From the NCBI GenBank assembly GCA_937924775.1, contig CALDUT010000004.1:62001-126000 (forward strand): 64,000 nt of DNA, given 5' to 3'. The translations under genes were made by a program, and so were the position numbers. Position 1 is the stretch's first letter. Every line of letters starts with the position of its first letter. Below, in pieces: positions 1 through 64,000 of this stretch. This DNA is from an uncultured Gemmata sp. GTDB taxonomy: Bacteria > Planctomycetota > Planctomycetia > Gemmatales > Gemmataceae. Below the pieces are notes generated by a model, which saw only the letters and a list, made by a program, of their open reading frames with translations, had not been told where the DNA came from and searched no databases.

Positions 1-2
1 GG

Positions 3-1895
3 GTGGCCTTCACTCGCGACCCCAACACCGGCGAGAACGTCTTCTACGGCGATTATCTCATCAATGCCCAAGGGGAGGACGTGGTGGCGGGGATTCGTAC
101 CCCCGAGCCGATTTCGCAGTTGGAAAACGAGATGCCCGAGGTGTATCAGCAGCTCGTGCAGATCCGCTCGGTGCTGGAAAAGCACTATAAGGAGATGCAA
201 GACATCGAGTTCACGGTGCAGGAAGGGGTGCTGTACATGCTGCAAACCCGCACCGGCAAGCGCACGGGCACTGCCGCGGTGCGGATCGCTGTGGACATGG
301 TCCGGGAGGGGCTGATCGACGAAGCCACCGCCGTTAAGCGGGTCAATCCGGAAAGCCTCAACCACCTGCTGCAGCCGCAACTGGACCCGAAAGCCAAGGA
401 AAAGCCGGTCGCCCAGGGGATTGCCGCCAGCCCCGGAGCTGCTAGCGGCAAAGTGCTACTTTCCGCGGAAGCTGTGGTCGCTCATGCCGAGAAATTCCCC
501 AACGACCCGATCATCCTGGTGCGGAAAGAAACTTCGCCTGAAGATGTGGCTGGGATGCACCTGGCCAAAGGCATTCTGACCTCCACAGGCGGGAAAGCGA
601 GCCATGCCGCGGTCGTGGCCCGCGGCTGGGGGAAACCGTGCGTGGTGGGCTGTGAAGCCATCAAAATCGACGAAGCCAACCAGCAAATCACCATCGCCGG
701 CCATGTGGTGAAAGCCGGGGAATTCGTCACCATCAACGGGACCACCGGGGATGTTATCATCGGCCAAGTGCCAACAGTGCCGCCGTCGATGACGGGCGAC
801 TTCGCCACCCTCATGCAATGGGCCGACAAGTTCCGCAAACTGAAGATTCGCACCAATGCCGATTCCCCGGCCGATGCTCTCAAGGCCCGCGAATTCGGAG
901 CCGAAGGCATCGGTTTGTGCCGAACGGAACACATGTTCTTCGGCAAAGATCGCATTGCCGCGGTCCGCGAAATGATCCTCGCCACCACGGAGGAGGGGCG
1001 GAAGAAAGCCTTGGCGAAGATCGAACCCTACCAAAAGCAGGACTTTGTGGGGATTTTCGAAGCGATGGATGGTTTCCCAGTGACCATTCGGCTGCTCGAC
1101 CCGCCGTTGCACGAATTCCTGCCCCAACGCGACAACGAAAAAGGGGCGCAAGAAGTCGCCGAACAGATCGGCACCACCGTGGAAAAGGTCTTCGAACGGG
1201 TCGATGAACTGCATGAATTCAACCCGATGATGGGTTTCCGCGGCTGCCGTTTGCCGATCGTCTATCCCGAGATCGGGGATATGCAAATTCGGGCCATCAT
1301 CGAAGCGGCCATCGAAGTGAAGAAGAAGGGCAAGAGCGTTCTGCCGGAAATCATGATTCCGCTGGTGGGTACGGTTGAAGAACTTATCTTCCTCAAGAAA
1401 CGGGCCATCGCCGTGGCCGAGCAATGCATGAAGAAAGCCGGTGTTACGGTCGAATACCAGATCGGCACCATGATCGAACTGCCGCGAGCGGCGCTGACCG
1501 CGGATGAGATCGCCACCGAAGCCGAGTTCTTCAGCTTCGGTACCAACGATCTGACACAAATGACCTTCGGTTTCAGCCGCGACGACATCAAAGGCTTCAT
1601 GCCAACCTATCTCAAGGAGAAGATTCTCCCCATCGACCCGTTCCAGTCGATTGACCAAAAAGGCGTTGGTAAGTTGATCGACATGGGCATTCGCCTGGGG
1701 CGTGAAAGCCGTAAGTTGAAGCACAATCAGCACTTAAAGGTTGGTATCTGCGGTGAACACGGGGGCGACCCCGACAGCGTGGTCTTCTGCCACAAAGTCG
1801 GGATGGACTATGTCAGTTGCTCGCCGTTCCGTGTTCCGATCGCTCGTCTCGCCGCGGCTCAAGCGGCCTTGGGGGAAACCGTTCGCGACAAATAA
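3..1895 (+). CDS. ppdK: Pyruvate, phosphate dikinase, C-terminal two thirds (5' end outside window)
   Basis: Interconverts pyruvate + ATP + phosphate and PEP + AMP + PPi in the cytoplasm, in gluconeogenesis or PPi-dependent glycolysis. The visible 630 residues begin inside the nucleotide-binding domain ([10 protein letters not shown]). The central phosphohistidine domain follows, with the catalytic His at fragment residue 201 in [13 protein letters not shown]. The PEP/pyruvate TIM barrel comes last, with [19 protein letters not shown] and the active-site Cys in [10 protein letters not shown]. The first GTG of the window is an internal valine, so the true start lies to the left. Full-length family members are near 880-900 residues, so roughly 250 are missing. 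The family assignment is secure. The reading frame runs to a clean stop, with no frameshift. Confidence 0.97.
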
Positions 1896-1904
1896 ACGAA
1901 CAAT

Positions 1905-1951
1905 GCCGCGACCTGTCTACCTAGCCGATTTCCGCCTGAGGTCATCGCGGC
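1905..1951 (+). terminator. Possible terminator hairpin after ppdK
   Basis: GCCGCG plus CCT at 1905-1914 can pair with AGG plus CGCGGC at 1939-1951, with a small bulge. It lies 9 nt after the ppdK stop. No T-run follows, so a role in termination is only inferred. Confidence 0.3.
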
Positions 1952-2097
1952 GAGGGAATCCTAAACATGCGTTCCGGATTTCTTCGCCGCAATCTGTTCA
2001 ATTTTTGGACATTTTGGGTGAAATTTTCTTGGGATTCTCCGCTTGGGGTGGTACTTTATCGCGCAACTGTTGAGCTCACGCCACGGAGGTTCTCGTC

Positions 2098-2847
2098 ATG
2101 TGTTGCTTTTCGCGGCCGGTGGAGCTGGTTGCGGACACCAACATTTTCGCCCGCGAATCGAAAAATGGCCGACAGTATCTGGTTTACAGTATGACCTTCA
2201 AGTCGGTAGAAGACTTGGCGATGATCCTGCCGATTCCCACACCGAAAGCGTCTCCGGAAGACGCGGTGAAGTTCATTTCGCTCAAAGGCTACGAAAACTT
2301 CTTCGACGACCTGCGTAAAGGTTTCCCCGCGCCACCGCCCAGCCGCGGCAAAAGCGATGAAACGGATTTGGGTAGCAAAAATACGCTCAAAGTTGTGGAA
2401 GTGGGCGATTTTATTGCATCGTTTGTGCCAACATTAAAGGATTTCGACCGGCTCGATAAACACTTCCGCTTGCCCGACAACGTTTGGGAGAAGTTGCCAC
2501 AATATCGGGATTGGGGGTTTGCGGTCTTCAAGCTCAAAAAACCCGAGCATGGCCGCAGCAAAGTTCACCCGATGGCCTGTGAATTTCCCCGTGCTGACAA
2601 ACGGGTGCTCTTCTTTCCTACGGTTCATATCCACGATGGCACCGTGCCGCCCAAAGCCCGGTTCGACCATTCGCTCTTCTGCCAGCTGGTCGGCGGTGCC
2701 CCCCACCACTGGGAAGAATCCGAACGCCTGGCGGAACAATTCATGGTCATCTCGAAAACGGCAGGCATCGTCGATGGTGATGCCCACGTTTACCGCAGGC
2801 TGATACGAGGATCATTCGACAACAAAGACATCCTTGTGTCGGCGTAG
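2098..2847 (+). CDS. Conserved hypothetical protein, 249 aa
   Basis: I do not recognise a named domain. The protein is soluble-looking, with no signal peptide or membrane segment. It has an N-terminal CCFSRPVE stretch, a central DFIASFVPTLKDFDRL segment and a histidine-containing C-terminal part (FFPTVHIHDG, then FDHSLFCQL and GGAPHHWEES). The start is well supported: a GGAGG sits about 10 nt before the ATG. The gene stands alone, about 200 nt after ppdK. A hairpin lies 85 nt downstream. Histidine and cysteine residues could bind metal, but that is speculation. I infer a lineage-restricted protein of unknown function. Confidence 0.8.
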   Translation: MCCFSRPVELVADTNIFARESKNGRQYLVYSMTFKSVEDLAMILPIPTPKASPEDAVKFISLKGYENFFDDLRKGFPAPPPSRGKSDETDLGSKNTLKVVEVGDFIASFVPTLKDFDRLDKHFRLPDNVWEKLPQYRDWGFAVFKLKKPEHGRSKVHPMACEFPRADKRVLFFPTVHIHDGTVPPKARFDHSLFCQLVGGAPHHWEESERLAEQFMVISKTAGIVDGDAHVYRRLIRGSFDNKDILVSA

Positions 2848-2931
2848 ACTCTGATCGCTCGCTCAATGCGGGTGAAGCGGACCCAACCCGACGATTGAGT
2901 GTGGTTATTCCACAGAATCGTTCATTGACGA

Positions 2932-2962
2932 CAGCCAGCCCGGGGTTGTCCCGAGCTGGCTG
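2932..2962 (+). terminator. Strong hairpin downstream of the 2098-2847 gene
   Basis: CAGCCAGC (2932-2939) pairs with GCTGGCTG (2955-2962). CGGG (2941-2944) pairs with CCCG (2950-2953). One mismatch separates the two stems, and the loop is 5 nt. No T-run follows, so it is a stable 3' end or a Rho-independent-like terminator without a U tract. The rest of the 2848-3150 gap shows no gene. Confidence 0.4.
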
Positions 2963-3150
2963 ATTGGTTGTCCCCGATGCTGCCGTGGACGACGACACCC
3001 GATTGTACTCGAGCTGGCTCTGTCAGGACTGCCGAGGTTATTTTGGGGAACAATGGGGAGATGTTACCCGTCCGTCGGCAACGGGGCTTCCTTTTAGTTG
3101 TGGTCTGTGGTAATAAGTATATAGTTGTTCAGATTGTGAGGGGAGGTGCG

Positions 3151-3764
3151 ATGATGAATGCCACAACCCGGCCCGCTTCGCCGCCACCGCTACTTTCTCT
3201 AACGGGCCTTAAGCGGTTTACACCGGAGCAATATCACGTCGCTGATCCACAGCGGGATTCTGCACGATGGCGAACCGGTCGGGCTGCTCGAAGGTTACCT
3301 CCTGGAGAAAGCCATGTGCAACCCTCCACACGATGGTATGATTACGCGGCTGATCAATCGGCTTCCCCAGCGATTGCCTAGGGGGTGGGTGCTGCGGATT
3401 CGATGTGCCGCGGCTTTGGGTGATAGCCAACCAGAACCGGATGGATCGATCGTTCGCGGCGATGATACGTCCTATGATACGCGATTACCTAACGCCACAG
3501 ATTTTGGCATCAATAGAAGTCTCTGATTCATTGTTGGCGTTTGATCGTCGGGACAAGGGGCGGATTTACCCACGGGCGGGTATTCCGGTGTATTGGATTA
3601 TCAACGTCGCGGACAAGATGGTGGAAGTATACAGTGATCCGGAGAGTACGGGGAATCCGCCGGGTTATCGGGTTCGGCGGGATTATCGGCCGAGTGAGGA
3701 TGTGCCGGTGGTGTTGGATGGTCAGGTCGTGGCGGCGGTTTCTGTGAGTGAACGTTTGCAGTGA
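3151..3764 (+). pseudogene. Uma2 (DUF820) family endonuclease-like gene, broken by two frameshifts
   Basis: Three consecutive frames together spell one Uma2-family protein. Frame 1 gives the start, ending in KRFTPEQYH, after a GGGAGG SD and ATG at 3151. Frame 2 gives SLIHSGILHDGEPVGLLEGY, NPPHDGMITRL and the SQPEPDGSIVRGD segment. Frame 3 gives IEVSDSLLAFDRRDKGRIY, AGIPVYWIINV and DVPVVLDGQ. The shifts lie near 3237-3245 and 3503-3517. The acidic residues and lysine typical of the PD-(D/E)xK-like core (EPD, IEV, DK) are still recognisable, so decay is recent. Uma2 genes are often numerous in Gemmata-type genomes. Sequencing error is possible, but two shifts make real decay likelier. Confidence 0.85.
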
Positions 3765-3779
3765 GGGGTGTGGGAGTGA

Positions 3780-5063
3780 TTAGGTTTCGTCATCGAAATC
3801 GTCGAGCCAGTGGCCGAGTTTGTCGCGTTTGGCTTGGAGATACTCCCGATTGTGAGCCCCTGGCGGCATTTGAATGGGCACGCGTTCCACGATGCGCAGG
3901 CCGTAGCCATCCAAACCGATCACTTTCCGCGGGTTGTTGGTGAGCAGGCGAATGTCGCGAACCCCCAGATCATAAAGAATCTGGGCACCGATGCCAAAGT
4001 GACGCAGATCGGCGGCGAACCCGAGCCGCTTGTTCGCTTCAACCGTGTCGAGGCCTTCTTCCTGTTGGAGTTTGTACGCTCGGAGTTTATTCAGCAAGCC
4101 AATACCGCGGCCTTCCTGCCGCATGTACACGATCACGCCGCGACCGGCCTCGGCCACTTGCTTCATGGCATACTGCAGCTGCGGGCCGCAGTCGCATTTG
4201 GCAGAATGCAGTACGTCACCAGTCAGGCATTCGCTGTGCATCCGCACCAGGACGGGCTCTTTCTGAACCGGTACGGTTTCAATAGCCGCTTCCCCAGCGT
4301 CGCTGAGGGGAAGACCGATACCGCCGAGCGTGAGGGCCAAATGGGGTTCGGTGTCCACCAGCGAAGTGTAGGCAAAAAGATCAAAAACGCCGAAATCGGT
4401 GGGGAGCTTGAGGGTCAGTTCGCGTTTAACGAGTTTTTCCCGCCGCCGCCGGTATTCGATGAGGTCAGCGATAGTACACATTTTCAAGCCGTGGGTGGCA
4501 CAGAACTTTTGCAGATCGGGCAGACGGGCCATTGTGCCGTCTTCATTGAGGATTTCGCAAATGACAGCAATTTCCCGCAAACCAGCCAGACGGCACAGAT
4601 CGACGCTGCCTTCGGTATGGCCCGCCCGCACCAGCACACCCCCGGGGCGGGCGATCAGGCCATCCATGTGCCCTTTGTCACGAACCAGATCGTGCGGCCC
4701 GCTGTTGGGGTCGGCACACACTTGAACCGTCCGGGCCCGGTCGTAGGCGGAAATGCCCGTCGTGATGCCGTAGCGGGCATCGAAATTGTGGGTGAAGGGG
4801 GTGGCCGTCGGATCGAGATTGACTCCGGGGAGCAACTCCAGCCCCAGGCGGTCAGCGTGAGCCTTGGAGAATGACACACACAAGCGGCCACAGGCATGGC
4901 GGATCATGAAATTGATGGCCTGTGGCGTGACCGCCTCGGCCGCCATCACGAGATCGCCTTCGTTTTCGCGATGCTCGTCGTCCACCAGAACGATCATGCG
5001 GCCGGCCCGGAGTTCTTCCAGGGCCGTATCAATCGTGCAGAAGCCTTCGGCCGTGCGGGGCAT
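3780..5063 (-). CDS. ribBA: Bifunctional 3,4-dihydroxy-2-butanone-4-phosphate synthase / GTP cyclohydrolase II
   Basis: Supplies both precursors of riboflavin: dihydroxybutanone phosphate from ribulose-5-phosphate, and diaminopyrimidine from GTP. The 427-residue protein carries the RibB domain first ([16 protein letters not shown], then [13 protein letters not shown]). The RibA domain follows, with the zinc cysteines of [17 protein letters not shown] and the [12 protein letters not shown] motif. The start at 5063 has AGGAG 9 nt upstream. The open frame continues further upstream but overlaps the preceding gene and is not needed. A TACAAT box at 5091-5096 may give it its own promoter. It sits 53 nt after the 5117-6667 gene on the same strand. 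No FMN riboswitch is visible upstream. Confidence 0.96.
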
Positions 5064-5090
5064 CACAATTGCTCCTGGGGTGTTTGTTCT

Positions 5091-5118
5091 ATTGTACGCC
5101 CCGCGTCGGCGGGAAGTC
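5091..5118 (-). promoter_or_regulatory. Possible promoter for ribBA
   Basis: On the minus strand, TACAAT (5096-5091) is preceded by a TGAC-containing -35-like hexamer at about 17 nt. The ATG is about 27 nt downstream of the box, with an SD between them. The assignment is inferred from the hexamers only. Confidence 0.35.
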
Positions 5119-6667
5119 ATGAGCCGGGACCGTCCATACCCGGCATACCCATCCCCGGTCCCGGCGGACTGAGACTGACAGGGGCCATGTCGGATTCCAC
5201 CCGGACAACACGCCACGGTAAGGCCAACCGGTCTGGAGCCTTGGGGTCGCGGAAAAGCTCCAGTAGCTCGTTGAGAAGCTCGCGTGGCAATTCTACCGTA
5301 GTGGGCGAGCTGGCCGCGTTGGCTTTGTGCCGCTGCAATATCTCCAGAACCGCAGGATGAGTGCATTCCACAACCACACGACCGCGGGCCACCTCGTTTT
5401 TGCCAATCAGTTGAATTTCGATGGGGACGCGAACTTCCACGGAGTTTTCCAGAATCGTGAGAATGTCCTCTTTATCGATCGGGGCACCATCGGGGCCTTT
5501 CAACTTATCACCCGCGGGTCGAATACTTTGCCGCTCCCACGACTTCATGAAGGTCGCTTTCACCTCGGGCGACGGTTCCGCTCCCTTGGGAAGCCGGAAG
5601 AAATTCTGATGGAGATAGTCGCGATAACCCGTAGGATCGATGGTGCCGATCACGGCCGCAAAGGCCAGTTGGGAAACGCCGCGCGGATCAAGGGCCACTT
5701 CCGCCCAATTCTGCCGATCGCCGCCGGGCAAAATGAAGGCCCGATACAAATAGGGGTGCGTTGACGGACCAAACCGGGCATGATCCACAAAACCCCGACC
5801 AAAACTGCCGCCATCTTTTTCCAACAGCCACACCAGCCAGCCATAGGTCGTACGGGTCACCTGCGATTGATCGACAAAACCGCCACGGGGCCGTTCGATC
5901 ATCCATTGCCGGGCCCCGGTGCCGCCGCTTTCGCTCGTCACACCTTCAATACCTCGCAATGGAATGGTCACGGGGAAAGAGCCTTCGGGGCATTGGACCG
6001 TGCCCAGAAGCGTACACTCGATCACACCGGGTCTATTGTTCCACGTCACGGTGGTGGTCGTGAAGTTCAGTTGCCCCTTATTTCGCTGACCCAGCCGGAC
6101 CAAATCGCCATGGAGGAACGTGAGGAAATCGTCGCGGAAGCGAGCCCGCATTTCCTGGGCATCGTCGGGGGCGACCGCCTGGCGAGCCCCAGGCGGTAGC
6201 GTACGATAGAAGGCGCGAGCGATGTCTTCATCCGAAGCGGTATTGATGAGAACGAACCACTTTTCCGCTTCCGCTTGTGCATCGCGACGGATGGCGAAGC
6301 TGATCGCAAAAAGATAAGCGACGTAGCACAGGCCCAGGATCACTGCCGTCCACCAGGCCGCGTTGACGAGATTGACGCCGTAGAGAATGCCAGTCCGTGT
6401 GCCTTCGGAGTTCTGGATGGTCCGCCGCGCGGCAAAGCACAAAACCAGGGTGGCCACCGGCAAAATCAAAAAGGCCGGCTCGATCAGCGGTTTGCGGGAC
6501 CGCAAGGCGAAATACCCAAAAACAAACAGGATGAGGGCAAATGTGCCGGCCACAGTCGCGGCCAGAGCTGCCACCCACGATACCGGTACATACGGTATCA
6601 CGTCCGCCGTGGACGGCAGGGCCGGAAGCGACGATGCGCGTGCCGAGGGGGAATTCGATTCAGCCAT
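5117..6667 (-). CDS. Conserved membrane-anchored hypothetical protein, 516 aa
   Basis: I recognise no named family. Three hydrophobic segments lie in the first third: about residues 29-53 ([17 protein letters not shown] onward), 64-82, and 100-127. A large soluble part follows, beginning with an [20 protein letters not shown] region. It has a beta-rich middle ([17 protein letters not shown]) and a proline- and glycine-rich C terminus ([16 protein letters not shown]). The topology suggests a membrane-anchored cytoplasmic or periplasmic domain. It lies between rpoZ (169 nt upstream) and ribBA (53 nt downstream) and is probably co-transcribed with at least ribBA. The ATG at 6667 has only a weak SD. 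Function unknown. Confidence 0.8.
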
Positions 6668-6836
6668 AACTGGATAACCCCGAACCGGTTCGATGTGCGC
6701 TTATTCTACGCGGACACCGGTACTACGGGACAGCCGGCGAATCGGTTCATTCGTCACAAAAAGCTTCCGCGCACAACGGTGGTCGGCTCATCCGAGCGGG
6801 TTGGCCGACCCAAGATCGGAGACCCAAGATCGGAAT

Positions 6837-7151
6837 TCAGTCGTCCGAGGCCGGACGGGCCGTGGCCCCGGGGGCCGGCGGGGTCGCGCCCGGCATGCCC
6901 GGATAGGCTCCGGGCAGATTGGCGAGGCTCGTTTGATTCTTGGCTTGCACGGCCCCCGAAGCGTCGAGGTAGATTTTGTCCTGCAGAATTTCTTGAATCA
7001 CGATGGCCATGCGGTCGGTGAGGCCGCGGGTATCGACCAGCGGCTTGGCTCCCGTGTTGAGGGCGATCATGCGTTTTTGAATCAGTGTCGAGAGCTTGAA
7101 GCGGCCCCCCACTTTGTTCACAATCGCTTCTTCTTTTAACTCGTCGAGCAT
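6837..7151 (-). CDS. rpoZ: DNA-directed RNA polymerase omega subunit
   Basis: Small subunit that helps assemble RNA polymerase by binding the beta' subunit. The 104-residue protein has the family core [20 protein letters not shown] near the N terminus, then a helix ([18 protein letters not shown]). A low-complexity Pro/Gly/Ala tail ends [17 protein letters not shown] and is longer than in proteobacterial omega. The start at 7151 has GGAGG 8 nt upstream. It follows gmk by 13 nt, and the gene order yicC-gmk-rpoZ is a widespread conserved cluster that supports the assignment. Confidence 0.9.
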
Positions 7152-7164
7152 AAGCAACCTCCGA

Positions 7165-7755
7165 TCAATGGAACCGCTCGCCAATCCGCTGACGCAGTTC
7201 GCGGACGGCCTGCTCCAGATCGCGGTTCACGATCTGGTGGTGAAATTGTCCCGCTGCGGCCAATTCCCGTTGGGCCGTTTGGAGACGGCGGGCAATCCGC
7301 TCCGCGGATGTATCGTTGCGCCCGCGCAAGCGGGCTTCCAATTCTGTCAGGCTCGGCGGCGCGATGAAGATGGACAGACTTTCCGGGCACAGTTCCCGCA
7401 CGCGGGCGGCCCCTTGGACGTCGATGACCAGTATCACTCCGATCCCTTGTGCCAAATACGGTTCGACTTCGCTTTTGGGGGTCCCGTAGTAATCGTCGCC
7501 GAAAACGATGGCATATTCCAACAGTCGGTTTTCGGCAATTTCTTTCTGGAATCGCTCGCGACTCCAGAAGTGGTAATCGCGGCCATCCTCCTCCCCGGGG
7601 CGCGGGGGGCGTGTTGTGGCCGTGATGGCCCGGCGTAGGGGCGGGTGAGCATTCTCCATCTGCGTCAGCAGCCGCTGCACCACGGTGGTTTTGCCCACCC
7701 CGCTGGGCCCGGATACCACAATCAGCGGGGCTTTCGCCGTTGTACCGCTCATCAT
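7165..7755 (-). CDS. gmk: Guanylate kinase
   Basis: Phosphorylates GMP to GDP with ATP. The 196-residue protein has the P-loop GPSGVGKTT near residue 16 and the GMP-binding [18 protein letters not shown] stretch. The lid region is present, as is the family's [13 protein letters not shown] segment. Two ATG codons (7755 and 7752) are adjacent; a G-rich SD lies immediately upstream, so the second may be used. It is in the middle of the yicC-gmk-rpoZ run, 17 nt after yicC. Full length, with all motifs intact. Confidence 0.97.
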
Positions 7756-7772
7756 CCCCCCCGCGGGCCTGG

Positions 7773-8663
7773 CTATTCGATGTTGAGGACCAGTTCGCGA
7801 AGCTTTTCCAAGGTCGCTTTAATCTCAAAAACCTGACGGCTGATCGCCACATCGCCGGCTTTGGAACCGATCGTGTTGGCTTCCCGGCCCATTTCCTGAA
7901 TGACGAATTCCAGCTTCCGCCCCGCCTCATCGCCCTTACGAACCAATTCGGCCAACTGCTCCAGATGGCTCGTCAATCGGGTGACTTCTTCCGAGACATC
8001 CGTGCGATCGGCAAACAGAGCCACCTCCCGAATGATACTTTCGGCACTCACCACCACACCCGCCTCGGCGACCGCCTGCCGGACGCGTTCGAGCAGCCGC
8101 TGCCGGTACTCGCTGACGACCCCCGGCAGCAACTCCCGCAAGCTCGCCAATTGGTCCGCAATCGCCCGGTGATACCCCAGCAGTTCCGCGGCCATGGCCT
8201 GACCTTCGTCGTGCCGCATGGCGTTGACTTTCGCCAAGGCGGCTTCCAACGTTTGTTCGACGATGGGCCATTCATCCTCGGGCAAGCTGGTACTGCCCCG
8301 CGGCTCGGGAGCAACGCCGGGCAATGCCAATGCCCCAGCCAAGAGCGGTGCAACAAACTCCGGGGTTCCGGCTTCGTCGCAAGCGGTGCGGATCTGCCGC
8401 ACATAGTCGGCCAAGGCAGCGATGTTCAAGGGAGGGACCGCCGCCGGCGAAGACCGATCGACTCGAATGTGAATGTGGAGTGTCCCGCGGCGAATGTGCC
8501 GACGAACGATTTTCTCCAATTCCGATTCGTAAAGTGGGTAAGGCTCGGAACCCCGAACGGTCAGTTTCAGATACCGGTTGTTGAGGGCCCGGACCTCCAC
8601 CGACACGCCGACTGTCTCCGTCTGCGTGCGAGCTTCGCCAAACCCGGTCATGCTCCGCAACAC
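7773..8663 (-). CDS. yicC: YicC/YloC family endoribonuclease
   Basis: The family has been shown to cleave RNA and is typically encoded next to gmk. The protein begins LRSMTGFGEAR, the hallmark start, and contains VEVRALNNRYLKLTVRG. The C-terminal part carries the family motifs GRKLEFVIQEMGREANTIGSK and AGDVAISRQVFEIKATLEKL. I chose the GTG at 8663 because GAGG lies 8 nt before it. A GTG at 8672 in the same frame overlaps that SD and would add three residues. This gives 296 residues, normal for the family. It heads the yicC-gmk-rpoZ cluster, 99 nt after secG on the same strand. Confidence 0.93.
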   Translation of the reverse strand: MLRSMTGFGEARTQTETVGVSVEVRALNNRYLKLTVRGSEPYPLYESELEKIVRRHIRRGTLHIHIRVDRSSPAAVPPLNIAALADYVRQIRTACDEAGTPEFVAPLLAGALALPGVAPEPRGSTSLPEDEWPIVEQTLEAALAKVNAMRHDEGQAMAAELLGYHRAIADQLASLRELLPGVVSEYRQRLLERVRQAVAEAGVVVSAESIIREVALFADRTDVSEEVTRLTSHLEQLAELVRKGDEAGRKLEFVIQEMGREANTIGSKAGDVAISRQVFEIKATLEKLRELVLNIE

Positions 8664-8762
8664 GCCGGCCACCTCGTTGATAATCCTTACGTTCTGTGAT
8701 TTTCCCCCCTACGGAGGACAATCCGAGTGATTATTGACTGGATTTCTTGCACTTTCTGGAGC

Positions 8763-9059
8763 TTAGTTGGTTTTGCCAATCATCGGTCGGTTTTCTTGTT
8801 CACTAATATCATATTTGACCACTTTGACATGGATCATAATGACCAGCACCCACACACCGGCCAACCAGAGCGTCACGCGAACGAACTGATCGGCCGCCCG
8901 CGACCCAAAAGGACTCGAGCCGCCTGCACCACCAAACGCGCCGGCCAAACCACCGCCTTTACCGCGTTGAATCAACACCACCAGCATCAGGAGCAACCCC
9001 AAACACAAAACAATCAGGTTGAGAAGATGCGAAACCCACCACGCGGCAAAGACAGTCAC
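8763..9059 (-). CDS. secG: Preprotein translocase subunit SecG
   Basis: Small membrane subunit of the SecYEG protein export channel. Two membrane helices flank the diagnostic loop IQRGKGGGLAGAFGGAGG, which continues SSPFGSRAADQFVRVT. The second helix is LWLAGVWVLVIMIHVKVV. GTG at 9059 is preferred because GGAGG is 7 nt upstream; a GTG at 9077 is only 1 nt from its nearest SD. A TACAAT box at 9119-9124 could be its -10 element. Length and topology fit the family. Confidence 0.9.
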   Translation of the reverse strand: MTVFAAWWVSHLLNLIVLCLGLLLMLVVLIQRGKGGGLAGAFGGAGGSSPFGSRAADQFVRVTLWLAGVWVLVIMIHVKVVKYDISEQENRPMIGKTN

Positions 9060-9424
9060 GACCAAGCCTCCCCACACCTCCCGCGACCAAGCCGCGGGTC
9101 CAGGATCCCTGAACAGTTATTGTAGAAACATCTCCGGTGACCGGGTAGCGGTTGTTCGGATCCGATCTCCCCAGGCAGTTCCTTCCCAATGGGCCCGCGA
9201 ACAGAGGTGCCAGTTCTCAAGACGCAGCGGGCTGCTCCCAGAGCGAAGCGTTCTACCCCAGCAAAACCAAGGCGACGGGCGATTCAATAGCGATAACCGG
9301 ATCGGGGAAGGGCGACTATCTTTGTCCCACGGCATAATTTTGAGGTTCGGCCTGAATTCCTGGGGGTATTCTCCCCCTTAGCGAACTGAGGTTCATCTTT
9401 TCGGACCCACCTCGTCATGATGGA

Positions 9425-9453
9425 TGTTCCAAGCATCACCACCGCTTGGAACA
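9425..9453. repeat. 10-bp perfect inverted repeat with 9-nt loop
   Basis: TGTTCCAAGC (9425-9434) and GCTTGGAACA (9444-9453) are perfect reverse complements around ATCACCACC. No T-run follows on either strand. It could be an operator or an RNA hairpin. No transcript is assigned to it. Confidence 0.6.
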
Positions 9454-9520
9454 CAGTGCGGCATTCCGCGGTTGGGATCATTCTCGTGCTTGTTAAAATG
9501 ATAATCTATATTCGCCCTTA

Positions 9521-9560
9521 CATCCTCAACATACTCATCCTCAACATAATCATCCTTAAC
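9521..9560. repeat. 15-bp tandem repeat, about 2.7 copies
   Basis: CATCCTCAACATACT (9521-9535) is followed by CATCCTCAACATAAT (9536-9550), then CATCCTTAAC (9551-9560). The repeat is in intergenic DNA of lower GC than the genes around it. Confidence 0.7.
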
Positions 9561-9766
9561 TAGGGCGAGAGAACCTCATCACCGGTGCCGCGATCGGCCT
9601 GAAGCGGAGTAATTCGGAATGAACGCCACGGGTCCTTACGGAGTCACCAATTTTGCGAGGTTATAGGTAAGGAAACCGCCGGTTTTCCGATCGTTCTGCC
9701 CAGGGGTTTCCGAGACTCCCCGAGCATTTGTTTTTACCCGACCGTCGGCATCGCCATGGGTCGGAC

Positions 9767-9795
9767 TTGTCAGGAGAAGATCGATCCGGGACAAT
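9767..9795 (+). promoter_or_regulatory. Probable promoter of tRNA-Arg
   Basis: TTGTCA (9767-9772) and GACAAT (9790-9795) are spaced by exactly 17 nt. They end 9 nt before the mature tRNA, which fits a housekeeping sigma-70-type promoter. Confidence 0.5.
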
Positions 9796-9804
9796 GGTAA
9801 GTGT

Positions 9805-9878
9805 GCGCCTGTAGCTCAACTGGATAGAGCACCCGCCTTCTAAGCGGGTGGTTGTGGGTTCAAGTCCCGCCGGGCGTA
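9805..9878 (+). tRNA. tRNA-Arg(TCT)
   Basis: A 74-nt cloverleaf without encoded CCA. The acceptor is GCGCCTG with CGGGCGT. The D-arm is AGCTCAACTGGATAGAGC. The anticodon stem CCCGC/GCGGG encloses CTTCTAA, giving anticodon TCT. The T-arm is GTGGG-TTCAAGT-CCCGC and the discriminator base is A. A TATTTTTG tract follows directly and may end transcription. Confidence 0.95.
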
Positions 9879-9956
9879 TTTTTGATTGGCGTATTCTTAA
9901 ATACTGAATAACTGACACCAATCGAGTATGGGTCCGTTTGCATGGGGAGGAGTACG

Positions 9957-10589
9957 TTGCGCCGATCACTCCAACCGCTTCTGTTGATGGGTGGCGTTGT
10001 CATGCTGGGCTGTTCGTTACCATCCGGCTCGCCCTCCACGCCCCACGCATCGCCAGAGCCCTCACCCGCGGACGTATGGACTCCCATTAAAGAAACCTCG
10101 TTATCACCTCGGCAACGTCAGCAGAAAGCTCAGGCCGTAGCAGCCCGCGACACCCTTTTCGAACGACTCATGGCCCGGCTGGCCGCGGTGATCCAGGCCG
10201 AGGGTCCGGCGAGTGCGGTCGCGGTATGCCAGGAGGAAGCCCCCCTAATCAGTCGGGCTGTCGCAATGGAGATGGGAGTGACCATTGGACGTACGTCTCA
10301 TAAACTGCGAAATCCCAATAATCGCCCCAAGCCGTGGGTTGAGGCGGTCATCGCCGCCCAGCCAGAGACCCCCCAATTCCTGACCGCTGCCGATGGCCGG
10401 TTCGGAGCCATACTTCCCATCCGTCTGAAGTCACAATGCCTGACCTGCCATGGTTCGCCGGAGGCGATCCCGGCACCAGTTCGCGACGCTCTCCGCACCT
10501 TTTATCCCCACGACGCGGCGACCGGCTACGCGGAGAATGATCTCCGGGGTTGGTTTTGGGTGGAAGTACCTCCCCTGGCGTCGGACTGA
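9957..10589 (+). CDS. DUF3365 (Tll0287-like) haem-motif lipoprotein
   Basis: Predicted exported lipoprotein: a short Arg-rich start, a hydrophobic stretch PLLLMGGVVML, then a Cys in the lipobox-like VMLGCS. The mature part matches the DUF3365 pattern: AVCQEEAPLISRAVA, then GRTSHKLRNPNNRPKPW, then a single c-type haem motif CLTCH. The family is associated with haem-binding sensor or redox domains, so a covalent c-haem is likely. TTG at 9957 is preferred (GGAGG 6 nt upstream); an in-frame ATG at 9942 has no SD. The same domain is found in the sensor kinase at 19320-20978. Its partner is unknown. Confidence 0.8.
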   Translation: MRRSLQPLLLMGGVVMLGCSLPSGSPSTPHASPEPSPADVWTPIKETSLSPRQRQQKAQAVAARDTLFERLMARLAAVIQAEGPASAVAVCQEEAPLISRAVAMEMGVTIGRTSHKLRNPNNRPKPWVEAVIAAQPETPQFLTAADGRFGAILPIRLKSQCLTCHGSPEAIPAPVRDALRTFYPHDAATGYAENDLRGWFWVEVPPLASD

Positions 10590-11054
10590 TCCGGGCTCGA
10601 GCAGTCGGTTGGAGGAAAACGGCAGCAGTAATCCCCTACAGCATAGGTGCAGAAAACTCTACTTAGCGGCGTGGGCGCCAAGGATCTGACCGGGCACCGC
10701 CTCCCAGGGCCGATTTTCCATCCCGGCTGTGAGATCCTCTGCTATGCCGCGAAAGCCGTTTCCTTCATTCCAAACAAATCGATGCCCTCACCCGCTGGGC
10801 CGGATCGCGGCCTGAGGCGATCTCTGCTCGCGTTTGGCCCACCCGGTCCCAGCCGTGGAGACCGAGGCTATCAAGCCGCGGCTGTTAGTCCGCTCGCCAG
10901 CTGTGACATCTCTCAGGGTCCAGAAATTTCTTGATGGAGGCGAAACTTCGGGTGGCTCGAGTGGGTACTTCTTATCGAAGGCCAAGCGTGGGGCGTCGCA
11001 GGAACTCAGTCCGGGGCCTCTTGCGAAGAGTTTAGACGTGGGAGAGAAAGCTTT
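10590..11054. other. 465-nt intergenic region
   Basis: No convincing gene. Short open frames here lack an SD and coding bias. The last 20 nt hold the SD (GGGAGAG) of the next gene. No obvious terminator or repeat was seen. Confidence 0.4.
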
Positions 11055-11669
11055 ATGACTGGATGGCTTTTCCTTGGGGCCTGTTGGCTTATTCCGCTCC
11101 TGGTGGGCGGGGGTACAAACTCCCAGCCACCCGCACCGCGGGCCGACAAACCGTTCCGGGATCCGTTTGTCGATGTGCGCGGCGATCGGTACACGCTCCC
11201 GGGCCCTGATGACTGTCAGGCGATCGTGCTGATCTTCGTTGGCTACGATTGCCCGATTTCCAACAGTTATGCTCCAGAGGTTGTGCGGCTTTGTAAGGAG
11301 TATACCCCCCACAAGGTGGCCTTCTGCGTGGTGTATGCTGACGCCGACATCACCCCCGACGACGCGCGTCAGCACGCCCAAGAATACGGCTATACCTGTC
11401 CCGCTATCCTTGACCCGCAGATGAAGCTGGCCCGCGCGGTCGAAGCCACCGTGAAGCCCGAGGCGGCTGTACTCTCACCCCATGGGGAACTCCTCTACCG
11501 GGGGCGGATCAATGATTTGTACCTCGATTATGGGAAAAAACGGCCTCAACCGACAAAACACGACTTGAAAGAAGCCCTCAACGCGATTCTCGCCAAAAAA
11601 CCCGTGCCAGTACCGCGTACCAAGGCTGTCGGCTGCTATATCGATTTTCCGGACAAAAAAGAAGACTGA
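11055..11669 (+). CDS. Exported thioredoxin-fold (AhpC/TSA-redoxin) protein
   Basis: An N-terminal signal-like helix (WLFLGACWLIPLLVGGG) is followed by a thioredoxin-fold domain. Its active-site region is LIFVGYDCPISNSYAPEVVR, with the peroxidatic-type Cys before P-I-S-N-S-Y. Later strands AFCVVYADADITPDDARQ and VLSPHGELLYRGRINDLY fit the AhpC/TSA or redoxin family. It ends near TKAVGCYIDF, a tail often seen in redoxins fused to or encoded with copper monooxygenase-like cytochromes. GGGAGAG precedes the ATG by about 8 nt. The next gene, 40 nt downstream, is such a monooxygenase, so I infer a role in thiol or copper-centre maintenance. Confidence 0.82.
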   Translation: MTGWLFLGACWLIPLLVGGGTNSQPPAPRADKPFRDPFVDVRGDRYTLPGPDDCQAIVLIFVGYDCPISNSYAPEVVRLCKEYTPHKVAFCVVYADADITPDDARQHAQEYGYTCPAILDPQMKLARAVEATVKPEAAVLSPHGELLYRGRINDLYLDYGKKRPQPTKHDLKEALNAILAKKPVPVPRTKAVGCYIDFPDKKED

Positions 11670-11709
11670 CAGGCTTTTCTCTCGTCACCTCAGACTCGGA
11701 GGTTCGTTC

Positions 11710-13038
11710 ATGAACAGCGCTCGTTGGGGGCTCATATTCGGCGGCATATTGGGAGTTGCTAGCACCATGCACGCGGCGGATAGCCCGCCGACGTTCAATA
11801 AAGATGTGGCCCCTATCCTCTTCCAGCATTGTGCCTCGTGCCATCGTCCCAACGAGGTGGGGCCATTCCCCTTGCTCACCTACGCCGACGCCAAGAAACG
11901 AGCGCGTCAACTGGCCGAAGTGACGGCCCAACGGGTGATGCCGCCGTGGAAACCGGTAAAGGGCCACGGCGAGTTCCTTTATGACCGCAGCCTCAGTGAC
12001 GATCAAATCGCCGTGTTCCAAAAATGGCATCAAGCAGGCATGCCGGAAGGGGACGCCTCAGACCTACCCCCTCGGCCAAAGTTTCCTGAAGGTTGGCATC
12101 TGGGACCACCCGACCTGATCCTCAAGGTTGAAAAGCCCTTCCGCATCCCGGCGGAAGGGGACGATCTATATGTCCACTTCGTGCTACCGACCGGTCTGAC
12201 ACAGGATCAGCCGTTTCGGGCGGTTCAGGTACTCCCTAGCAATAAGAAAGTCGCTCACCATGCAGTTCCGATGCTCGATGTTCATCAGGGCCAAGCGGCA
12301 AAGTTGGCCAAGAAAGACGGTTACTATATTCAGTTCGGCGGTCCCGGCTTTCTCCCGCGGGGATTCCTGCCCGGGTACGCGCCCGGCATGACCACACACG
12401 AGTTGCCAGACGACCAACCCGGTGTGCTGCCGAAAGGGATGGATATTGTGTTACAAATGCACTACCACCCTGTCGGCAAAGAAGAATACGACCAACCGCA
12501 GATCGGTATCTACTTCACTGACAAAAAGCCCCAGCGCAATCCCAGCGTCATCCTGATGGCGAACAACGACATCGACATCCCGCCGGGCGAGAAAAACTAT
12601 CAACGGACGGATGAATTCCGCCTCCCGGTGGATTACGAATTCCGCTCGATCTTCGCCCACATGCACATGATCGGCAAGAAGGTGCGGGTGTGGGCGGAAC
12701 TTCCCGACAAAACGATACGCCGATTGCTGCTCATCGACGACTGGGACTATCGTTGGCAGGACACCTACCTGTATGCCCAGCCATTTGTCTTACCCCGAGG
12801 AACCCTTATCAAAGCGGAGTTTACCTGGGACAATTCCGCGGACCATCCCCGCAATCCCCACTCTCCGCCGCAGCGCATTCGCTGGGGTGAGGGGAGTACT
12901 GACGAAATGTCCGGCCTCATCATCGGCGGGATGCCCGCGAAACCGAGCGATGAGGGCGTACATTGGCTGGCGGTTCTCGGACATTATTTGGAGATCGAAG
13001 GGAAAGCCAACGCGGCCAAGAAAAAGTGGAATAAGTAG
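11710..13038 (+). CDS. Cytochrome c domain fused to copper type II ascorbate-dependent monooxygenase-like domain
   Basis: Signal peptide (residues 1-22, cut near MHAA). A c-type haem domain follows with CASCH at 41-45. The remainder resembles the two-domain peptidylglycine/dopamine-beta monooxygenase fold. Candidate copper ligands are the HH pair in NKKVAHHAVPM, QMHYHP and the Met of DEMSGLIIGG. SD GGAGG is about 8 nt before the ATG. The protein is probably periplasmic or outer-membrane facing, with electrons delivered through the haem. The natural substrate cannot be told from sequence. Neighbours are a redoxin upstream and a sugar dehydrogenase downstream, forming a likely oxidative carbon-use unit. 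Confidence 0.88.
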   Translation: MNSARWGLIFGGILGVASTMHAADSPPTFNKDVAPILFQHCASCHRPNEVGPFPLLTYADAKKRARQLAEVTAQRVMPPWKPVKGHGEFLYDRSLSDDQIAVFQKWHQAGMPEGDASDLPPRPKFPEGWHLGPPDLILKVEKPFRIPAEGDDLYVHFVLPTGLTQDQPFRAVQVLPSNKKVAHHAVPMLDVHQGQAAKLAKKDGYYIQFGGPGFLPRGFLPGYAPGMTTHELPDDQPGVLPKGMDIVLQMHYHPVGKEEYDQPQIGIYFTDKKPQRNPSVILMANNDIDIPPGEKNYQRTDEFRLPVDYEFRSIFAHMHMIGKKVRVWAELPDKTIRRLLLIDDWDYRWQDTYLYAQPFVLPRGTLIKAEFTWDNSADHPRNPHSPPQRIRWGEGSTDEMSGLIIGGMPAKPSDEGVHWLAVLGHYLEIEGKANAAKKKWNK

Positions 13039-13164
13039 TGCCAGACGAGAATTCTCGTGTTCATCGGAGTCGGCAATCAGCCCCGGGCGGCTCTTCTCTC
13101 TTGCCCCCCAAGCCGTAGGGCGTCACACTATCTGAGTATCCGTTTCCTCTCAGGATCATGTGTG

Positions 13165-15234
13165 ATGAAGCGTTTTCTCCCCCTCTGGTGGCTGTTGATC
13201 GCCACACCGGTTCATGCGGCCGAGCTGCCGGCACCCCTGGTGCGCGGGCTGGCCAATCCGGAATCGGTCGCGGTTTATAATGGGCAAGTTTATGTTTCCA
13301 TCATCGGCGAACGCGACCAAGACGGCGACGGCCTCATCGTCCGCATTGACAATGGCCAGGCCGTGCCCTTTGTCACCGGGCTGGACGACCCCAAGGGATT
13401 GGCAGTCTACCAAAATTGGCTCTACGTCACGGATAAGACGAAAGTCCTGCGAGTGAACATGGCCGCGAAAGAACCCCGCGCGGAAGTGTTCGCCGAGCCG
13501 CAGGACTTCCCTATTCCACCCCAGTTCCTCAACGATATTGTGGTGAACCCGGAAGGCGGGATGGTGTTCGTCAGCGATTCCGGCGACCGGAAAGGCAGCG
13601 GGGGAGCCGTCTTCAGCATTACGCCCCCCCCCTCGCCCAAAGGCAAAGCGCCGTTCCCGGCCATTCCCAAGGGTCGACCGAAAGTGGCCTTGGTCGTCGA
13701 TGCGAAAAAACTCCCCGGCTTGAACATGCCCAACGGCTTGGCCATGGATGGTGCCTCCCACCTCCTGTTGGCCGACTTCCATGCGGGCATTCTCTATCGC
13801 ATCAAACTCGCGGATGGTTCCAGCGAAAAAGTGGCCGAGGGCATGGACGGTGCTGATGGCATCGTTTGGGACCACTTCGGCCGGTTGTACATTTCGAGTT
13901 GGAAGCAAGGGAAAGTGTGGGGCATTCCCCGCCCCGGCGTTAAGCCCATAGTGATAGCGGAAGGCTTCCAATCGGCTGCGGATATCAGCCTGGACCCGAC
14001 GGGGAAATTCCTGCTGGTGCCGGACATGAAAGCGGGTATCGTCACAGCCATTTCGACACAGATTCCCGGTTACGAAGTGGACGATCGCCCGCTGGCGCTG
14101 CGCACGGAAATTGCCTTCCCCGAATTGACATGGACTGGCTGGAACCCCCAGACCGATACTGGCACGCCCAATCCACTGCGGCCGATTTTCCTGACGCATG
14201 CCGGCGACGGGAGCAACCGCGTGTTTGTGGCCACGCAGCAGGGTGTGGTCCATGTGTTTCCCAATGATCCCAAAGCCACCGAAACGACAATCTTTCTCGA
14301 TATCCAAGATCGCGTGAAATACAGCGACCGCACCAATGAGGAAGGCTTCCTCGGCTTAGCGTTTCACCCGAAGTTCTCAGAGAACGGGGAGGTTTTTGTC
14401 TTCTACACCCCCAAGAAAGAGAACAACGTCAATGTGGTGTCGCGCTTTCGTCTGAGTAAAACCGATCCGTCGAAACTCGATCCAGCGTCGGAAGAACAAA
14501 TTCTCCGCTTCGAGAACAAATTATTCTGGAATCACGACGGCGGAACGATCTGTTTTGGCCCTGATGGCTACTTGTACATCGTTCACGGCGATGGCGGTAT
14601 GGCCAACGACCCGAAAGACAACGGCCAGAACCTTGGCGTTCTGTATGGCAAGATTCTCCGCATCGACATCGACCGCCAGGACAAAGGCCGCAACTACGCG
14701 ATCCCGAAAGACAACCCGTTTGTGGGCCAAGCGGGGGTGCGTCCTGAGATTTGGGCGTATGGTTTGAGGAACCCCTGGCGCATGGCCTTCGATCGCCAGA
14801 CCGGTCAACTGTGGGCCGCTGATGTCGGGCAGAACCTCTACGAAGAGATCAACATCATCACAAAGGGCGGCAATTATGGATGGAACCGGCGTGAGGCGTT
14901 CCACCCGTTTGGCCCTCAGGGTGTTGGTCACAACCCGAAGATGATCGACCCGATTTGGGAATACCATCACGATGTGGGCAAGTCGATCACCGGGGGCTTT
15001 GTCTATCGCGGCTCGGCCTTGCCCGAATTGAGCGGTTACTATCTGTATGGCGATTATGTCACATCGAAGATTTGGGCGCTGAAGTACGACGCAAAGTCCG
15101 GCCGGGTGACGGAAAACCGCCCCATCCCCGATCCGGGCAAGCCGATCTTGTCGTTCGGTGAAGACGAGCGCGGTGAGGCGTACTTCTTGACGGTGGCCGC
15201 CAACGGCAAAGGCATTTACCGCTTCGTAAAGTAA
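13165..15234 (+). CDS. Exported PQQ-dependent sugar dehydrogenase-like protein with N-terminal beta-propeller
   Basis: Signal peptide MKRFLPLWWLLIATPVHAA. The first half (to about residue 330) looks like an SMP-30/NHL-type beta-propeller with repeated PNGLAMDG- and GADGIVWD-like blades. The second half is the glucose/sorbosone dehydrogenase fold. It has LGLAFHPKFSENGEVFVFYT, NHDGGTICFGPDGYLYI, EIWAYGLRNPWRMAFD and GGNYGWNRREA. ATG at 13165 is chosen because the signal peptide starts there and AGGA lies 9 nt upstream; the open frame upstream adds non-hydrophobic residues. At 689 residues it is longer than a single GSDH because of the added propeller. Electron acceptor unknown; the upstream cytochrome is a candidate. 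Confidence 0.88.
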   Translation: MKRFLPLWWLLIATPVHAAELPAPLVRGLANPESVAVYNGQVYVSIIGERDQDGDGLIVRIDNGQAVPFVTGLDDPKGLAVYQNWLYVTDKTKVLRVNMAAKEPRAEVFAEPQDFPIPPQFLNDIVVNPEGGMVFVSDSGDRKGSGGAVFSITPPPSPKGKAPFPAIPKGRPKVALVVDAKKLPGLNMPNGLAMDGASHLLLADFHAGILYRIKLADGSSEKVAEGMDGADGIVWDHFGRLYISSWKQGKVWGIPRPGVKPIVIAEGFQSAADISLDPTGKFLLVPDMKAGIVTAISTQIPGYEVDDRPLALRTEIAFPELTWTGWNPQTDTGTPNPLRPIFLTHAGDGSNRVFVATQQGVVHVFPNDPKATETTIFLDIQDRVKYSDRTNEEGFLGLAFHPKFSENGEVFVFYTPKKENNVNVVSRFRLSKTDPSKLDPASEEQILRFENKLFWNHDGGTICFGPDGYLYIVHGDGGMANDPKDNGQNLGVLYGKILRIDIDRQDKGRNYAIPKDNPFVGQAGVRPEIWAYGLRNPWRMAFDRQTGQLWAADVGQNLYEEINIITKGGNYGWNRREAFHPFGPQGVGHNPKMIDPIWEYHHDVGKSITGGFVYRGSALPELSGYYLYGDYVTSKIWALKYDAKSGRVTENRPIPDPGKPILSFGEDERGEAYFLTVAANGKGIYRFVK

Positions 15235-15252
15235 CTCGGCTGGCTCCATGAA

Positions 15253-15291
15253 CCCCGGGTGCGGTCGCAACAACCGAGGGCCGCACCGGGG
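15253..15291. terminator. Hairpin between convergent genes
   Basis: CCCCGGGTGCGG (15253-15264) pairs with CCGCACCGGGG (15281-15291), with one bulged G. It lies between the 3' ends of the sugar dehydrogenase and thpR and may act on both strands. Confidence 0.45.
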
Positions 15292-15389
15292 CTCGAGTTG
15301 TCGGATTCTCCGCCTCCCGGCAGGATCATCAGAAAACTGAGCTGTTCACGAATCAACCAGCTCCGATGGGAAGTCGCTGGAATTCGGGC

Positions 15390-15971
15390 CTAACGACTTT
15401 TTCTCCGCAAGTCGGCATGGCTGAGGACTTGGTAGACCGGACCGTTGCGTTCGAGTTCACTGCTGAATACCAGAATTTCCTCAACGTGTGTCTGGCCGCC
15501 TTTCCAGGTATGCCGGCGGGACAATTCTTTGGCCAAACGGAACGCCTCCATATCGCTCTTGACGCGGCCGAGCGTCAGATGAGGGGTATAGGCCCGGTCC
15601 TCCTGACGGTAACACCCCAGCTCGAGTAACGGCGTTTCCAAGGCGGCATGCAGGCGTTGCAGTGATTCCTGACCCTCGGTGACTCCGCTCCAGAGGATTT
15701 TCGGCCGCCGCGGGGTGGGAAAGGCCCCCACCCCGGCGATGGTCAGCGTGAAGGCGGCTTCGCCCGCGGCGACCGTTTGCACCACATCACATACCGCCGG
15801 AAGGTCGCGATCCTCCACTTCCCCGAGGAAAAGCAGCGTGATGTGCATGTTGGCCGGTTCGACCCATTTAACGGCGGCCCCGGTTTGGGCCAATTCCTGT
15901 TGCAACGCTGCGGCGTTGAGGCGAACGGTTTCGCCGATGTCAACACCGATGAAAGTTCGGGTTCGCGGCAT
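15390..15971 (-). CDS. thpR: RNA 2',3'-cyclic phosphodiesterase
   Basis: 2H phosphoesterase (LigT/ThpR family), 193 residues, opening 2',3'-cyclic phosphate ends of RNA. The protein starts MPRTRTFIGVDI and holds both HxT catalytic motifs, HITL (in MHITLLFLGEV) and HLTL (in PHLTLGRVK). The ATG at 15971 gives the normal family length; the upstream extension is low-complexity Pro/Ser and overlaps the preceding TPR gene. No clear SD is visible. It follows the TPR gene by 17 nt on the same strand and is probably the last gene of that transcript. Confidence 0.9.
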   Translation of the reverse strand: MPRTRTFIGVDIGETVRLNAAALQQELAQTGAAVKWVEPANMHITLLFLGEVEDRDLPAVCDVVQTVAAGEAAFTLTIAGVGAFPTPRRPKILWSGVTEGQESLQRLHAALETPLLELGCYRQEDRAYTPHLTLGRVKSDMEAFRLAKELSRRHTWKGGQTHVEEILVFSSELERNGPVYQVLSHADLRRKSR

Positions 15972-15988
15972 GGGTTTACAAGGGAATA

Positions 15989-17587
15989 TCACTGAGGGTT
16001 GGGGGGGGCGGTCTGCTCGGGTGTGGAGGCCGGGGGCTCCGGTGGTAGTGGCGGGCATTCTCGGTAGGGTTGGCATTGACGGTACAAATCGAGCCGAGAC
16101 TGATAGTCGGCCGGAGCTGATTCCGCAGCCCGGTCGAGAGCTTTCAATTGCCACTTGATGGCGTCGTCGTAGCGTCCGAGTTCGGCATAGGCGGCCGCGA
16201 GTGTATCGACATAACTGGCGATGGCATATTCGGTCAATTCGCAGGCATGTAAGGCCTCGCGGAGGGCTGCGTGGCCGTCACGGAGGTCGTCCCGAGGGCA
16301 GGTAGCGTGTAGCCACGCCAAATGATTGAGGGTAACAGCATCGTCGGGGGTCATTGCGTGGGCTTTCAGATGGTCGGCGAAGGCCGCGTCCCAATTCCCG
16401 AGGCGATGGTGAATCGTGCCGCGGAGGTTGTAGGCCGCGGGCCAGTGGGGGTTCCGCTCGATGGCAGCGGAAATGTCGGCCAAGGCCAACGCCCAGCGTC
16501 CTTGGCGACGATACGTTAGCGCTCGGCCGAAATAAGCCCGGGCATTGTGGGGGTTGAGGGTCAGAGCTTGGGTGAAGTCGGCCTGGGCGCGGGCGTCGTC
16601 ATGGCATTCGTGGTGGGCGTACCCGCGTTGGACATAGGCGGCGGAATCCTCGGGGGCCAGTCGAATAGCTTCTGTGAAATCGTCGATGGCTGCCGCGAAT
16701 TGGTGCAATCGCAGGTAGGAAAGGCCGCGGTTGAATCGTAACGAGGCGTCGGTGGGTTCGAGACTGATGGCGTGGGTGAAGTCGGCGATCGCTTTGTCGT
16801 GATCTTGCAGTTGGGCATACTCGACGCCACGCAACTTGTAAGCATCTGCCGGTTGGGGGTCGAGTTTGATCAGCCAGGTGTAATCGGCGATGGCCTGGAG
16901 GTGTTGCCCCAATTCCGAGTGCAGCCGCGCCCGTGGCCAGAAGGCTTCCATCGCCGTCGGTTGCAGCCGGAGGGCTGTTGTCAGATCGTCGATGGCTTCG
17001 CGGAGTTGACCCAGCGCTTCATACGACATGGCTCGGTACAAATACGCCCGGACATGGAAGGGGTTAATCCGCAGGGCGTGGGAATAATCGGCAATCGCGG
17101 CGTGGTGCTGATTCAGAGCCGAGTGAGCATTGGCTCGGTTGAAGTAAACCCGAAAGGTGTTGGGGGCCAGTTGTACGGCGGTGTCGTAGTCGGCGAAGGC
17201 CGCAACGAAATTCTTCTGCCGGCTGTAGATCGCGGCCCGGCCATTGACCGGGTCCGGATCGGTCGGGTTGAGTTGGATCGCCTGGGTATAGTCGGCGAGG
17301 GCCGCGTCGAGATCGCCCACATCGGCGAAGGCTGTCGCCCGATTGTGGTATGCGTCGGCGTAATCGGGCCGTAAGGCAATGGCTTGCGAGAAATCAGCGA
17401 TCGCTTCCGTATACCGTTCAGTGGCGACGAGGGCATTGCCGCGTTGGTAGTAGAGTTCCGGGTCGGTGGGGGCTAAGTCGATGGCGGCACTGAAGACTTC
17501 AATCGCCGCACGGTATTCCCCACGGCGGCAGTAGACCTGCCCGCGGCGCATGAGGTTCTCAAGTTGGGGGGACGATTCCTTTTTCAT
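15989..17587 (-). CDS. Tetratricopeptide repeat protein, 532 aa
   Basis: Built almost entirely of 34-residue TPR units, at least twelve. Recurrent signatures are AIADFSQAIALRPDYADAY, AIADYSHALRINPFHVRAY and AIDDFTEAIRLAPEDSAAY. TPR arrays are protein-protein interaction scaffolds, and no enzymatic domain is attached. The last repeats change to an LAWLHATCPRDDLRDG type, then a proline-rich tail (PPLPPEPPASTPEQTAPP). There is no signal peptide, so it is probably cytoplasmic. ATG at 17587 is preferred: a TACAAT box sits 7 nt upstream without an SD, and an alternative ATG at 17596 would lie inside that box. Partner unknown. Confidence 0.88.
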   Translation of the reverse strand: MKKESSPQLENLMRRGQVYCRRGEYRAAIEVFSAAIDLAPTDPELYYQRGNALVATERYTEAIADFSQAIALRPDYADAYHNRATAFADVGDLDAALADYTQAIQLNPTDPDPVNGRAAIYSRQKNFVAAFADYDTAVQLAPNTFRVYFNRANAHSALNQHHAAIADYSHALRINPFHVRAYLYRAMSYEALGQLREAIDDLTTALRLQPTAMEAFWPRARLHSELGQHLQAIADYTWLIKLDPQPADAYKLRGVEYAQLQDHDKAIADFTHAISLEPTDASLRFNRGLSYLRLHQFAAAIDDFTEAIRLAPEDSAAYVQRGYAHHECHDDARAQADFTQALTLNPHNARAYFGRALTYRRQGRWALALADISAAIERNPHWPAAYNLRGTIHHRLGNWDAAFADHLKAHAMTPDDAVTLNHLAWLHATCPRDDLRDGHAALREALHACELTEYAIASYVDTLAAAYAELGRYDDAIKWQLKALDRAAESAPADYQSRLDLYRQCQPYRECPPLPPEPPASTPEQTAPPNPQ

Positions 17588-17594
17588 GTTCAGC

Positions 17595-17624
17595 ATTGTA
17601 CCAGGAAGCGGGGGGTGAATGCAA
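17595..17624 (-). promoter_or_regulatory. Promoter-like element placing the TPR gene start as leaderless
   Basis: On the minus strand TTGCAT (17624-17619), 18 nt, then TACAAT (17600-17595). The ATG at 17587 begins 8 nt after the box, where transcription would start, and no SD is present. Confidence 0.45.
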
Positions 17625-17717
17625 AGTCGGTAGCAGCCCTTGGCGAATGCATCTGCAGGCAAGGCAGGACCACCTGGCCTGTTGCGAGAGAATTTTCGCC
17701 AATAGCCCCAGGCTGTG

Positions 17718-19118
17718 TTAAGCTTCCGCTTTTTTCTCGCTTTCGCGGCGCCATTCTTGCAGTTTGCGGTACATCGTCCGCTCGCTGATATTGAGCAGTT
17801 TGGCCGCCTCCTCGCGGTTGCCGCCGGTCAGTTCGAGCGCTTTTTCGATGTAGTAGCGTTCCACTTCATCCAGTGGCCGGCCGATGAGATGATTGGCCCC
17901 GGCCGCTGGCGCAGAACCCGTATTGCTGAACGTAAGTGCTTTGATGCCAGCATCTTCGGGAAAATCGTCGGGGGTGAGTTCCCCATCCAGGTCGAGAATC
18001 ATCATGCTGTCGAGCAGGTTGCGTAATTCGCGGACGTTGCCGGGCCAATCGTGGTTTTCGAGGGCTTTCCACACCGCGGGAGAAACCTTGGGCACCGGCT
18101 TGTTGTAGCGTTTCGAAAATTCTTTGAGAAAATGGGCGACCAACTGGGGAATGTCTTCTTTATGTTCCCGGAGGGGAGGTAAACGGACCGAACCGACTTT
18201 CAGACGGAAGTATAAGTCTTGCCGGAATCGACCGGCTTCTACCTCCTTCTGGAGGTCTTTGTTGGTGGCGGCGATGATACGAACATCGACTTTGATCGGA
18301 TCGTTGGCCCCGATGCGGATCACCTCGCCATTCTCCAGCACCCGCAAGAGTTTTGCTTGCAGCGTCAGGGGCATATCCCCCACTTCATCTAAAAACAGTG
18401 TGCCGCCATCGGCGTATTCAAAGCGGCCTTTGCGGGCCCCCTTGGAGCCAGTGTAAGCACCATCGACATGGCCAAACATCTCGTCATCCAGTAGGTTTTC
18501 GTTGAGAGCTGCGCAATTCATCGCGGCGAAAGGTTTGGTTCGCCGCGGGCTGTTGTAGTGCAGGGCGCGGGCCGCCAGTTCTTTGCCGGTACCGTTTTCT
18601 CCCAGAATCAGCACCGAGGCCGAACTGGGAGCATACGCTTTGAGCAGTTGAATTACCCGCAACATCTTGGGACTATTGCCGATAACCCCCTCAAAGCCGA
18701 ATTTTTCGTCGATCTGCCGGCGGAGTTCGCGAACGGTGCGAACCCGTTCGGCGGATTTATCAACCACGGCCCGGAGTTCCGCCAGATCCAGTGGTTTTTG
18801 CAGATAGTGCGAAGCGCCCCGTTTCATCGCTTCGACGGCAGTTTTGACATCGGCAAGCCCCGTGATGACGAACACCTCGGCGTCGGGCCGTAAAGCTCGG
18901 CAGCGCTCCACCACCTCCAAGCCATGGAGATCAGACATCTTCAAATCGGTGAGAACGACATCGAACGGCTCGTGTTCGAGTTTCGTCACCCCGGCTTTAC
19001 CACCGTGAACGACGGTGCAAGTGTGGCCGCGGCGCTCCAAACTCTCGGCAATCGTCTCGGCCAAGAGTTTGTCGTCGTCGATGACAAGGACTTGGAGCGG
19101 TTCGACTGAAGCCGCCAT
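17718..19118 (-). CDS. NtrC-type sigma-54-dependent response regulator
   Basis: A 466-residue activator with three parts. The receiver domain has an acidic pocket at residues 14-16 and phosphorylation Asp at 58 in VVLTDLKMSD. The AAA+ domain has Walker A GENGTGKE, and the sigma-54 contact loop reads GAYTGS instead of GAFTGA. A Fis-type helix-turn-helix closes the protein (GGNREEAAKLLNISERTMYR). It should open sigma-54 promoters when phosphorylated. The start at 19118 has AGGAG 6 nt upstream. The gene follows the haem-motif kinase at 19320-20978, its likely partner, by about 200 nt. I found no convincing -24/-12 promoter in the window, so its targets are probably elsewhere. Confidence 0.94.
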   Translation of the reverse strand: MAASVEPLQVLVIDDDKLLAETIAESLERRGHTCTVVHGGKAGVTKLEHEPFDVVLTDLKMSDLHGLEVVERCRALRPDAEVFVITGLADVKTAVEAMKRGASHYLQKPLDLAELRAVVDKSAERVRTVRELRRQIDEKFGFEGVIGNSPKMLRVIQLLKAYAPSSASVLILGENGTGKELAARALHYNSPRRTKPFAAMNCAALNENLLDDEMFGHVDGAYTGSKGARKGRFEYADGGTLFLDEVGDMPLTLQAKLLRVLENGEVIRIGANDPIKVDVRIIAATNKDLQKEVEAGRFRQDLYFRLKVGSVRLPPLREHKEDIPQLVAHFLKEFSKRYNKPVPKVSPAVWKALENHDWPGNVRELRNLLDSMMILDLDGELTPDDFPEDAGIKALTFSNTGSAPAAGANHLIGRPLDEVERYYIEKALELTGGNREEAAKLLNISERTMYRKLQEWRRESEKKAEA

Positions 19119-19319
19119 AGCGTCTCCTGTGAGGAATCCCGCCGTTAATGTACCGCGAACCACTAGGTTGGGTATGCCGCGGTGGGTGTTATCTCTGAAG
19201 AGGATTGTGGCAGCCGCCCAGGCCGGTGCGAGGGAACCACTTGCGGGACGTCAGAGAGGCCATCGTAACTCACTTTGAACAAACCATTTGCGGCGATACC
19301 GACGGGAGAACCACCTGCG

Positions 19320-20978
19320 TTACACCGGAGGGGCCGCGGTGACCGATTCAGGGCTGGCGGCGGGTTCTTCGCTCAATTCGAAGCCCAGCAGCGGTTCGTC
19401 GGCCATGTGAGCGGCGATTCGCACCGTGAAGGTACTGCCGCGGCCCAATTCGCTTTGCACGGTGACATCGCCGCCGAGCAATTTGGCCAGTTCGCGGACG
19501 ATGGACAGCCCCAGACCAGTACCCCCTTGTTCGCGAGTCATGGGGTTGGCCGCTTGGCGGAATTTTTCAAAGATCAGGTCCTGCTCTTCGGGGGCAATGC
19601 CGACGCCGGTGTCCGAAACGGTAAAAACCAGATCCTTGCCGTCGAGAGTCGCTTTTAGCGTCACCCACCCGCCTTCGGGTGTGAATTTGACCGCGTTGGA
19701 GAGTAGATTGGTGAGAATTTGATGAATCTTGCCAGCATCCTGCCGCGCCGGCGGCAGATCGGGATTAACGACAATCCGCAAATCGATGTTCTTTCTCTCG
19801 GCTTGTTGCCGCAATTGGGCGACTGCATGTTCACAGGCTTGAGGAATGTTGACCAATTCCAAATGGAGCCGCATCTTCCCCGCTTCGAGTTTGGCCAATT
19901 CCAGAATGTCATTGATCAGGGCCATGAGGCGTTGCCCGCTGGCCATGATGTTGGCCGCGTACCGGTGTTGTTTGTCCGTGAGGTTATCGGCCGCTAGGAG
20001 AATTTCTGAAAAACCGATGATGCTGTTGAGCGGGTCTCGCAGTTCGTGGCTCATTGTTGACAAAAATTCACTCTTGAGGCGATTGCTCTCAAAGAGGGCC
20101 ATGTTGACGCGAGCCAACTCATCGACCTTTCGGTCCAGATCGGCAATCAGCTTCTTGTTGCGTTCTTGAATATTGGTGAGATTACGCAGCATGCGGTTGA
20201 AGGCGTGCGAGAGGTCCTCGAATTCATCTCCGGTCTGAATTTCACTGCGGATGTTCAATTCGCCCGCGGCGATCGCTTCCGAGACCTCTTTGAGATGTTT
20301 CACCGGCTTGACGATAACGTAGCGGATAATCAAGTAACTGGCCGCGATGATCAACATCGATGTACCGATCGCGAAGGCGATCAACACGGCCCGGTTGGTA
20401 TGGAACCCCTCTTCGATGGATTGGGTTGATAGCCGAATGCGGACCACCGCCATCACATCGTCGGGTTTCAGTTGCGCAGTAGCGAGTTTTTCGCCGACTT
20501 TCTGTGGATCGCTGTGACAATCCACGCACGAGGGCCGGGCACGAATCACACCGTAGTAGTAAAACGCGTTTTCCTTCGGAGTTTTGCGGGTTTCTTCATT
20601 GGTTTTGGGGTCACTGAGGATGCGGTTCATCGCGGGCAGATCGTCGCTGGTCGGTTGGCTATCGAGGTCTTTCGAATCGGGTTTGATCAGTTTGTAATTG
20701 TAGCCTTTGAGCGATTCGGGCCAGTTTTCTTCAGTGAGTCGTTGGAATTCGTCCACCGCCTTGCGATCGTCACCTTGAACATGCAACCGGGCCACGATGG
20801 GGGAAAGCAGGGCACGGCCGGTCATTTCTAACTGGCCATAGGCGAGGTCTTCGGTTTGCTTAGCATAAACCCAAAAGCTCGCGGTCATCAGCATCAGTAC
20901 CAGGGCCCCGAGGAGCCAACGGCATTTCCGTTCGAGACTTGTTTCTCCCAACAAACGTTTGAACGCTTTATATGACAT
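19320..20978 (-). CDS. Membrane sensor histidine kinase with periplasmic DUF3365 haem-motif domain
   Basis: Order of parts: membrane helix at about residues 21-39; periplasmic DUF3365 domain with a c-type haem motif CVDCH at 151-155; membrane helix at about 197-222; HAMP linker; a coiled coil; HisKA with the phospho-acceptor His at 311 in MSHELRDPLN; and an ATPase domain with NLLSNAVKF, DTGVGIAP and GTGLGLSIV. The residue after the LR of the H-box is Asp instead of the usual Thr. The covalent haem suggests sensing of redox state, oxygen or NO. It follows mutM by 12 nt and precedes its probable response regulator. SD is weak. Confidence 0.9.
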   Translation of the reverse strand: MSYKAFKRLLGETSLERKCRWLLGALVLMLMTASFWVYAKQTEDLAYGQLEMTGRALLSPIVARLHVQGDDRKAVDEFQRLTEENWPESLKGYNYKLIKPDSKDLDSQPTSDDLPAMNRILSDPKTNEETRKTPKENAFYYYGVIRARPSCVDCHSDPQKVGEKLATAQLKPDDVMAVVRIRLSTQSIEEGFHTNRAVLIAFAIGTSMLIIAASYLIIRYVIVKPVKHLKEVSEAIAAGELNIRSEIQTGDEFEDLSHAFNRMLRNLTNIQERNKKLIADLDRKVDELARVNMALFESNRLKSEFLSTMSHELRDPLNSIIGFSEILLAADNLTDKQHRYAANIMASGQRLMALINDILELAKLEAGKMRLHLELVNIPQACEHAVAQLRQQAERKNIDLRIVVNPDLPPARQDAGKIHQILTNLLSNAVKFTPEGGWVTLKATLDGKDLVFTVSDTGVGIAPEEQDLIFEKFRQAANPMTREQGGTGLGLSIVRELAKLLGGDVTVQSELGRGSTFTVRIAAHMADEPLLGFELSEEPAASPESVTAAPPV

Positions 20979-20990
20979 AACGCGATCTCA

Positions 20991-21824
20991 TTATCGTTGA
21001 CACGTTGGGCAGAAGTGCGACGAGCGGCCGGCCAGGCGTCGACAAGCGATCGGGGTTTGACACACCGGGCACGGTTTCCCGGTGCGGCCATAGACTGCCA
21101 ATTCGTTTTGGAACTGCCCCCGCAGTCCCGAACCGCCAATGTAATCACGAATGGTGCTGCCGCGACGGTCGATCGCCCGCTGGATGACCGTTTCGATCGC
21201 TTGGCGCAGTCGATCGCACTCCTTCGCTTGCAGGCTCTGCCCGGGGCGGGCCGGATGTAGCCGGGCCCGGAAGCACGCTTCATCCGCATAAATGTTGCCA
21301 ACCCCGGCAATGATGGTTTGATCCAGCAAAAGGGCCTTCAAGTTCCGTTGACTATTCCGCACCCTGTCGTGGAAATAGTCTGCGGGAATATCGAATGGCT
21401 CAGGGCCGAGTGCGGCGTTCATCGCGGCTTCGACTTCGCCTCCGTGGGTAAAAAATTCTACGCGGCCGAAGCGGCGGGGATCGCGGAAACGCAGTTCCTG
21501 GCCGTTCTCGAGCTGGAATGCGACGTGAACGTGATCCGGTTGGGGCGTATTCCCGGGTACGACGGTGAACTGTCCGGTCATGCCCAAGTGGACGCGCAAA
21601 AGCGGCAGATCGGCACTGGCTGGGTTTCCGCGTAAGTCCACGAGAATCCACTTGCCGCGACGGCGAACAGCTGTTATGAGCATGCCGAGGATGTGCTTAT
21701 TCCAACGTGGCTGCCACGGATAGCGCAGTTTTTGGCGACTGTGTTGTACACTTGTGATCCGCCGTGAAACCAAGGCTGGGCGTAGGTCCCGCACGACGGT
21801 TTCCACTTCGGGTAACTCTGGCAT
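20991..21824 (-). CDS. mutM: Formamidopyrimidine-DNA glycosylase
   Basis: Base-excision repair enzyme removing 8-oxoguanine and ring-opened purines. The 277-residue protein starts with the catalytic MPELPEVETVVRDL (Pro1 after Met removal, Glu2). It holds GKWILVDLRG and the helix-two-turn-helix AGVGNIYADEACFRARLHP. It ends with the zinc finger CPVC-x15-HFCPTC (the first Cys of the second pair follows HF). The ATG at 21824 is fixed by the mandatory N terminus; the upstream open frame is not coding. It is 12 nt ahead of the haem-sensor kinase and so may share its transcript. Full length. Confidence 0.96.
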   Translation of the reverse strand: MPELPEVETVVRDLRPALVSRRITSVQHSRQKLRYPWQPRWNKHILGMLITAVRRRGKWILVDLRGNPASADLPLLRVHLGMTGQFTVVPGNTPQPDHVHVAFQLENGQELRFRDPRRFGRVEFFTHGGEVEAAMNAALGPEPFDIPADYFHDRVRNSQRNLKALLLDQTIIAGVGNIYADEACFRARLHPARPGQSLQAKECDRLRQAIETVIQRAIDRRGSTIRDYIGGSGLRGQFQNELAVYGRTGKPCPVCQTPIACRRLAGRSSHFCPTCQR

Positions 21825-21977
21825 GCCTCCGGTTCCCGCGACGACTATCGGGGGCAGCGCGATAGTTCCCCCGGATTGTAACCTCGGCTGGCCAACCCAG
21901 TGGCCGCTATTGTGGCGAACCCAGGGCCAAGCCACAAGAGCGGCTGGCCCGCGGATTGGCATTCGGGCTATACCGAC

Positions 21978-24900
21978 TTATTTCTTTTGCAGGTAAGCAC
22001 TTCGGTCGCGGGTGAAGCGTTCGGTATCAGCCGCGGAGAGAACGAACACATCGCTGCGGTCCTTGTCCACGACCCGGGCGTAGCGTTGCTGGTTGCCAGT
22101 TCCGCCGACAACGCCGCCGATGGCCAATTCCCGCGAACTGCCGTCGGAAAGAGTGACCGTGATGGTGAATTCGGGGGGGGCCAGCCCGAAGAGCTTCCAA
22201 TCCGCGTCTTTATCGACGGCATAGCGTTCGACTTGCAGACCCGCGAGGCGACTGAGCAGATCGCTGACCGCGGCGGCATCGATGGCGTCGGCACTGGCAG
22301 CGTCTTTCCAGGTCGTGCCGTCTTTTTTCAGACTGAAGCGGTTGTTGCCCCGGGTGATGGTAAGGGTTTCGGCTTGGAAAGCGTCGAGAGTCCACGCTTT
22401 GCGGACTCGGTATTCACCCAGAACCTTGTTGGTTTGCGGAACCCCGAGGAGTGCGACCAGTTCGCCGGTGGCGGTTGTCGCGTAAGCGCGGCCATCGTCG
22501 GTCTTTTTGCCGATCCGCAGCACGAGTTCCACTTTCTCACCGTTTTTGACGGTCCAGATGGCTTGCGGGTTCTCTAAGCCGAAGTCCTTGATTTGCTGAG
22601 GGTTGGGTTGGAAGGCGACCCAGTCGCTGGCACGCAGTTGGGCCAGTTCATTGACCAGATCATCGAGGGCGGATTGGTCGGCGTCGGTATTCAGCGGTTG
22701 TGTGACTTTCCACGTCCCGGCGACTTTGGTGAAGGTGATGCTGCGGCCGGGTCGTTCGAGAGTCAGCGAATCGGCATCGACGAATCGGGCGATGGTTCGA
22801 TCGCGGAAGGATACCGGGGGAGCGAGCAGCTTGTTCACCAGATTGGCCGGCAGAATGCCCACGGTGGCTTCCGCCGTGGCCGACTCCACGGCGGCATAGC
22901 GGTCGCCGGTAGGCTTGGCCGCATCCACCGGCCGCCCGATTCGCAGAACCTTCTGTTCCAGCTTCTCGCCGATAGTCAATGTGAGGACAGCTGCGGCCGG
23001 TTCCAAGCCGTAGGGGGGGAAGATGTCCGCTTTTTTCCCTACAGCGACCACCTTTTCGGCCCGCAGCCGGCTGAGAGTTTCTCCCAATTCCTCGACCAGA
23101 CGTGTGTCGGCTTTGAATTGGCTGGGTTTGACGACATCCCAGCCATCGCCAGCTCCCGGGGCCAGTTCGAGTTCTTCGGAAGCCTTCTGCCGCGTCAGGC
23201 CCAGCAATTCTTCCGCTTTGAAGCTGAAGAAAGTGCGGTCGGCAAAGTCGAGCTTGGTACGGGCGAGGGCTTGGACGGCACGGGCGGATAGAACACCGAC
23301 GGCCGGACCGTCGTCCACCCGCACGAATCGGCCGCCAGCGGCATCGGGCTTGCCAAGGCGGATGGTGCGCGTTTGCGGCTTTTCCCCTCTGAGTGTGATG
23401 ACGAGGGTGTATTCAGGTTTATCAAGTCCGTAATCAGCCCCGGCGACCGCCTCCCCGTAGGCCGCAATGCGATCGATGGGCAGGGGGGCGAAGGTATTGG
23501 CCAATTCGGCCGCGACTACCCTATCCACGGTGAAGGTGGCTTCTGCGGCTTGCCATTGGCCCTTTTCGTCCTGGGTGAGTGTGACGGCGTGTTCTGGTTT
23601 GTCTGTGGTGATTTGCACCTGAGCGATCTGGCTGACATCGAGGAATAGCAAGTTCCGATCGAGCAGGGCTAATGGGGCCGTTTGGGCTGCGGTCCGATAC
23701 GCCGCCGGAAGTACGAACACCGGGGCATTGTCCTCATCGAGTTTGGCGTAATGATCGAACACACCCGCGGTGACACTGCCGATGAGCACTGCTTGCGTCA
23801 CAGTTTGTTCACCGTTGCTGGTTTTCTTGGTGTAGGTCAGTTTCACTTTCGCCAGCGGCTTATCGAAGCCATATCGGGCCGGATCGGTGACTTGCAGGGA
23901 TTCGTACTTCGTGGCGGTGAGATTGCCCAGTTGGGTGAGCATTGGTTGGGCGCTGAGAAAAGGCACTGTCGCGGTGAAGGGTCCGGTGAGTTTCCAATTG
24001 GTACCCTCGGGCGTGAGGGTGAACGATTCATTGGGTTGGTCGAAACGGGTGATTTCGACAGCTCGAATGGCATTGGGCGTTACTGACCAAACGGTTTGCG
24101 GGAGCAATTCCAAGGGCCCGGCGGCCAGACGCTCGGTTGTACTAGCAGCCAGGGTGAAGACGGCACCTTGGTCGAGTCGGGCAAAGACTTCGTCCTTCTG
24201 GCCGGGGCGTGGTTTCCCGATCTCGAGGGTGTAGTGGCGGTTGTTGCTGAAAGTGAGCCGGACGGTGAATTGCGGTTTATCCAGGCCGTATTCTGCGAGG
24301 TTGGCCGGTTGTTCAGCGAGAAATTCGCGGGCTTGTAAGCCAGTCAGTTGGGATACGAGCGGTTCGAGGGTCTGCGGGTTAGTTTCGGAGGTGATGGGAA
24401 CCGTCAGTTTCCAACCTTCCCCGCCATCGGATTGCTTGTGGCGTTCGAGTGTGAAGCCTTTTTCTCCCTCCACTGCGATTCCCGTGAGTGTGGTATCCGC
24501 GGTGTCGAACAGTTTGCGGCTGCGGTAGGTGATAGCATCGCGGCGGAAGGTGGGTTCGAGCCGTTGGGGGAACAGGGCTTCGCCCAGCCAACTACTGTCG
24601 GCGGTGGTCGTGGTCAGGCGGTCTTTCACTAACGTGATCCGCGGCCAGCCGGCCAGTTGCACCGGCAACTGAGCTTGAGCAAAGTCGGGTGTGCCGACCA
24701 GAATCGTGTATTCGCGTGCGGGGGCATCGGGCTCGCCGGCCGGCCGCTTCTCGCGCGCAAGCACTGTGATGCGCACACACCGGGCCGGGTCCAGACCGCG
24801 GCTGAGAGGATCGGTGCGGTACAAATCCGTAGCCGGATCACCGCGGAGGTTCGTGATCCGAGAGATGAGTTCCTCCACGCGGTCGCGGTCGGCCAGAAGG

Positions 24901-26420
24901 GGGTTGCGGCCTCCTTCAATCAACCAGCGGTCTTCCCGATCTTCGCGGTTGAAAGCCCGCGGATTGCCTTTTTGGCGTTGGAGGTGAATCGGTGTTTGGT
25001 CCGGTCGGTGAATGGTGATCGCCCAGACTTCGTCGGAGGAAAACCGGGCCACGCGGGTGTCGATCAAGTCTCCAGCGGTGGTGAAAATCGGTTGCAGCTT
25101 CTCCGCGGGTACCGTGACGATTTGGGGGTTCCCCTCCACCTGCGCGAAGCGGTAGGCCGTGGTGACAAGCCGTTTTTCTGTACGCGGGGTCACATCGGGA
25201 ATGGGAGAACGGATCGTCTCGATTTCTTCGCGTTGCACGAAGGTGAAACCGCCCAGCTTCACCGTCACAGTTTTGCCGTCTTGCTGGATGACGCGGATGG
25301 TGTGGGACGAGCGGTCGAGGCCGGCCCGGGCTTCGGGGGCCACCCGATCGGCCAGGGGCATCAGAAACGCTCCACTGGGGTGAACGCGTGCCAGAAGCGC
25401 TGGGACCGGCTCCAGCGGACTCGGTAGCATCTGGGCTATTGCGAACGGATGATCGACCGCAAACCCCACATCGCGGGAGGTCAAGAACTGCTCCACCCAC
25501 AAATCCGGCAGTGCCGCCAGTACCCGTTGCAGGGTGGTGGGGTTGGCTCGGTCGCGGCGGGGCGATTCCACCGCCCAGGCATCGGCCAGGCGATCAGGTT
25601 GAACGGTTGGTTCAGCGTTTCGCTCGGTCACTGTGGGGCGTGGCGTGGGCCCGATGCGTTGCAGGGTGAAATTTTCACTGGCAAACCAGATCGGGTGTCC
25701 CCAGAGCCGAACGATCTTACCCTGCACTTGGATTTGCTGCACCGCCGGGCCAGGAAGTGTGAGCGTGTTGGGCACCGGCGGTTCGGGCGGCAAGCCGGGT
25801 TGGGTGAAGGTGGGCGTTCCGGCGAATTTGACACGCTCCACTTCGGAAAACAACTGCCGCCGGCGGTAGGCATCGGCCGGGCGGCGCACCACCGGCATCA
25901 CGTCGGGGCCAAGCTTGAGAACTTCTGGAGCATTGTTGACTTGCATATAGGCCGGTCGAGTGAACGGCACATCACCCGGTTGAGTCGGGGGTTCGCCCAA
26001 CCGCAGCGTATATTCTGCGGATGTGGCGGTTTTCACTTTCACCACAAACGGTTTTTGACCCTCCGCCAAGCCAAAAGGCGTCAGATCTCCCCCGACAATG
26101 GGTATGGGATGAAACCGCGTGCGGAGCGAACCAAGTGTTTCCACCAATTCGTTCACTTCCGCCCGGCGCAGGGGCCAGCCCCCCGGTTGCGACCAACCGT
26201 CGGCCTCACGCACAAACAGAAACGGATCACCCTCAGGCGGGAGAATTTCGATGTGGACGATATTCGCGGGCGTAAAGTCGCGTTCGAAGGCCGTGACCGT
26301 GGGCGAATCCGCCGGGACCGATTGGGGAGCCCACTGCGGCAGCCACTCATCCCCTTTCCACAGCCAAGCCCCCGCCCCCCCGGCGAGGATCAGAAGCAGA
26401 AGCGTACTCTTCCAATTCAT
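21978..26420 (-). CDS. Giant DUF4340-repeat membrane-anchored protein, 1480 aa
   Basis: An N-terminal membrane anchor (STLLLLILAGGAGAWLW) precedes an extracytoplasmic chain of similar units. Each unit carries a signature of the type Leu-x-x-(Val/Glu)..., then Tyr/Phe-Gly-Leu/Phe-(Asp/Glu/Ala)-x-Pro, then a beta strand. I see it near residues 115, 320, 541, 710, 850, 997, 1137, 1280 and 1410; the last seven are about 130-170 residues apart. Examples are YGLDKPQFTVRLTF, YGFDKPLAKVKLTY, YGLDKPEYTLVITL and FGLENPQAIWTV. DUF4340 proteins are usually 300-500 residues and are encoded with GldG-like ABC modules, as here: the GldG-like gene ends 26 nt upstream. Probably a periplasmic or wall-facing partner of that module. 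Substrate unknown. Confidence 0.85.
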   Translation of the reverse strand: MNWKSTLLLLILAGGAGAWLWKGDEWLPQWAPQSVPADSPTVTAFERDFTPANIVHIEILPPEGDPFLFVREADGWSQPGGWPLRRAEVNELVETLGSLRTRFHPIPIVGGDLTPFGLAEGQKPFVVKVKTATSAEYTLRLGEPPTQPGDVPFTRPAYMQVNNAPEVLKLGPDVMPVVRRPADAYRRRQLFSEVERVKFAGTPTFTQPGLPPEPPVPNTLTLPGPAVQQIQVQGKIVRLWGHPIWFASENFTLQRIGPTPRPTVTERNAEPTVQPDRLADAWAVESPRRDRANPTTLQRVLAALPDLWVEQFLTSRDVGFAVDHPFAIAQMLPSPLEPVPALLARVHPSGAFLMPLADRVAPEARAGLDRSSHTIRVIQQDGKTVTVKLGGFTFVQREEIETIRSPIPDVTPRTEKRLVTTAYRFAQVEGNPQIVTVPAEKLQPIFTTAGDLIDTRVARFSSDEVWAITIHRPDQTPIHLQRQKGNPRAFNREDREDRWLIEGGRNPLLADRDRVEELISRITNLRGDPATDLYRTDPLSRGLDPARCVRITVLAREKRPAGEPDAPAREYTILVGTPDFAQAQLPVQLAGWPRITLVKDRLTTTTADSSWLGEALFPQRLEPTFRRDAITYRSRKLFDTADTTLTGIAVEGEKGFTLERHKQSDGGEGWKLTVPITSETNPQTLEPLVSQLTGLQAREFLAEQPANLAEYGLDKPQFTVRLTFSNNRHYTLEIGKPRPGQKDEVFARLDQGAVFTLAASTTERLAAGPLELLPQTVWSVTPNAIRAVEITRFDQPNESFTLTPEGTNWKLTGPFTATVPFLSAQPMLTQLGNLTATKYESLQVTDPARYGFDKPLAKVKLTYTKKTSNGEQTVTQAVLIGSVTAGVFDHYAKLDEDNAPVFVLPAAYRTAAQTAPLALLDRNLLFLDVSQIAQVQITTDKPEHAVTLTQDEKGQWQAAEATFTVDRVVAAELANTFAPLPIDRIAAYGEAVAGADYGLDKPEYTLVITLRGEKPQTRTIRLGKPDAAGGRFVRVDDGPAVGVLSARAVQALARTKLDFADRTFFSFKAEELLGLTRQKASEELELAPGAGDGWDVVKPSQFKADTRLVEELGETLSRLRAEKVVAVGKKADIFPPYGLEPAAAVLTLTIGEKLEQKVLRIGRPVDAAKPTGDRYAAVESATAEATVGILPANLVNKLLAPPVSFRDRTIARFVDADSLTLERPGRSITFTKVAGTWKVTQPLNTDADQSALDDLVNELAQLRASDWVAFQPNPQQIKDFGLENPQAIWTVKNGEKVELVLRIGKKTDDGRAYATTATGELVALLGVPQTNKVLGEYRVRKAWTLDAFQAETLTITRGNNRFSLKKDGTTWKDAASADAIDAAAVSDLLSRLAGLQVERYAVDKDADWKLFGLAPPEFTITVTLSDGSSRELAIGGVVGGTGNQQRYARVVDKDRSDVFVLSAADTERFTRDRSAYLQKK

Positions 26421-26446
26421 GACGTCGGCACCTGCTGTGTAAAGAC

Positions 26447-29032
26447 TTACCGCATACGGCGAATGAGCATGACAATCAAACCCAAATACGCGACAGCCAA
26501 CGGCGGCCCAAACCATCCCCCCCACCGCCATAAGTTCCGTTCGCTCTCGGTCAGAGCTACCCGGGGGTAATGCCACGGTGTCACGTCGGCTCGCGGCAGC
26601 CGATCCTCGCGTCTGGTCAGCCAATTGACGCTGTGAACCAACAGCTTTTCTTGCCCTGGCGACAGTTCTTTACCCGTGAAGACGGTACCGCTGCCAATCA
26701 CAATCATTCGTTGCGTGGGGCGTTCGATCCGCTCGGCTGCGAGGGTTAAACCCACCGTGAACAGACTATCGAAGGGTAGGAATAAGGCTGCCGCAGCCTG
26801 TTGCCGGTCGAAATCCTCCTTCACCCACGCCACCGGGATGGGGCTTTCGACAGCGACCGCAACGGAGAACGGTCCCCGCCGCTCCTCATCGCGCTTGCCT
26901 TTCTTGGGGTCGTCCAATCCCACTGGTTCGTATTTCGGGGTGTACACCAGCACCCGTGCTCCATCTCGGCGGCGGCCCACGATGGGGAACGGTTGCAGGT
27001 CGTTCCACGTTTCCGGCACAGTGGACAGAATCTCGGCGGCAAAACGCTGGTGTTGTTGCCAGCCCGGGGCGAGAGTGACCGGCCGTAGGGCCTTCAATTT
27101 GATGTCCAAATTGCTCTCCGCGGTACGGGCCGTCAGCCGCAGGGCCGCGGCGACCGGGTTGGGTAACAGCTTGGTGTCTGGGGCCGGGGGTTCGGCAACG
27201 AGCAGCGGTGGCACATCCGCGGGGTTGTTACCGAATTGATCGGCCGTCAGCGAGCGCGTTTCCCCGTCGAAGAGGATGAGTGAGTGGCCCATCTCGATAC
27301 CGCGTTCGGCGATGAGCCGTTCGAGGTCGTCGATTCCCGCGGCCAACTCGTTGGCCAAGCGACGGTCGAAGTCTTCGGCCGATTCGCCCTGTTGCGGGGT
27401 GACTTGGGGGGTGATGGCCCCGAAGCAGACAAGGACGGGCTTGCCGCGTTTCATGAAGTCTTTGATAACGTCGACCTGCTCGCGGCTGAGGGCGTGAACG
27501 GCTGCTTCGACTTCCGGCCCTTCCATGGCGTCTTCGGTCGTAAATCGGGGCAGGATTAGCAGATCGACATCTTCGAGTTGCTTTTGGAATTTCGCGCCGA
27601 TGTTGGTCATGCGGCGGTCTTGCAAGTAGCGTTCGTTTTGGAGCGCTTCAGCGAGGCGTTTTTCCGCCTCTTGGTTTGCTTGGGTGGCTTCTCGCAGCTC
27701 TTCCTCCGCGCGTTGGCTGCGGCGATCGATGAACGCGCGGATTTGCGCCTCTTGCTCTTCAAAGCGGACATTGTTAAACAGTTGGGAATAGAAGGCCCGG
27801 CGTTCGGGCCAGGGGCGGTTTTTGAGCCGTTCGAGTTCGTCGCGAATCAGATTGAGGATGTTGACTTCGGCCACGGCGGTGGCGAGGCGGGCGCTGGCTT
27901 CGCGAGCTTCGCTTTCGAGGCGTTCGAGGGCACTTTCTTCGCGGGTATCAGCCGCCGGTTGAGTTCCGCCGGGTTGCCCCCAGTTCTTTTTCAGCACAAT
28001 ATCGGTGACATCAAAGCCCGCATCGGTGAGAACTTTGCGTAAGCCGGCCATGGTGTAGCGGGCTCGCCACCCATCGGCCCGGGCGGTACTGAGGGCTTCG
28101 TGAACCACGCAGACGGCGACTTTGGGGCGCCGTTCCTGCACGGTGAGAATCCGCTGGGCGAAGCGATCGATCCCCTGTGGCAGTAGCACCAGATTGCCTT
28201 GCCCGTTGTCGAAGGTGCGGCTAGCCGTTTTATCCAATTGCATAAACTCGTTGAAGGTCAGCCGCTGCACTCGTTTGTGGGCATGGAAGAAGATGCTATT
28301 CTCGCTGGCCGCTTCGATGGCCGCACGCAACTCAGGGGCGTTTTGGGTCAGTTCGTCAAGTTCCGATTGGTAGCCGAAGGCTTCCGTATCCAGCACCACG
28401 ACGCGAAATTGTGGACCGAAAGTCCGGAAAAGATCGACCAGATCCTGAACCTTTTCCGTCACGAGCCGTTCCGCAGCGGAGGTGAAACTGTCGCGTTTGG
28501 CCGACAGGTTGCCGAACATGTTGTGCATTTGCAGCACAACAATGGTTGTCGGGGCGTTGCCACGGAGTTGGCTCAGCGCGTTGGCCAATTCTGGAGGCAG
28601 TGTGAAACGTTGATCGCGGGTGCAATCGAAACGCCGATGATGGGTGAACGAGTAGTAATTCACCATACCCAAAAGCGCGATCGCCGCAACAATGCTGGCC
28701 GTGGCGACCGTGCCGGCAGCGGTGCGCCGCCCCAAGCCGAGGATCAGGAGGCTAAGAAGTTCTACCAGCACGGCCACGGCCACCGCGAGGCCTCCGCCGG
28801 CGAGTAACCACGCCGCGACTTGGGCCCAGTCACCGTGACGGCCTTCGCTGGCGGCCCGAAGCTGCTCGGGGAAGGCCTGCCAGCCATCGAGTGTCGAAAG
28901 ATCGACACCGGGGAGGGCGACGGCGATCAACAGGGTGCCTACAGCGACCGCCAGCGCCCCGGTCAGCCCCACGAAGCGAACGATCAGCCGGAACCAGTTG
29001 CCTAACGTGGTGCGTTGTCGTGTGTCGGCCAT
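26447..29032 (-). CDS. GldG-like ABC transporter accessory protein, 861 aa
   Basis: Four N-terminal hydrophobic segments lie in about residues 15-160. An extracytoplasmic domain of the GldG/ABC_transp_aux type follows (RDQRFTLPPELANALSQL, then PTTIVVLQMH). A charged coiled coil at about 360-480 is rich in Glu, Arg and Ala (EEELREATQANQEAEKRLAE). A second alpha/beta domain contains DVLILPRFTT-like and MKRGKPVLVCFG segments. A last membrane helix near the C terminus (WWGGWFGPPLAVAYLGLIVM region) precedes a basic tail. It lies 97 nt after the ABC permease and 26 nt before the DUF4340 gene. By family knowledge, such sets resemble the gliding-associated GldAFG exporters, but gliding is not implied here. 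Confidence 0.85.
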   Translation of the reverse strand: MADTRQRTTLGNWFRLIVRFVGLTGALAVAVGTLLIAVALPGVDLSTLDGWQAFPEQLRAASEGRHGDWAQVAAWLLAGGGLAVAVAVLVELLSLLILGLGRRTAAGTVATASIVAAIALLGMVNYYSFTHHRRFDCTRDQRFTLPPELANALSQLRGNAPTTIVVLQMHNMFGNLSAKRDSFTSAAERLVTEKVQDLVDLFRTFGPQFRVVVLDTEAFGYQSELDELTQNAPELRAAIEAASENSIFFHAHKRVQRLTFNEFMQLDKTASRTFDNGQGNLVLLPQGIDRFAQRILTVQERRPKVAVCVVHEALSTARADGWRARYTMAGLRKVLTDAGFDVTDIVLKKNWGQPGGTQPAADTREESALERLESEAREASARLATAVAEVNILNLIRDELERLKNRPWPERRAFYSQLFNNVRFEEQEAQIRAFIDRRSQRAEEELREATQANQEAEKRLAEALQNERYLQDRRMTNIGAKFQKQLEDVDLLILPRFTTEDAMEGPEVEAAVHALSREQVDVIKDFMKRGKPVLVCFGAITPQVTPQQGESAEDFDRRLANELAAGIDDLERLIAERGIEMGHSLILFDGETRSLTADQFGNNPADVPPLLVAEPPAPDTKLLPNPVAAALRLTARTAESNLDIKLKALRPVTLAPGWQQHQRFAAEILSTVPETWNDLQPFPIVGRRRDGARVLVYTPKYEPVGLDDPKKGKRDEERRGPFSVAVAVESPIPVAWVKEDFDRQQAAAALFLPFDSLFTVGLTLAAERIERPTQRMIVIGSGTVFTGKELSPGQEKLLVHSVNWLTRREDRLPRADVTPWHYPRVALTESERNLWRWGGWFGPPLAVAYLGLIVMLIRRMR

Positions 29033-29129
29033 AGTTGTCGGTTCACCGTCGTGCGTTTAACATCTTATGGATAGTATACTTGCGGTCACTTTGAGGAAAA
29101 AGCCCCGATAATAGGCCGGAGGCTGGGCA

Positions 29130-30113
29130 TTAGCGTAAGCGCCGGGCTTCCAGACTGCGCACGGTCAAAAACAGGCAGCACAGCGTGACGCTGACGTACA
29201 ACACCAGCGGGCGGGTATCGATCACACCCCGGGTGAAGTCGCGGCGGAAATGTTCCGGCACGCTGATGTAATACACCAGCGGGTCAATCACGGAACCGGT
29301 ATCGAACTGCCACCGCAGCGCCGCCGGCAACACAAAGCATAACCCCAACAACAACGACAGCATCCAGGCCACCAATTGGCTTTTCACCCAACTGGAGACG
29401 AGTAAGCCCAGGGCCAGGAACATCGCTCCGGCCAGCACAATCCCCAGGTAGGAAGTCAACACGGGAAAAAAATCGATTCCGGATTTGACTTCCAGAAAAT
29501 ATTGCTCATCTTTTGTATAGTGGAGATACCCACCGGCGATGGCTAATCCCCAGCCCATCAGCCCCAAGAACAGTACCAATCCGCTACTCAGCTCGTACCA
29601 AAACGCGAGTTTGGCGAAGATAATGAAGGCGATTCCCACCAGAAGTGCCACGCTGAACGGCGTGAACACCGGCCGCCACTGCGCGTGCAGATTGGCCAGG
29701 ATGGGGACGTAGAGCAGAGTGACCGTCCACATTAGCAGATAGAAGCCGAAACAGGCGATAAATTTGGCGAGAACCACTTGCCAATCGCGGATCGGGGCGG
29801 TCAGAAGCGTTTCGAGCGTGCCGGTGCCGCGTTCTTCGGCGATCAGCCGGGAGGTGATAATCCCCGTAACAGCGGGGAAAAGTCCCCAGAACAGCACGCC
29901 GGCCACCAGGGCCCATTCGGGGTCGTCGGCTCCGCCGAGCATGACCTGCATCGGGTATTCCACCCCGCGGGGGCCTTTTTCTGTCAACAACCCGACCACC
30001 AGAAAGAACAGCAACCCGTTGAGGACCAGAAAACTGAATAGCGCGACATAACCAATCGGCCCCAGGAAATACGCAGCCAATTCGCGGCGGATCAGCGAGA
30101 GTGTGGCACGCAT
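29130..30113 (-). CDS. ABC transporter permease (ABC-2/GldF type)
   Basis: A 327-residue integral membrane protein with about six helices: GPIGYVALFSFLVLNGLLFF, LVAGVLFWGLFPAVTGIITS, LAKFIACFGFYLLMWTVTLL, and further segments to LSLLLGLCFVLPAAL. The conserved ABC-2 cytoplasmic element RLIAEERGTGTLETLLTAPI is present. The start at 30113 has AGGAGG 7 nt upstream, and its ATG overlaps the stop of the ATPase gene (TGATG), indicating translational coupling. It forms the channel part of the ATPase-permease-GldG-DUF4340 module. Confidence 0.93.
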   Translation of the reverse strand: MRATLSLIRRELAAYFLGPIGYVALFSFLVLNGLLFFLVVGLLTEKGPRGVEYPMQVMLGGADDPEWALVAGVLFWGLFPAVTGIITSRLIAEERGTGTLETLLTAPIRDWQVVLAKFIACFGFYLLMWTVTLLYVPILANLHAQWRPVFTPFSVALLVGIAFIIFAKLAFWYELSSGLVLFLGLMGWGLAIAGGYLHYTKDEQYFLEVKSGIDFFPVLTSYLGIVLAGAMFLALGLLVSSWVKSQLVAWMLSLLLGLCFVLPAALRWQFDTGSVIDPLVYYISVPEHFRRDFTRGVIDTRPLVLYVSVTLCCLFLTVRSLEARRLR

Positions 30114-30835
30114 CAGATACCCTCCTGACCGGTGAGCCGAACGAAAATATCTTCCAGCGGTTGGTTGCCGTGCCGGTCGCGCACGGCGGCCAGCGCACCC
30201 TCTTCCACCACCTGGCCCTGATAGATGACGATGACCGAATCGCAAGTGGCTTCCACTTCGCTGAGAATGTGTGTCGAAAGGAGCATGGTATGCATCTGCC
30301 CCAGTTCGCGAATGAGCTTCCGGGTTTCCCGGATCTGCGCCGGGTCCAAGCCGGCGGTGGGTTCATCGAGAATCAGGACCGGGGGATCGGCCAGCAGGGC
30401 GTCGGCCAGGCCGACCCGCTGCCGGTAACCTTTCGAGAGTGTGCCAATCAACTGGCGGCGAACGTCCGTCAGCCAACAGCGCTCTGTGACGTAGCCCAGC
30501 CGCTGTTTGCGCTCCCGGCGACTCAGACCCTTCAGTCCGCCGCGAAACCACAGATATTCCTCCACGCGCATATCGCCGTACAGCGGGCAGTTCTCCGGCA
30601 TGTAGCCAATGCGGCGGCGGGCCGCCAGGGGATCCCAAAAAACGTCGTGGCCGTCGATACGGACTTGCCCCGAGCTGGCTGTCAGGAAGCCGGCCAGAAT
30701 CCGCATCGTCGTCGATTTCCCAGCTCCGTTGGGGCCCAGGAAACCCACGACCCGACCTTTCTCCACGAAAAACGACACATCCCGAACCGCGGGATATTCG
30801 CCGTAGTACTTCGTCAGGTGCTTCACTTCGATCAT
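30113..30835 (-). CDS. ABC transporter ATP-binding protein (GldA-like)
   Basis: A 240-residue ATPase with Walker A GPNGAGKS at about residues 33-40, a Q-loop region, signature LSKGYRQRV, Walker B VLILDEPTAGLD and the switch His in LLSTHILSE. It energises the permease encoded next, whose start overlaps its stop. ATG at 30835 (MIEVKHLTKYYG) is the standard family start. The 23-residue extension to 30904 is not needed. The SD is weak. It is the first gene of the leftward module, with a divergent methylase gene 114 nt away. Confidence 0.94.
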   Translation of the reverse strand: MIEVKHLTKYYGEYPAVRDVSFFVEKGRVVGFLGPNGAGKSTTMRILAGFLTASSGQVRIDGHDVFWDPLAARRRIGYMPENCPLYGDMRVEEYLWFRGGLKGLSRRERKQRLGYVTERCWLTDVRRQLIGTLSKGYRQRVGLADALLADPPVLILDEPTAGLDPAQIRETRKLIRELGQMHTMLLSTHILSEVEATCDSVIVIYQGQVVEEGALAAVRDRHGNQPLEDIFVRLTGQEGI

Positions 30836-30949
30836 GGTCAGTATCCATGTCGCGTAGGCGATGTCGGTGAAAACACCTTTAAGAGACAAAGCGAAACCCG
30901 GCAAGGGGGCGAAACCCCAGACAATTCACCGGCTCTGTACAATGCTAAT

Positions 30950-31987
30950 ATGAAGCACATCGAGGAATTGTTCGCTACGGTGGCGCGACGCGTCCGCCCA
31001 CCAGTATGTATTGCCTTGGGGCCGCCGTGGTCGGTTGCCAACCTGGTTCAGGCCTTACAGTTGCCCCCGAGTGAAGTGACATGCGTTCAATTCGATTTGC
31101 ATCAGAGTGATCGGGTGCGCCAGTGTTTGGCCGAAGTGGGAACCTCCGCCGACGTTGTGACGGTGGCCGATCTGTGGGATTTGCCGCCCCGCTTCAATAC
31201 CATCCTCTTTCCCGCGGCAGCCCAATCGGACCGAGAATTGAAGATCGACGTGGTCGATCAAGGCTATCACATTCTGGCGCCCGAAGGGGTCTTTCTCACA
31301 CTCTCGGAGTATGAGAAAGACAGCTATTTCGCCAAATTGCACAAACGCGTCTTTGGCAACTACGGGGCCACGCCGGCCAGCCGGCAGGGTACGGCCTTCT
31401 TCAGCACCAAAACCGATACCAGTCGCCCGCGTCGTCGCCACGAATTGACCTTCCACGCCCGGATCAAAGGCCAGACGTCGATGGCGTTTGTTTCTCGCCC
31501 AGGAACGTTCAGTTACGGCCGCTTCGATAATGGTTCCCGAGCCATGCTTGAAGTGGCGGAAATTCACGCCGCCGATCATATTCTCGATTTGGGCTGCGGC
31601 AACGGCGCGGTGGGCTGTCTGGCGTGGGCGCAAGCCGGCCCAGCAGGGCAGGTCACGTTCATCGACAGCAACTTGCGGGCGATCGCCTTAGCGGAATTGA
31701 ATGCTCGGGCAAATCAAATCACTAACACACGCTTTGTAACCTCCACTCGCCTCCAGGGATTGGACAAGCATACCTTCGATGTGATTCTCGCGAACCCCCC
31801 GTATTATGCGAAGTCGGAGATTACTCGCTTATTCATCGAAGGTACACGCGATCTGCTCAAACCTGGTGGCCGCTACTACTTGGTAACGAAAATGCCCACG
31901 GCGGTCATGCCGCTCATCTTCGAAACGTATGGCGATTGCTCGGTGATCGAGAACCGCGGATATTCGGTGGTCCTTTCGGGGGTCTGA
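30950..31987 (+). CDS. RsmC/RlmG-type class I SAM methyltransferase
   Basis: A 345-residue two-domain protein. The N-terminal half resembles a degenerate methylase fold, as in RsmC. The C-terminal half has the SAM-binding motif ILDLGCGNGAVG, the acidic FIDSNLRAIALAE and the catalytic NPPY tetrad in VILANPPYYAKSE. NPPY enzymes of this type methylate exocyclic amino groups of bases, typically guanine N2 in rRNA; which base is unknown here. ATG at 30950 is chosen by homology to the start of the N-terminal domain. No SD exists, but TACAAT lies 6 nt upstream, consistent with a leaderless mRNA. Confidence 0.85.
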   Translation: MKHIEELFATVARRVRPPVCIALGPPWSVANLVQALQLPPSEVTCVQFDLHQSDRVRQCLAEVGTSADVVTVADLWDLPPRFNTILFPAAAQSDRELKIDVVDQGYHILAPEGVFLTLSEYEKDSYFAKLHKRVFGNYGATPASRQGTAFFSTKTDTSRPRRRHELTFHARIKGQTSMAFVSRPGTFSYGRFDNGSRAMLEVAEIHAADHILDLGCGNGAVGCLAWAQAGPAGQVTFIDSNLRAIALAELNARANQITNTRFVTSTRLQGLDKHTFDVILANPPYYAKSEITRLFIEGTRDLLKPGGRYYLVTKMPTAVMPLIFETYGDCSVIENRGYSVVLSGV

Positions 31988-32024
31988 CACAGTGGGACAC
32001 GCCCGTTGGTCCCGGTTCTATTGC

Positions 32025-32041
32025 TGGCGCCACTAGCGCCA
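32025..32041. terminator. Short hairpin between convergent genes
   Basis: TGGCGC (32025-32030), loop CACTA, GCGCCA (32036-32041). It lies in the 59-nt gap between the methylase and trpA stops and may serve both strands. It is a short stem, so only a candidate. Confidence 0.35.
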
Positions 32042-32046
32042 CGCGT

Positions 32047-32853
32047 TCAGCCGATGGCCGCTCGCAGTTCCTGGATAAACTGGCAAGCCGCTGTCATTGC
32101 GGAGCGACGATCGTTGGCGGCGTTTTCCAATCGTTTCACCACCGCGCTGCCGACGATCACGCCGTCGGCCAGGCCTTGAAGTTCGCGAACATGTTCGGGC
32201 TTGCTGACTCCAAAACCGACGCAGAGGGGTAAATCGGTCAAATTGCGAAGCCGGCGAATCTGTTCGCGCAGTTCAGCAGGCAGGGTGTCGCGTGTACCGG
32301 TGATACCCACCACACTTACGACATACACAAAACCGCGGCCGACCTTCACCACCTTCTCAGCTCGTGCGGGGGAGGTGGTGGGGGTGACCAGCAAAATCGG
32401 GTGGAAGTTACGGGCGTGTGCGAGGGTAGCGAAGTCGTCCGCTTCTTCCACCGGCAAATCGGGCAATACCGCACCACAGAGGCCTGCGTTTTGGGCTGTG
32501 TCGATGAAGGCTGCCGCACCCATGCGGTAGATGAGCGAGTAGGAGGCCATCGCGACCAGCGGGGTGGTCTGAACGGGCCCACTGTGATGGACTTGCTGCA
32601 CCGTGCGAAAGACATCCGCAAGCTTCAGACCGTTCCGCAGCGCCCGCGTATACGAAGCCTGAATTACCGGGCCATCGGCAATCGGGTCTGAGAAGGGGAA
32701 ACCGATTTCGAAAAGGTCGGCCCCGGCTTCGGCCATCGCCGGGAGAAGTTGTTGCGTGAAAGCTAGATCGGGGTCACCAGCGGTAACAAACGGCATCAGA
32801 GCTGCGCGTTTTTCGGCTCGCAACCGCGTAAAGAGAGCATCGATCGGATTCAT
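32047..32853 (-). CDS. trpA: Tryptophan synthase alpha subunit
   Basis: Cleaves indole-3-glycerol phosphate to indole, which is channelled to the beta subunit. The 268-residue TIM barrel has catalytic Glu49 (DLFEIGFPFSDP) and Asp60 (IADGPVIQ). The substrate-binding loops GITGTRD and CVGFGVSKPEHV are present, and so is the phosphate site DGVIVGSAVV. The ATG at 32853 is 4 nt after the stop of the small transporter gene, so the two are probably translationally coupled. trpB lies upstream of that transporter. Confidence 0.97.
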   Translation of the reverse strand: MNPIDALFTRLRAEKRAALMPFVTAGDPDLAFTQQLLPAMAEAGADLFEIGFPFSDPIADGPVIQASYTRALRNGLKLADVFRTVQQVHHSGPVQTTPLVAMASYSLIYRMGAAAFIDTAQNAGLCGAVLPDLPVEEADDFATLAHARNFHPILLVTPTTSPARAEKVVKVGRGFVYVVSVVGITGTRDTLPAELREQIRRLRNLTDLPLCVGFGVSKPEHVRELQGLADGVIVGSAVVKRLENAANDRRSAMTAACQFIQELRAAIG

Positions 32854-32857
32854 GCAG

Positions 32858-33307
32858 TCACAGATACTTGATGCACAGCACACCGGCTACAACGAGTAAT
32901 GCTCCCAGCACCCGGCCGGCTGAAATTGGTTGTTCCTTCAAGCCCATCATGGCAAAGTGATCGAGAAGTAACGAACAGAGAAGTTGCCCACCGACGACCA
33001 GAGCGATGAACAAGGCCGCTCCCAGGCGTTGCGTCAGTGCGGCGCCCGCTAGTACGATCAGTGCCCCCAGTGGTCCGCCGATCCAATTCCACCACGGCGC
33101 ATTCCGCATCAGGGCCCAGCTCGGCGCGGGGGGCCGCCAAAGCAGCATGGCCAGAGTGGCCGTGAGGATCGTACCGCAGATGGAGAAGTACGCGGCAAAA
33201 AGCGGGTTGTCACCCAGATTTTTCCGGAAGTTGCCATTGGCCGAGGCCTGCAGGGCAATACATACCCCCGCGCCAACCGCCAAAAGTGCGAAGAACATCG
33301 TGTGCAT
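32858..33307 (-). CDS. Small DMT-family transporter (DUF606/YdcZ type)
   Basis: A 149-residue membrane protein with five hydrophobic segments: MFFALLAVGAGVCIAL, LFAAYFSICGTILTATLAML, WIGGPLGALIVLAGAAL, GAALFIALVVGGQLLCSLL and VLGALLVVAGVLCIKYL. It includes the family's ASANGNFRKN motif after the first helix and QPISAGRVLGALLV at the end. Half-size DMT proteins like this usually work as dimers. It is inserted between trpB and trpA, with trpA starting 4 nt after its stop, so an export or uptake role linked to tryptophan is possible but unproven. No SD; a TACAAC box sits 8 nt before the ATG. Confidence 0.87.
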   Translation of the reverse strand: MHTMFFALLAVGAGVCIALQASANGNFRKNLGDNPLFAAYFSICGTILTATLAMLLWRPPAPSWALMRNAPWWNWIGGPLGALIVLAGAALTQRLGAALFIALVVGGQLLCSLLLDHFAMMGLKEQPISAGRVLGALLVVAGVLCIKYL

Positions 33308-33315
33308 GAGGTGAA

Positions 33316-33344
33316 GTTGTACAGCGCAGGGGGGGGATGGTCAG
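33316..33344 (-). promoter_or_regulatory. Promoter-like element for transporter-trpA, implying a leaderless start
   Basis: On the minus strand CTGACC (33344-33339), 17 nt, TACAAC (33321-33316), 8 nt, then the ATG at 33307. No SD lies between. It would let the transporter-trpA pair be transcribed apart from trpB. Confidence 0.4.
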
Positions 33345-33565
33345 CCGACGGCCGATTCACGCAAGCCAAGCGGCAGTAGCAGCGAGGCAATTTCCCAGGG
33401 GGAGGAAGTATTGCGCGGGACGCTAAGAACCAGAACTTCAAACCGGAGCTGCGATCTGGCAACTCGGCCTATCGGTGAGACCAAGGCCCCAGGTGTGCGG
33501 CTATTGGCTGGGACGATAACGGAGGGCAGCGGTTCTGGAGTACAGCCGTTGGCGTACTTCTACCG

Positions 33566-34786
33566 TCAGGTGGTGGCTTGTTCCGTGAGCCGCGCCACTT
33601 CGGCACAATCCTTATCCCCGCGGCCGGAGAAGCAGACGACCACGACATCGTCTGGCGATCGCGTTGCGGCGATCCGCAAGGCTTCGACGAGGGCATGAGC
33701 CGTTTCCAACGCCGGCAGAATTCCCTCTAAGCGGCCACACAGATGGAACGCGTCGAGGGCTTCACGATCGGTGACACTGCAATACCGAACGCGGTGCAAG
33801 TCGTGCCAGTAGCTATGTTCAGGGCCCACACCGGGGTAGTCGAGCCCGGCGCTGACGCTGTGAACGTCCGCCGTTTGACCGTCGTCGTCTTGAAGAACGT
33901 AGCTGAAACTGCCGTGGAGAACACCCGGGCGGCCGTTGTTAAGCGTCGCGGCGTGGTCCCCCGTTCGTGGGCCGCGACCACCCGCTTCGACACCGACCAA
34001 TTCGACCGTGGGCTCATCAACAAACGGATAGAACATGCCGGCAGCGTTACTTCCGCCGCCGACACACGCGACGATAACATCGGGAAGCTTGCCGAACAGC
34101 TCCCGGCTCTGCTGTTTGGTTTCTTCGCCGATGCAGCTTTGGAAATCGCGCACCATCATCGGGAACGGATGCGGCCCGACCACGCTGCCGATGATGTAGT
34201 GCGTCGTTTCGACGCTGCTCATCCAATCGCGCATGGCTTCGTTGGTGGCATCCTTAAGGGTGCGACTGCCGCTTTCTACCGGCAAGACCTCGGCCCCCAT
34301 CGCCCGCATGCGGAAAACGTTGAGAGCCTGGCGGCGAACATCTTCGCTGCCCATGTAGACGCGGCATTCCAGACCAAAAAGCGCGGCTGCCGTCGCGGTG
34401 GCCACGCCATGCATGCCAGCTCCGGTTTCCGCAATCACGCGGCGTTTGCCCATCCGCTGGGTGATGAGAGCTTGACCCAGAGCGTTATTGATCTTGTGGG
34501 CCCCGGTGTGGTTGAGGTCTTCCCGCTTCAAATAGATGCGGGCCCCCCCAGCCGCACGAGTCAGCCGTTCCGCAAAATACAACCGCGACGGCCGGCCGAC
34601 ATAGTCGGTCAACAATCGCCGAAATTGAGCCTGGAATGCCGGATCGGCCTTGGCTTCGCGATAGGCGGCATCGAGTTGTTCTAAGGCAAACATCAGCGTT
34701 TCGGGAACAAACCGACCGCCGTACCGACCAAAGCGACCGCGGGCATCAGGCACCGCGGCGATCGCGGCTGGCAATGTGGAGTTCAT
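33566..34786 (-). CDS. trpB: Tryptophan synthase beta subunit
   Basis: PLP enzyme condensing indole with serine to tryptophan. The 406-residue protein carries the Schiff-base Lys98 in [10 protein letters not shown], the [14 protein letters not shown] loop with the catalytic Glu and the phosphate-binding [14 protein letters not shown] at 34786 is chosen; a TTG three codons upstream is the only alternative and the SD is weak. trpA lies 713 nt downstream, separated by a transporter gene. The usual tight trpBA overlap is therefore broken. Confidence 0.97.
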
Positions 34787-34862
34787 GGTGAGCAACCGAT
34801 GAGGGCGAAAGATGAAGGGGGGAGGAAAGCCTTTGTCGCGAATTGGCTACTAATCTTCGACG

Positions 34863-35246
34863 TCAATCGGCACCGCCCAACGCGTTGATAGCTTCCTGCG
34901 CCGTGTCGTACATCGCCCAGTGCATTTCGAGATTGGTAATCCGCATCAGTTCGCGGATATTCGGGTTTACACCGGCCAGAACCAGCTCACTGCCCCGGGC
35001 GGCCAACAGATGGTGACAGCGGAGCAAGAATGTGATGAACGCCGAGCCGAAGTAAGAAACGTTGGACAGATCGACGATGATCTGATTGGGTGGGTCTTCT
35101 TTGAGAGGAGCCAAGACCAATTCCGCGGCTGGCTGCAAGAGTGTTTCCGGTAAATCCTCGACTTGGGCCGTAGGTACAATGACGGCCAAATCAACCAGCC
35201 GCTTGACCTGAAAGAATTCGTTGGTCAGGTCGGTTTTCGATGGCAT
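34863..35246 (-). CDS. STAS-domain anti-sigma-factor antagonist-like protein
   Basis: A 127-residue single STAS domain. The core strand and loop IIVDLSNVSYFGSAFITFLL match the SpoIIAA phospho-site region. The Ser that is phosphorylated in antagonists is kept (GSAF), but the preceding Asp is Gly. It continues with AARGSELVLAGVNPNIRELM, standard for the family. Such proteins bind or release anti-sigma kinases in stress-response switches. No kinase or sigma factor is encoded next to it. ATG at 35246 has AGGA 9 nt upstream. Probably its own transcript. Confidence 0.88.
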   Translation of the reverse strand: MPSKTDLTNEFFQVKRLVDLAVIVPTAQVEDLPETLLQPAAELVLAPLKEDPPNQIIVDLSNVSYFGSAFITFLLRCHHLLAARGSELVLAGVNPNIRELMRITNLEMHWAMYDTAQEAINALGGAD

Positions 35247-35677
35247 TGGCAATCATCCTGAAGTATTGCGCCCGGCAACCCGGGCGCAGAACAGTCTACT
35301 ACAAAAGGTAGCCGGGAGTGGGTGTCGGATCAAGCACCTGTGGGCCCGCGGGGAGAGAGGAAGGGCAAAATTTCGCGGACTTGATGTTGACAATTCGACT
35401 TGGCCTTCTCAGTATATCTACAGTCTACTGCCTCTTCTCTGTTCCGGCCCCACCGTCCCAAGGCTCCCGCTGCGGAACGGTGGGGTAATTCATTCCATGC
35501 AGAGCTAGTTGGTCTTTCCGACGGCTCCAACTATACCCCTGATCCACAGGATTCCCCGGATCGAATCCACCGGTTCCATCGAGTGGAACTGAAACGAACG
35601 GACTTTTCGTTAAACGCAGTGGGTCGCGAGCGTTACACTCGCGACCCACCACGCTTCGGAGGTACTGCGCCTATGAA
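35247..35677. other. 431-nt intergenic region
   Basis: No gene seen. It contains a consensus TTGACA at 35387 on the plus strand without a matching gene downstream, and the strong hairpin at 35619-35649. The SD and probable promoter of the STAS gene lie at its left edge. Confidence 0.45.
35619..35649 (-). terminator. 12-bp perfect terminator-like hairpin
   Basis: GTGGGTCGCGAG (35619-35630) and CTCGCGACCCAC (35638-35649) are perfect reverse complements around a 7-nt loop. It lies 28 nt beyond the stop of the small leftward gene. In that direction it is followed by TGCGTTTAACG, a weak U-rich tail. Confidence 0.6.
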
Positions 35678-35986
35678 CTATTTCCATCGGATTGCGAACT
35701 GCGAGTGACCCTTGACCATCAGTTCGCGTTCCGTAAATCCTTGATTTTCTAGAAGATCGAGCAACTGTTCCGCGTCATTCAGGGTGTGAACAGAAATCAT
35801 ACACCATTCATTCCGCGGAACCGGCTGGTCTTGACAGACCAGGGGGAGCATTTCTAGGTCGGGCCGGGTGTTGGCGACGAGTGTGAACCCTGTAGGTGCT
35901 TGAGCGACTTGAGGCTTCGCCGAAAGCACATACGCCGCCAATAAGGCTCCGACAACACCAGCGACCGTCAACACGGTGAGCATCAT
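35678..35986 (-). CDS. Small membrane-anchored hypothetical protein, 102 aa
   Basis: Starts with a hydrophobic helix (MLTVLTVAGVVGALLAAYVL), followed by a short exported or cytoplasmic domain. That domain has two Cys residues (PLVCQDQPV and EWCMISV) and the segment LNDAEQLLDLLENQGFTE. No family recognised. ATG at 35986 is preferred because the coding pattern begins there. The frame stays open for another 59 codons upstream through an A/T-rich, hydrophobic-looking stretch that is probably promoter DNA. The gene has its own terminator-like hairpin downstream. Function unknown. Confidence 0.6.
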   Translation of the reverse strand: MMLTVLTVAGVVGALLAAYVLSAKPQVAQAPTGFTLVANTRPDLEMLPLVCQDQPVPRNEWCMISVHTLNDAEQLLDLLENQGFTERELMVKGHSQFAIRWK

Positions 35987-36285
35987 GATGGATCGTCCGT
36001 GGCGAAATCTCGCCCCCTGCAAATCAACGGTAGAACACAAAAAAAGCAAAAAGAGGAATATTTTTAGCAGAAACCACAAAAAAGCACGAACATTACAACG
36101 CACAGGTGAATTTTCCGACTCGGAGCCGAAATTTCCAGTAGCTCCTGTCAGAAAATCCGACAAGTGACAAATTTCACAATCGGCAGTACGACGGGGGGAT
36201 GTCGAGCGAAATGAGCCACTCCCCGGGGAAAGCGAAGGCCCAGTGAGAGACTTCGCGATTACACCGGGGAGTGAAGCGTTACCGA
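35987..36285. other. A/T-rich upstream region of the small membrane gene
   Basis: The 36030-36100 stretch is unusually rich in A on the plus strand, unlike the neighbouring genes. It fits an upstream promoter region for the leftward 102-aa gene. The htpG terminator candidate lies at its right end. Confidence 0.4.
36217..36273 (-). terminator. Candidate terminator after htpG
   Basis: CACTCCCCGG (36217-36226) and CCGGGGAGTG (36264-36273) are perfect reverse complements with a 37-nt loop, starting 13 nt past the htpG stop. The long loop lowers confidence. Confidence 0.4.
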
Positions 36286-38184
36286 TCAGCAGGAGATTAC
36301 GGATTGGGCATCGCGGGCGATCAGCTCGTTGATCCGTTGGGCGAACGCCACCGGATCCGTGACTTTTGAACCTTCTGCAATCACGGCTTGCTCATAAAGC
36401 AAGCGGGCGTAGCCTTCGAGGCGAGCCTCGGTGGCGTTCTTTTCGTGCAACTGGCGGATAACCTCCACCGCCGGATGCTGCGGGTTCAATTCTAACACCC
36501 GTTTGACAGGCCCCGTGTCGCGACCCATCCGTTCAAGCAACCGCTCCATGTGAGCCGACATGCCGTAGGCATCGGCCACCAAACAGGCAGCGCTTTCCGT
36601 GAGCCGGTTGGTGAGCCGCACGTCGGCCACTTCGGGTAACTTCCCTTTGAGCCACTTGAGCAGGGGTTCGAACTTCTGCTGGGTTTCGGCGGGAATGTCG
36701 CTACCGGTTGGGGGGGTGCGGTCGGCCGCGACCAGCCGCTGGCCTTTGTATTCGCCCAATGCTGGGATGGCGAATTCGTCGATCGGGTCGCTCAAGAGCA
36801 GGACATCCTGCCCTTTGGCCCGATAGGCTTCGAGGTAGGGGGAATGACGGAGCTGCTCGGTGGTTTCGCCGATGAGGTAGACTATATCCTTCTGTTCAGA
36901 AGGCATTTTTGCGACATAGTCTGCCAGTGTGGTGTATTGTCCCGGCGGCGTGTTGGCGCTTTCAAAAAGTAGCAGATCCGCGATTTTCTCGCGGTTGCTC
37001 CAATCGCGGGTCAGACCTTCCTTTAGGACGGCGCCGAAGGCTTTGTAGAAGTTGAGATATTTCTCGAACTCGATGTTCTTCATGCCCGCGAGCGTGTCAA
37101 GAATGTTCTTAACGACGCTTTTTTGAATGACCTCCAACAGTGGGTTTTGTTGCAACAGCTCCCGGGAGACGTTCAGCGGCAGGTCGTTGGAATCGACAAC
37201 GCCCTTCACAAACCGCAGATACGTCGGCAGCACCTGTTCGCAGCGGTCCATGATGAGTACGCGTTGAACGTACAGTTTCAGACCGGCGACCGGTTCTTCG
37301 AAATCGAAGCTCCACGGTTTGCGCGCGGGGATGAAGCACAACACCTTGAACTCGGTTTTGCCTTCACCGGCATAGTGGATGACCTCAGCCGGGGGTTCGG
37401 TGTCGTGGGCGAGCGATTTGTAGAATTCGTCGTATTCTTCACGTTTGACTTCGCTTTTGTTACGCAGCCAGATAGCCTTGCGCGAATTGAGGGTTTCTTC
37501 AACGGTTTCTTTCCGCTTGGTATCGCCCTCACCCACTTCCTTTTCGACATCCATCACCACCGGATGTTCCAGGAAATCCGAGAATTTGCGAACCAGTGTC
37601 CGCAGCCGCCAGGGTTCGAGGAATTCCTTGGCGTCGGCTTTCAAATGCAGAATGACGTCTGTTCCCCGGGTGGCTTTTTCAGTCGATTCGATGGAGAAGG
37701 TGCCTTGACCATCGGATTCCCACTTGGTGGCCGTCGGGGGGGGCTGGCCGGCGGCGCGGGTGATGACCGTCACTTTGTCGGCCACCATGAAGGCCGAGTA
37801 GAAACCGACGCCGAATTGTCCGATCAGGCCGGGAGCTTCGCTCATTTTGCCGGCTTGCTGGGCCGCTTCGAGGAAGGCCCGTGTGCCCGATTGCGCGACG
37901 GTCCCCAGATTATCGATGACCTCTTGCCGCGTCATACCGATGCCGTTGTCAGAAATGGTCAGGGTGCCCGCCGCGGTATCGGGGATGAGCTTGATCTTCC
38001 AATTCGTATCGCCTTCGAGTTTCTCCGCGTTGGCCAGCGCATCGAAACGCACTTTGTTGATGGCATCGGAGGCGTTGGAGATCAGTTCGCGGAGGAAAAT
38101 TTCGCGATCGGAGTAGAGAGAATGCGTAATCAAGTGTAACAGTTGTTTGAGTTCGGCTTTGAATTCGAGTGTTTCAGCTGGCAT
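36286..38184 (-). CDS. htpG: Molecular chaperone HtpG (Hsp90)
   Basis: A 632-residue bacterial Hsp90. The N-terminal ATPase has LRELISNASDAINKVRFDAL, DNGIGMTRQEV and GQFGVGFYSAFMVADKV. The middle domain has the catalytic-Arg region (LPLNVSRELLQQNPLL). The C-terminal dimerisation domain includes LNPQHPAVEVIRQL. ATG at 38184 has GAGG 8 nt upstream. An out-of-frame ATG lies 5 nt further up. The frame is open for another 41 codons upstream but without coding sense. Single gene with a likely terminator. Folds stress-damaged and client proteins in the cytoplasm. Confidence 0.97.
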   Translation of the reverse strand: MPAETLEFKAELKQLLHLITHSLYSDREIFLRELISNASDAINKVRFDALANAEKLEGDTNWKIKLIPDTAAGTLTISDNGIGMTRQEVIDNLGTVAQSGTRAFLEAAQQAGKMSEAPGLIGQFGVGFYSAFMVADKVTVITRAAGQPPPTATKWESDGQGTFSIESTEKATRGTDVILHLKADAKEFLEPWRLRTLVRKFSDFLEHPVVMDVEKEVGEGDTKRKETVEETLNSRKAIWLRNKSEVKREEYDEFYKSLAHDTEPPAEVIHYAGEGKTEFKVLCFIPARKPWSFDFEEPVAGLKLYVQRVLIMDRCEQVLPTYLRFVKGVVDSNDLPLNVSRELLQQNPLLEVIQKSVVKNILDTLAGMKNIEFEKYLNFYKAFGAVLKEGLTRDWSNREKIADLLLFESANTPPGQYTTLADYVAKMPSEQKDIVYLIGETTEQLRHSPYLEAYRAKGQDVLLLSDPIDEFAIPALGEYKGQRLVAADRTPPTGSDIPAETQQKFEPLLKWLKGKLPEVADVRLTNRLTESAACLVADAYGMSAHMERLLERMGRDTGPVKRVLELNPQHPAVEVIRQLHEKNATEARLEGYARLLYEQAVIAEGSKVTDPVAFAQRINELIARDAQSVISC

Positions 38185-38333
38185 ACCATGAACCTCGGGG
38201 ATGTCAGGACAAGCCCCAAAACTGCAACGCGCCCCGATGAGTATCGGGGGAGCCGGCAAGGTTTTTCGCGATCCCCCTGACCCACAGCGCCCGTTGTCGT
38301 GGGGCACATTTCACTCTCACGACCGTTGTTATG

Positions 38334-39692
38334 CTATGCGGGTAGTTGGATGGTGAATATCGTTCGTTCGTTTCGCCGTTGCCAGTGAATGGTGCCGCCG
38401 TGGGCTTCCGCGGCCTGTTTGGCAACGGCCAGCCCCAAGCCAATCCCCTGCTCTTTGCCACTGACGAACGGATCGAAGAGATTGGCCGCGATTGCAGGCG
38501 GGGGACCCGGGCCTGTATCACTCACATCAATGTGAATCTCGGAGCCTCTGTGCTGCGCAGTAATTGCCACCGTGCCACCGGGGCCAGCGGCTTCCACCGC
38601 ATTGCCGATGACATTGCTCAGCAGATGAGCAAGTGCGGTGGGATCACCAGACAGGAGCAATGGGGGCGTGGGTCGTTCCCACACCAGTTGCGTTCCGAGG
38701 TGTTGCGCTTGAGGTTTCAAGAGGCTGACGGATTGGTCGATGAGCTGCCCCAGGTCGCACGGTTCACGCACAGTTCCGGGTGGTTTGCCGAGAGCGAGGA
38801 ATTGACGCACATTCGTTTCAATGCGCGCCAGTTGCCGCAGGGCCACTTGCAGCGGTTCCGGATCGGCGTGAGGATTTTCCGCTAGAAACAGCTCGATGGC
38901 CAGTTTCGCTCCGGCGGCGGCATTCCGGAGTTGGTGGGCGAGGCCGCCGCTGAATTGCCCGAGGACTTTGAGACGTTCACTGTGTTGTAACGCCTGCTGG
39001 AATTCCGCCAGTTGGCAGGCCATAACGTTGACCGCGTTACAAAGGTCCCCCAATTCGTCGTGACGGGGGGGCAGTGGCATGGGGCGGAAGTCGCCGGCGG
39101 CGATCAGCCGGGTGTGGGCATCGAGGTCACGCACCCGCCGTACCAACTGCGAACCGAACCCATACGCCAAGCCCACAGCGAGCAAGCCTCCTATGCCCCC
39201 CAGAATCAGCAGGGGCCGGACCGCGTCGGCCACGGCCGTTTGCCGGAGTGATTCGGGGTAGAAAATGTACAGGTTGCCTCCGGCGTTGGGATGAGGGGGG
39301 GTCAGGGGTAAGCGCAGGCAGCGGTACTCTTGCCTGGCCACGACGACCGGGGGGCCGAGGACGGGTTCGTCGTCGGCTTGGGGATGTTCCGTGGTCGGCA
39401 CGTCATCCGGTGGAGGCGGCAGCGGGGGCGGAAAGGTCGATTGGGGCGGCATGGCCGGATGCGTGAAAAGAAATTCCGCCCCCGAGAGATGCTGCATCTT
39501 CTTGAGGATGGTTTCTGTCAGTGGAAAGAAGGGCGGTTCGGTGAGAGCCCGGGCCACGGCCCACTGTTGGAGCGCCAGTTGGCGTTCGGCATGGCGGGCG
39601 GCGTTTCGGGCGGCCCAGGCGGTCGCCACGGCATCCCCCAACAGCAGCAGGGCGAGGGGAATCAATAAACGGTAGCGAAGTGACAGACGCAT
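38334..39692 (-). CDS. Membrane sensor histidine kinase, 452 aa, orphan
   Basis: A helix at about residues 9-28 and another near 155-180 enclose a proline-rich extracytoplasmic segment (PPPLPPPPDDVP). A HAMP linker and a histidine kinase core follow. The phospho-acceptor His is at 253 in GGLAHQLRNAAAG. The ATPase boxes are HLLSNVIGNAVEA, DTGPGPPP and GIGLGLAVAKQ. The H-box resembles the NtrB-like type (HQLRN) more than HisKA with PLN. No response regulator is adjacent. TATAAT lies 1 nt before the ATG, so the real start may be slightly downstream. The sulfatase gene starts 42 nt away on the other strand. Confidence 0.9.
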   Translation of the reverse strand: MRLSLRYRLLIPLALLLLGDAVATAWAARNAARHAERQLALQQWAVARALTEPPFFPLTETILKKMQHLSGAEFLFTHPAMPPQSTFPPPLPPPPDDVPTTEHPQADDEPVLGPPVVVARQEYRCLRLPLTPPHPNAGGNLYIFYPESLRQTAVADAVRPLLILGGIGGLLAVGLAYGFGSQLVRRVRDLDAHTRLIAAGDFRPMPLPPRHDELGDLCNAVNVMACQLAEFQQALQHSERLKVLGQFSGGLAHQLRNAAAGAKLAIELFLAENPHADPEPLQVALRQLARIETNVRQFLALGKPPGTVREPCDLGQLIDQSVSLLKPQAQHLGTQLVWERPTPPLLLSGDPTALAHLLSNVIGNAVEAAGPGGTVAITAQHRGSEIHIDVSDTGPGPPPAIAANLFDPFVSGKEQGIGLGLAVAKQAAEAHGGTIHWQRRNERTIFTIQLPA

Positions 39693-39734
39693 GATTATAG
39701 TTTAGCGCAGGCTGGGGTTTGGGTCGTTTGGGAA

Positions 39735-41504
39735 ATGGGGTGGAGGATGCGTGGGCTTCTCTGGCGAACAGTGGGGGTTTTCATCCTCACACTTTTCGGT
39801 ACGCCGTTCTTTGCTACTGCGGCCCCTCCGAATGTGCTTTTGGTCATCACCGATGATCAAGGGTTTGGCGAACTCGGGGTTCACGGCAACCCGGTTCTGC
39901 AAACCCCCCAAATTGACGCGTTCGCTCGGGAATCGGTGGGGTTGAGGAATTTCTACGTCTGCCCCGTGTGCAGCCCGACGCGGGCCAGCTTGCTGACTGG
40001 GTTATACAACTATCGAACGGGCATCGTGGATACCGCTTACGGCCGTTCCATGATGCGCAGCGACGTCACCACTCTCGCGAATTACCTGGCCAACGCGGGT
40101 TACCGTACCGGTCTCTTCGGCAAATGGCATCTGGGCGACAACTACCCGTTGCGACCGGAAGATCGCGGCTTTCAGGAAACGCTCTGGCACCACGGCGGGG
40201 GCCTGGCCCAACCCAGCGATCACCCCGACCTCAACCCGGCCACCGCGTATTTCGATCCGATTCTTGTCAACAATGGCCGGGAAACGAAAACACGCGGTTA
40301 TTGTACTGATATTTTCACGGACGCGGCTTTGAAGTTCATCACTCACACCAGCGACAAACCGTTCTTCGCCTATGTGGCCTACAATTGTCCGCATTCGCCC
40401 TTCCAAGTGCCGGACGAATACGCCAATCCCTACCGGAAGCGGGATCTGTCCGAAAAGGCCTTTCCGAACTTCGGTCAACCGTGGGCGACGAAGAAACTGG
40501 ATACCGACGGGATCGCCCGAGCCTACGGGATGATCGCCAATATCGATGCGAATTTCGGTCGCCTCCTCCAAGCCTTAACCGACCAGAAACTGGCCGAGAA
40601 TACCGTGGTGATTTTCCTCACGGATAACGGCGTGGGCGGCGTGCGCTGGAATGCCGGGTTACGCCATCGCAAGGGCAGCGTTTACGAAGGCGGCATTCGC
40701 GTACCGTTTTACATCCGCTGGCCAGCCCGGTTCCGCGGTGGACGAACCATCGACACTCCCTTAGCCCACATCGATGTCACCCCGACGATCCTGGACGCCG
40801 CCGGTGTGAAAACCTCCACACACTTCGACGGTATCAGTTTCTTGAGTTTGTTACTCGGCGATACAAAATGGCCGGAGCGAACGTTGTTCACCCAATGGCA
40901 CCGCGGCGACGAACCGGAGAAATACCGCTGTTTTGCCGCTCGCGGCCCCCGCTACAAGCTGGTTCAGCCCAACACGATCGCCGAAGGGGCGAAATGGACT
41001 CCGCAATACGAGCTGTTCGACATCCTGGCCGATCCTTACGAACAGAAAGATCTCGCCGCAGACAAGCCCGAGATCGTGGCCCAATTGAAGAAACAATATG
41101 AGGAGTGGTTTGCCGATGTGACGAAAAAGGGTTTCGCCCCACCGCGGATTATCCTCGGTAGCGAGAAGCAGAACCCCGTTCGGCTGACGCGACAGGATTG
41201 GCGGGGCCCCAACGCTACCTGGGCCCCTGACGCTCAGGGGAGCTGGGCGGTGAAAGTCGAGCGGGCCGGGAACTACCGCGTCACACTGCATACCCCGGGT
41301 GAATTCGACGCCTACGCCTTGATGGGAACTCGCGGTGTAATCGTTTCCCAAACGGTTGCCAACGGGACGCTGCGCGGCCAAGTCAGCTTTGAAACGCCAC
41401 TCAAAGCCGGGGACGATACCCTTCAAGCCACCGTGAAACTCAAAAAGGCCAGCCGCGGGCCGCTGCATGTGGTGATCGAGTACCTTGGTCCGACCCAGAA
41501 ATGA
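39735..41504 (+). CDS. Exported Cys-type (formylglycine) sulfatase
   Basis: Signal peptide (hydrophobic to about residue 28, ending FFATAA). The catalytic sulfatase domain begins PNVLLVITDDQGFGELG with the metal-binding Asp pair. The modification site C-S-P-T-R at residues 79-83 is followed by ASLLTG, so the Cys would become formylglycine. Further motifs are GKWHLGDN and FLTDNGVGG. The C-terminal 120 residues (from about 470, GSWAVKVERAGNYRVTL) form an added beta-sandwich-like domain that may bind glycans. Planctomycetes carry many such genes for algal or mucin sulfated polysaccharides. The substrate is not predictable. ATG at 39747 is an alternative start. Confidence 0.92.
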   Translation: MGWRMRGLLWRTVGVFILTLFGTPFFATAAPPNVLLVITDDQGFGELGVHGNPVLQTPQIDAFARESVGLRNFYVCPVCSPTRASLLTGLYNYRTGIVDTAYGRSMMRSDVTTLANYLANAGYRTGLFGKWHLGDNYPLRPEDRGFQETLWHHGGGLAQPSDHPDLNPATAYFDPILVNNGRETKTRGYCTDIFTDAALKFITHTSDKPFFAYVAYNCPHSPFQVPDEYANPYRKRDLSEKAFPNFGQPWATKKLDTDGIARAYGMIANIDANFGRLLQALTDQKLAENTVVIFLTDNGVGGVRWNAGLRHRKGSVYEGGIRVPFYIRWPARFRGGRTIDTPLAHIDVTPTILDAAGVKTSTHFDGISFLSLLLGDTKWPERTLFTQWHRGDEPEKYRCFAARGPRYKLVQPNTIAEGAKWTPQYELFDILADPYEQKDLAADKPEIVAQLKKQYEEWFADVTKKGFAPPRIILGSEKQNPVRLTRQDWRGPNATWAPDAQGSWAVKVERAGNYRVTLHTPGEFDAYALMGTRGVIVSQTVANGTLRGQVSFETPLKAGDDTLQATVKLKKASRGPLHVVIEYLGPTQK

Positions 41505-41689
41505 CGACTCCCGTTGGGCCCCGAGGTGGCGATCGGCGGCAGGGTGATGCCCCCGCACTGGTGATGGGGCCTGACGATCGACCGCGACGTGGCCTGAGGT
41601 CGCCGCAGGGTGTTGGTCTTGCATTCTGGTGATCGGATGGCGAAGATCAGCAATCAGGAGGAATTCTCGCCTTTGTGTGAGGAGTACAC

Positions 41690-42556
41690 GTGCGGAGTTG
41701 GGTTCTTACGTTCGTCATGGCTTCCAGTGTGTGGGGCGGGGGCTGCGGGTCGGCCGCGCTGGAAGCCGGAGTACCTCCGCGGCCAGCGGATGGCCCCCAG
41801 CCGCTGGCAACCAACTTTGTTCCGGAATCGTGCGGCTCCATCACCGGGGTGGTGACGTGGACGGGGGCTATTCCCGAAGTCCCCCCCGCGACGCAAGTTC
41901 GCCTGCACACCGAGCAAAGCGGTGTCGAAAATCGGCCGATCGCCCTCGCATATGCCCCCCGGATCGACCGCTTCACCCGCGGGGTGCAAGATACGGTCGT
42001 TTTCCTCCGATCCATCGAGCCCCGTCGAGCCAAGCCTTGGGATTTACCCCCGGTGGTGGTGGAATTTCGCGATTCGCAATTGCTCATTCGCCAGGGCGAA
42101 CGCGTGTCGCGGGCCGGGTTTGTCCGCCAAGGTGAGGCGGTGGAAATGCGTTCGGCAGAGGCCGACTTCAATATCCTCCGCGGTCGCGGAGCAGCCTTTT
42201 TTTCTCTGGCCTTCCCAGACCCAGACCGGCCGCGGACGCGAACCTTCAGCACCTGTGGCCGCATTCACCTGACCAACGCCGCCGGCAAGTACTGGCAGGC
42301 CGCGGATTTGTTCGTGTGCGATCATCCGTACTACACCGTTACCGATGCCGACGGCCGCTACCACTTCGAGAAAATTCCCGCGGGGGATTATGACTTGGTC
42401 GCCTGGCACCCCAATTGGGCGTTTCTGCGTGTGGAACGCAACCCGGAATGGGGCATTCCTTTCCGCCTGGAATACGCCCCGCCTTACGAAGTGGCCCGGC
42501 CGGTCACGGTTGGTCGCGGTCGGGCGACACTCGCCAATCTCACCCTTCCTCAGTAG
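41690..42556 (+). CDS. Lipoprotein with carboxypeptidase-regulatory-like domain
   Basis: GTG start with GAGGAG 6 nt upstream. The signal peptide ends in a Gly-rich lipobox (VWGGGCGS), so it is probably a lipoprotein. The first half is beta-rich (GSITGVVTWTGAIPEVPP, then QDTVVFLRSI). The second half holds a CarboxypepD_reg-like unit, DADGRYHFEKIPAGDYDLVAWH. It is preceded by a Cys-His pair (FVCDHPYYTV) that might bind metal. Planctomycetes encode many such exported adhesion or plastocyanin-related proteins. It lies 185 nt after the sulfatase on the same strand. Function unknown. Confidence 0.75.
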   Translation: MRSWVLTFVMASSVWGGGCGSAALEAGVPPRPADGPQPLATNFVPESCGSITGVVTWTGAIPEVPPATQVRLHTEQSGVENRPIALAYAPRIDRFTRGVQDTVVFLRSIEPRRAKPWDLPPVVVEFRDSQLLIRQGERVSRAGFVRQGEAVEMRSAEADFNILRGRGAAFFSLAFPDPDRPRTRTFSTCGRIHLTNAAGKYWQAADLFVCDHPYYTVTDADGRYHFEKIPAGDYDLVAWHPNWAFLRVERNPEWGIPFRLEYAPPYEVARPVTVGRGRATLANLTLPQ

Positions 42557-42570
42557 CCACACACTGCCTA

Positions 42571-42600
42571 GAACGGCAATTTTTTCGTCAGCGGCCGTTC
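42571..42600. terminator. Weak hairpin between convergent genes
   Basis: GAACGGC (42571-42577) pairs with GCCGTTC (42594-42600) across a loop containing TTTTTT. It sits between the lipoprotein gene and the leftward peptidase gene. Confidence 0.3.
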
Positions 42601-42627
42601 GGGCTGCCGATCGGTTCCTCGCGGTGG

Positions 42628-43701
42628 TCAGACCAGTGCGAGGGTGTGGTGGCTGAGCTGTTCGTAGCCGGTGTCGGTGATAAGGTAGTTGTGTTCGATC
42701 CGCACACCACCGACGCCATCGACATACAGCCCCGGTTCCAGCGTGACCACATCCCCGGCGACGAGCGTTTCGGTACTCTGCCGCACGATGTACGGTGGCT
42801 CGGGATGAGAAAGACCCAAACCGTGCCCGCCGTGGGTGGTGAAATATTGGGCCATCTCGCCGAAGGCGGTTCGCATGGCATCGTACACCTGCTGGCACGG
42901 CACCCCTGCTTTGAGCTCCTTTTCACCGGCGGCGAGCGCCTGGCGGCTAAGGTCCATGAGCTTCTGTTGCTCAGCGTTCGGTTGGCCGCCGACGCAGATC
43001 GTGTTGGTGAAGTCGCTGCGGTAGCCCTGGACGATCACTGAGTAATCGAGGATGAAGAGTTCGCCGGCTTGGAGGGAATGGGGGGTGGGCGGGCCGCCGC
43101 GTTTCTTCGATCCCGTCGAGATGGTGAAGTCGCCGTACACCACCGCCCAATGGCCAATCGCTGCGAACACCGCGTTAGCCACTGCGGTGTACACCTCCAG
43201 TTCCGTCAGGCCGGGGCGGATGTGGGTGCGGCTCCAGGCATGCCCAGCGGCACCGGCACGCATGCACGTTTTGAGAAGCGCGATTTCGTCGGGATCTTTC
43301 CGCCGCCGCAACTCCGCTATGAGGCCGATCACGGTGGGGGCCAGCGGATCGCTGATACAATCGTGGATCCGTCCGCCGTGAGCTTCGAGAGCTGGCCGCA
43401 ACGCCAGCCGCCGGGCGCTGGTTTCCGGTTCTTGCCCGCTGTACCATGTCAGCGGCCGGCGTTCATCGACATGGGCCAGTTCTACAGTTTTGGGCAGTTT
43501 GTTGTCGTGAAACAACAGCGTGGAACCATCCGGGTGGATTACCAACAGCCCGCCAAAATCCGCGGACATGCTGATGCCGTCCACATGGAAGTTGGCGAAG
43601 TAGCGGAGATGGATGGGATCGGCCAACACCACCGGGTGGGTGGGCCGCAGGCGATCGAGAAACCGTTGCCGGCGAGCCCGGCAACCGTCCGCGGTGAGCA
43701 T
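42628..43701 (-). CDS. M24 family metallopeptidase (Xaa-Pro aminopeptidase type)
   Basis: A 357-residue pita-bread enzyme. It has an N-terminal creatinase-like domain (residues 1-130), then the catalytic domain. All five metal ligands are present: Asp219, Asp230 (in ILDYSVIVQGYRSDFTNT), His293 (HGGHGLGLSHP), Glu322 (TLEPGLY) and Glu336 (GVRIEHNYLIT). It should cleave N-terminal residues before proline or related dipeptides in the cytoplasm. ATG at 43701 has GGAGG 7 nt upstream. It lies 63 nt downstream of the scramblase-like gene on the same strand. Confidence 0.93.
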   Translation of the reverse strand: MLTADGCRARRQRFLDRLRPTHPVVLADPIHLRYFANFHVDGISMSADFGGLLVIHPDGSTLLFHDNKLPKTVELAHVDERRPLTWYSGQEPETSARRLALRPALEAHGGRIHDCISDPLAPTVIGLIAELRRRKDPDEIALLKTCMRAGAAGHAWSRTHIRPGLTELEVYTAVANAVFAAIGHWAVVYGDFTISTGSKKRGGPPTPHSLQAGELFILDYSVIVQGYRSDFTNTICVGGQPNAEQQKLMDLSRQALAAGEKELKAGVPCQQVYDAMRTAFGEMAQYFTTHGGHGLGLSHPEPPYIVRQSTETLVAGDVVTLEPGLYVDGVGGVRIEHNYLITDTGYEQLSHHTLALV

Positions 43702-43764
43702 GGCGTTTCCTCCTTCGCTTCTGGGCCATTGTGATTCTTTCCGCTGGTGACGACAGTTTCGTTA

Positions 43765-44391
43765 TTAAGTCTCAACAGGGTCGAGAGTACCGCGCGATTC
43801 CGACTTGTAGATGATGTCGATGGCGAGGGCCGCAGCGAGCAACAGCATTTTCGTCAGCGGCTGATCAGCAACATCCGGATGGATTGTCAGGAAATAATTG
43901 TCGGCGGCGAAAAGCGTTTCGCGGACTACGCCACTGACTCCACCGATCGACTTCGACACTTCTCCCAGTTCGACCGGCCCTTCCGTCGTGAGGAATTTGT
44001 AGTGCACCCCCCCGAGCCGCCCTTGCACCTGCACCCACGGCCGGTCGGCTTCATCGTAAACGGTAAAACTCCCACTGAGAGTGAAAAAACGGCTGTGGAA
44101 GTAGCCCACGAGGTGCTCATTGGCATCACGCACCTCCAACCGGGAGCGGAACAGATACGCGCCGCGGCGGATCGTGAATAGCAGCGAATCATCGGGTTTT
44201 TCGCGAACTTCAATCGTGGTGGGTAACAAGTGCTTGCTGACCACCCAGCGTAATATCTGCGACAGGGGGCCGATGGTCTCGACGGCTTCTCCCAGGATCT
44301 CACCGGTTTGGGCATTTTTGATGTCGTAGCGTTGTGGGGCGGAGAGTATCTTTTTGTGTTCGGTGATAGCGAAGGAGTTGCACTCGAGCAC
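43765..44391 (-). CDS. LURP-one / phospholipid scramblase-related protein
   Basis: A 208-residue protein with the 12-stranded tubby-like fold pattern: LECNSFAITEHKKILSAPQR, then YDIKNAQTGEILGEA, FTVYDEADRPWVQVQGRL and NYFLTIHPDVADQPL. A C-terminal hydrophobic helix (MLLLAAALAIDIIY) matches the membrane anchor of scramblase-like family members. Bacterial members are uncharacterised. The GTG start at 44391 has GGAG 7 nt upstream. The divergent ubiE gene starts about 90 nt away. Whether it moves lipids cannot be told. Confidence 0.82.
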   Translation of the reverse strand: MLECNSFAITEHKKILSAPQRYDIKNAQTGEILGEAVETIGPLSQILRWVVSKHLLPTTIEVREKPDDSLLFTIRRGAYLFRSRLEVRDANEHLVGYFHSRFFTLSGSFTVYDEADRPWVQVQGRLGGVHYKFLTTEGPVELGEVSKSIGGVSGVVRETLFAADNYFLTIHPDVADQPLTKMLLLAAALAIDIIYKSESRGTLDPVET

Positions 44392-44482
44392 GCGTCGTCT
44401 CCGGGGGGCAACAGTTATCCCGCGAGCCGGGTACCGGTTGTTTTCGTAAATCAGCGTTATTGTGGTTATAGAGGAAGTGGCC

Positions 44483-45256
44483 GTGGCGTCTCAACTGCTG
44501 GATAAGCGAGAAGTCCGCATTCGCCGCATGTTTAGCCAGATCGCGCCCTGGTACGACTTCCTCAATCATCTGTTAAGCTTCAATATCGACAGACGCTGGC
44601 GGGAACGGACAGCCCGCCTGGTTCCGCCGGGGCCGGCCGAACTGGGCCCGATTCTCGATCTCTGCACGGGTACTGGGGATCTGGCCCTGACCTACGATCG
44701 TACCGCGCAGGGGCAAGTACCCATCATCGGGGTCGATTTCTCCCACGAAATGCTGGTCCGGGCTGTGAAAAAGACGGACCTCGCGGGTGCCAGCCAGCGC
44801 CTTCAATTCGTGGAAGCCGATGCTCAGAAGCTTCCTTTTCCCGATAACACCTTCCAACTGGTGACAATCTCCTTCGGACTTCGTAACGTCACCGATACGG
44901 ATCGCGGATTGCGGGAAATGGTTCGTGTCACGCGGCCGGGCGGGCGTGTGGCGATTCTCGAATTCTCCCGACCGCAGAACCCGGTTCTTGGTCGGCTGTA
45001 TGGATGGTATTTCCGCTCGGTGCTGCCCCTGATTGGGCAATTGATTTCCCGCAGCCCGGAGAGTGCTTACCGCTACCTGCCTGCGAGCGTTTTGAGTTTT
45101 CCCGATTATGAAGAGTTAGCCAAGCGGATGCAGGCCGCGGGTTTAGAACACGTGAAGTACGAACCGTTCACCTTCGGCATCGCGACGTTGTATGTTGGAG
45201 TAAAACCCGACATGTTGTTGTCCGCCCCTGCCGCACCAGCCTCGACGCATGCCTGA
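44483..45256 (+). CDS. ubiE: Demethylmenaquinone / ubiquinone methyltransferase
   Basis: C-methylates the quinone ring in the last step of menaquinone synthesis (MenG) or in ubiquinone synthesis. Planctomycetes mostly use menaquinone, so the menG role is likelier. Motifs: MFSQIAPWYDFLNHLLS, SAM site LDLCTGTGDLAL, GVDFSHEML, and ISFGLRNVTD with the conserved GLRN. GTG at 44483 is preferred because AGAGGA lies 7-8 nt upstream; GTG at 44462 is an in-frame alternative. The stop overlaps the hemE start by 8 nt, so the two are translationally coupled. Confidence 0.94.
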   Translation: MASQLLDKREVRIRRMFSQIAPWYDFLNHLLSFNIDRRWRERTARLVPPGPAELGPILDLCTGTGDLALTYDRTAQGQVPIIGVDFSHEMLVRAVKKTDLAGASQRLQFVEADAQKLPFPDNTFQLVTISFGLRNVTDTDRGLREMVRVTRPGGRVAILEFSRPQNPVLGRLYGWYFRSVLPLIGQLISRSPESAYRYLPASVLSFPDYEELAKRMQAAGLEHVKYEPFTFGIATLYVGVKPDMLLSAPAAPASTHA

Positions 45257-46289
45257 TCAATATCACGACCGCCATCTTCTGATCCGGGCTGCCCGCGGCG
45301 AACGCGTGGAACGCGTCCCGGTGTGGGCCATGCGGCAGGCTGGACGCTGGGACCCCGAATTCCGGGCCATTCGTGCCGGGATGAGCTTCTACGAATTTTC
45401 GGAAAACGTGGAAGCCGCGGTGCGAGCGTCGTTGTGCCCCCGGCGCTTCGGGGTCGATGCCATCATCCTCTTCTACGATATTACGACCTTGCCCATCGCC
45501 ATGGGGTTGCCTTTCGAGCTGAAGTCGGGGGCAGGTCCAGTTCCCCAGCGACCGATTCGCACTCTCGCCGACCTTAACCCCTTGGTCGCCGAACCACACC
45601 CGGACACTTACGCCCATATCCGCCGGTTACTGGGCCGTGTGAAAGAGGAACTCCGGGGCGAATTGCCCGTACTGGTCTTCGCGGGGGCCCCGTTCACCGT
45701 GGCGACGTACTGTATCGGCACCGGCAAGGACATCGACGCCACGCGCCAGTTCGCCGCGGAGAATTCCGCGGTTTGGTCCGAATTACTCGAAAAGCTCGCG
45801 GTGGCCACGGTGAGCTTTCTCCGCACCCTCATCGCCGAGGGAGCCGATGCCTACCAACTTTTCGACTCGTGGGCCGGAATGTTAAGCGAGTCCGAATACC
45901 AACGCTGGGCCAATGCGTATCACACGCGGATTTTTGCGGAGGCCGTAGGGATTCCCCGGATTTTGTTCGTCAAGGAAGGGCCGTATCTGGAGGCGATGTG
46001 CCGTACCGGGGCCGACGTGATCAGCCTCGGGCAAAGGCACGATCTGGCCCAGATACGGCACGATTATACCCAGCTCTGTTTTCAGGGCAATGTCGATGAA
46101 GAAATCCTCCGCACAGGAACGGTCGAGCAAGTCCGCGATGCCGTGATCGCTTGCCTGCGTGCGGGGGGCGGGCACCGGCACATTCTCAATCTCAATCACG
46201 GGGTGGATAAAGACACCCCGGTGGCGAACTTCGCCACTTATGTACAAACCGCCCGGCAGTTCGGCGCGGCTACAACGATCGGCGCCTGA
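45249..46289 (+). CDS. hemE: Uroporphyrinogen decarboxylase
   Basis: Converts uroporphyrinogen III to coproporphyrinogen III in haem synthesis. The 346-residue protein keeps the key residues: the MRQAGR pair of Arg, Asp in LFYDITTLPIAMGL, Tyr in ATYCIGTGKD, Ser in FDSWAGML and the His of NLNHGVDKDTP. It is a little divergent from proteobacterial sequences but complete. The ATG lies 8 nt inside the end of ubiE with no separate SD, so translation is probably coupled. Haem made here could feed the haem-binding proteins in this window. Confidence 0.95.
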   Translation: MPDQYHDRHLLIRAARGERVERVPVWAMRQAGRWDPEFRAIRAGMSFYEFSENVEAAVRASLCPRRFGVDAIILFYDITTLPIAMGLPFELKSGAGPVPQRPIRTLADLNPLVAEPHPDTYAHIRRLLGRVKEELRGELPVLVFAGAPFTVATYCIGTGKDIDATRQFAAENSAVWSELLEKLAVATVSFLRTLIAEGADAYQLFDSWAGMLSESEYQRWANAYHTRIFAEAVGIPRILFVKEGPYLEAMCRTGADVISLGQRHDLAQIRHDYTQLCFQGNVDEEILRTGTVEQVRDAVIACLRAGGGHRHILNLNHGVDKDTPVANFATYVQTARQFGAATTIGA

Positions 46290-46332
46290 CCGTTCTACAC
46301 CGCGCGCCGTGGCGGTCTTCGCGGCTATCAGT

Positions 46333-46743
46333 TCACTTCAGCTTCCGCAGAATGTCGACCGGGCTGATCACACCCACGATCACCCCCGCCTCGTCTTTGA
46401 CAAACAGATGATGCACACCGACTTCCAGCAACTGCTGCACCACCGAACGCGCGCTAGTGGTCAGCTGCACCGAGAACACCGCAGGAGTCATGATCTCGGT
46501 CACGAGCGTTTCATCAGGTTCGAGGCTGGCTTTGCGGCGGCGCGTGTGCATGAGCAGATCGGTTTTGGTGACCACCCCAATGGGATGCCCGGCTTCGTCG
46601 ATGACCACCGCCGCACCAAAGCCGCGCGAGGTGAGAAACTCGATCGCCTGGGGTACCGTGTCGGTATCTGCAATCGACACCGGGCCAGGGTTCATGATCT
46701 CCGCTGCTGTTATGGCTTGCAGCGTGAGGGGTTGTTCTGCCAT
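46333..46743 (-). CDS. CBS-domain pair protein
   Basis: A 136-residue Bateman module. The first CBS is ITAAEIMNPGPVSIADTDTV with GFGAAVVIDEAGHPIGVVT. The second is VTEIMTPAVFSVQLTTSA with GVHHLFVKDEAGVIVGVISP. Such pairs bind adenosyl ligands (AMP, ATP, SAM) or nucleic acids and regulate a partner. ATG at 46743 has GGAG 8 nt upstream. It is a single gene, convergent with hemE, with the XPB-like helicase divergent about 170 nt away. Target not predictable. Confidence 0.9.
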   Translation of the reverse strand: MAEQPLTLQAITAAEIMNPGPVSIADTDTVPQAIEFLTSRGFGAAVVIDEAGHPIGVVTKTDLLMHTRRRKASLEPDETLVTEIMTPAVFSVQLTTSARSVVQQLLEVGVHHLFVKDEAGVIVGVISPVDILRKLK

Positions 46744-46916
46744 GGGAACATCTCCGTGGGGAAATTCTGTTGTGTTACCGTCGCAGCCGCGATGGAAACT
46801 GTCAAGCACCGTTACAGAACATCTTGGCAATTGCAGGGTGGGGTGGCGAAGGCCGCGAGTTGCTGGGGCGAACTTCTCAGCTAGGCGGGAGAATTATTCG
46901 GTGGCATAATTCTGGC

Positions 46917-48302
46917 ATGAACGATACGCCGATTGTGCTGAGTTATGATCGCGGAACGGTCGTGGTATCGGGCGGGCCCCGGGGGTTTGCGTTCGAAGCG
47001 CTGCCGGGCGTTCTGTTCGATCCGCGTACTTGCAAATACCGCGCCCAAGGCCGGTATTATCGGGCGATCGTGGAACATCTCATCCAGAACAAAATCCCCT
47101 ACGACGATGTTGCCCGCGGTTGGGCGAACGAACCGGCCGGTTGGAAACTCAACGCCGACCGCACCCCGCGTGATTACCAGCAAGCCGCCGTCCGGGCGTG
47201 GATGAATAGTGGGCGGCGCGGGCTGATTGTCATGCCCACCGGCACGGGCAAAACCTTCACCGCGTTTCTGTGTATCGAGAAAGTTAGCCGGCCGACGCTG
47301 GTGGTCACACCCAAAATCGATCTTATGGTGCAATGGCACACCGAGATGGAGAAATCCTTCGGGGTTGACGTGGGGATGGTGGGCGGGAATGAACACAACT
47401 GGCAGCCGCTGACGGCGATCACCTACGATTCCGCCTACATTCACCTCGAAAAGTGGGCCAATCGCTATGGACTGATCGTCTTCGATGAATGCCATCACTT
47501 GCCAGGGCCGGCGTTCAGTGTGATTGCCAATGCGAGCCTGGCTCCGTTCCGCATCGGCTTGACCGCAACCCCCGAACGGGCCGACGGTGGCGACATACTC
47601 TTTCCCGAGTTGGTCGGTCCGATGGTTTACCGGCTCGATATTACCGACGTCGCGGGCGAACACCTGGCGCCTTACCAAACCCACCGGCTTTATGTCGATT
47701 TGACACCCCAGGAAGAAGAAACCTACCGCCGTTGCCGCGACGAGTATCGCCAATTTGTAGCCGAACGCGGCATCAACATGAATGGCCCGGATGGTTTTCG
47801 CCGTTTTTTGTTTGAGGCGAGTCGTACTCCGGAAGGGTGGAAGGCGCTGCGGGCTTATCGCGAACAAAAACGCATTGTCCAAGCTGCGCAGGGGAAGTTT
47901 GAGCTACTGGAAAAATTGCTGCTGCGCCACGCCCACGACCGGGTGTTGATCTTCACCGCGGATAACGCCACGGTCTATGCCATCGCTCGCCGTTTCCTCA
48001 TTCCCGCGATGACAAACCAGACCAAACCGAAGGAACGCAAGGCCATTTTGGCGAAGTTCCATGCGGGCGAATACACCGCGTTGGTAACCTGTCAGGTATT
48101 GAACGAAGGGGTCGATGTGCCGGCCGCCGGGGTGGGCATCATCATGGGCGGGACTGGCAGTGCAACCGAGAACGTGCAACGGTTGGGACGGATTCTGCGG
48201 AAATACGGCGACAAGCAGGCGGTCCTCTACGAGGTGATCGCCAAGAACACCGCGGAGGAATTGGTCAGCGACCGGCGGCGGCAACACCGGGCGTTTCAGT
48301 AG
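46917..48302 (+). CDS. XPB/Rad25-like superfamily II DNA helicase
   Basis: A 461-residue helicase. Motif I MPTGTGKTFTA, motif Ia VVTPKIDLM, motif II DECHHLPG, motif III LTATPERADGG, then the C-terminal RecA domain with VLNEGVDVPAA and motif VI QRLGRILRKYG. The first 80 residues (FDPRTCKYRAQGRYYRAIVE) match the N-terminal damage-recognition-like region of bacterial/archaeal XPB. XPB unwinds DNA in repair and transcription. In archaea it is often paired with a nuclease (Bax1), but no such gene is adjacent here. There is no SD; CATAAT lies 6 nt before ATG, consistent with a leaderless start. Divergent from the CBS gene. Confidence 0.92.
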   Translation: MNDTPIVLSYDRGTVVVSGGPRGFAFEALPGVLFDPRTCKYRAQGRYYRAIVEHLIQNKIPYDDVARGWANEPAGWKLNADRTPRDYQQAAVRAWMNSGRRGLIVMPTGTGKTFTAFLCIEKVSRPTLVVTPKIDLMVQWHTEMEKSFGVDVGMVGGNEHNWQPLTAITYDSAYIHLEKWANRYGLIVFDECHHLPGPAFSVIANASLAPFRIGLTATPERADGGDILFPELVGPMVYRLDITDVAGEHLAPYQTHRLYVDLTPQEEETYRRCRDEYRQFVAERGINMNGPDGFRRFLFEASRTPEGWKALRAYREQKRIVQAAQGKFELLEKLLLRHAHDRVLIFTADNATVYAIARRFLIPAMTNQTKPKERKAILAKFHAGEYTALVTCQVLNEGVDVPAAGVGIIMGGTGSATENVQRLGRILRKYGDKQAVLYEVIAKNTAEELVSDRRRQHRAFQ

Positions 48303-48388
48303 CCGTTCTGGCGTTTCTCAGAGTCTGCGTGACCCCAGCGTTCGCCCTGGGGGTGTGCAGGTTCATTTGCCGCGGTCGGTCGTGTGGC

Positions 48389-48548
48389 ATGTCTACTTTT
48401 GGTGAAAAATGTTCCACGTGGAACGTCGGCGAATGTTAGAATGTCGCGCCGAAGTTCTTGCCTTTTATGAATCTGTGAATACTCATCAATTTTTCACGAT
48501 TTTTCCCTCGGAATTGGCACGTTTTTCTAAATAGACAAAAGTAGACAT
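48389..48548. repeat. 13-bp inverted repeat flanking the palindrome
   Basis: ATGTCTACTTTTG (48389-48401) and CAAAAGTAGACAT (48536-48548) are perfect reverse complements, 134 nt apart, with the parS-like palindrome between the arms. Confidence 0.7.
48410..48425. other. parS-like ParB-binding site
   Basis: TGTTCCACGTGGAACG: the inner 14 bp GTTCCACGTGGAAC are a perfect palindrome, and the whole is one base off the known parS variant TGTTCCACGTGGAACA. parS sites load ParB near the replication origin. ParA, ParB and DnaA are not in this window. Confidence 0.65.
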
Positions 48549-48660
48549 TTCTTCCCGGTGAGGGCTTGGGTTCGCGGCCCGTTGCGGTCCCAAGCGCCTC
48601 GGATGCCCGATCAGCGGCTAGCTCCCCAAGGGGCCAAACGCCAGCAACAGGATGGAGTGT

Positions 48661-51120
48661 CTACAATCCGAAGAATTCACGCCGGACATCGTTGGTGATC
48701 GTCAACACCATCAGGGCCAGAATGAGGAATAACCCCAAGTACATCGCGATGGCGAAGACTCGCTCGGGTACCGGTCGGCCCAGGATTTTCTCCAGGACAA
48801 GAAAAACCATGTGTCCGCCGTCGAGAACTGGAATCGGCAGGAAGTTGACCACCGCGAGGTTCACCGAAATCATGCCCAAAAATAGCAACAGTTTCCAAAT
48901 GTCTTCTTCCGCGAGTCGGTAAGTGGTGGTGGCAATGGTGATCGGCCCGCTCATGGTTTTGACGCTGACGCGACCAAAGACCAGGCCGTAGAGGTTCATG
49001 TAAACGGTTTTGATGAAGCGAATGGTGCTATGTACGCCCAAGCTGAGTGCGTCGCCAATGTCGCTGGCCTGGCGGATGCGGGTATCGGTTTCGAGGACCA
49101 AGCCGCGATCCGGCTCAGGGAACGCCTCATCCGGCTGGCCGCGCAGGGTGACGGCAAAGGTTTCGCCTTTGCGATCGATCCGCAGATCGATTTCATAACC
49201 GCTGGCTTGGAAGGCGGTATCGGCACTGGCCCATTGCTTCACCTTCAGGTCTTCCTTCCAGTCGCCGATTTTCCATTGGCCCGTGGCGTCTTTGGCTTTG
49301 AAGCGGACCGCGGTGATGACATCCCCCGGTTGCAGGGGTCGCGGTTCGCCGCCGGACGCAACTTCGTGGCTGGCCAAGCCCACAGCCCGTTTCAAACGAG
49401 CCCAAAGCCCCGATGGTAATTCGCCAGGCGTCGTCTGGGCGTTGGCGGCTGGTCCGTTGGGGGCGACGTCATCAATAATGGCCTCCACCCAGTACGCCAA
49501 TCCCAGGCCACTGATCGAGAGGGGGCTATTGGGCAAGGTGGGGTACTCACGCGAGTAGCGGTACGCCTGGTCGTAGGTGATCGAGATCCGCTTGGGCACT
49601 TGCGTGTGGTTCTCTTCCCGAAGAACGATCAGATCGAGCGTCAGGGCGGCTTCCGCCGGTTGTTGATCGACCCATTGGTGAATCTGGTGGGGCAAAAGCA
49701 ACGGATCCAGGGGTTCTTGCCGAACGGTGGTTGGGATAGTGTCGATGTCCAACCCTGGCAGTTGGAACTCTGGCTTCAACTGTTGGATTCGGTCTTTATC
49801 CTCAGTGAAGATCGAGCCATTGACATACCATACGCGCAGGCCGTCGGCATTGGGGGGGAGCAAGACGGCTTTGATGCGGTCGCCTTCGCGGGCCGGATTG
49901 TCCGAACGGGGCACAATACCGGCGGCCGCGGCCGGGCCACCTTGGCGAATGGCCACGATTTCCCCCATCCGCATCCGCATACCCAGGGTGAACCGGTACG
50001 CCGGCGGCACGGTGATGGCCACTTTGCGGTTGGGATCGGTTTCGCCCTTACGAAGGACGGCAAAGGTAACCGGCTGCGCGGCCAAACGCACCAAACGTCG
50101 GTAGTAGTCGGCAAATTCCGTCACCGGGGTGATAGCCCCTCCGGCTTGGGGATCGCTCATGGCGACGATCTGATCGCCCGGTTCGAAGGTAGGCCCATCG
50201 ACAATGCTGGCCGCCGGCGTACCCGGAACGACAGGCTGGATGGGGCGTTTGCCAAACGAGGCCAAAACCAGCCGGCTGGGTGAACCCACCCCTAACTGTG
50301 GGAACAATTGCCCCTCATCCCGGAGCGGTTCAACGTGCATCGGTTCGAGCAACCGTCCGTTGCGGCGGACTTGAACCGGAATTGTTTCCCCTTGGTGCGT
50401 CGTCATGACCGCCGGCGGAATGTCCTTGAAGCCGGGGTCTTTGCGGCCGTTGATGTCCACAATTTCATCATCGGATTGAATCCCGACACGCCACGCCGCG
50501 CCGCCACTTTCAACCCGCCCCACCACCGCTGGGATCTCCTGCACCCCATGCAAATAAGCGGCCACAAAACACACCATCCCCAGCAGCACATTCATAATGA
50601 CGCCCGCCGAAATGATGAGCATCCGCTGACCCACCGATTTCTTTTTGAAGCTGCGCGGATCTTCTTCACCCTCGTCGTCGCCTTCCGCGGATTCCCCCTC
50701 GCCGACCATCTGAACATAGCCTCCCAAGGGGATAATGCCGATCATGTAGGTGGTTTCGCCCCACTTGTACGAGCAAAACGGGACCGCCGGACCAAAACCG
50801 ATCGAGAACGTTTTGACGTGGACATCGCACCACTTCGCGGCCAGAAAATGCCCCAATTCGTGGATGAAAATGACCAGGCCAAGACCGACCACCACTAGAA
50901 ACGCCCCCCAGGGGTCCAGCCACAAGCCGACCACAGCCAACACAATCGCGGTGATCACCAGGGAGACCGCATTCTGGCGCAACCAGGATTTCAGTTCTGT
51001 GACTTCGGCCGCATGGTCGGGTTGCCCCGTGGCCGGATCGATGGGCCCAGCATGGGCCAGATCGTGCGATGACGGTTGGGGTTGGGGGGTCACCGGCTCA
51101 GAGTTCGCGTTCGCGTCCAA
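48661..51120 (-). CDS. rseP: RseP-type site-2 (intramembrane) metalloprotease, extended form
   Basis: An 819-residue M50 protease with catalytic HELGH at residues 87-91 inside the first helix region. The second metal site is near the C terminus in [12 protein letters not shown]. Between them lies an unusually long insert with several PDZ-like segments: [40 protein letters not shown] and a third around residue 570. The usual RseP is about 450 residues. The start is TTG at 51120, supported by AGGAGG about 8 nt upstream; the same TTG lies 31 nt inside the end of dxr. It releases regulators or signal peptides by cutting within the membrane. Confidence 0.93.
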
Positions 51121-52277
51121 CGGGATACCTCCTGCCGCGCCCAGGCATCCAGCGCCCGCAGGCGCTCCAGAGTCGGACGCGGTTCATAATCGTGAGAATC
51201 GAGAATCGCTCGGCAACACCGAGCAATATCGAGAAACGCCAGGTCATTGGCCAGAAAACGCGCAACGGCCGCTTCATTGGCGGCATTGAGAACGGCGCCG
51301 CAGGTCCCGCCGTGGCGGGCGACCTCGAAACCCAGATCCAGGGCCGCGAAGGTTTCGCGGTCGGCCGGTTCAAAGTGCAAGGCCGCCAGGTTGGCCCAAT
51401 CGAGCCGTTTGGCCGGACCGCTGACACGTTCGGGATACAACACGGCTACCTGGATCGGCAAACGCATATCCGGTGGCGATAGTTGCGCCAGCACCGATCC
51501 ATCTGCGAATTCCACAAACGAATGCACCACCGACTCCGGGTGAACGATCACCGCAATTTGCTCCGGTTGCAAGCCGAACAGCCATCGGGCCTCGATCACT
51601 TCGAGGGCCTTATTCATCAGCGTCGCCGAGTCGATGGTGATTTTCGGCCCCATCTGCCAGGTGGGGTGTTGAAGAGCTTGTTGGGGGGTGACGGCTTCCA
51701 GCTCCGCCGCCTGTTTTCCGCGAAAAGGGCCACCGCTGGCCGTCAGAACGACGCGGGCGACATCCGCGGCCGTATGGCCGGTCAGCGCCTGAAAAATTGC
51801 GGAGTGTTCACTATCGACCGGTAGAATCCGGGCCCCGCGCTGCTGCGCCAACTCGGTAATCAGCGGCCCTCCGACCACCAGCGTTTCCTTGTTAGCCAAC
51901 GCCACGGTTTTACCGGCTTCCAGGGCCGCCCAGGTCCCTGATAAACCCGCCGCACCGACAATCGCCGAAACGACTACATCCACCGCGGCGTTGGTCACCA
52001 GGGCTTGCACCCCGGCTTCGCCCAACAGCAGTTGCGTTTGCCGGGGGAAAGCGGATCGGTCGGCTGCGGCGAATGCTTGCGCGTTACAAATCACAGCCAG
52101 CGGCGGTTGAAATTCCTGGCATTGCTCGGCCAAAAGCTGCCAATTGCTATTGGCCGCCAAGCCCACAATGCGAATCCGCTCAGGCAAATGCCGTGCCACG
52201 TCGAGGGTGCTGGTTCCAATCGAACCGGTGGAGCCCAGCACAGCGACCTGACGCATGCGGTGCGACGACGACGGCAT
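51090..52277 (-). CDS. dxr: 1-deoxy-D-xylulose-5-phosphate reductoisomerase
   Basis: Second step of the MEP isoprenoid pathway: DXP to MEP with NADPH. The 395-residue protein has the nucleotide motif [17 protein letters not shown], then [33 protein letters not shown] and the metal-site segment [25 protein letters not shown] at 52277 is chosen; TTG 52307 and ATG 52256 are alternatives, and none has a strong SD. rseP overlaps its end by 31 nt, a common pairing. Confidence 0.96.
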
Positions 52278-52573
52278 ATCGCGGTGTCCATAACGCGAAT
52301 CGTTCAACGTACTGGGAGCATTGTATGGCGGGTGGGAAGAAAGCTGAAGGCAAATACCCCGTTATGAAACTCCGGATCTTTCGGTTCATCAGCCAGCCAC
52401 CGCTGAACGGTGACTCATCCCGTGGCGGCCGGTTGAACCACAACCGGTTTTTCGGTTTGAGAAAGGCGAGGTCAACCGAACTTAGCTCAGAATTGCTGAG
52501 AAACTCCGCCAAAGTCGCCTTTCCGGATCGCGATGAGTCTGTATGATAAAGGCAGTTGAAAGACAACTAGCAA

Positions 52574-52646
52574 GCGCCTGTAGCTCAGCTGGTAGAGCAA
52601 CGGACTTTTAATCCGTGGGTCCTGGGTTCGATTCCCAGCGGGCGCA
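52574..52646 (+). tRNA. tRNA-Lys(TTT)
   Basis: A 73-nt cloverleaf. Acceptor GCGCCTG with CGGGCGC, D-arm AGCTCAGCTGGTAGAGC, anticodon loop CTTTTAA (anticodon TTT), T-arm CTGGG-TTCGATT-CCCAG, discriminator A. No CCA encoded. A TATGAT box at 52542 may be its -10 element. Confidence 0.96.
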
Positions 52647-52824
52647 CTCTCACCATACGAAATGGTTTAGAACAATCCACCGCTCGCTGCAGGGAAGAAT
52701 TCCCCCTTCATAACCTGGCTCAACGGCGACAAATTTTCGTGAAATGGCTCCTTCAGGGAAAATTCTCTGGGGAATCCTCCCTCTATCGACCCCACTCTTT
52801 CAAACTCAATTTTATCCCTCAATC

Positions 52825-55284
52825 CTACTCGCGCATCCGTTTGCGGAAAACCTCGGCCATGAGGTTGTCGATCGGGCAGAACTGATCGGTCAGGATCACG
52901 CCGGGGTCGCGGTCGAGCAGATGTTGGACACGCGAGCGGGGAATTTCATGGGTGTAGATCGGTGGATTGCGGGGAATACGGTAGTGAACCGCTAGCCCCC
53001 AACGCACGGCGAACGCCGGGCCGCTGCCGGGTGGCTCCGGCGGGGCCATTTGCAACGCTACTTGCCGGTAGTTCGAGTGGTTCTCGATCGCGTCATCGAG
53101 AGCATCCCACGAAAACGGCCGGTCGGAGGCGTAAATGACCATCACGCGGCGATCCCGCTCCCAGGCGGCTCCGTCGGGGGTACCGGCAGGTTCCACTCCG
53201 TCGGCTGTCAGAAGCACCACATTCTGTTCGGGGAAGGTTTGCGCCAGAGTGGCTAACGCGGCTTTCCACAGTTTGCCGTCGGCCAAGGAATCGATAATCG
53301 TCAGCAGATAGATGCCGTTGGGTTTGAGGGCGGCTTTCACTGCGTCGTTGTATTCTTTGGTCATGAGATGGGCGGGCACGGAAAAGTCGTTGACCGCGTC
53401 TTGCACAATCAGGTCGTAAGACCCCGGGGCCGCCACTTCCGCGATATACTGCCGGCCGTCCATATGGAAATGGTTGATGCTATAATCCTTTCGCAAACCG
53501 AGATATTCGTAGGCCACCTGCGTGACCTTGGGGTCGATCTCGACCACATCCATGACGCATTCGGGCATGACCGCTTTGGCATAGCGAGGGAAGGTGTAAC
53601 CGCCGCCACCAATCACGAGCGTTTTTGGTTGCGGTGTTTCAGTGCGCATCAGCCGTAGGAATTCCATTTGGATATGTTCGTGTGTATAGTGAATGAAGGT
53701 GGGATCGTAGGGATCAACAATCGAATGGAGGAGTCGATCGAGGTAGAGATTGAGGGCGGGTTCGGGGAGTCGCGGATCGCTGGTGCGACTGATGCGAATG
53801 GAGTAGTAATTCGATTCCACCTGCACCACGTATTCGTCGCTGTGAATCCGGTTGGTGAGGATGAAGCCTCCCGTGATCCCGCCCATGACGACACTGAAGA
53901 AATATAGCAGTGTTCCGCCCCGCGGCGCATTGTAGGCCGCGTTGGGGCGGTTCACGTCGGTGGTATTGTGCCCCTCACTCCAGATATTGACAATCAGTAA
54001 GCTGGTGAGCGTGGCCACCAACGCAATTCCCAAGAGGGTGTGGCGGAAACCGTACTCGGAGATCAGCACATAGCCAGTGGCGAAGGTACCGACAATCGCC
54101 CCCACAGTACTCCACGCATACACGCGGCCCGCGACCCGTCCCACATGGGCCACATCGGGGACCGACAAGCGAATCACCTGCGGCGAGACCATGCCCAACA
54201 GGAACATCGGCAGGAAAAAGAGGCTGAACGTCCAGCCCACCACCTGTAGAATCGGCTCCCAGCCGCTAAAAACCTCCGTTCGCGTCACAATCGCCAGCAT
54301 CACAAAGATGAGGACCGTTGCGCCGCCGGCCCCGATGAGCGTGCAGGCCAGGAGGATCCGCGGGTGCAATCGCGACTGGGGCCGCGCCGCCAGGTCGGCC
54401 AGGACCCCACCCAGGAAGTTCCCCGCGGCCGTTCCCGCCAGCATCACGCCGATAACTCCCGTCCAGGTGAACAGGGAGACCCCTAAATGCTGTGCCATGA
54501 TCCGCGAAGCCGTCAGTTCGAGGGCCATTCCACAAAAGCTCGCCAGAAAGACGATCAGATAGGCCTGCTTGATGTCGGGAAACGCGTAGGGATTGGTCGC
54601 TTCTCTTGCGGCCGCGGGGGCTGGTTCTGCCCCTAGGGGAGGAACCTTTTCCACAGCTCGCATCAGAAAGGCCGCCCCCGCCAGAACGATCAGCAAAACG
54701 ACGCAAGCTCCGACCAAGGTGTTGATCGTGAAGCTCGGGATCAGATAAAAACCCGTCAGATAGTTGCCGATGAGGCAGCCGAGCGTCGAGAGGGCGAAGA
54801 TCAGCCCGGCCACCCGCCCGGTATGACCCACATCCGGTAAACCGAGTTTGATCGCTAAGGGGGTCAGCAGGCTGAGGACCAACCCGGCGGGTAAACACAG
54901 CAGTACGGCCAGAACAGGAATCCGCGGACCCAGGGGGAGCGTTTTGTAGATGCCGGTAGCATTCAACAATAGCGGCAACGCGAGCATCCACAAGGCCGTG
55001 GCGGCCCCCACCACAAGCAGAATCGCCAATGTTCGTGGTGTGGGGTAGCGGTCGGCGAGTTTGCCGCCCCAGCCATTACCCAAGGCAATCCCGGTGAGGA
55101 AGACCCCGATAATGCTCGTCCACGTTTCCAAGCTGGAGCCCACAAACGGGGCCAACAACCGCCCCGCGACCAGTTGCAGCACTAACAGAGCGGCATTCGC
55201 GAAGAATATCACCGCCCCGACGCACGCCAGTCGCCCCACCGGCAGAGGAATCGACACCGCAACGGATGCCACAGCCGTATTCAT
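52825..55284 (-). CDS. Fused MFS-like membrane domain and spermidine synthase-like domain
   Basis: An 819-residue fusion. The first about 480 residues form about a dozen membrane segments (ACVGAVIFFANAALLVLQLV, LIVFLASFCGMALELTASRI). The rest is a spermidine synthase-like Rossmann domain with SAM/dcSAM-binding LVIGGGGYTFPRYAKA, the acidic VVEIDPKVTQVAYEY and DGRQYIAEVA. The aspartate region of the true spermidine synthase active site (DLIVQDAVNDFSVP) is partly kept. Such fusions are common in environmental bacteria, and their product is unproven. ATG at 55284 is the only fitting start. tRNA-Lys is downstream; the Hsp70 gene is divergent upstream. Confidence 0.87.
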   Translation of the reverse strand: MNTAVASVAVSIPLPVGRLACVGAVIFFANAALLVLQLVAGRLLAPFVGSSLETWTSIIGVFLTGIALGNGWGGKLADRYPTPRTLAILLVVGAATALWMLALPLLLNATGIYKTLPLGPRIPVLAVLLCLPAGLVLSLLTPLAIKLGLPDVGHTGRVAGLIFALSTLGCLIGNYLTGFYLIPSFTINTLVGACVVLLIVLAGAAFLMRAVEKVPPLGAEPAPAAAREATNPYAFPDIKQAYLIVFLASFCGMALELTASRIMAQHLGVSLFTWTGVIGVMLAGTAAGNFLGGVLADLAARPQSRLHPRILLACTLIGAGGATVLIFVMLAIVTRTEVFSGWEPILQVVGWTFSLFFLPMFLLGMVSPQVIRLSVPDVAHVGRVAGRVYAWSTVGAIVGTFATGYVLISEYGFRHTLLGIALVATLTSLLIVNIWSEGHNTTDVNRPNAAYNAPRGGTLLYFFSVVMGGITGGFILTNRIHSDEYVVQVESNYYSIRISRTSDPRLPEPALNLYLDRLLHSIVDPYDPTFIHYTHEHIQMEFLRLMRTETPQPKTLVIGGGGYTFPRYAKAVMPECVMDVVEIDPKVTQVAYEYLGLRKDYSINHFHMDGRQYIAEVAAPGSYDLIVQDAVNDFSVPAHLMTKEYNDAVKAALKPNGIYLLTIIDSLADGKLWKAALATLAQTFPEQNVVLLTADGVEPAGTPDGAAWERDRRVMVIYASDRPFSWDALDDAIENHSNYRQVALQMAPPEPPGSGPAFAVRWGLAVHYRIPRNPPIYTHEIPRSRVQHLLDRDPGVILTDQFCPIDNLMAEVFRKRMRE

Positions 55285-55455
55285 AGAGTCTTCATCATGG
55301 GATGGAACATCGAAGCCGTCATCGCAAAGCTACGTCTCCAACCACCGAATGGCTATCCGGTTTCGCGGATGGCATAAAATGATAAGACGACCGTCGGTTT
55401 TCCGGAAGCGCCTGCGATGGCCTTGCGTGCCCACTCACCTAACCCCCTCAGCGAC

Positions 55456-57297
55456 ATGAGTTCTCGATTCGTCATCGGCATCGACCTGGGCACCACCAAC
55501 TGCGCTGTGGCTTACGTCGATTCGGGCGCAGGGACCGAGGCGAAAGTGACGCCGTTTCCCATTCTGCAAGTCGTGGGGCCAGGAATGGTGGAAGAACGGC
55601 CCTTGCTGCCGTCCTTTGTGTATCTCCCCGGCGAGGGCGAACAGCCGGCGGGGGCTTTGAAACTCCCGTGGGATGCTCAGCGAGATTATTGCGTTGGCGA
55701 ATTTGCTCGGGCATTTGGTTCGCAAGTGCCGACGCGGTTGGTATCGTCGGCCAAATCGTGGCTGTGCCACCCTGGGATGGATCGGAAAGCGCCGATCTTG
55801 CCACACCGCGCCCCGGAGAGCGGAGCTCGCAAGATTTCCCCCGTTGAAGCCAGCACCCGTTACCTGACGCATCTGGCCGAGGCGTGGAACTTCGTCATGG
55901 CCAAAAACACGCCCACCAATCGGTTGGAAGTGCAGGAGATTGTGCTGACCGTACCGGCTTCGTTTGATGCGGCCGCCCGCGAATTGACCGTGGAAGCTGC
56001 GCGCGCGGCCGGCTTTGAGAACCTCACCCTTCTCGAAGAACCGCAGGCCGCCTTCTACGCCTGGCTCGACCGCACCGGGGAGGCGTGGCGCCAGCAAGTG
56101 AAGGTGGGTGAACTGGTGCTGGTGGCCGACGTTGGCGGCGGCACCACCGACTTCACCCTCATCGAAGTCAGCCAAGAGGATGGCAATCTCGCCCTGACCC
56201 GCCTAGCTGTGGGGGATCACTTGCTGTTGGGTGGCGACAACATGGACCTGACCCTGGCCTACTTCGTCGCCCAGGCCCTGGCGGCCCAGGGAACGAAACT
56301 CGATGCCACGCAAATGTTGCAGCTCACCTATGCCTGCCGCAAGGCTAAAGAGGAGCTGTTCAGTCGCCCCCAACTGTCGAGCGCTCCGGTCACGGTTCTG
56401 GGCAAAGGCCGTTCGCTGGTCGGCGGGTCGATCAAGTACGAGCTGAGCCGGGCGGATGTCGAAAAAGTGCTGATCGACGGTTTCTTCCCCGAATGTGCCC
56501 CTGATGCCGAACCGGCTCGCGGGCGCACCGGTGGCCTGACGGAACTGGGGCTGCCGTATGTGTCCGACGCGGCCATCACCCGGCATCTGGCGTCGTTTTT
56601 GGCGCGGCAGGCCGAATCGCTGGCCGAGCGGGAATCCACCCCTCGCGACCGGAAGGCCACTGGCGGCTTGCCGTCCGCGGTTCTCTTCAATGGTGGGGTG
56701 TTCAAGGGTGATATTCTCCGTCAGCGCATGCTCAGTATTTTGGGATCGTGGGCCAAACGGGCCAAAGCGGAGCCGACCCGCGAACTGCCGGGGGCCGATC
56801 TCGATTTGGCCGTGGCCCGCGGAGCCGCGTACTATGGACAGGTTCGGCGGGGCAAGGGTATCCGCATCCGGGGCGGTACCGCCCGGGCCTATTACATTGG
56901 CGTGGAAACGAACATGCCCGCGGTTCCAGGGTTTGCGCCGCCCATCAAGGCGATCTGCGTGGCTCCCTTCGGCATGGAGGAAGGCACGGAAGCCGACATC
57001 CCCAGCTACGAAATCGGCGTCCGCGTGGGTACGGAAGCGGAATTCCGCTTTCTCGGCTCGACCGTTCGCCGGGAGGATACCGCTGGTACCGTTGTTGAGG
57101 ATTGGCAAGGGCAAATCGACGAACTGGCACCCGTGCGCACAACGCTAGAGGCCAAAGGCTCTGCGACCGCCGGCGCGGTGGTGCCTGTTCATCTGCATAG
57201 CAAAGTGACCACGGTCGGCCAATTGGAGTTATGGTTGCAATCCCGCGACGGGAAGAACCGCTGGAAATTGGAGTTCAACACCCGCGAAGGCAAGTAA
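55456..57297 (+). CDS. Hsp70-family protein, non-DnaK type
   Basis: A 613-residue actin-fold ATPase. Phosphate-1 loop FVIGIDLGTTNCAVAYVD, phosphate-2 LVADVGGGTTDFTLIE, connect motifs and the adenosine motif (PSAVLFNGGVFKGDILRQR) are all present. Compared with DnaK, the N-terminal lobe has insertions and the substrate-binding domain is short and divergent (VVPVHLHSKVTTVGQLELWL). It is therefore not DnaK itself. ATG at 55456 is preferred since the family start (SSRFVIGIDLG) follows; an in-frame ATG at 55417 adds 13 residues. It is a single gene without DnaJ or GrpE nearby. Role probably specialised folding. Confidence 0.88.
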   Translation: MSSRFVIGIDLGTTNCAVAYVDSGAGTEAKVTPFPILQVVGPGMVEERPLLPSFVYLPGEGEQPAGALKLPWDAQRDYCVGEFARAFGSQVPTRLVSSAKSWLCHPGMDRKAPILPHRAPESGARKISPVEASTRYLTHLAEAWNFVMAKNTPTNRLEVQEIVLTVPASFDAAARELTVEAARAAGFENLTLLEEPQAAFYAWLDRTGEAWRQQVKVGELVLVADVGGGTTDFTLIEVSQEDGNLALTRLAVGDHLLLGGDNMDLTLAYFVAQALAAQGTKLDATQMLQLTYACRKAKEELFSRPQLSSAPVTVLGKGRSLVGGSIKYELSRADVEKVLIDGFFPECAPDAEPARGRTGGLTELGLPYVSDAAITRHLASFLARQAESLAERESTPRDRKATGGLPSAVLFNGGVFKGDILRQRMLSILGSWAKRAKAEPTRELPGADLDLAVARGAAYYGQVRRGKGIRIRGGTARAYYIGVETNMPAVPGFAPPIKAICVAPFGMEEGTEADIPSYEIGVRVGTEAEFRFLGSTVRREDTAGTVVEDWQGQIDELAPVRTTLEAKGSATAGAVVPVHLHSKVTTVGQLELWLQSRDGKNRWKLEFNTREGK

Positions 57298-57308
57298 GTA
57301 AGTTGGTG

Positions 57309-57338
57309 GCGACGACTCGATGGAGATGCGGTCGTCGC
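57309..57338 (+). terminator. Hairpin after the Hsp70 gene
   Basis: GCGACGAC (57309-57316) and GTCGTCGC (57331-57338) form an 8-bp perfect stem, 11 nt past the stop. No T-run. Confidence 0.4.
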
Positions 57339-57412
57339 GGTTGAACCTTCGTACTGTGGGCAACCCACTGCAGAAGCCGGGCCTCGTACTTCCGCAGTGG
57401 CTCAGGGAATTG

Positions 57413-58384
57413 TTAGAAATCCCCCGGAATCACTTCGCCGCGGTTGCGGGTCAAGAGGCTGAGGGCCACATCGAGGGTCGCGCTCGTTTTCAAGAAGCGG
57501 ATGCTGCCGTCGGCCATGCAGAGGTTCGCTCCGCCGCTGTGGAAGGAGTAAATTTCCTTATCGTTGATGCAGTTGACAACACACAGGCCCGCAGCCGGCA
57601 GCGGCTGGCCGGGCACCCAACTGGGGTCGAAACCGCCAATATTGATCCGGCTATTGGGGGCGGCCCATGCTCCGTTAGTCCAACTCTGGGTAGGGTCTTC
57701 CCGGCCCAAGATGAAGCGGCGGTTGCGGCCGGCACATTCAGCCACGATCATCGTGTTCGAAGTACCATCGGTAATGTCCGTGATACGCCGTTCTCCGCGG
57801 TCGGTGGCACTTTTCGTATTCCCCATGATCCCGATAAAATTGGGGTCGCTTTGTTGCACGAAGGGACGAATGTACGAAGACCAGAAGGGATTGTTCCCGA
57901 GCCGTTCGGTGGTGGCGGCATAATCCGACACACCACGGGTGGGATGCCGGCCATCTTGGGGTGCTGATGGGCACAAGAAGGTGGGAATGGTGAAGCGGAT
58001 CGCTCCACCGACCGCTGTATTGGCCCCTTCATCCCACGACAAATCGAACCGGTAGATTCGGAACACATTCCCTTGCTCGAGGTAGGGCAGGATGTATGGC
58101 GTCCACGAGTGGACACGTACGCTACCGTCTGGCCGGTAGAGAATCTGCCCTTGGTTATCGAGTGCCACTCGGCGTGCGGCGGGGAAACGCCCTTCCGTGT
58201 CGTGGTAATTATGCAGGGCGATACCGATTTGCTTCAGGTTGTTCTGACACTTCATCCGAGCCGCGGCTTCGCGGACTTTTTGCACCGCGGGCAACAACAG
58301 ACCGATCAAAATCGCAATGATCGCGATCACGACCAAAAGTTCAATCAGCGTAAAACCAGATCGGGACGAACGCACACGCATCAT
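57413..58384 (-). CDS. DUF1559 prepilin-like protein
   Basis: A 323-residue protein with a type IV prepilin-like N terminus (SGFTLIELLVVIAIIAILIGLLLPAVQKVREAAAR). It continues with KCQNNLKQIGIALHNYHDTEGRFP, the DUF1559 entry motif. The family's C-terminal H-x9-DG motif reads SFHSGGANLCMADGSIRF. DUF1559 proteins are a hallmark of Planctomycetes and are expected to be processed by prepilin peptidase and exported. The start at 58384 has GGAG 9 nt upstream. It follows the lipoprotein gene by 55 nt and forms a two-gene unit with it. Confidence 0.93.
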   Translation of the reverse strand: MMRVRSSRSGFTLIELLVVIAIIAILIGLLLPAVQKVREAAARMKCQNNLKQIGIALHNYHDTEGRFPAARRVALDNQGQILYRPDGSVRVHSWTPYILPYLEQGNVFRIYRFDLSWDEGANTAVGGAIRFTIPTFLCPSAPQDGRHPTRGVSDYAATTERLGNNPFWSSYIRPFVQQSDPNFIGIMGNTKSATDRGERRITDITDGTSNTMIVAECAGRNRRFILGREDPTQSWTNGAWAAPNSRINIGGFDPSWVPGQPLPAAGLCVVNCINDKEIYSFHSGGANLCMADGSIRFLKTSATLDVALSLLTRNRGEVIPGDF

Positions 58385-58439
58385 CGGGAGGGTCTCCTTC
58401 CGCAGAGCAAATGAAAAGGGTCGCAAAAGGAATCCACCA

Positions 58440-58877
58440 TCACTTGGCGGAAATGCGAAACGGTTCCAACTCAGTGGGACCGTCCTTCACGACTACCATA
58501 AAAGGGGTTAGCTCGGGGTTGCCATATTTCGCGGGCAACTTGTTTCTGGGGTTTTCAAGTTCCCGGGCGTTGGCAGGATACCAAGTGATCACCACTTTGT
58601 ACTCGCCCGAAGGGGCACCGTCGCCATACGGATGGGTGCGAAGGGTGAACGAGCCATCCGCTTGAACAATTCCGGAAGGGATCAAAGCATTCGGACTATC
58701 TTTCGGTGGGGAGGAATGCAGGACAACATTCGCCCCTGCCGCTGGTTGATTGTCAAAGAAAACTTGACCCTTCACCGGATACAACTTCGGGCCGTCGTTG
58801 CTGCAGCCACCGGCAACGACCACCAACACAATGCTGAAAGCACCCCACACGACCGGGCCAATACGGACAGGAACCAT
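58440..58877 (-). CDS. Small carboxypeptidase-regulatory-like lipoprotein
   Basis: A 145-residue lipoprotein: signal peptide with lipobox VVAGGC, then a transthyretin-like domain. That domain runs LYPVKGQVFFDNQPAAGANV, then IPSGIVQADGSFTLRT and APSGEYKVVITW. This is the typical companion of DUF1559 genes in Planctomycetes. ATG at 58877 has GGAG 8 nt upstream; an upstream open frame is non-coding. First gene of the pair with the DUF1559 protein. Probably anchored in an outer or inner membrane; function unknown. Confidence 0.85.
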   Translation of the reverse strand: MVPVRIGPVVWGAFSIVLVVVAGGCSNDGPKLYPVKGQVFFDNQPAAGANVVLHSSPPKDSPNALIPSGIVQADGSFTLRTHPYGDGAPSGEYKVVITWYPANARELENPRNKLPAKYGNPELTPFMVVVKDGPTELEPFRISAK

Positions 58878-59075
58878 CGGTCGATCTCCATGGGCATCAC
58901 TGTGGCGGCTGTTGACGTGGGGCATACCGCCATGCGTCAGTGTGTGAATCGCAGCCGCGATGCTACCCCGCCGATTCCGATTTTTCAATCTCTTTCTCAT
59001 AATTTGGGAAACCGGTGTTCTGACTTAGCCACAGCTGGTCTGGACCACCAACAAAACGTGATCACATCGCGTTGG

Positions 59076-59110
59076 GTTCATCGGCTCCCCTGATGCCGGA
59101 GCCGATGAAC
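59076..59110. repeat. 13-bp perfect hairpin
   Basis: GTTCATCGGCTCC (59076-59088) and GGAGCCGATGAAC (59098-59110) are perfect reverse complements around CCTGATGCC. No T-run follows on either strand, and no gene ends here. It is unexplained by nearby genes. Confidence 0.65.
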
Positions 59111-59540
59111 ACCGCACAACCGGGGCGGCTTGAGCGGGGATGCCGGAGAAAGTTGCTCACCTGCCACCGCGACTCTGTTGAGCGTCTGGCGGGGCTTGGC
59201 CCCACAATGGAACGATTCAGAGAATCCTCTTGGAATACAAGCCGCTATCGAACTGATCCGACTCACAATAACTGCTAACAACACGAACAATCAACAACAC
59301 AGCAAACAACAACAACCATCTTGAGAAATGAATGGCCGAGTTACAGCGGCAATGGGTGCGATGAGAAGCAACCGAAAGCCAGAGTTAAGGTCCATCTCCA
59401 ATCACTCCAACCCTAAGCCAACCAGTGACACACAGACGTGTCGTGTCGTATTGGGCTAGTCCATCAACACCCCAACCGAGGGGCCCCCAATCGACGACAC
59501 ACTATTTATACACCCACCAGTCCCACAAAGCAAGAAGAAA

Positions 59541-59746
59541 TTATGACAAATCCGATCATCAAACTGATCATTTCTCTGGGCAACGAAACAGCAAAGCCAT
59601 GGGATCGTAGAAAGTCGATCCATGGAGGCGATCAACTTCACAGCGTGCTTTCTGGTGTCACATGCAAAATGTCACGACGGGCTGTAGGACAGTGGGCAAT
59701 TTGGAAAGGAAAGTTTCTCTTCGGCCACCACGGCGGGATCTGTTAA
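59541..59746 (+). CDS. Candidate small ORF, 67-68 aa, weak
   Basis: ATG after AAGAAGAAATT, giving MTNPIIKLIISLGNETAKPW and ending KFLFGHHGGIC. Codon third positions are much poorer in G/C than in neighbouring genes. No family recognised. It could be spurious or foreign. Confidence 0.2.
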
Positions 59747-59890
59747 TCCCGCGTGAGGATAGGGGCGATTGGTCATCGGCGGACAAGATACAGGGTCTTC
59801 GGTCCGAGCTCGACGGACAACCGTTTTGGGAGCTTTACCCGAGCCTGTTGCCGCAGTGCTGAGAAGGGTCCGGAGCGGTGGATAATCCCG

Positions 59891-60268
59891 TCAACACCTC
59901 AACACGGTTTGAATCACGGCCGAAAGCTGTTCTTTCGTGTAGGGTTTGGCGAGGTAACCGTCGGCCGGGTGGTGGGGGAAATCCGTTTCGGGGTGGCCGC
60001 TGCTAAGAATCACGCGGCTGTGGGGGCTGCGTTGGCGTAATTGTGGGATCAGTTCCAGACCGGTTTGGTCGGGTAGGGTGTAATCGACGATGATCAGTAC
60101 GAACGGTTCTGGGGCATTTTGCACACACGCCAAAGCATCTGCGGCGGTGATGGCCTCCTCCACCAGAAAGTGATTCCGTTCTAGCATCAACCGGGTGACC
60201 GCTCGCACCACCTGTTCGTCGTCCACTATCAGAACCCGCCGCTGAGGGGATTCGACTGACCCTGTCAT
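59891..60268 (-). CDS. Single-domain response regulator (CheY-like)
   Basis: A 125-residue receiver with RRVLIVDDEQVVRAVTR, phospho-acceptor Asp62 in FVLIIVDYTLPDQTGL, the Ser of VILSSGHPE and the Lys of YLAKPYTKEQL. There is no output domain, so it acts by protein interaction or as a phospho-sink. ATG at 60268 has GGAG 7 nt upstream. No kinase is adjacent, although orphan kinases exist elsewhere in the window. The DapA-family gene lies 112 nt upstream on the same strand. Confidence 0.92.
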   Translation of the reverse strand: MTGSVESPQRRVLIVDDEQVVRAVTRLMLERNHFLVEEAITAADALACVQNAPEPFVLIIVDYTLPDQTGLELIPQLRQRSPHSRVILSSGHPETDFPHHPADGYLAKPYTKEQLSAVIQTVLRC

Positions 60269-60380
60269 AGGACAACTCCATAAAGCGAGACCACGCGGGT
60301 TCATTCCGTGTTCATCTGTCTGTGGGATGAATCCTTCCAATTAACCAATGCATCCCGCGACTGCCCAATTGGATGAAGCC

Positions 60381-61343
60381 TCAGGTCGTGGGGATGCCTA
60401 GCTGCCGGGCAATACCACGGAGCAACTCGTAGTCGGATTCTGGGCGAGTGGGACTTTGAGGGTGGGTGGTGGCGCTGGCGATCCAGCCCCGCAGCTTCAG
60501 AAACATTGCCGCTGAGTGCTTGTACGCCGGGACCGGATCGCGGAACGCTAGAAAACCGAGGTATTGCAGCACATCGTTCAGTTCGTAGAAGCGGAGGTCT
60601 CCGTTCTGCCAATAGCGGTCCCGCAGGGCAAACAGATCGGGAGCGAAGGTACTCAGCCCCAGCAGATAATCGCTTCCGTACATAACCATGTCGATACCTA
60701 AGTCGTTGCCGGTAAAGATTTTAAAATCCGGCCGGACGGTATCGCGCAACTGCAGCCGTTGCCATTCCCATTCCCGGCGAAGCGACGAGTGCTTCGCCCC
60801 GATACACCGGCGAATCGACATTAGGCCGCGAAACGCCTCAAGACTGTAGATGGCCCCAAAGGGGGCAAACATCGTGCCTAATTCGAAGGCGATGAACTGG
60901 TCGCAATCGCGGCCAATTGCCTCGTAAGCTGCAATCAGTTCCGCATCCGGTAGGCCGGTGAGGCCATAACTTTGGAAAATCACCGGGATGGCTCCGCGGG
61001 TGGTGATCGCATCCACGGCCCGCCGGTATCCATCAAGATCGAACGAAGCCCCCGGTTTGTCACTCACAAATGCTCCGGCCACAAAAGATTTGCCACCCAA
61101 AGCTGAACGAATTGCGTCTAAAGTTGCAATTTTCTGCTCTGGCGATAGGAGATTGCCGAAGCCAGTGTCCATATTGATGGCTGGGATTAGGCCCGCTTCC
61201 GCGGTGCGTACGCAGTGCGCGGTGAAGCCTGGCCAATCAATTGCCCCATCCGTGGTAAATGGGAGTAACACGGCGGAAATCCCCGTGATGGAACGGCGGG
61301 GGCGGATCATAGCCAGTGGGTCTATGGTGCTAGGAGCCGTCAT
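60381..61343 (-). CDS. Dihydrodipicolinate synthase family (DapA/NanA-like) enzyme
   Basis: A 320-residue Schiff-base aldolase-fold enzyme. It starts GISAVLLPFTTDGAIDWPGF, with the Tyr region PVIFQSYGLTGLP and the Schiff-base Lys184 in CIGAKHSSLRREWEW. The usual GTTGE-like stretch near residue 60 is changed to MDTGFGNLLSPEQK. This is not a canonical DapA, so the keto-acid substrate is open. ATG at 61343 has AAGGAG 8 nt upstream. It is divergent from the dehydratase gene at 61571, which may act in the same pathway. Confidence 0.82.
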   Translation of the reverse strand: MTAPSTIDPLAMIRPRRSITGISAVLLPFTTDGAIDWPGFTAHCVRTAEAGLIPAINMDTGFGNLLSPEQKIATLDAIRSALGGKSFVAGAFVSDKPGASFDLDGYRRAVDAITTRGAIPVIFQSYGLTGLPDAELIAAYEAIGRDCDQFIAFELGTMFAPFGAIYSLEAFRGLMSIRRCIGAKHSSLRREWEWQRLQLRDTVRPDFKIFTGNDLGIDMVMYGSDYLLGLSTFAPDLFALRDRYWQNGDLRFYELNDVLQYLGFLAFRDPVPAYKHSAAMFLKLRGWIASATTHPQSPTRPESDYELLRGIARQLGIPTT

Positions 61344-61570
61344 CGCGGTTTCTCCTTTCAGACAGACAACGATGACCATCCTCGTGTTGAGGTATAACCG
61401 CTTATACACCGGAAGAGTGCCGAGGGAAGAAAAGTTTCGCACGAAACTGGCCAATTTTTCGCCGTTGATCAAACTTCGTACATCGTATCGAGGAACAGTC
61501 GTTCCTGGCAGAGGCGTCAGCTTTCGCATATGATTCTGTGCACCATACTGGCTTGGAAACAGGAACTTTC

Positions 61571-62527
61571 ATGTCCATCTATGCCTGTGATTGGGCGAGC
61601 ATCCGCGAAGCCACTGAGCGAATCGCAGGAATCGTTCACCGGACTCCGGTGATGACCTCCGAAACACTCAATCGGCTTTCGGGCAAGCAACTTTTCTTCA
61701 AATGCGAAAACTTGCAGAAAGTCGGGGCATTCAAGTATCGCGGCGCGACCAATGCTGTTCGGAAGCTCTCCGCGGCAAAGGCGGCACGGGGAGTCGTCAC
61801 GCATTCGAGCGGCAACCACGCGCAGGCGTTGGCTCTTGCGGCCCAAGTACGCGGCATTCCGGCGTACATTGTGATGCCGAAAACGGCACCCGCGGTGAAA
61901 AAAGCAGCGGTTGAAGGCTATGGCGGCCTCATTACTCTGTGTGAACCCACGCTCGCCGATCGCGAACACACCGCCAACGAACTGGTGGCGAAAACCGGGG
62001 CGATCCTCATTCCCCCGTTTGATCATCCCGATGTCATCGCCGGCCAAGGGACCACCGCGGTGGAATTGCTGGACGATGTACCCGACCTCGACGCGATCAT
62101 TGTTTGCGTCGGGGGTGGCGGACTGATCGCTGGCTGTACCATCGCCGCGCAGAGTATCAAACCAGGTCTTCGCATCTTCGGGGCCGAACCGAGCGGAGCC
62201 GACGATGCCGCGCGTTCCAAAGCCGCCGGGCAGTGGCTGCCGCAAACCCACCCCAACACCATCGCCGATGGGTTGCTCACCAGTACTGGTCAACTGACTT
62301 GGCCGGTGATTCGCGACCGTGTCGAACACATCTTCACCGTCAGCGATGAGGAAATTCGCTCCACCATGCGGCTTGTCTGGGAGCGGATGAAGCTGATCGT
62401 CGAACCCAGTGGGGCCGTGGCCGCGGCCGTGGCACTCAGCGACGCCTTCCGGGCGATAACCGGGGTACACAAAGTCGGTGTGATCTTCAGCGGTGGCAAC
62501 GTGAACTTGGACAAGTTGTATTGGTAA
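61571..62527 (+). CDS. Fold-type II PLP serine/threonine dehydratase or serine racemase-like enzyme
   Basis: A 318-residue PLP enzyme with Schiff-base Lys55 in VGAFKYRGATNA, substrate loop SSGNHAQALALAA, phosphate-binding VGGGGLIAGC and the C-terminal SGGNVNLDKLY. It lacks the C-terminal regulatory domain of biosynthetic threonine deaminase (IlvA), so it is either a catabolic dehydratase or a serine racemase. ATG at 61571 has AGGA 6 nt upstream. It is divergent from the DapA-like gene, with 227 nt between the two starts. Confidence 0.93.
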   Translation: MSIYACDWASIREATERIAGIVHRTPVMTSETLNRLSGKQLFFKCENLQKVGAFKYRGATNAVRKLSAAKAARGVVTHSSGNHAQALALAAQVRGIPAYIVMPKTAPAVKKAAVEGYGGLITLCEPTLADREHTANELVAKTGAILIPPFDHPDVIAGQGTTAVELLDDVPDLDAIIVCVGGGGLIAGCTIAAQSIKPGLRIFGAEPSGADDAARSKAAGQWLPQTHPNTIADGLLTSTGQLTWPVIRDRVEHIFTVSDEEIRSTMRLVWERMKLIVEPSGAVAAAVALSDAFRAITGVHKVGVIFSGGNVNLDKLYW

Positions 62528-62644
62528 TTGCATTCAGCCGCGGCGAATCACAAACCGTAGTGATCCACCAGGCGGCGGCTCGAAAACGCTAGCGACGAGT
62601 AGTTGGGACGACCATACGCCGCATTCACCCTCAGAGAACAGGCC

Positions 62645-63172
62645 GTGTTGATTGTGATGGCCGGATTGCCAGGCACTGGCAAAAGTACGCTCGCCACGCG
62701 GTTGGCGGAAGCTCTCCGAGCTGTGGTTCTCTCAAAAGATGTGGTTCGTGCAGTTCTCTTTCCACCGCCGGTACTCGATTATTCGCCCACTCAGGACGAA
62801 ATCGCCATGACCGCGATTTACCACGCAACCGAGGTGATCCTACGCAGTTATCCGCGGCAGCCGATTATTCTCGACGGCCGCACCTTCAGCCAGCCGGGGC
62901 AGTGGGAGCCTGTTCAGAAATTGGTCAATTCGCTCAACGTGTCGCCGGTGGTGATCGAGTGTGTTTGTTCCGACGATGTGGCGCGCCAACGCATTGCCCG
63001 CGATTATGCACGGGGCCACCATCTGGCCAAAAATCGTACACCGGAACTGTACGATCGAGTCCGAGCGGCGGCAGTGTCGCTGGCGGTTCCCCGGCTGACG
63101 CTTGATACCGGGGAACTTCCGACCGAGGAATGCGTTCGCCAAGCGTTGCAATACATTTTATCCCGGTGCTGA
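62645..63172 (+). CDS. Small P-loop kinase (AAA_33 / gluconate-kinase-like)
   Basis: A 175-residue protein that begins MLIVMAGLPGTGKSTLATRL with a classic Walker A. It continues with VVLSKDVVRAVLF, an acidic strand IILDGRTFSQPGQW and a lid region of RQRIARDYARG type. Small kinases of this family phosphorylate sugars, nucleosides or metabolites; the substrate is not visible here. GTG at 62645 is preferred because homologs start there; TTG at 62603 is the only longer alternative. It follows the dehydratase gene by 117 nt. Confidence 0.85.
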   Translation: MLIVMAGLPGTGKSTLATRLAEALRAVVLSKDVVRAVLFPPPVLDYSPTQDEIAMTAIYHATEVILRSYPRQPIILDGRTFSQPGQWEPVQKLVNSLNVSPVVIECVCSDDVARQRIARDYARGHHLAKNRTPELYDRVRAAAVSLAVPRLTLDTGELPTEECVRQALQYILSRC

Positions 63173-63193
63173 AGCGAGGGCTGCCAGCACATG

Positions 63194-63221
63194 AATTACC
63201 CTCGCGTCAATTACCCTCGCG
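63194..63221. repeat. Short 15-bp direct repeat
   Basis: AATTACCCTCGCG occurs at 63194-63206 and again at 63209-63221, separated by TC. It lies in the gap between convergent genes. Confidence 0.6.
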
Positions 63222-63296
63222 GTAGCCGGTGGCCCTGGAATTTTGGCGGGCAGCACATCCGGAGCTGGAGAACTCCTTTCAGGGGGCCCCCGGGAG

Positions 63297-64000
63297 CTAC
63301 TTCGCCGGCAGCATGGGGGCCGGCTGAGCAGCGATTTTGAGTTTCTCCAGGGTGGCTTTGGCTGCGGCCAGTTCCGCGGTGGCGGCGTCGAGGGCGGCTT
63401 TGGCGGTGGCAACTTCCGCGGTGGCGGCGTCGAGGGCGGCTTTGGCCGGGGCCACGGCGTCGGTCGCGGGCTTGACCATCGGCATCAACTCCGCGACTTT
63501 CTTTTGATTCGCCGCCACTTGGGCCATGGCCTCGGTGTAGGTTTTGAAGTGGAGGGCGAATTGCTCTTGCGCGGCTTTGAGCGTGGCCGCGGCGTCGGTG
63601 GCCGATTTTTTGGCCTTGTCGAGTTCGCTGGTGAGTGCGGTGAGAGTGTCGGCCTTCTTTTTGGAGATGGCGGCCAGTTCGGCATTCTCTGGGGTTTTGG
63701 CGGCGGCTTCTGCCAGTGCTTTCGCTGCTGCAGTTTCCGCATTCACAAGCACTTCGAGCGCGGCGGCTTTGTCGGCGGCGGTTTTGGCGAGCGGGGCGGC
63801 TTGATCGGCGGCGGCTTTGGCCGCGTCCATTTGCGCTTTGGCCGCGGTGGCGGTGGCAGTGGCGTCGGTCACGATTTTTTGCGCCGCGGCCAGTTCCGCA
63901 TTGATCTTGTTCAGATTCGCGACAGCCGCGGTGTGAGTGTCGGTTGCGGTTTTGGCTTTCTGAACGGCCGCATCGTAAGCGGCTTGCGCGGTATTCACTT
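63297..64000 (-). CDS. Alanine-rich coiled-coil protein, C-terminal part (5' end outside window)
   Basis: The visible 233 residues are almost only Ala, Lys, Glu, Asp, Thr and Gln in heptads (AAAKAQMDAAKAAADQAAPL, LKAAQEQFALHF). They form a long coiled coil ending PAPMLPAK. The GTG near 63998 is probably an internal Val, so the protein continues to the right. The last 60 residues contain a near-exact tandem repeat (AKAALDAATAE, period 14 residues). In Planctomycetes, tails like this end exported cytochrome or WD40 proteins, but nothing visible proves that here. Confidence 0.75.
   Translation of the reverse strand, partial: VNTAQAAYDAAVQKAKTATDTHTAAVANLNKINAELAAAQKIVTDATATATAAKAQMDAAKAAADQAAPLAKTAADKAAALEVLVNAETAAAKALAEAAAKTPENAELAAISKKKADTLTALTSELDKAKKSATDAAATLKAAQEQFALHFKTYTEAMAQVAANQKKVAELMPMVKPATDAVAPAKAALDAATAEVATAKAALDAATAELAAAKATLEKLKIAAQPAPMLPAK
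63372..63446. repeat. 33-bp direct repeat, period 42 bp, within the coiled-coil gene
   Basis: The 33-bp segment 63372-63404 (TTCCGCGGTGGCGG...TTTGGC) is repeated exactly at 63414-63446. This reflects a recent duplication of a 14-residue unit in the coiled coil. Confidence 0.85.

What the first reader, a model, noticed from the sequence alone, without database searches (positions are those of the whole stretch)
21978..26420. Giant tandem DUF4340 protein next to a complete GldA/F/G-like ABC module
At least eight and probably nine copies of one signature (Tyr/Phe-Gly-Leu/Phe-x-x-Pro, then a beta strand) recur in one 1480-residue anchored protein. The last seven are spaced about 130-170 residues. 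The family is normally 300-500 residues. The four genes (ATPase, permease, GldG-like, DUF4340) are packed head to tail, with a TGATG overlap between the first two. This suggests an export or envelope-assembly machine whose outer partner is a long repeat fibre or ruler. The repeat signatures are seen directly; the machine is inferred.
Basis: partly seen in the sequence, partly recalled or inferred. Interest (0 to 1): 0.72.

Follow-up and report, generated by a model that had tools for sequence, protein, structure and literature searches.

The report
Nine-domain arm of an ABC machine
In one family of planctomycete bacteria, a membrane pump of unknown purpose sits beside an unusually long partner protein made of nine copies of one small domain, which probably reaches out into the cell envelope.

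Summary
The 1480-residue protein has one predicted N-terminal membrane helix and nine DUF4340 domains (Pfam, 413 bits, nine stretches); one domain folds at pLDDT 92.9. It follows an ATPase, a permease and a GldG-like gene; the TGATG overlap is real. The nine-domain form recurs in Gemmataceae: 26 of 27 complete proteins show nine domains, one shows seven. Of the 23 with enough flank, 20 have all four genes in order, one lacks an adjacent ATPase, two are split from the ABC genes. The claim that the family is normally 300-500 residues fails here: 2 of 41 other Planctomycetota copies examined fall in that range. DUF4340 occurs in 281 of 294 sampled Planctomycetota. So this is the longest version I saw of a widespread four-gene ABC system that I found described in no paper searched. 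Best reading: a fixed-length periplasmic arm of a GldAFG-like ABC complex. Domain chain and gene partnership are shown; cargo, coupling and reach are inferred. GldA/F/G equivalog cut-offs are not met, so nothing here shows gliding or type IX secretion.

The parts
30113..30835 (-). GldA-like ABC ATPase, about 240 aa, with Walker A GPNGAGKST and signature LSKGYRQR
   Evidence: PF00005 104 bits (scanned from 30832); TIGR03522 GldA 285.3 bits, cut-off 402.6 not met; motifs and start codon read
29130..30113 (-). ABC-2 type permease, GldF-like, 327 aa from the ATG of TGATG
   Evidence: PF12730 47 bits, cut-off 27 (scanned from 30116); TIGR03518 GldF 99.5 bits, cut-off 288.5 not met; overlap read
26447..29032 (-). 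GldG-like membrane protein, 861 aa
   Evidence: PF09822 28.2 bits, cut-off 34.7 not met; all 18 aligned GldG-like relatives match PF09822 at E<=0.01, best 1.7e-28
27569..27778 (-). charged, helix-like central insert of the GldG-like protein (about residues 419-488)
   Evidence: simple composition scan, 70-residue window with 1 Pro/Gly and 42 charged or amide residues
21978..26420 (-). giant DUF4340 protein, 1480 aa
   Evidence: PF14238, 9 stretches, 413.3 bits
26331..26420 (-). predicted N-terminal membrane helix (residues 3-30)
   Evidence: hydrophobic sequence; helix in the AlphaFold2 model at low confidence, pLDDT 51-59
25821..26279 (-). domain 1 (about residues 48-200)
   Evidence: domain profile; most conserved 20 residues of the protein at 171-190
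25083..25625 (-). domain 2 (about residues 266-446), degenerate, contains a poorly predicted stretch 319-365
   Evidence: domain profile; pLDDT under 50 at 319-365
24540..25082 (-). domain 3 (about residues 447-627)
   Evidence: domain profile
24111..24539 (-). domain 4 (about residues 628-770)
   Evidence: domain profile; AlphaFold2 model of residues 637-779, pLDDT 92.9, pTM 0.85
23688..24110 (-). domain 5 (about residues 771-911)
   Evidence: domain profile
23250..23687 (-). domain 6 (about residues 912-1057)
   Evidence: domain profile
22806..23249 (-). domain 7 (about residues 1058-1205)
   Evidence: domain profile; with domain 8 the best conserved
22431..22805 (-). domain 8 (about residues 1206-1330)
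   Evidence: domain profile
21981..22430 (-). domain 9 (about residues 1331-1480), ends at the C-terminus
   Evidence: domain profile

Best explanation
The locus encodes one inner-membrane ABC complex. The ATPase and permease form the motor; the GldG-like protein is its periplasmic partner; the DUF4340 protein is anchored by one N-terminal helix and carries a chain of nine small beta-rich domains into the periplasm. The chain works as a long arm of fixed length that couples the ATP-driven motor to something away from the inner membrane: it holds, guides or positions cargo or another envelope part. Shown: nine homologous domains, their fixed number, the gene partnership. Inferred: assembly into one complex, topology, straightness of the arm, and everything about cargo and mechanics.
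For: Nine domains by independent Pfam model and by position profiles; 26 of 27 complete proteins with nine. Domain folds with confidence as a compact unit: three strands, helix, strand, four strands, helix. Four-gene order in 20 of 23 giant loci with enough flank, in 32 of 33 other Planctomycetota loci with enough flank when permease-GldG fusions are counted, and permease-GldG-DUF4340 in 8 of 8 second-system loci, 6 of them with the ATPase beside them. No further gene family recurs beside the giant operon in more than 4 of 22 loci once antisense frames over the operon itself are set aside, so the four genes are the unit. All 23 giant-type GldG proteins have a charged helix-like central insert (0-3 Pro+Gly, 30-42 charged/amide of 70) against 2-7 and 14-32 in 39 others. 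A DUF4340 domain is essential in Verrucomicrobium spinosum (passage of PMC12283558).
Against: No model of the complex and no coordinates to measure the shape of the chain; the 1200-residue model has pTM 0.53, so the arrangement of the domains is unknown. Two of 23 giants are split from the ABC genes and one lacks an adjacent ATPase. GldG-type proteins occur without DUF4340 in 6 of 13 sampled DUF4340-negative genomes. Three genomes of the same genus group show no giant-type GldG, so the system can be missing. The helix-insert scan is a crude measure and its ranges overlap.
Confidence: 0.5

Rival explanations
1. Lipid or hydrophobic-cargo bridge, working like LptA or TamB: the nine domains line up their sheets into a continuous groove from inner to outer membrane.
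For: ABC motor plus long repeat chain is the plan of such bridges (recalled). The own genome has LptF/LptG and MlaD matches but none for TamB PF04357 or LptD_N/LptA-type PF03968, although 6 of 14 control genomes ring for each of the two.
Against: Pfam finds only DUF4340 in 12 of 12 giants scanned. The domain's strands look amphipathic: in 7 of 8 strands one side is clearly less hydrophobic (hydrophobic fraction 0.17-0.43 against 0.52-0.90), as in a sheet with one polar open face. Low Pfam reach, not true absence, may explain the missing bridges. One genome only, 97% complete.
Confidence: 0.15
2. Passive tether or spacer: the chain fixes the distance between inner membrane and another layer, and the ABC genes only assemble or remove it.
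For: Fixed domain number; Gemmata has a heavily invaginated inner membrane (passages of PMC3660258 and PMC8567305); two genomes carry the giant away from the ABC genes.
Against: The partnership with ABC genes holds in shorter versions across the phylum. No outer-membrane or wall-binding domain is recognised at either end.
Confidence: 0.15
3. Substrate-binding array: each domain binds one stretch of a long polymer or unfolded protein during export.
For: Domains have diverged from each other (paralogous identity means 25-30%) yet each is kept between species (means 42-57%), as expected if each site has its own role.
Against: No conserved putative ligand site was mapped; the same pattern fits any old array.
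Confidence: 0.12
4. True gliding or type IX secretion module of the GldA/F/G kind.
For: GldA and GldF models are the best NCBIfam matches of ATPase and permease, and GldG is the only match of the third protein. The ATPase carries LSKGYRQR, the GldA signature named in a passage of PMC9127263.
Against: All three equivalog cut-offs missed. GldM and SprA give no match in the own genome, but nothing rang in the controls, so that is inconclusive.
Confidence: 0.04

Closest known systems
DUF4340 (Pfam PF14238)
   Same: Nine stretches match, 413 bits
   Different: Nine tandem domains; the other Planctomycetota copies I examined show at most six with my profile
GldA-GldF-GldG ABC transporter of Flavobacterium
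   Same: Same three kinds of subunit; best NCBIfam matches are GldA and GldF
   Different: Scores far below the equivalog cut-offs; extra fourth gene DUF4340; no evidence of gliding genes (inconclusive)
Second system of the same genome (permease-GldG-DUF4340 on G000:C1, locus L009)
   Same: Same order of permease, GldG, DUF4340
   Different: Five DUF4340 domains, longer permease (613 aa), ATPase unlinked at G000:C10:46437-47396
DUF4350/GldG-like secretion or remodelling complexes predicted in archaea (PMC5898192, passages)
   Same: GldG-type periplasmic domain in a predicted envelope complex
   Different: There the partners are a vWA protein and an AAA+ ATPase, not an ABC-2 permease and DUF4340

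Membership tests
DUF4340 PF14238 | Score over Pfam gathering cut-off of 25 bits | tested here: met
   413.3 bits
GldA equivalog TIGR03522 | Score over 402.6 bits | tested here: not met
   285.3 bits
GldF equivalog TIGR03518 | Score over 288.5 bits | tested here: not met
   99.5 bits
GldG equivalog TIGR03521 | Score over 389.85 bits | tested here: not met
   15.9 bits
ABC_transp_aux PF09822 (GldG-type) | Score over 34.7 bits | tested here: not met
   28.2 bits, E 1.4e-06; 18 of 18 aligned relatives match at E<=0.01, best 1.7e-28, so relatedness is supported
Gliding / type IX secretion system | GldM and SprA in the genome | tested here: inconclusive
   no match in the own genome, and none in any control genome
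TamB/AsmA-type bridge | Pfam match of the giant protein to such a family | tested here: not met
   only DUF4340 matched in 12 of 12 giants at E<=0.01
LptA-type bridge | Continuous apolar groove through stacked domains | not testable with these tools
   no coordinates returned; strand polarity argues against it
Folds in the PDB | Clear structural match of the single domain | tested here: inconclusive
   no Foldseek match at E<=0.001; best VIA-align Z 6.5, rmsd 3.2 over 98 residues, to 4q0y, then Mago nashi Z 5.4-5.7, below the usual noise level quoted there

The most novel reading that the evidence does not exclude
A four-part ABC system found throughout the Planctomycetota is a new kind of trans-envelope machine, and in Gemmataceae its nine-domain DUF4340 chain spans the periplasm in place of the TamB- and LptA-type bridges that Pfam did not find in this genome.
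Probability: 0.1. Interest if true: 0.82.

Novelty: new variant of a known kind. Interest (0 to 1): 0.42.

Why it matters
DUF4340 occurs in 281 of 294 sampled Planctomycetota genomes, a DUF4340 domain is essential in a Verrucomicrobium, and the library of 5.39 million papers held 2 that use the name, so a widespread envelope component has no known job. The Gemmataceae version gives a handle: a fixed nine-domain chain whose domains can be removed one by one to ask whether its length matters.

Tried and rejected
Fold search of the 1200-residue model gave one PDB match at E<=0.001 (9ltr_B, probability 0.11, TM 0.06), which I reject as meaningless; VIA-align best Z 5.6 to 4q0y. Fold search of the single domain against BFVD gave no match at E<=0.001. 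Sequence search against solved structures with the 18-row alignment gave no match even at E<=10. EspG chaperones and Mago nashi appear among weak structural rows; I claim no kinship.

An attempt to trace the nine domains to positions of the five-domain proteins gave no one-to-one pattern. A first three-domain alignment (A3) was staggered rather than stacked and was not used. Conserved neighbours beyond the four genes: none useful; clusters with many loci there were alternate or antisense frames over the operon, judged by their coordinates. A promoter scan and a family tree were not run.

Rows dropped before counts: per-position profiles used 16 of 19 proteins; the single-domain alignment used 108 of 114 domain rows, the six of the incomplete L094 left out; the 1200-residue alignment used the window and 17 of 18 loci (L094 left out). 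Loci outside the giant family were taken from the best Pfam scores listed, so they are not a random sample and may favour long arrays. The domain profile was trained by iteration on these same loci; it detected none in seven short class-level copies that Pfam does find.

Full report
What is there. Upstream on the same strand, in order, are an ABC ATPase (30835-30113), an ABC-2 permease (30113-29130; stop and start share the A of TGATG), a GldG-like protein (29032-26447) and the giant (26420-21978). Gaps are 97 and 26 bases. The window lies in a Planctomycetota genome of 4.79 Mb in 27 contigs, 97% complete; the nearest named record is Gemmata sp. SKYG68 at 84% identity.

Is the repeat real? Pfam PF14238 finds nine stretches and 413 bits. 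Singly, eight of nine pass the cut-off and the first scores 23.1 bits. A profile from copies 2-9 finds the untrained copy 1 at 20.7 bits against 4.5 for the best of 200 shuffles. Profiles of each position from 16 orthologues match across positions: all 30 ordered pairs among copies 4-9 at 96.7% or more; 6 of 72 ordered pairs overall fall below 50%, every one involving copy 2 or 3. Copies within the window protein share on average 25-30% identity, copies at the same position in other species 42-57%, so the array is old and its copies do not homogenise.

Structure. AlphaFold2 on 108 single-domain sequences gives a compact domain, pLDDT 92.9, pTM 0.85: three strands, a helix, a strand, four strands, a helix. 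Residues 1-1200 with 18 sequences give mean pLDDT 81.4 but pTM 0.53, so domains are credible and their mutual arrangement is not. The tools return no coordinates, so the shape of the chain was not measured. No clear relative in the PDB: no Foldseek match at E<=0.001 for the single domain; best VIA-align Z 6.5 (rmsd 3.2, 98 residues) to 4q0y, a level that calls common.

How constant is it? With a domain profile, 26 of 27 complete giants on distinct contigs show nine domains; one (G023, L055, 1399 residues) shows seven. Named members are Gemmata, Limnoglobus and Fimbriiglobus, besides records labelled only by higher rank and two odd labels (Isosphaera, Bacteroidales). The second system of this genome has five domains, as do all eight loci of that type examined. 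Other Planctomycetota copies show up to six. Of 41 non-giant, untruncated copies, 2 have frames of 300-500 residues (467 and 377); the rest range from 549 to 1218 (stop-to-stop frames).

Gene partnership. Of 27 complete giants, 4 are cut by the contig end (3 of these still show GldG beside them, one shows nothing). Of the other 23, 20 have ATPase, permease, GldG and DUF4340 in order. G005 has no GldA-type ATPase beside the permease (a 713-aa ABC frame with a weak match lies about 1.3 kb upstream). In G004 the giant is preceded by an unrelated opposite-strand gene and the three ABC genes stand together on another contig; in G023 likewise. Assembly error in these metagenome-derived genomes is not excluded. 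G001, G003 and G007 give no match to the giant-type GldG. Among 33 other Planctomycetota loci with enough flank (13 of L057-L069, 20 of L125-L144), 32 have all parts together, counting permease-GldG fusions, and one (L062) lacks the adjacent ATPase. Of 8 second-system loci, 6 have the ATPase beside them and 2 do not; in this genome it lies on another contig. Across the phylum 281 of 294 genomes have DUF4340 at E<=0.001. Against strict dependence: of 13 genomes without it, 6 have PF09822 over the cut-off, 2 weakly, 5 not; of 13 chosen genomes with it, 8, 1 and 4.

A new side observation. All 23 giant-type GldG proteins carry a charged, helix-like central stretch (0-3 Pro+Gly and 30-42 charged or amide residues of 70); the 39 other GldG-type frames have 2-7 and 14-32. 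The measure is crude and the ranges overlap, but it suggests that partner and arm lengthened together.

How it may work. Established family knowledge: an ABC ATPase with a complete Walker A and LSKGYRQR signature powers a permease; in Flavobacterium GldF and GldG hold GldA at the membrane and the set is needed for the stability of other envelope proteins (passages of PMC9127263). Inference: the DUF4340 protein, anchored by its first helix, adds a long periplasmic arm. The most conserved 20 residues lie at the end of domain 1 (171-190) and the best conserved domains are 7 and 8, which would fit one contact near the membrane and another far out. The lipid-bridge rival gains from the lack of TamB and LptD_N-type matches in this genome while 6 of 14 controls ring, with LptF/G and MlaD present; it loses from strands that look amphipathic with a polar side.

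Literature. DUF4340 appears in 2 papers of the library; I saw one passage of PMC12283558, where a DUF4340 domain is essential in Verrucomicrobium spinosum, and only the listing of the other. One paper holds GldG, ABC transporter and Planctomycetes together (listing only). Passages of PMC10632474 on Planctopirus limnophila essential genes show no 'ABC' or 'transporter' in the main text. Passages of PMC5898192 link GldG-type proteins to predicted archaeal secretion or remodelling complexes. None of these searches turned up a description of this four-gene system.

Verdict. A real and striking array, ordinary in kind for this phylum but extreme in length; function open. Novelty: new variant of a known, unnamed kind.

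Noticed in passing
L009 (G000:C1:731000-749000), 3107-9792: Second permease-GldG-DUF4340 system of the same genome with five domains; its likely ATPase lies unlinked at G000:C10:46437-47396, 73% identical to the ATPase of the same system in G014.
   Followed up: partly
whole genome G000: No match to TamB PF04357 or LptD_N PF03968, while LptF/LptG and MlaD families match.
   Followed up: partly
L086: Contig JAIXLE010000059.1, labelled a Bacteroidales MAG, carries a Gemmataceae-type four-gene operon; probably a mislabelled or mixed bin.
   Followed up: no
window 17718-20978, minus strand: Histidine kinase with a Tll0287-like sensor and a CVDCH haem-type motif, next to a sigma-54 response regulator.
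   Followed up: no
window 20991-21962, minus strand: Formamidopyrimidine-DNA glycosylase; the usual start MPELPEVET lies inside the listed frame, at about 21824.
   Followed up: no
L061, L063-L069, L135, L143, L144: In other Planctomycetota the permease and GldG are fused into one frame of 888-1117 aa, upstream of a shorter DUF4340 gene.
   Followed up: partly
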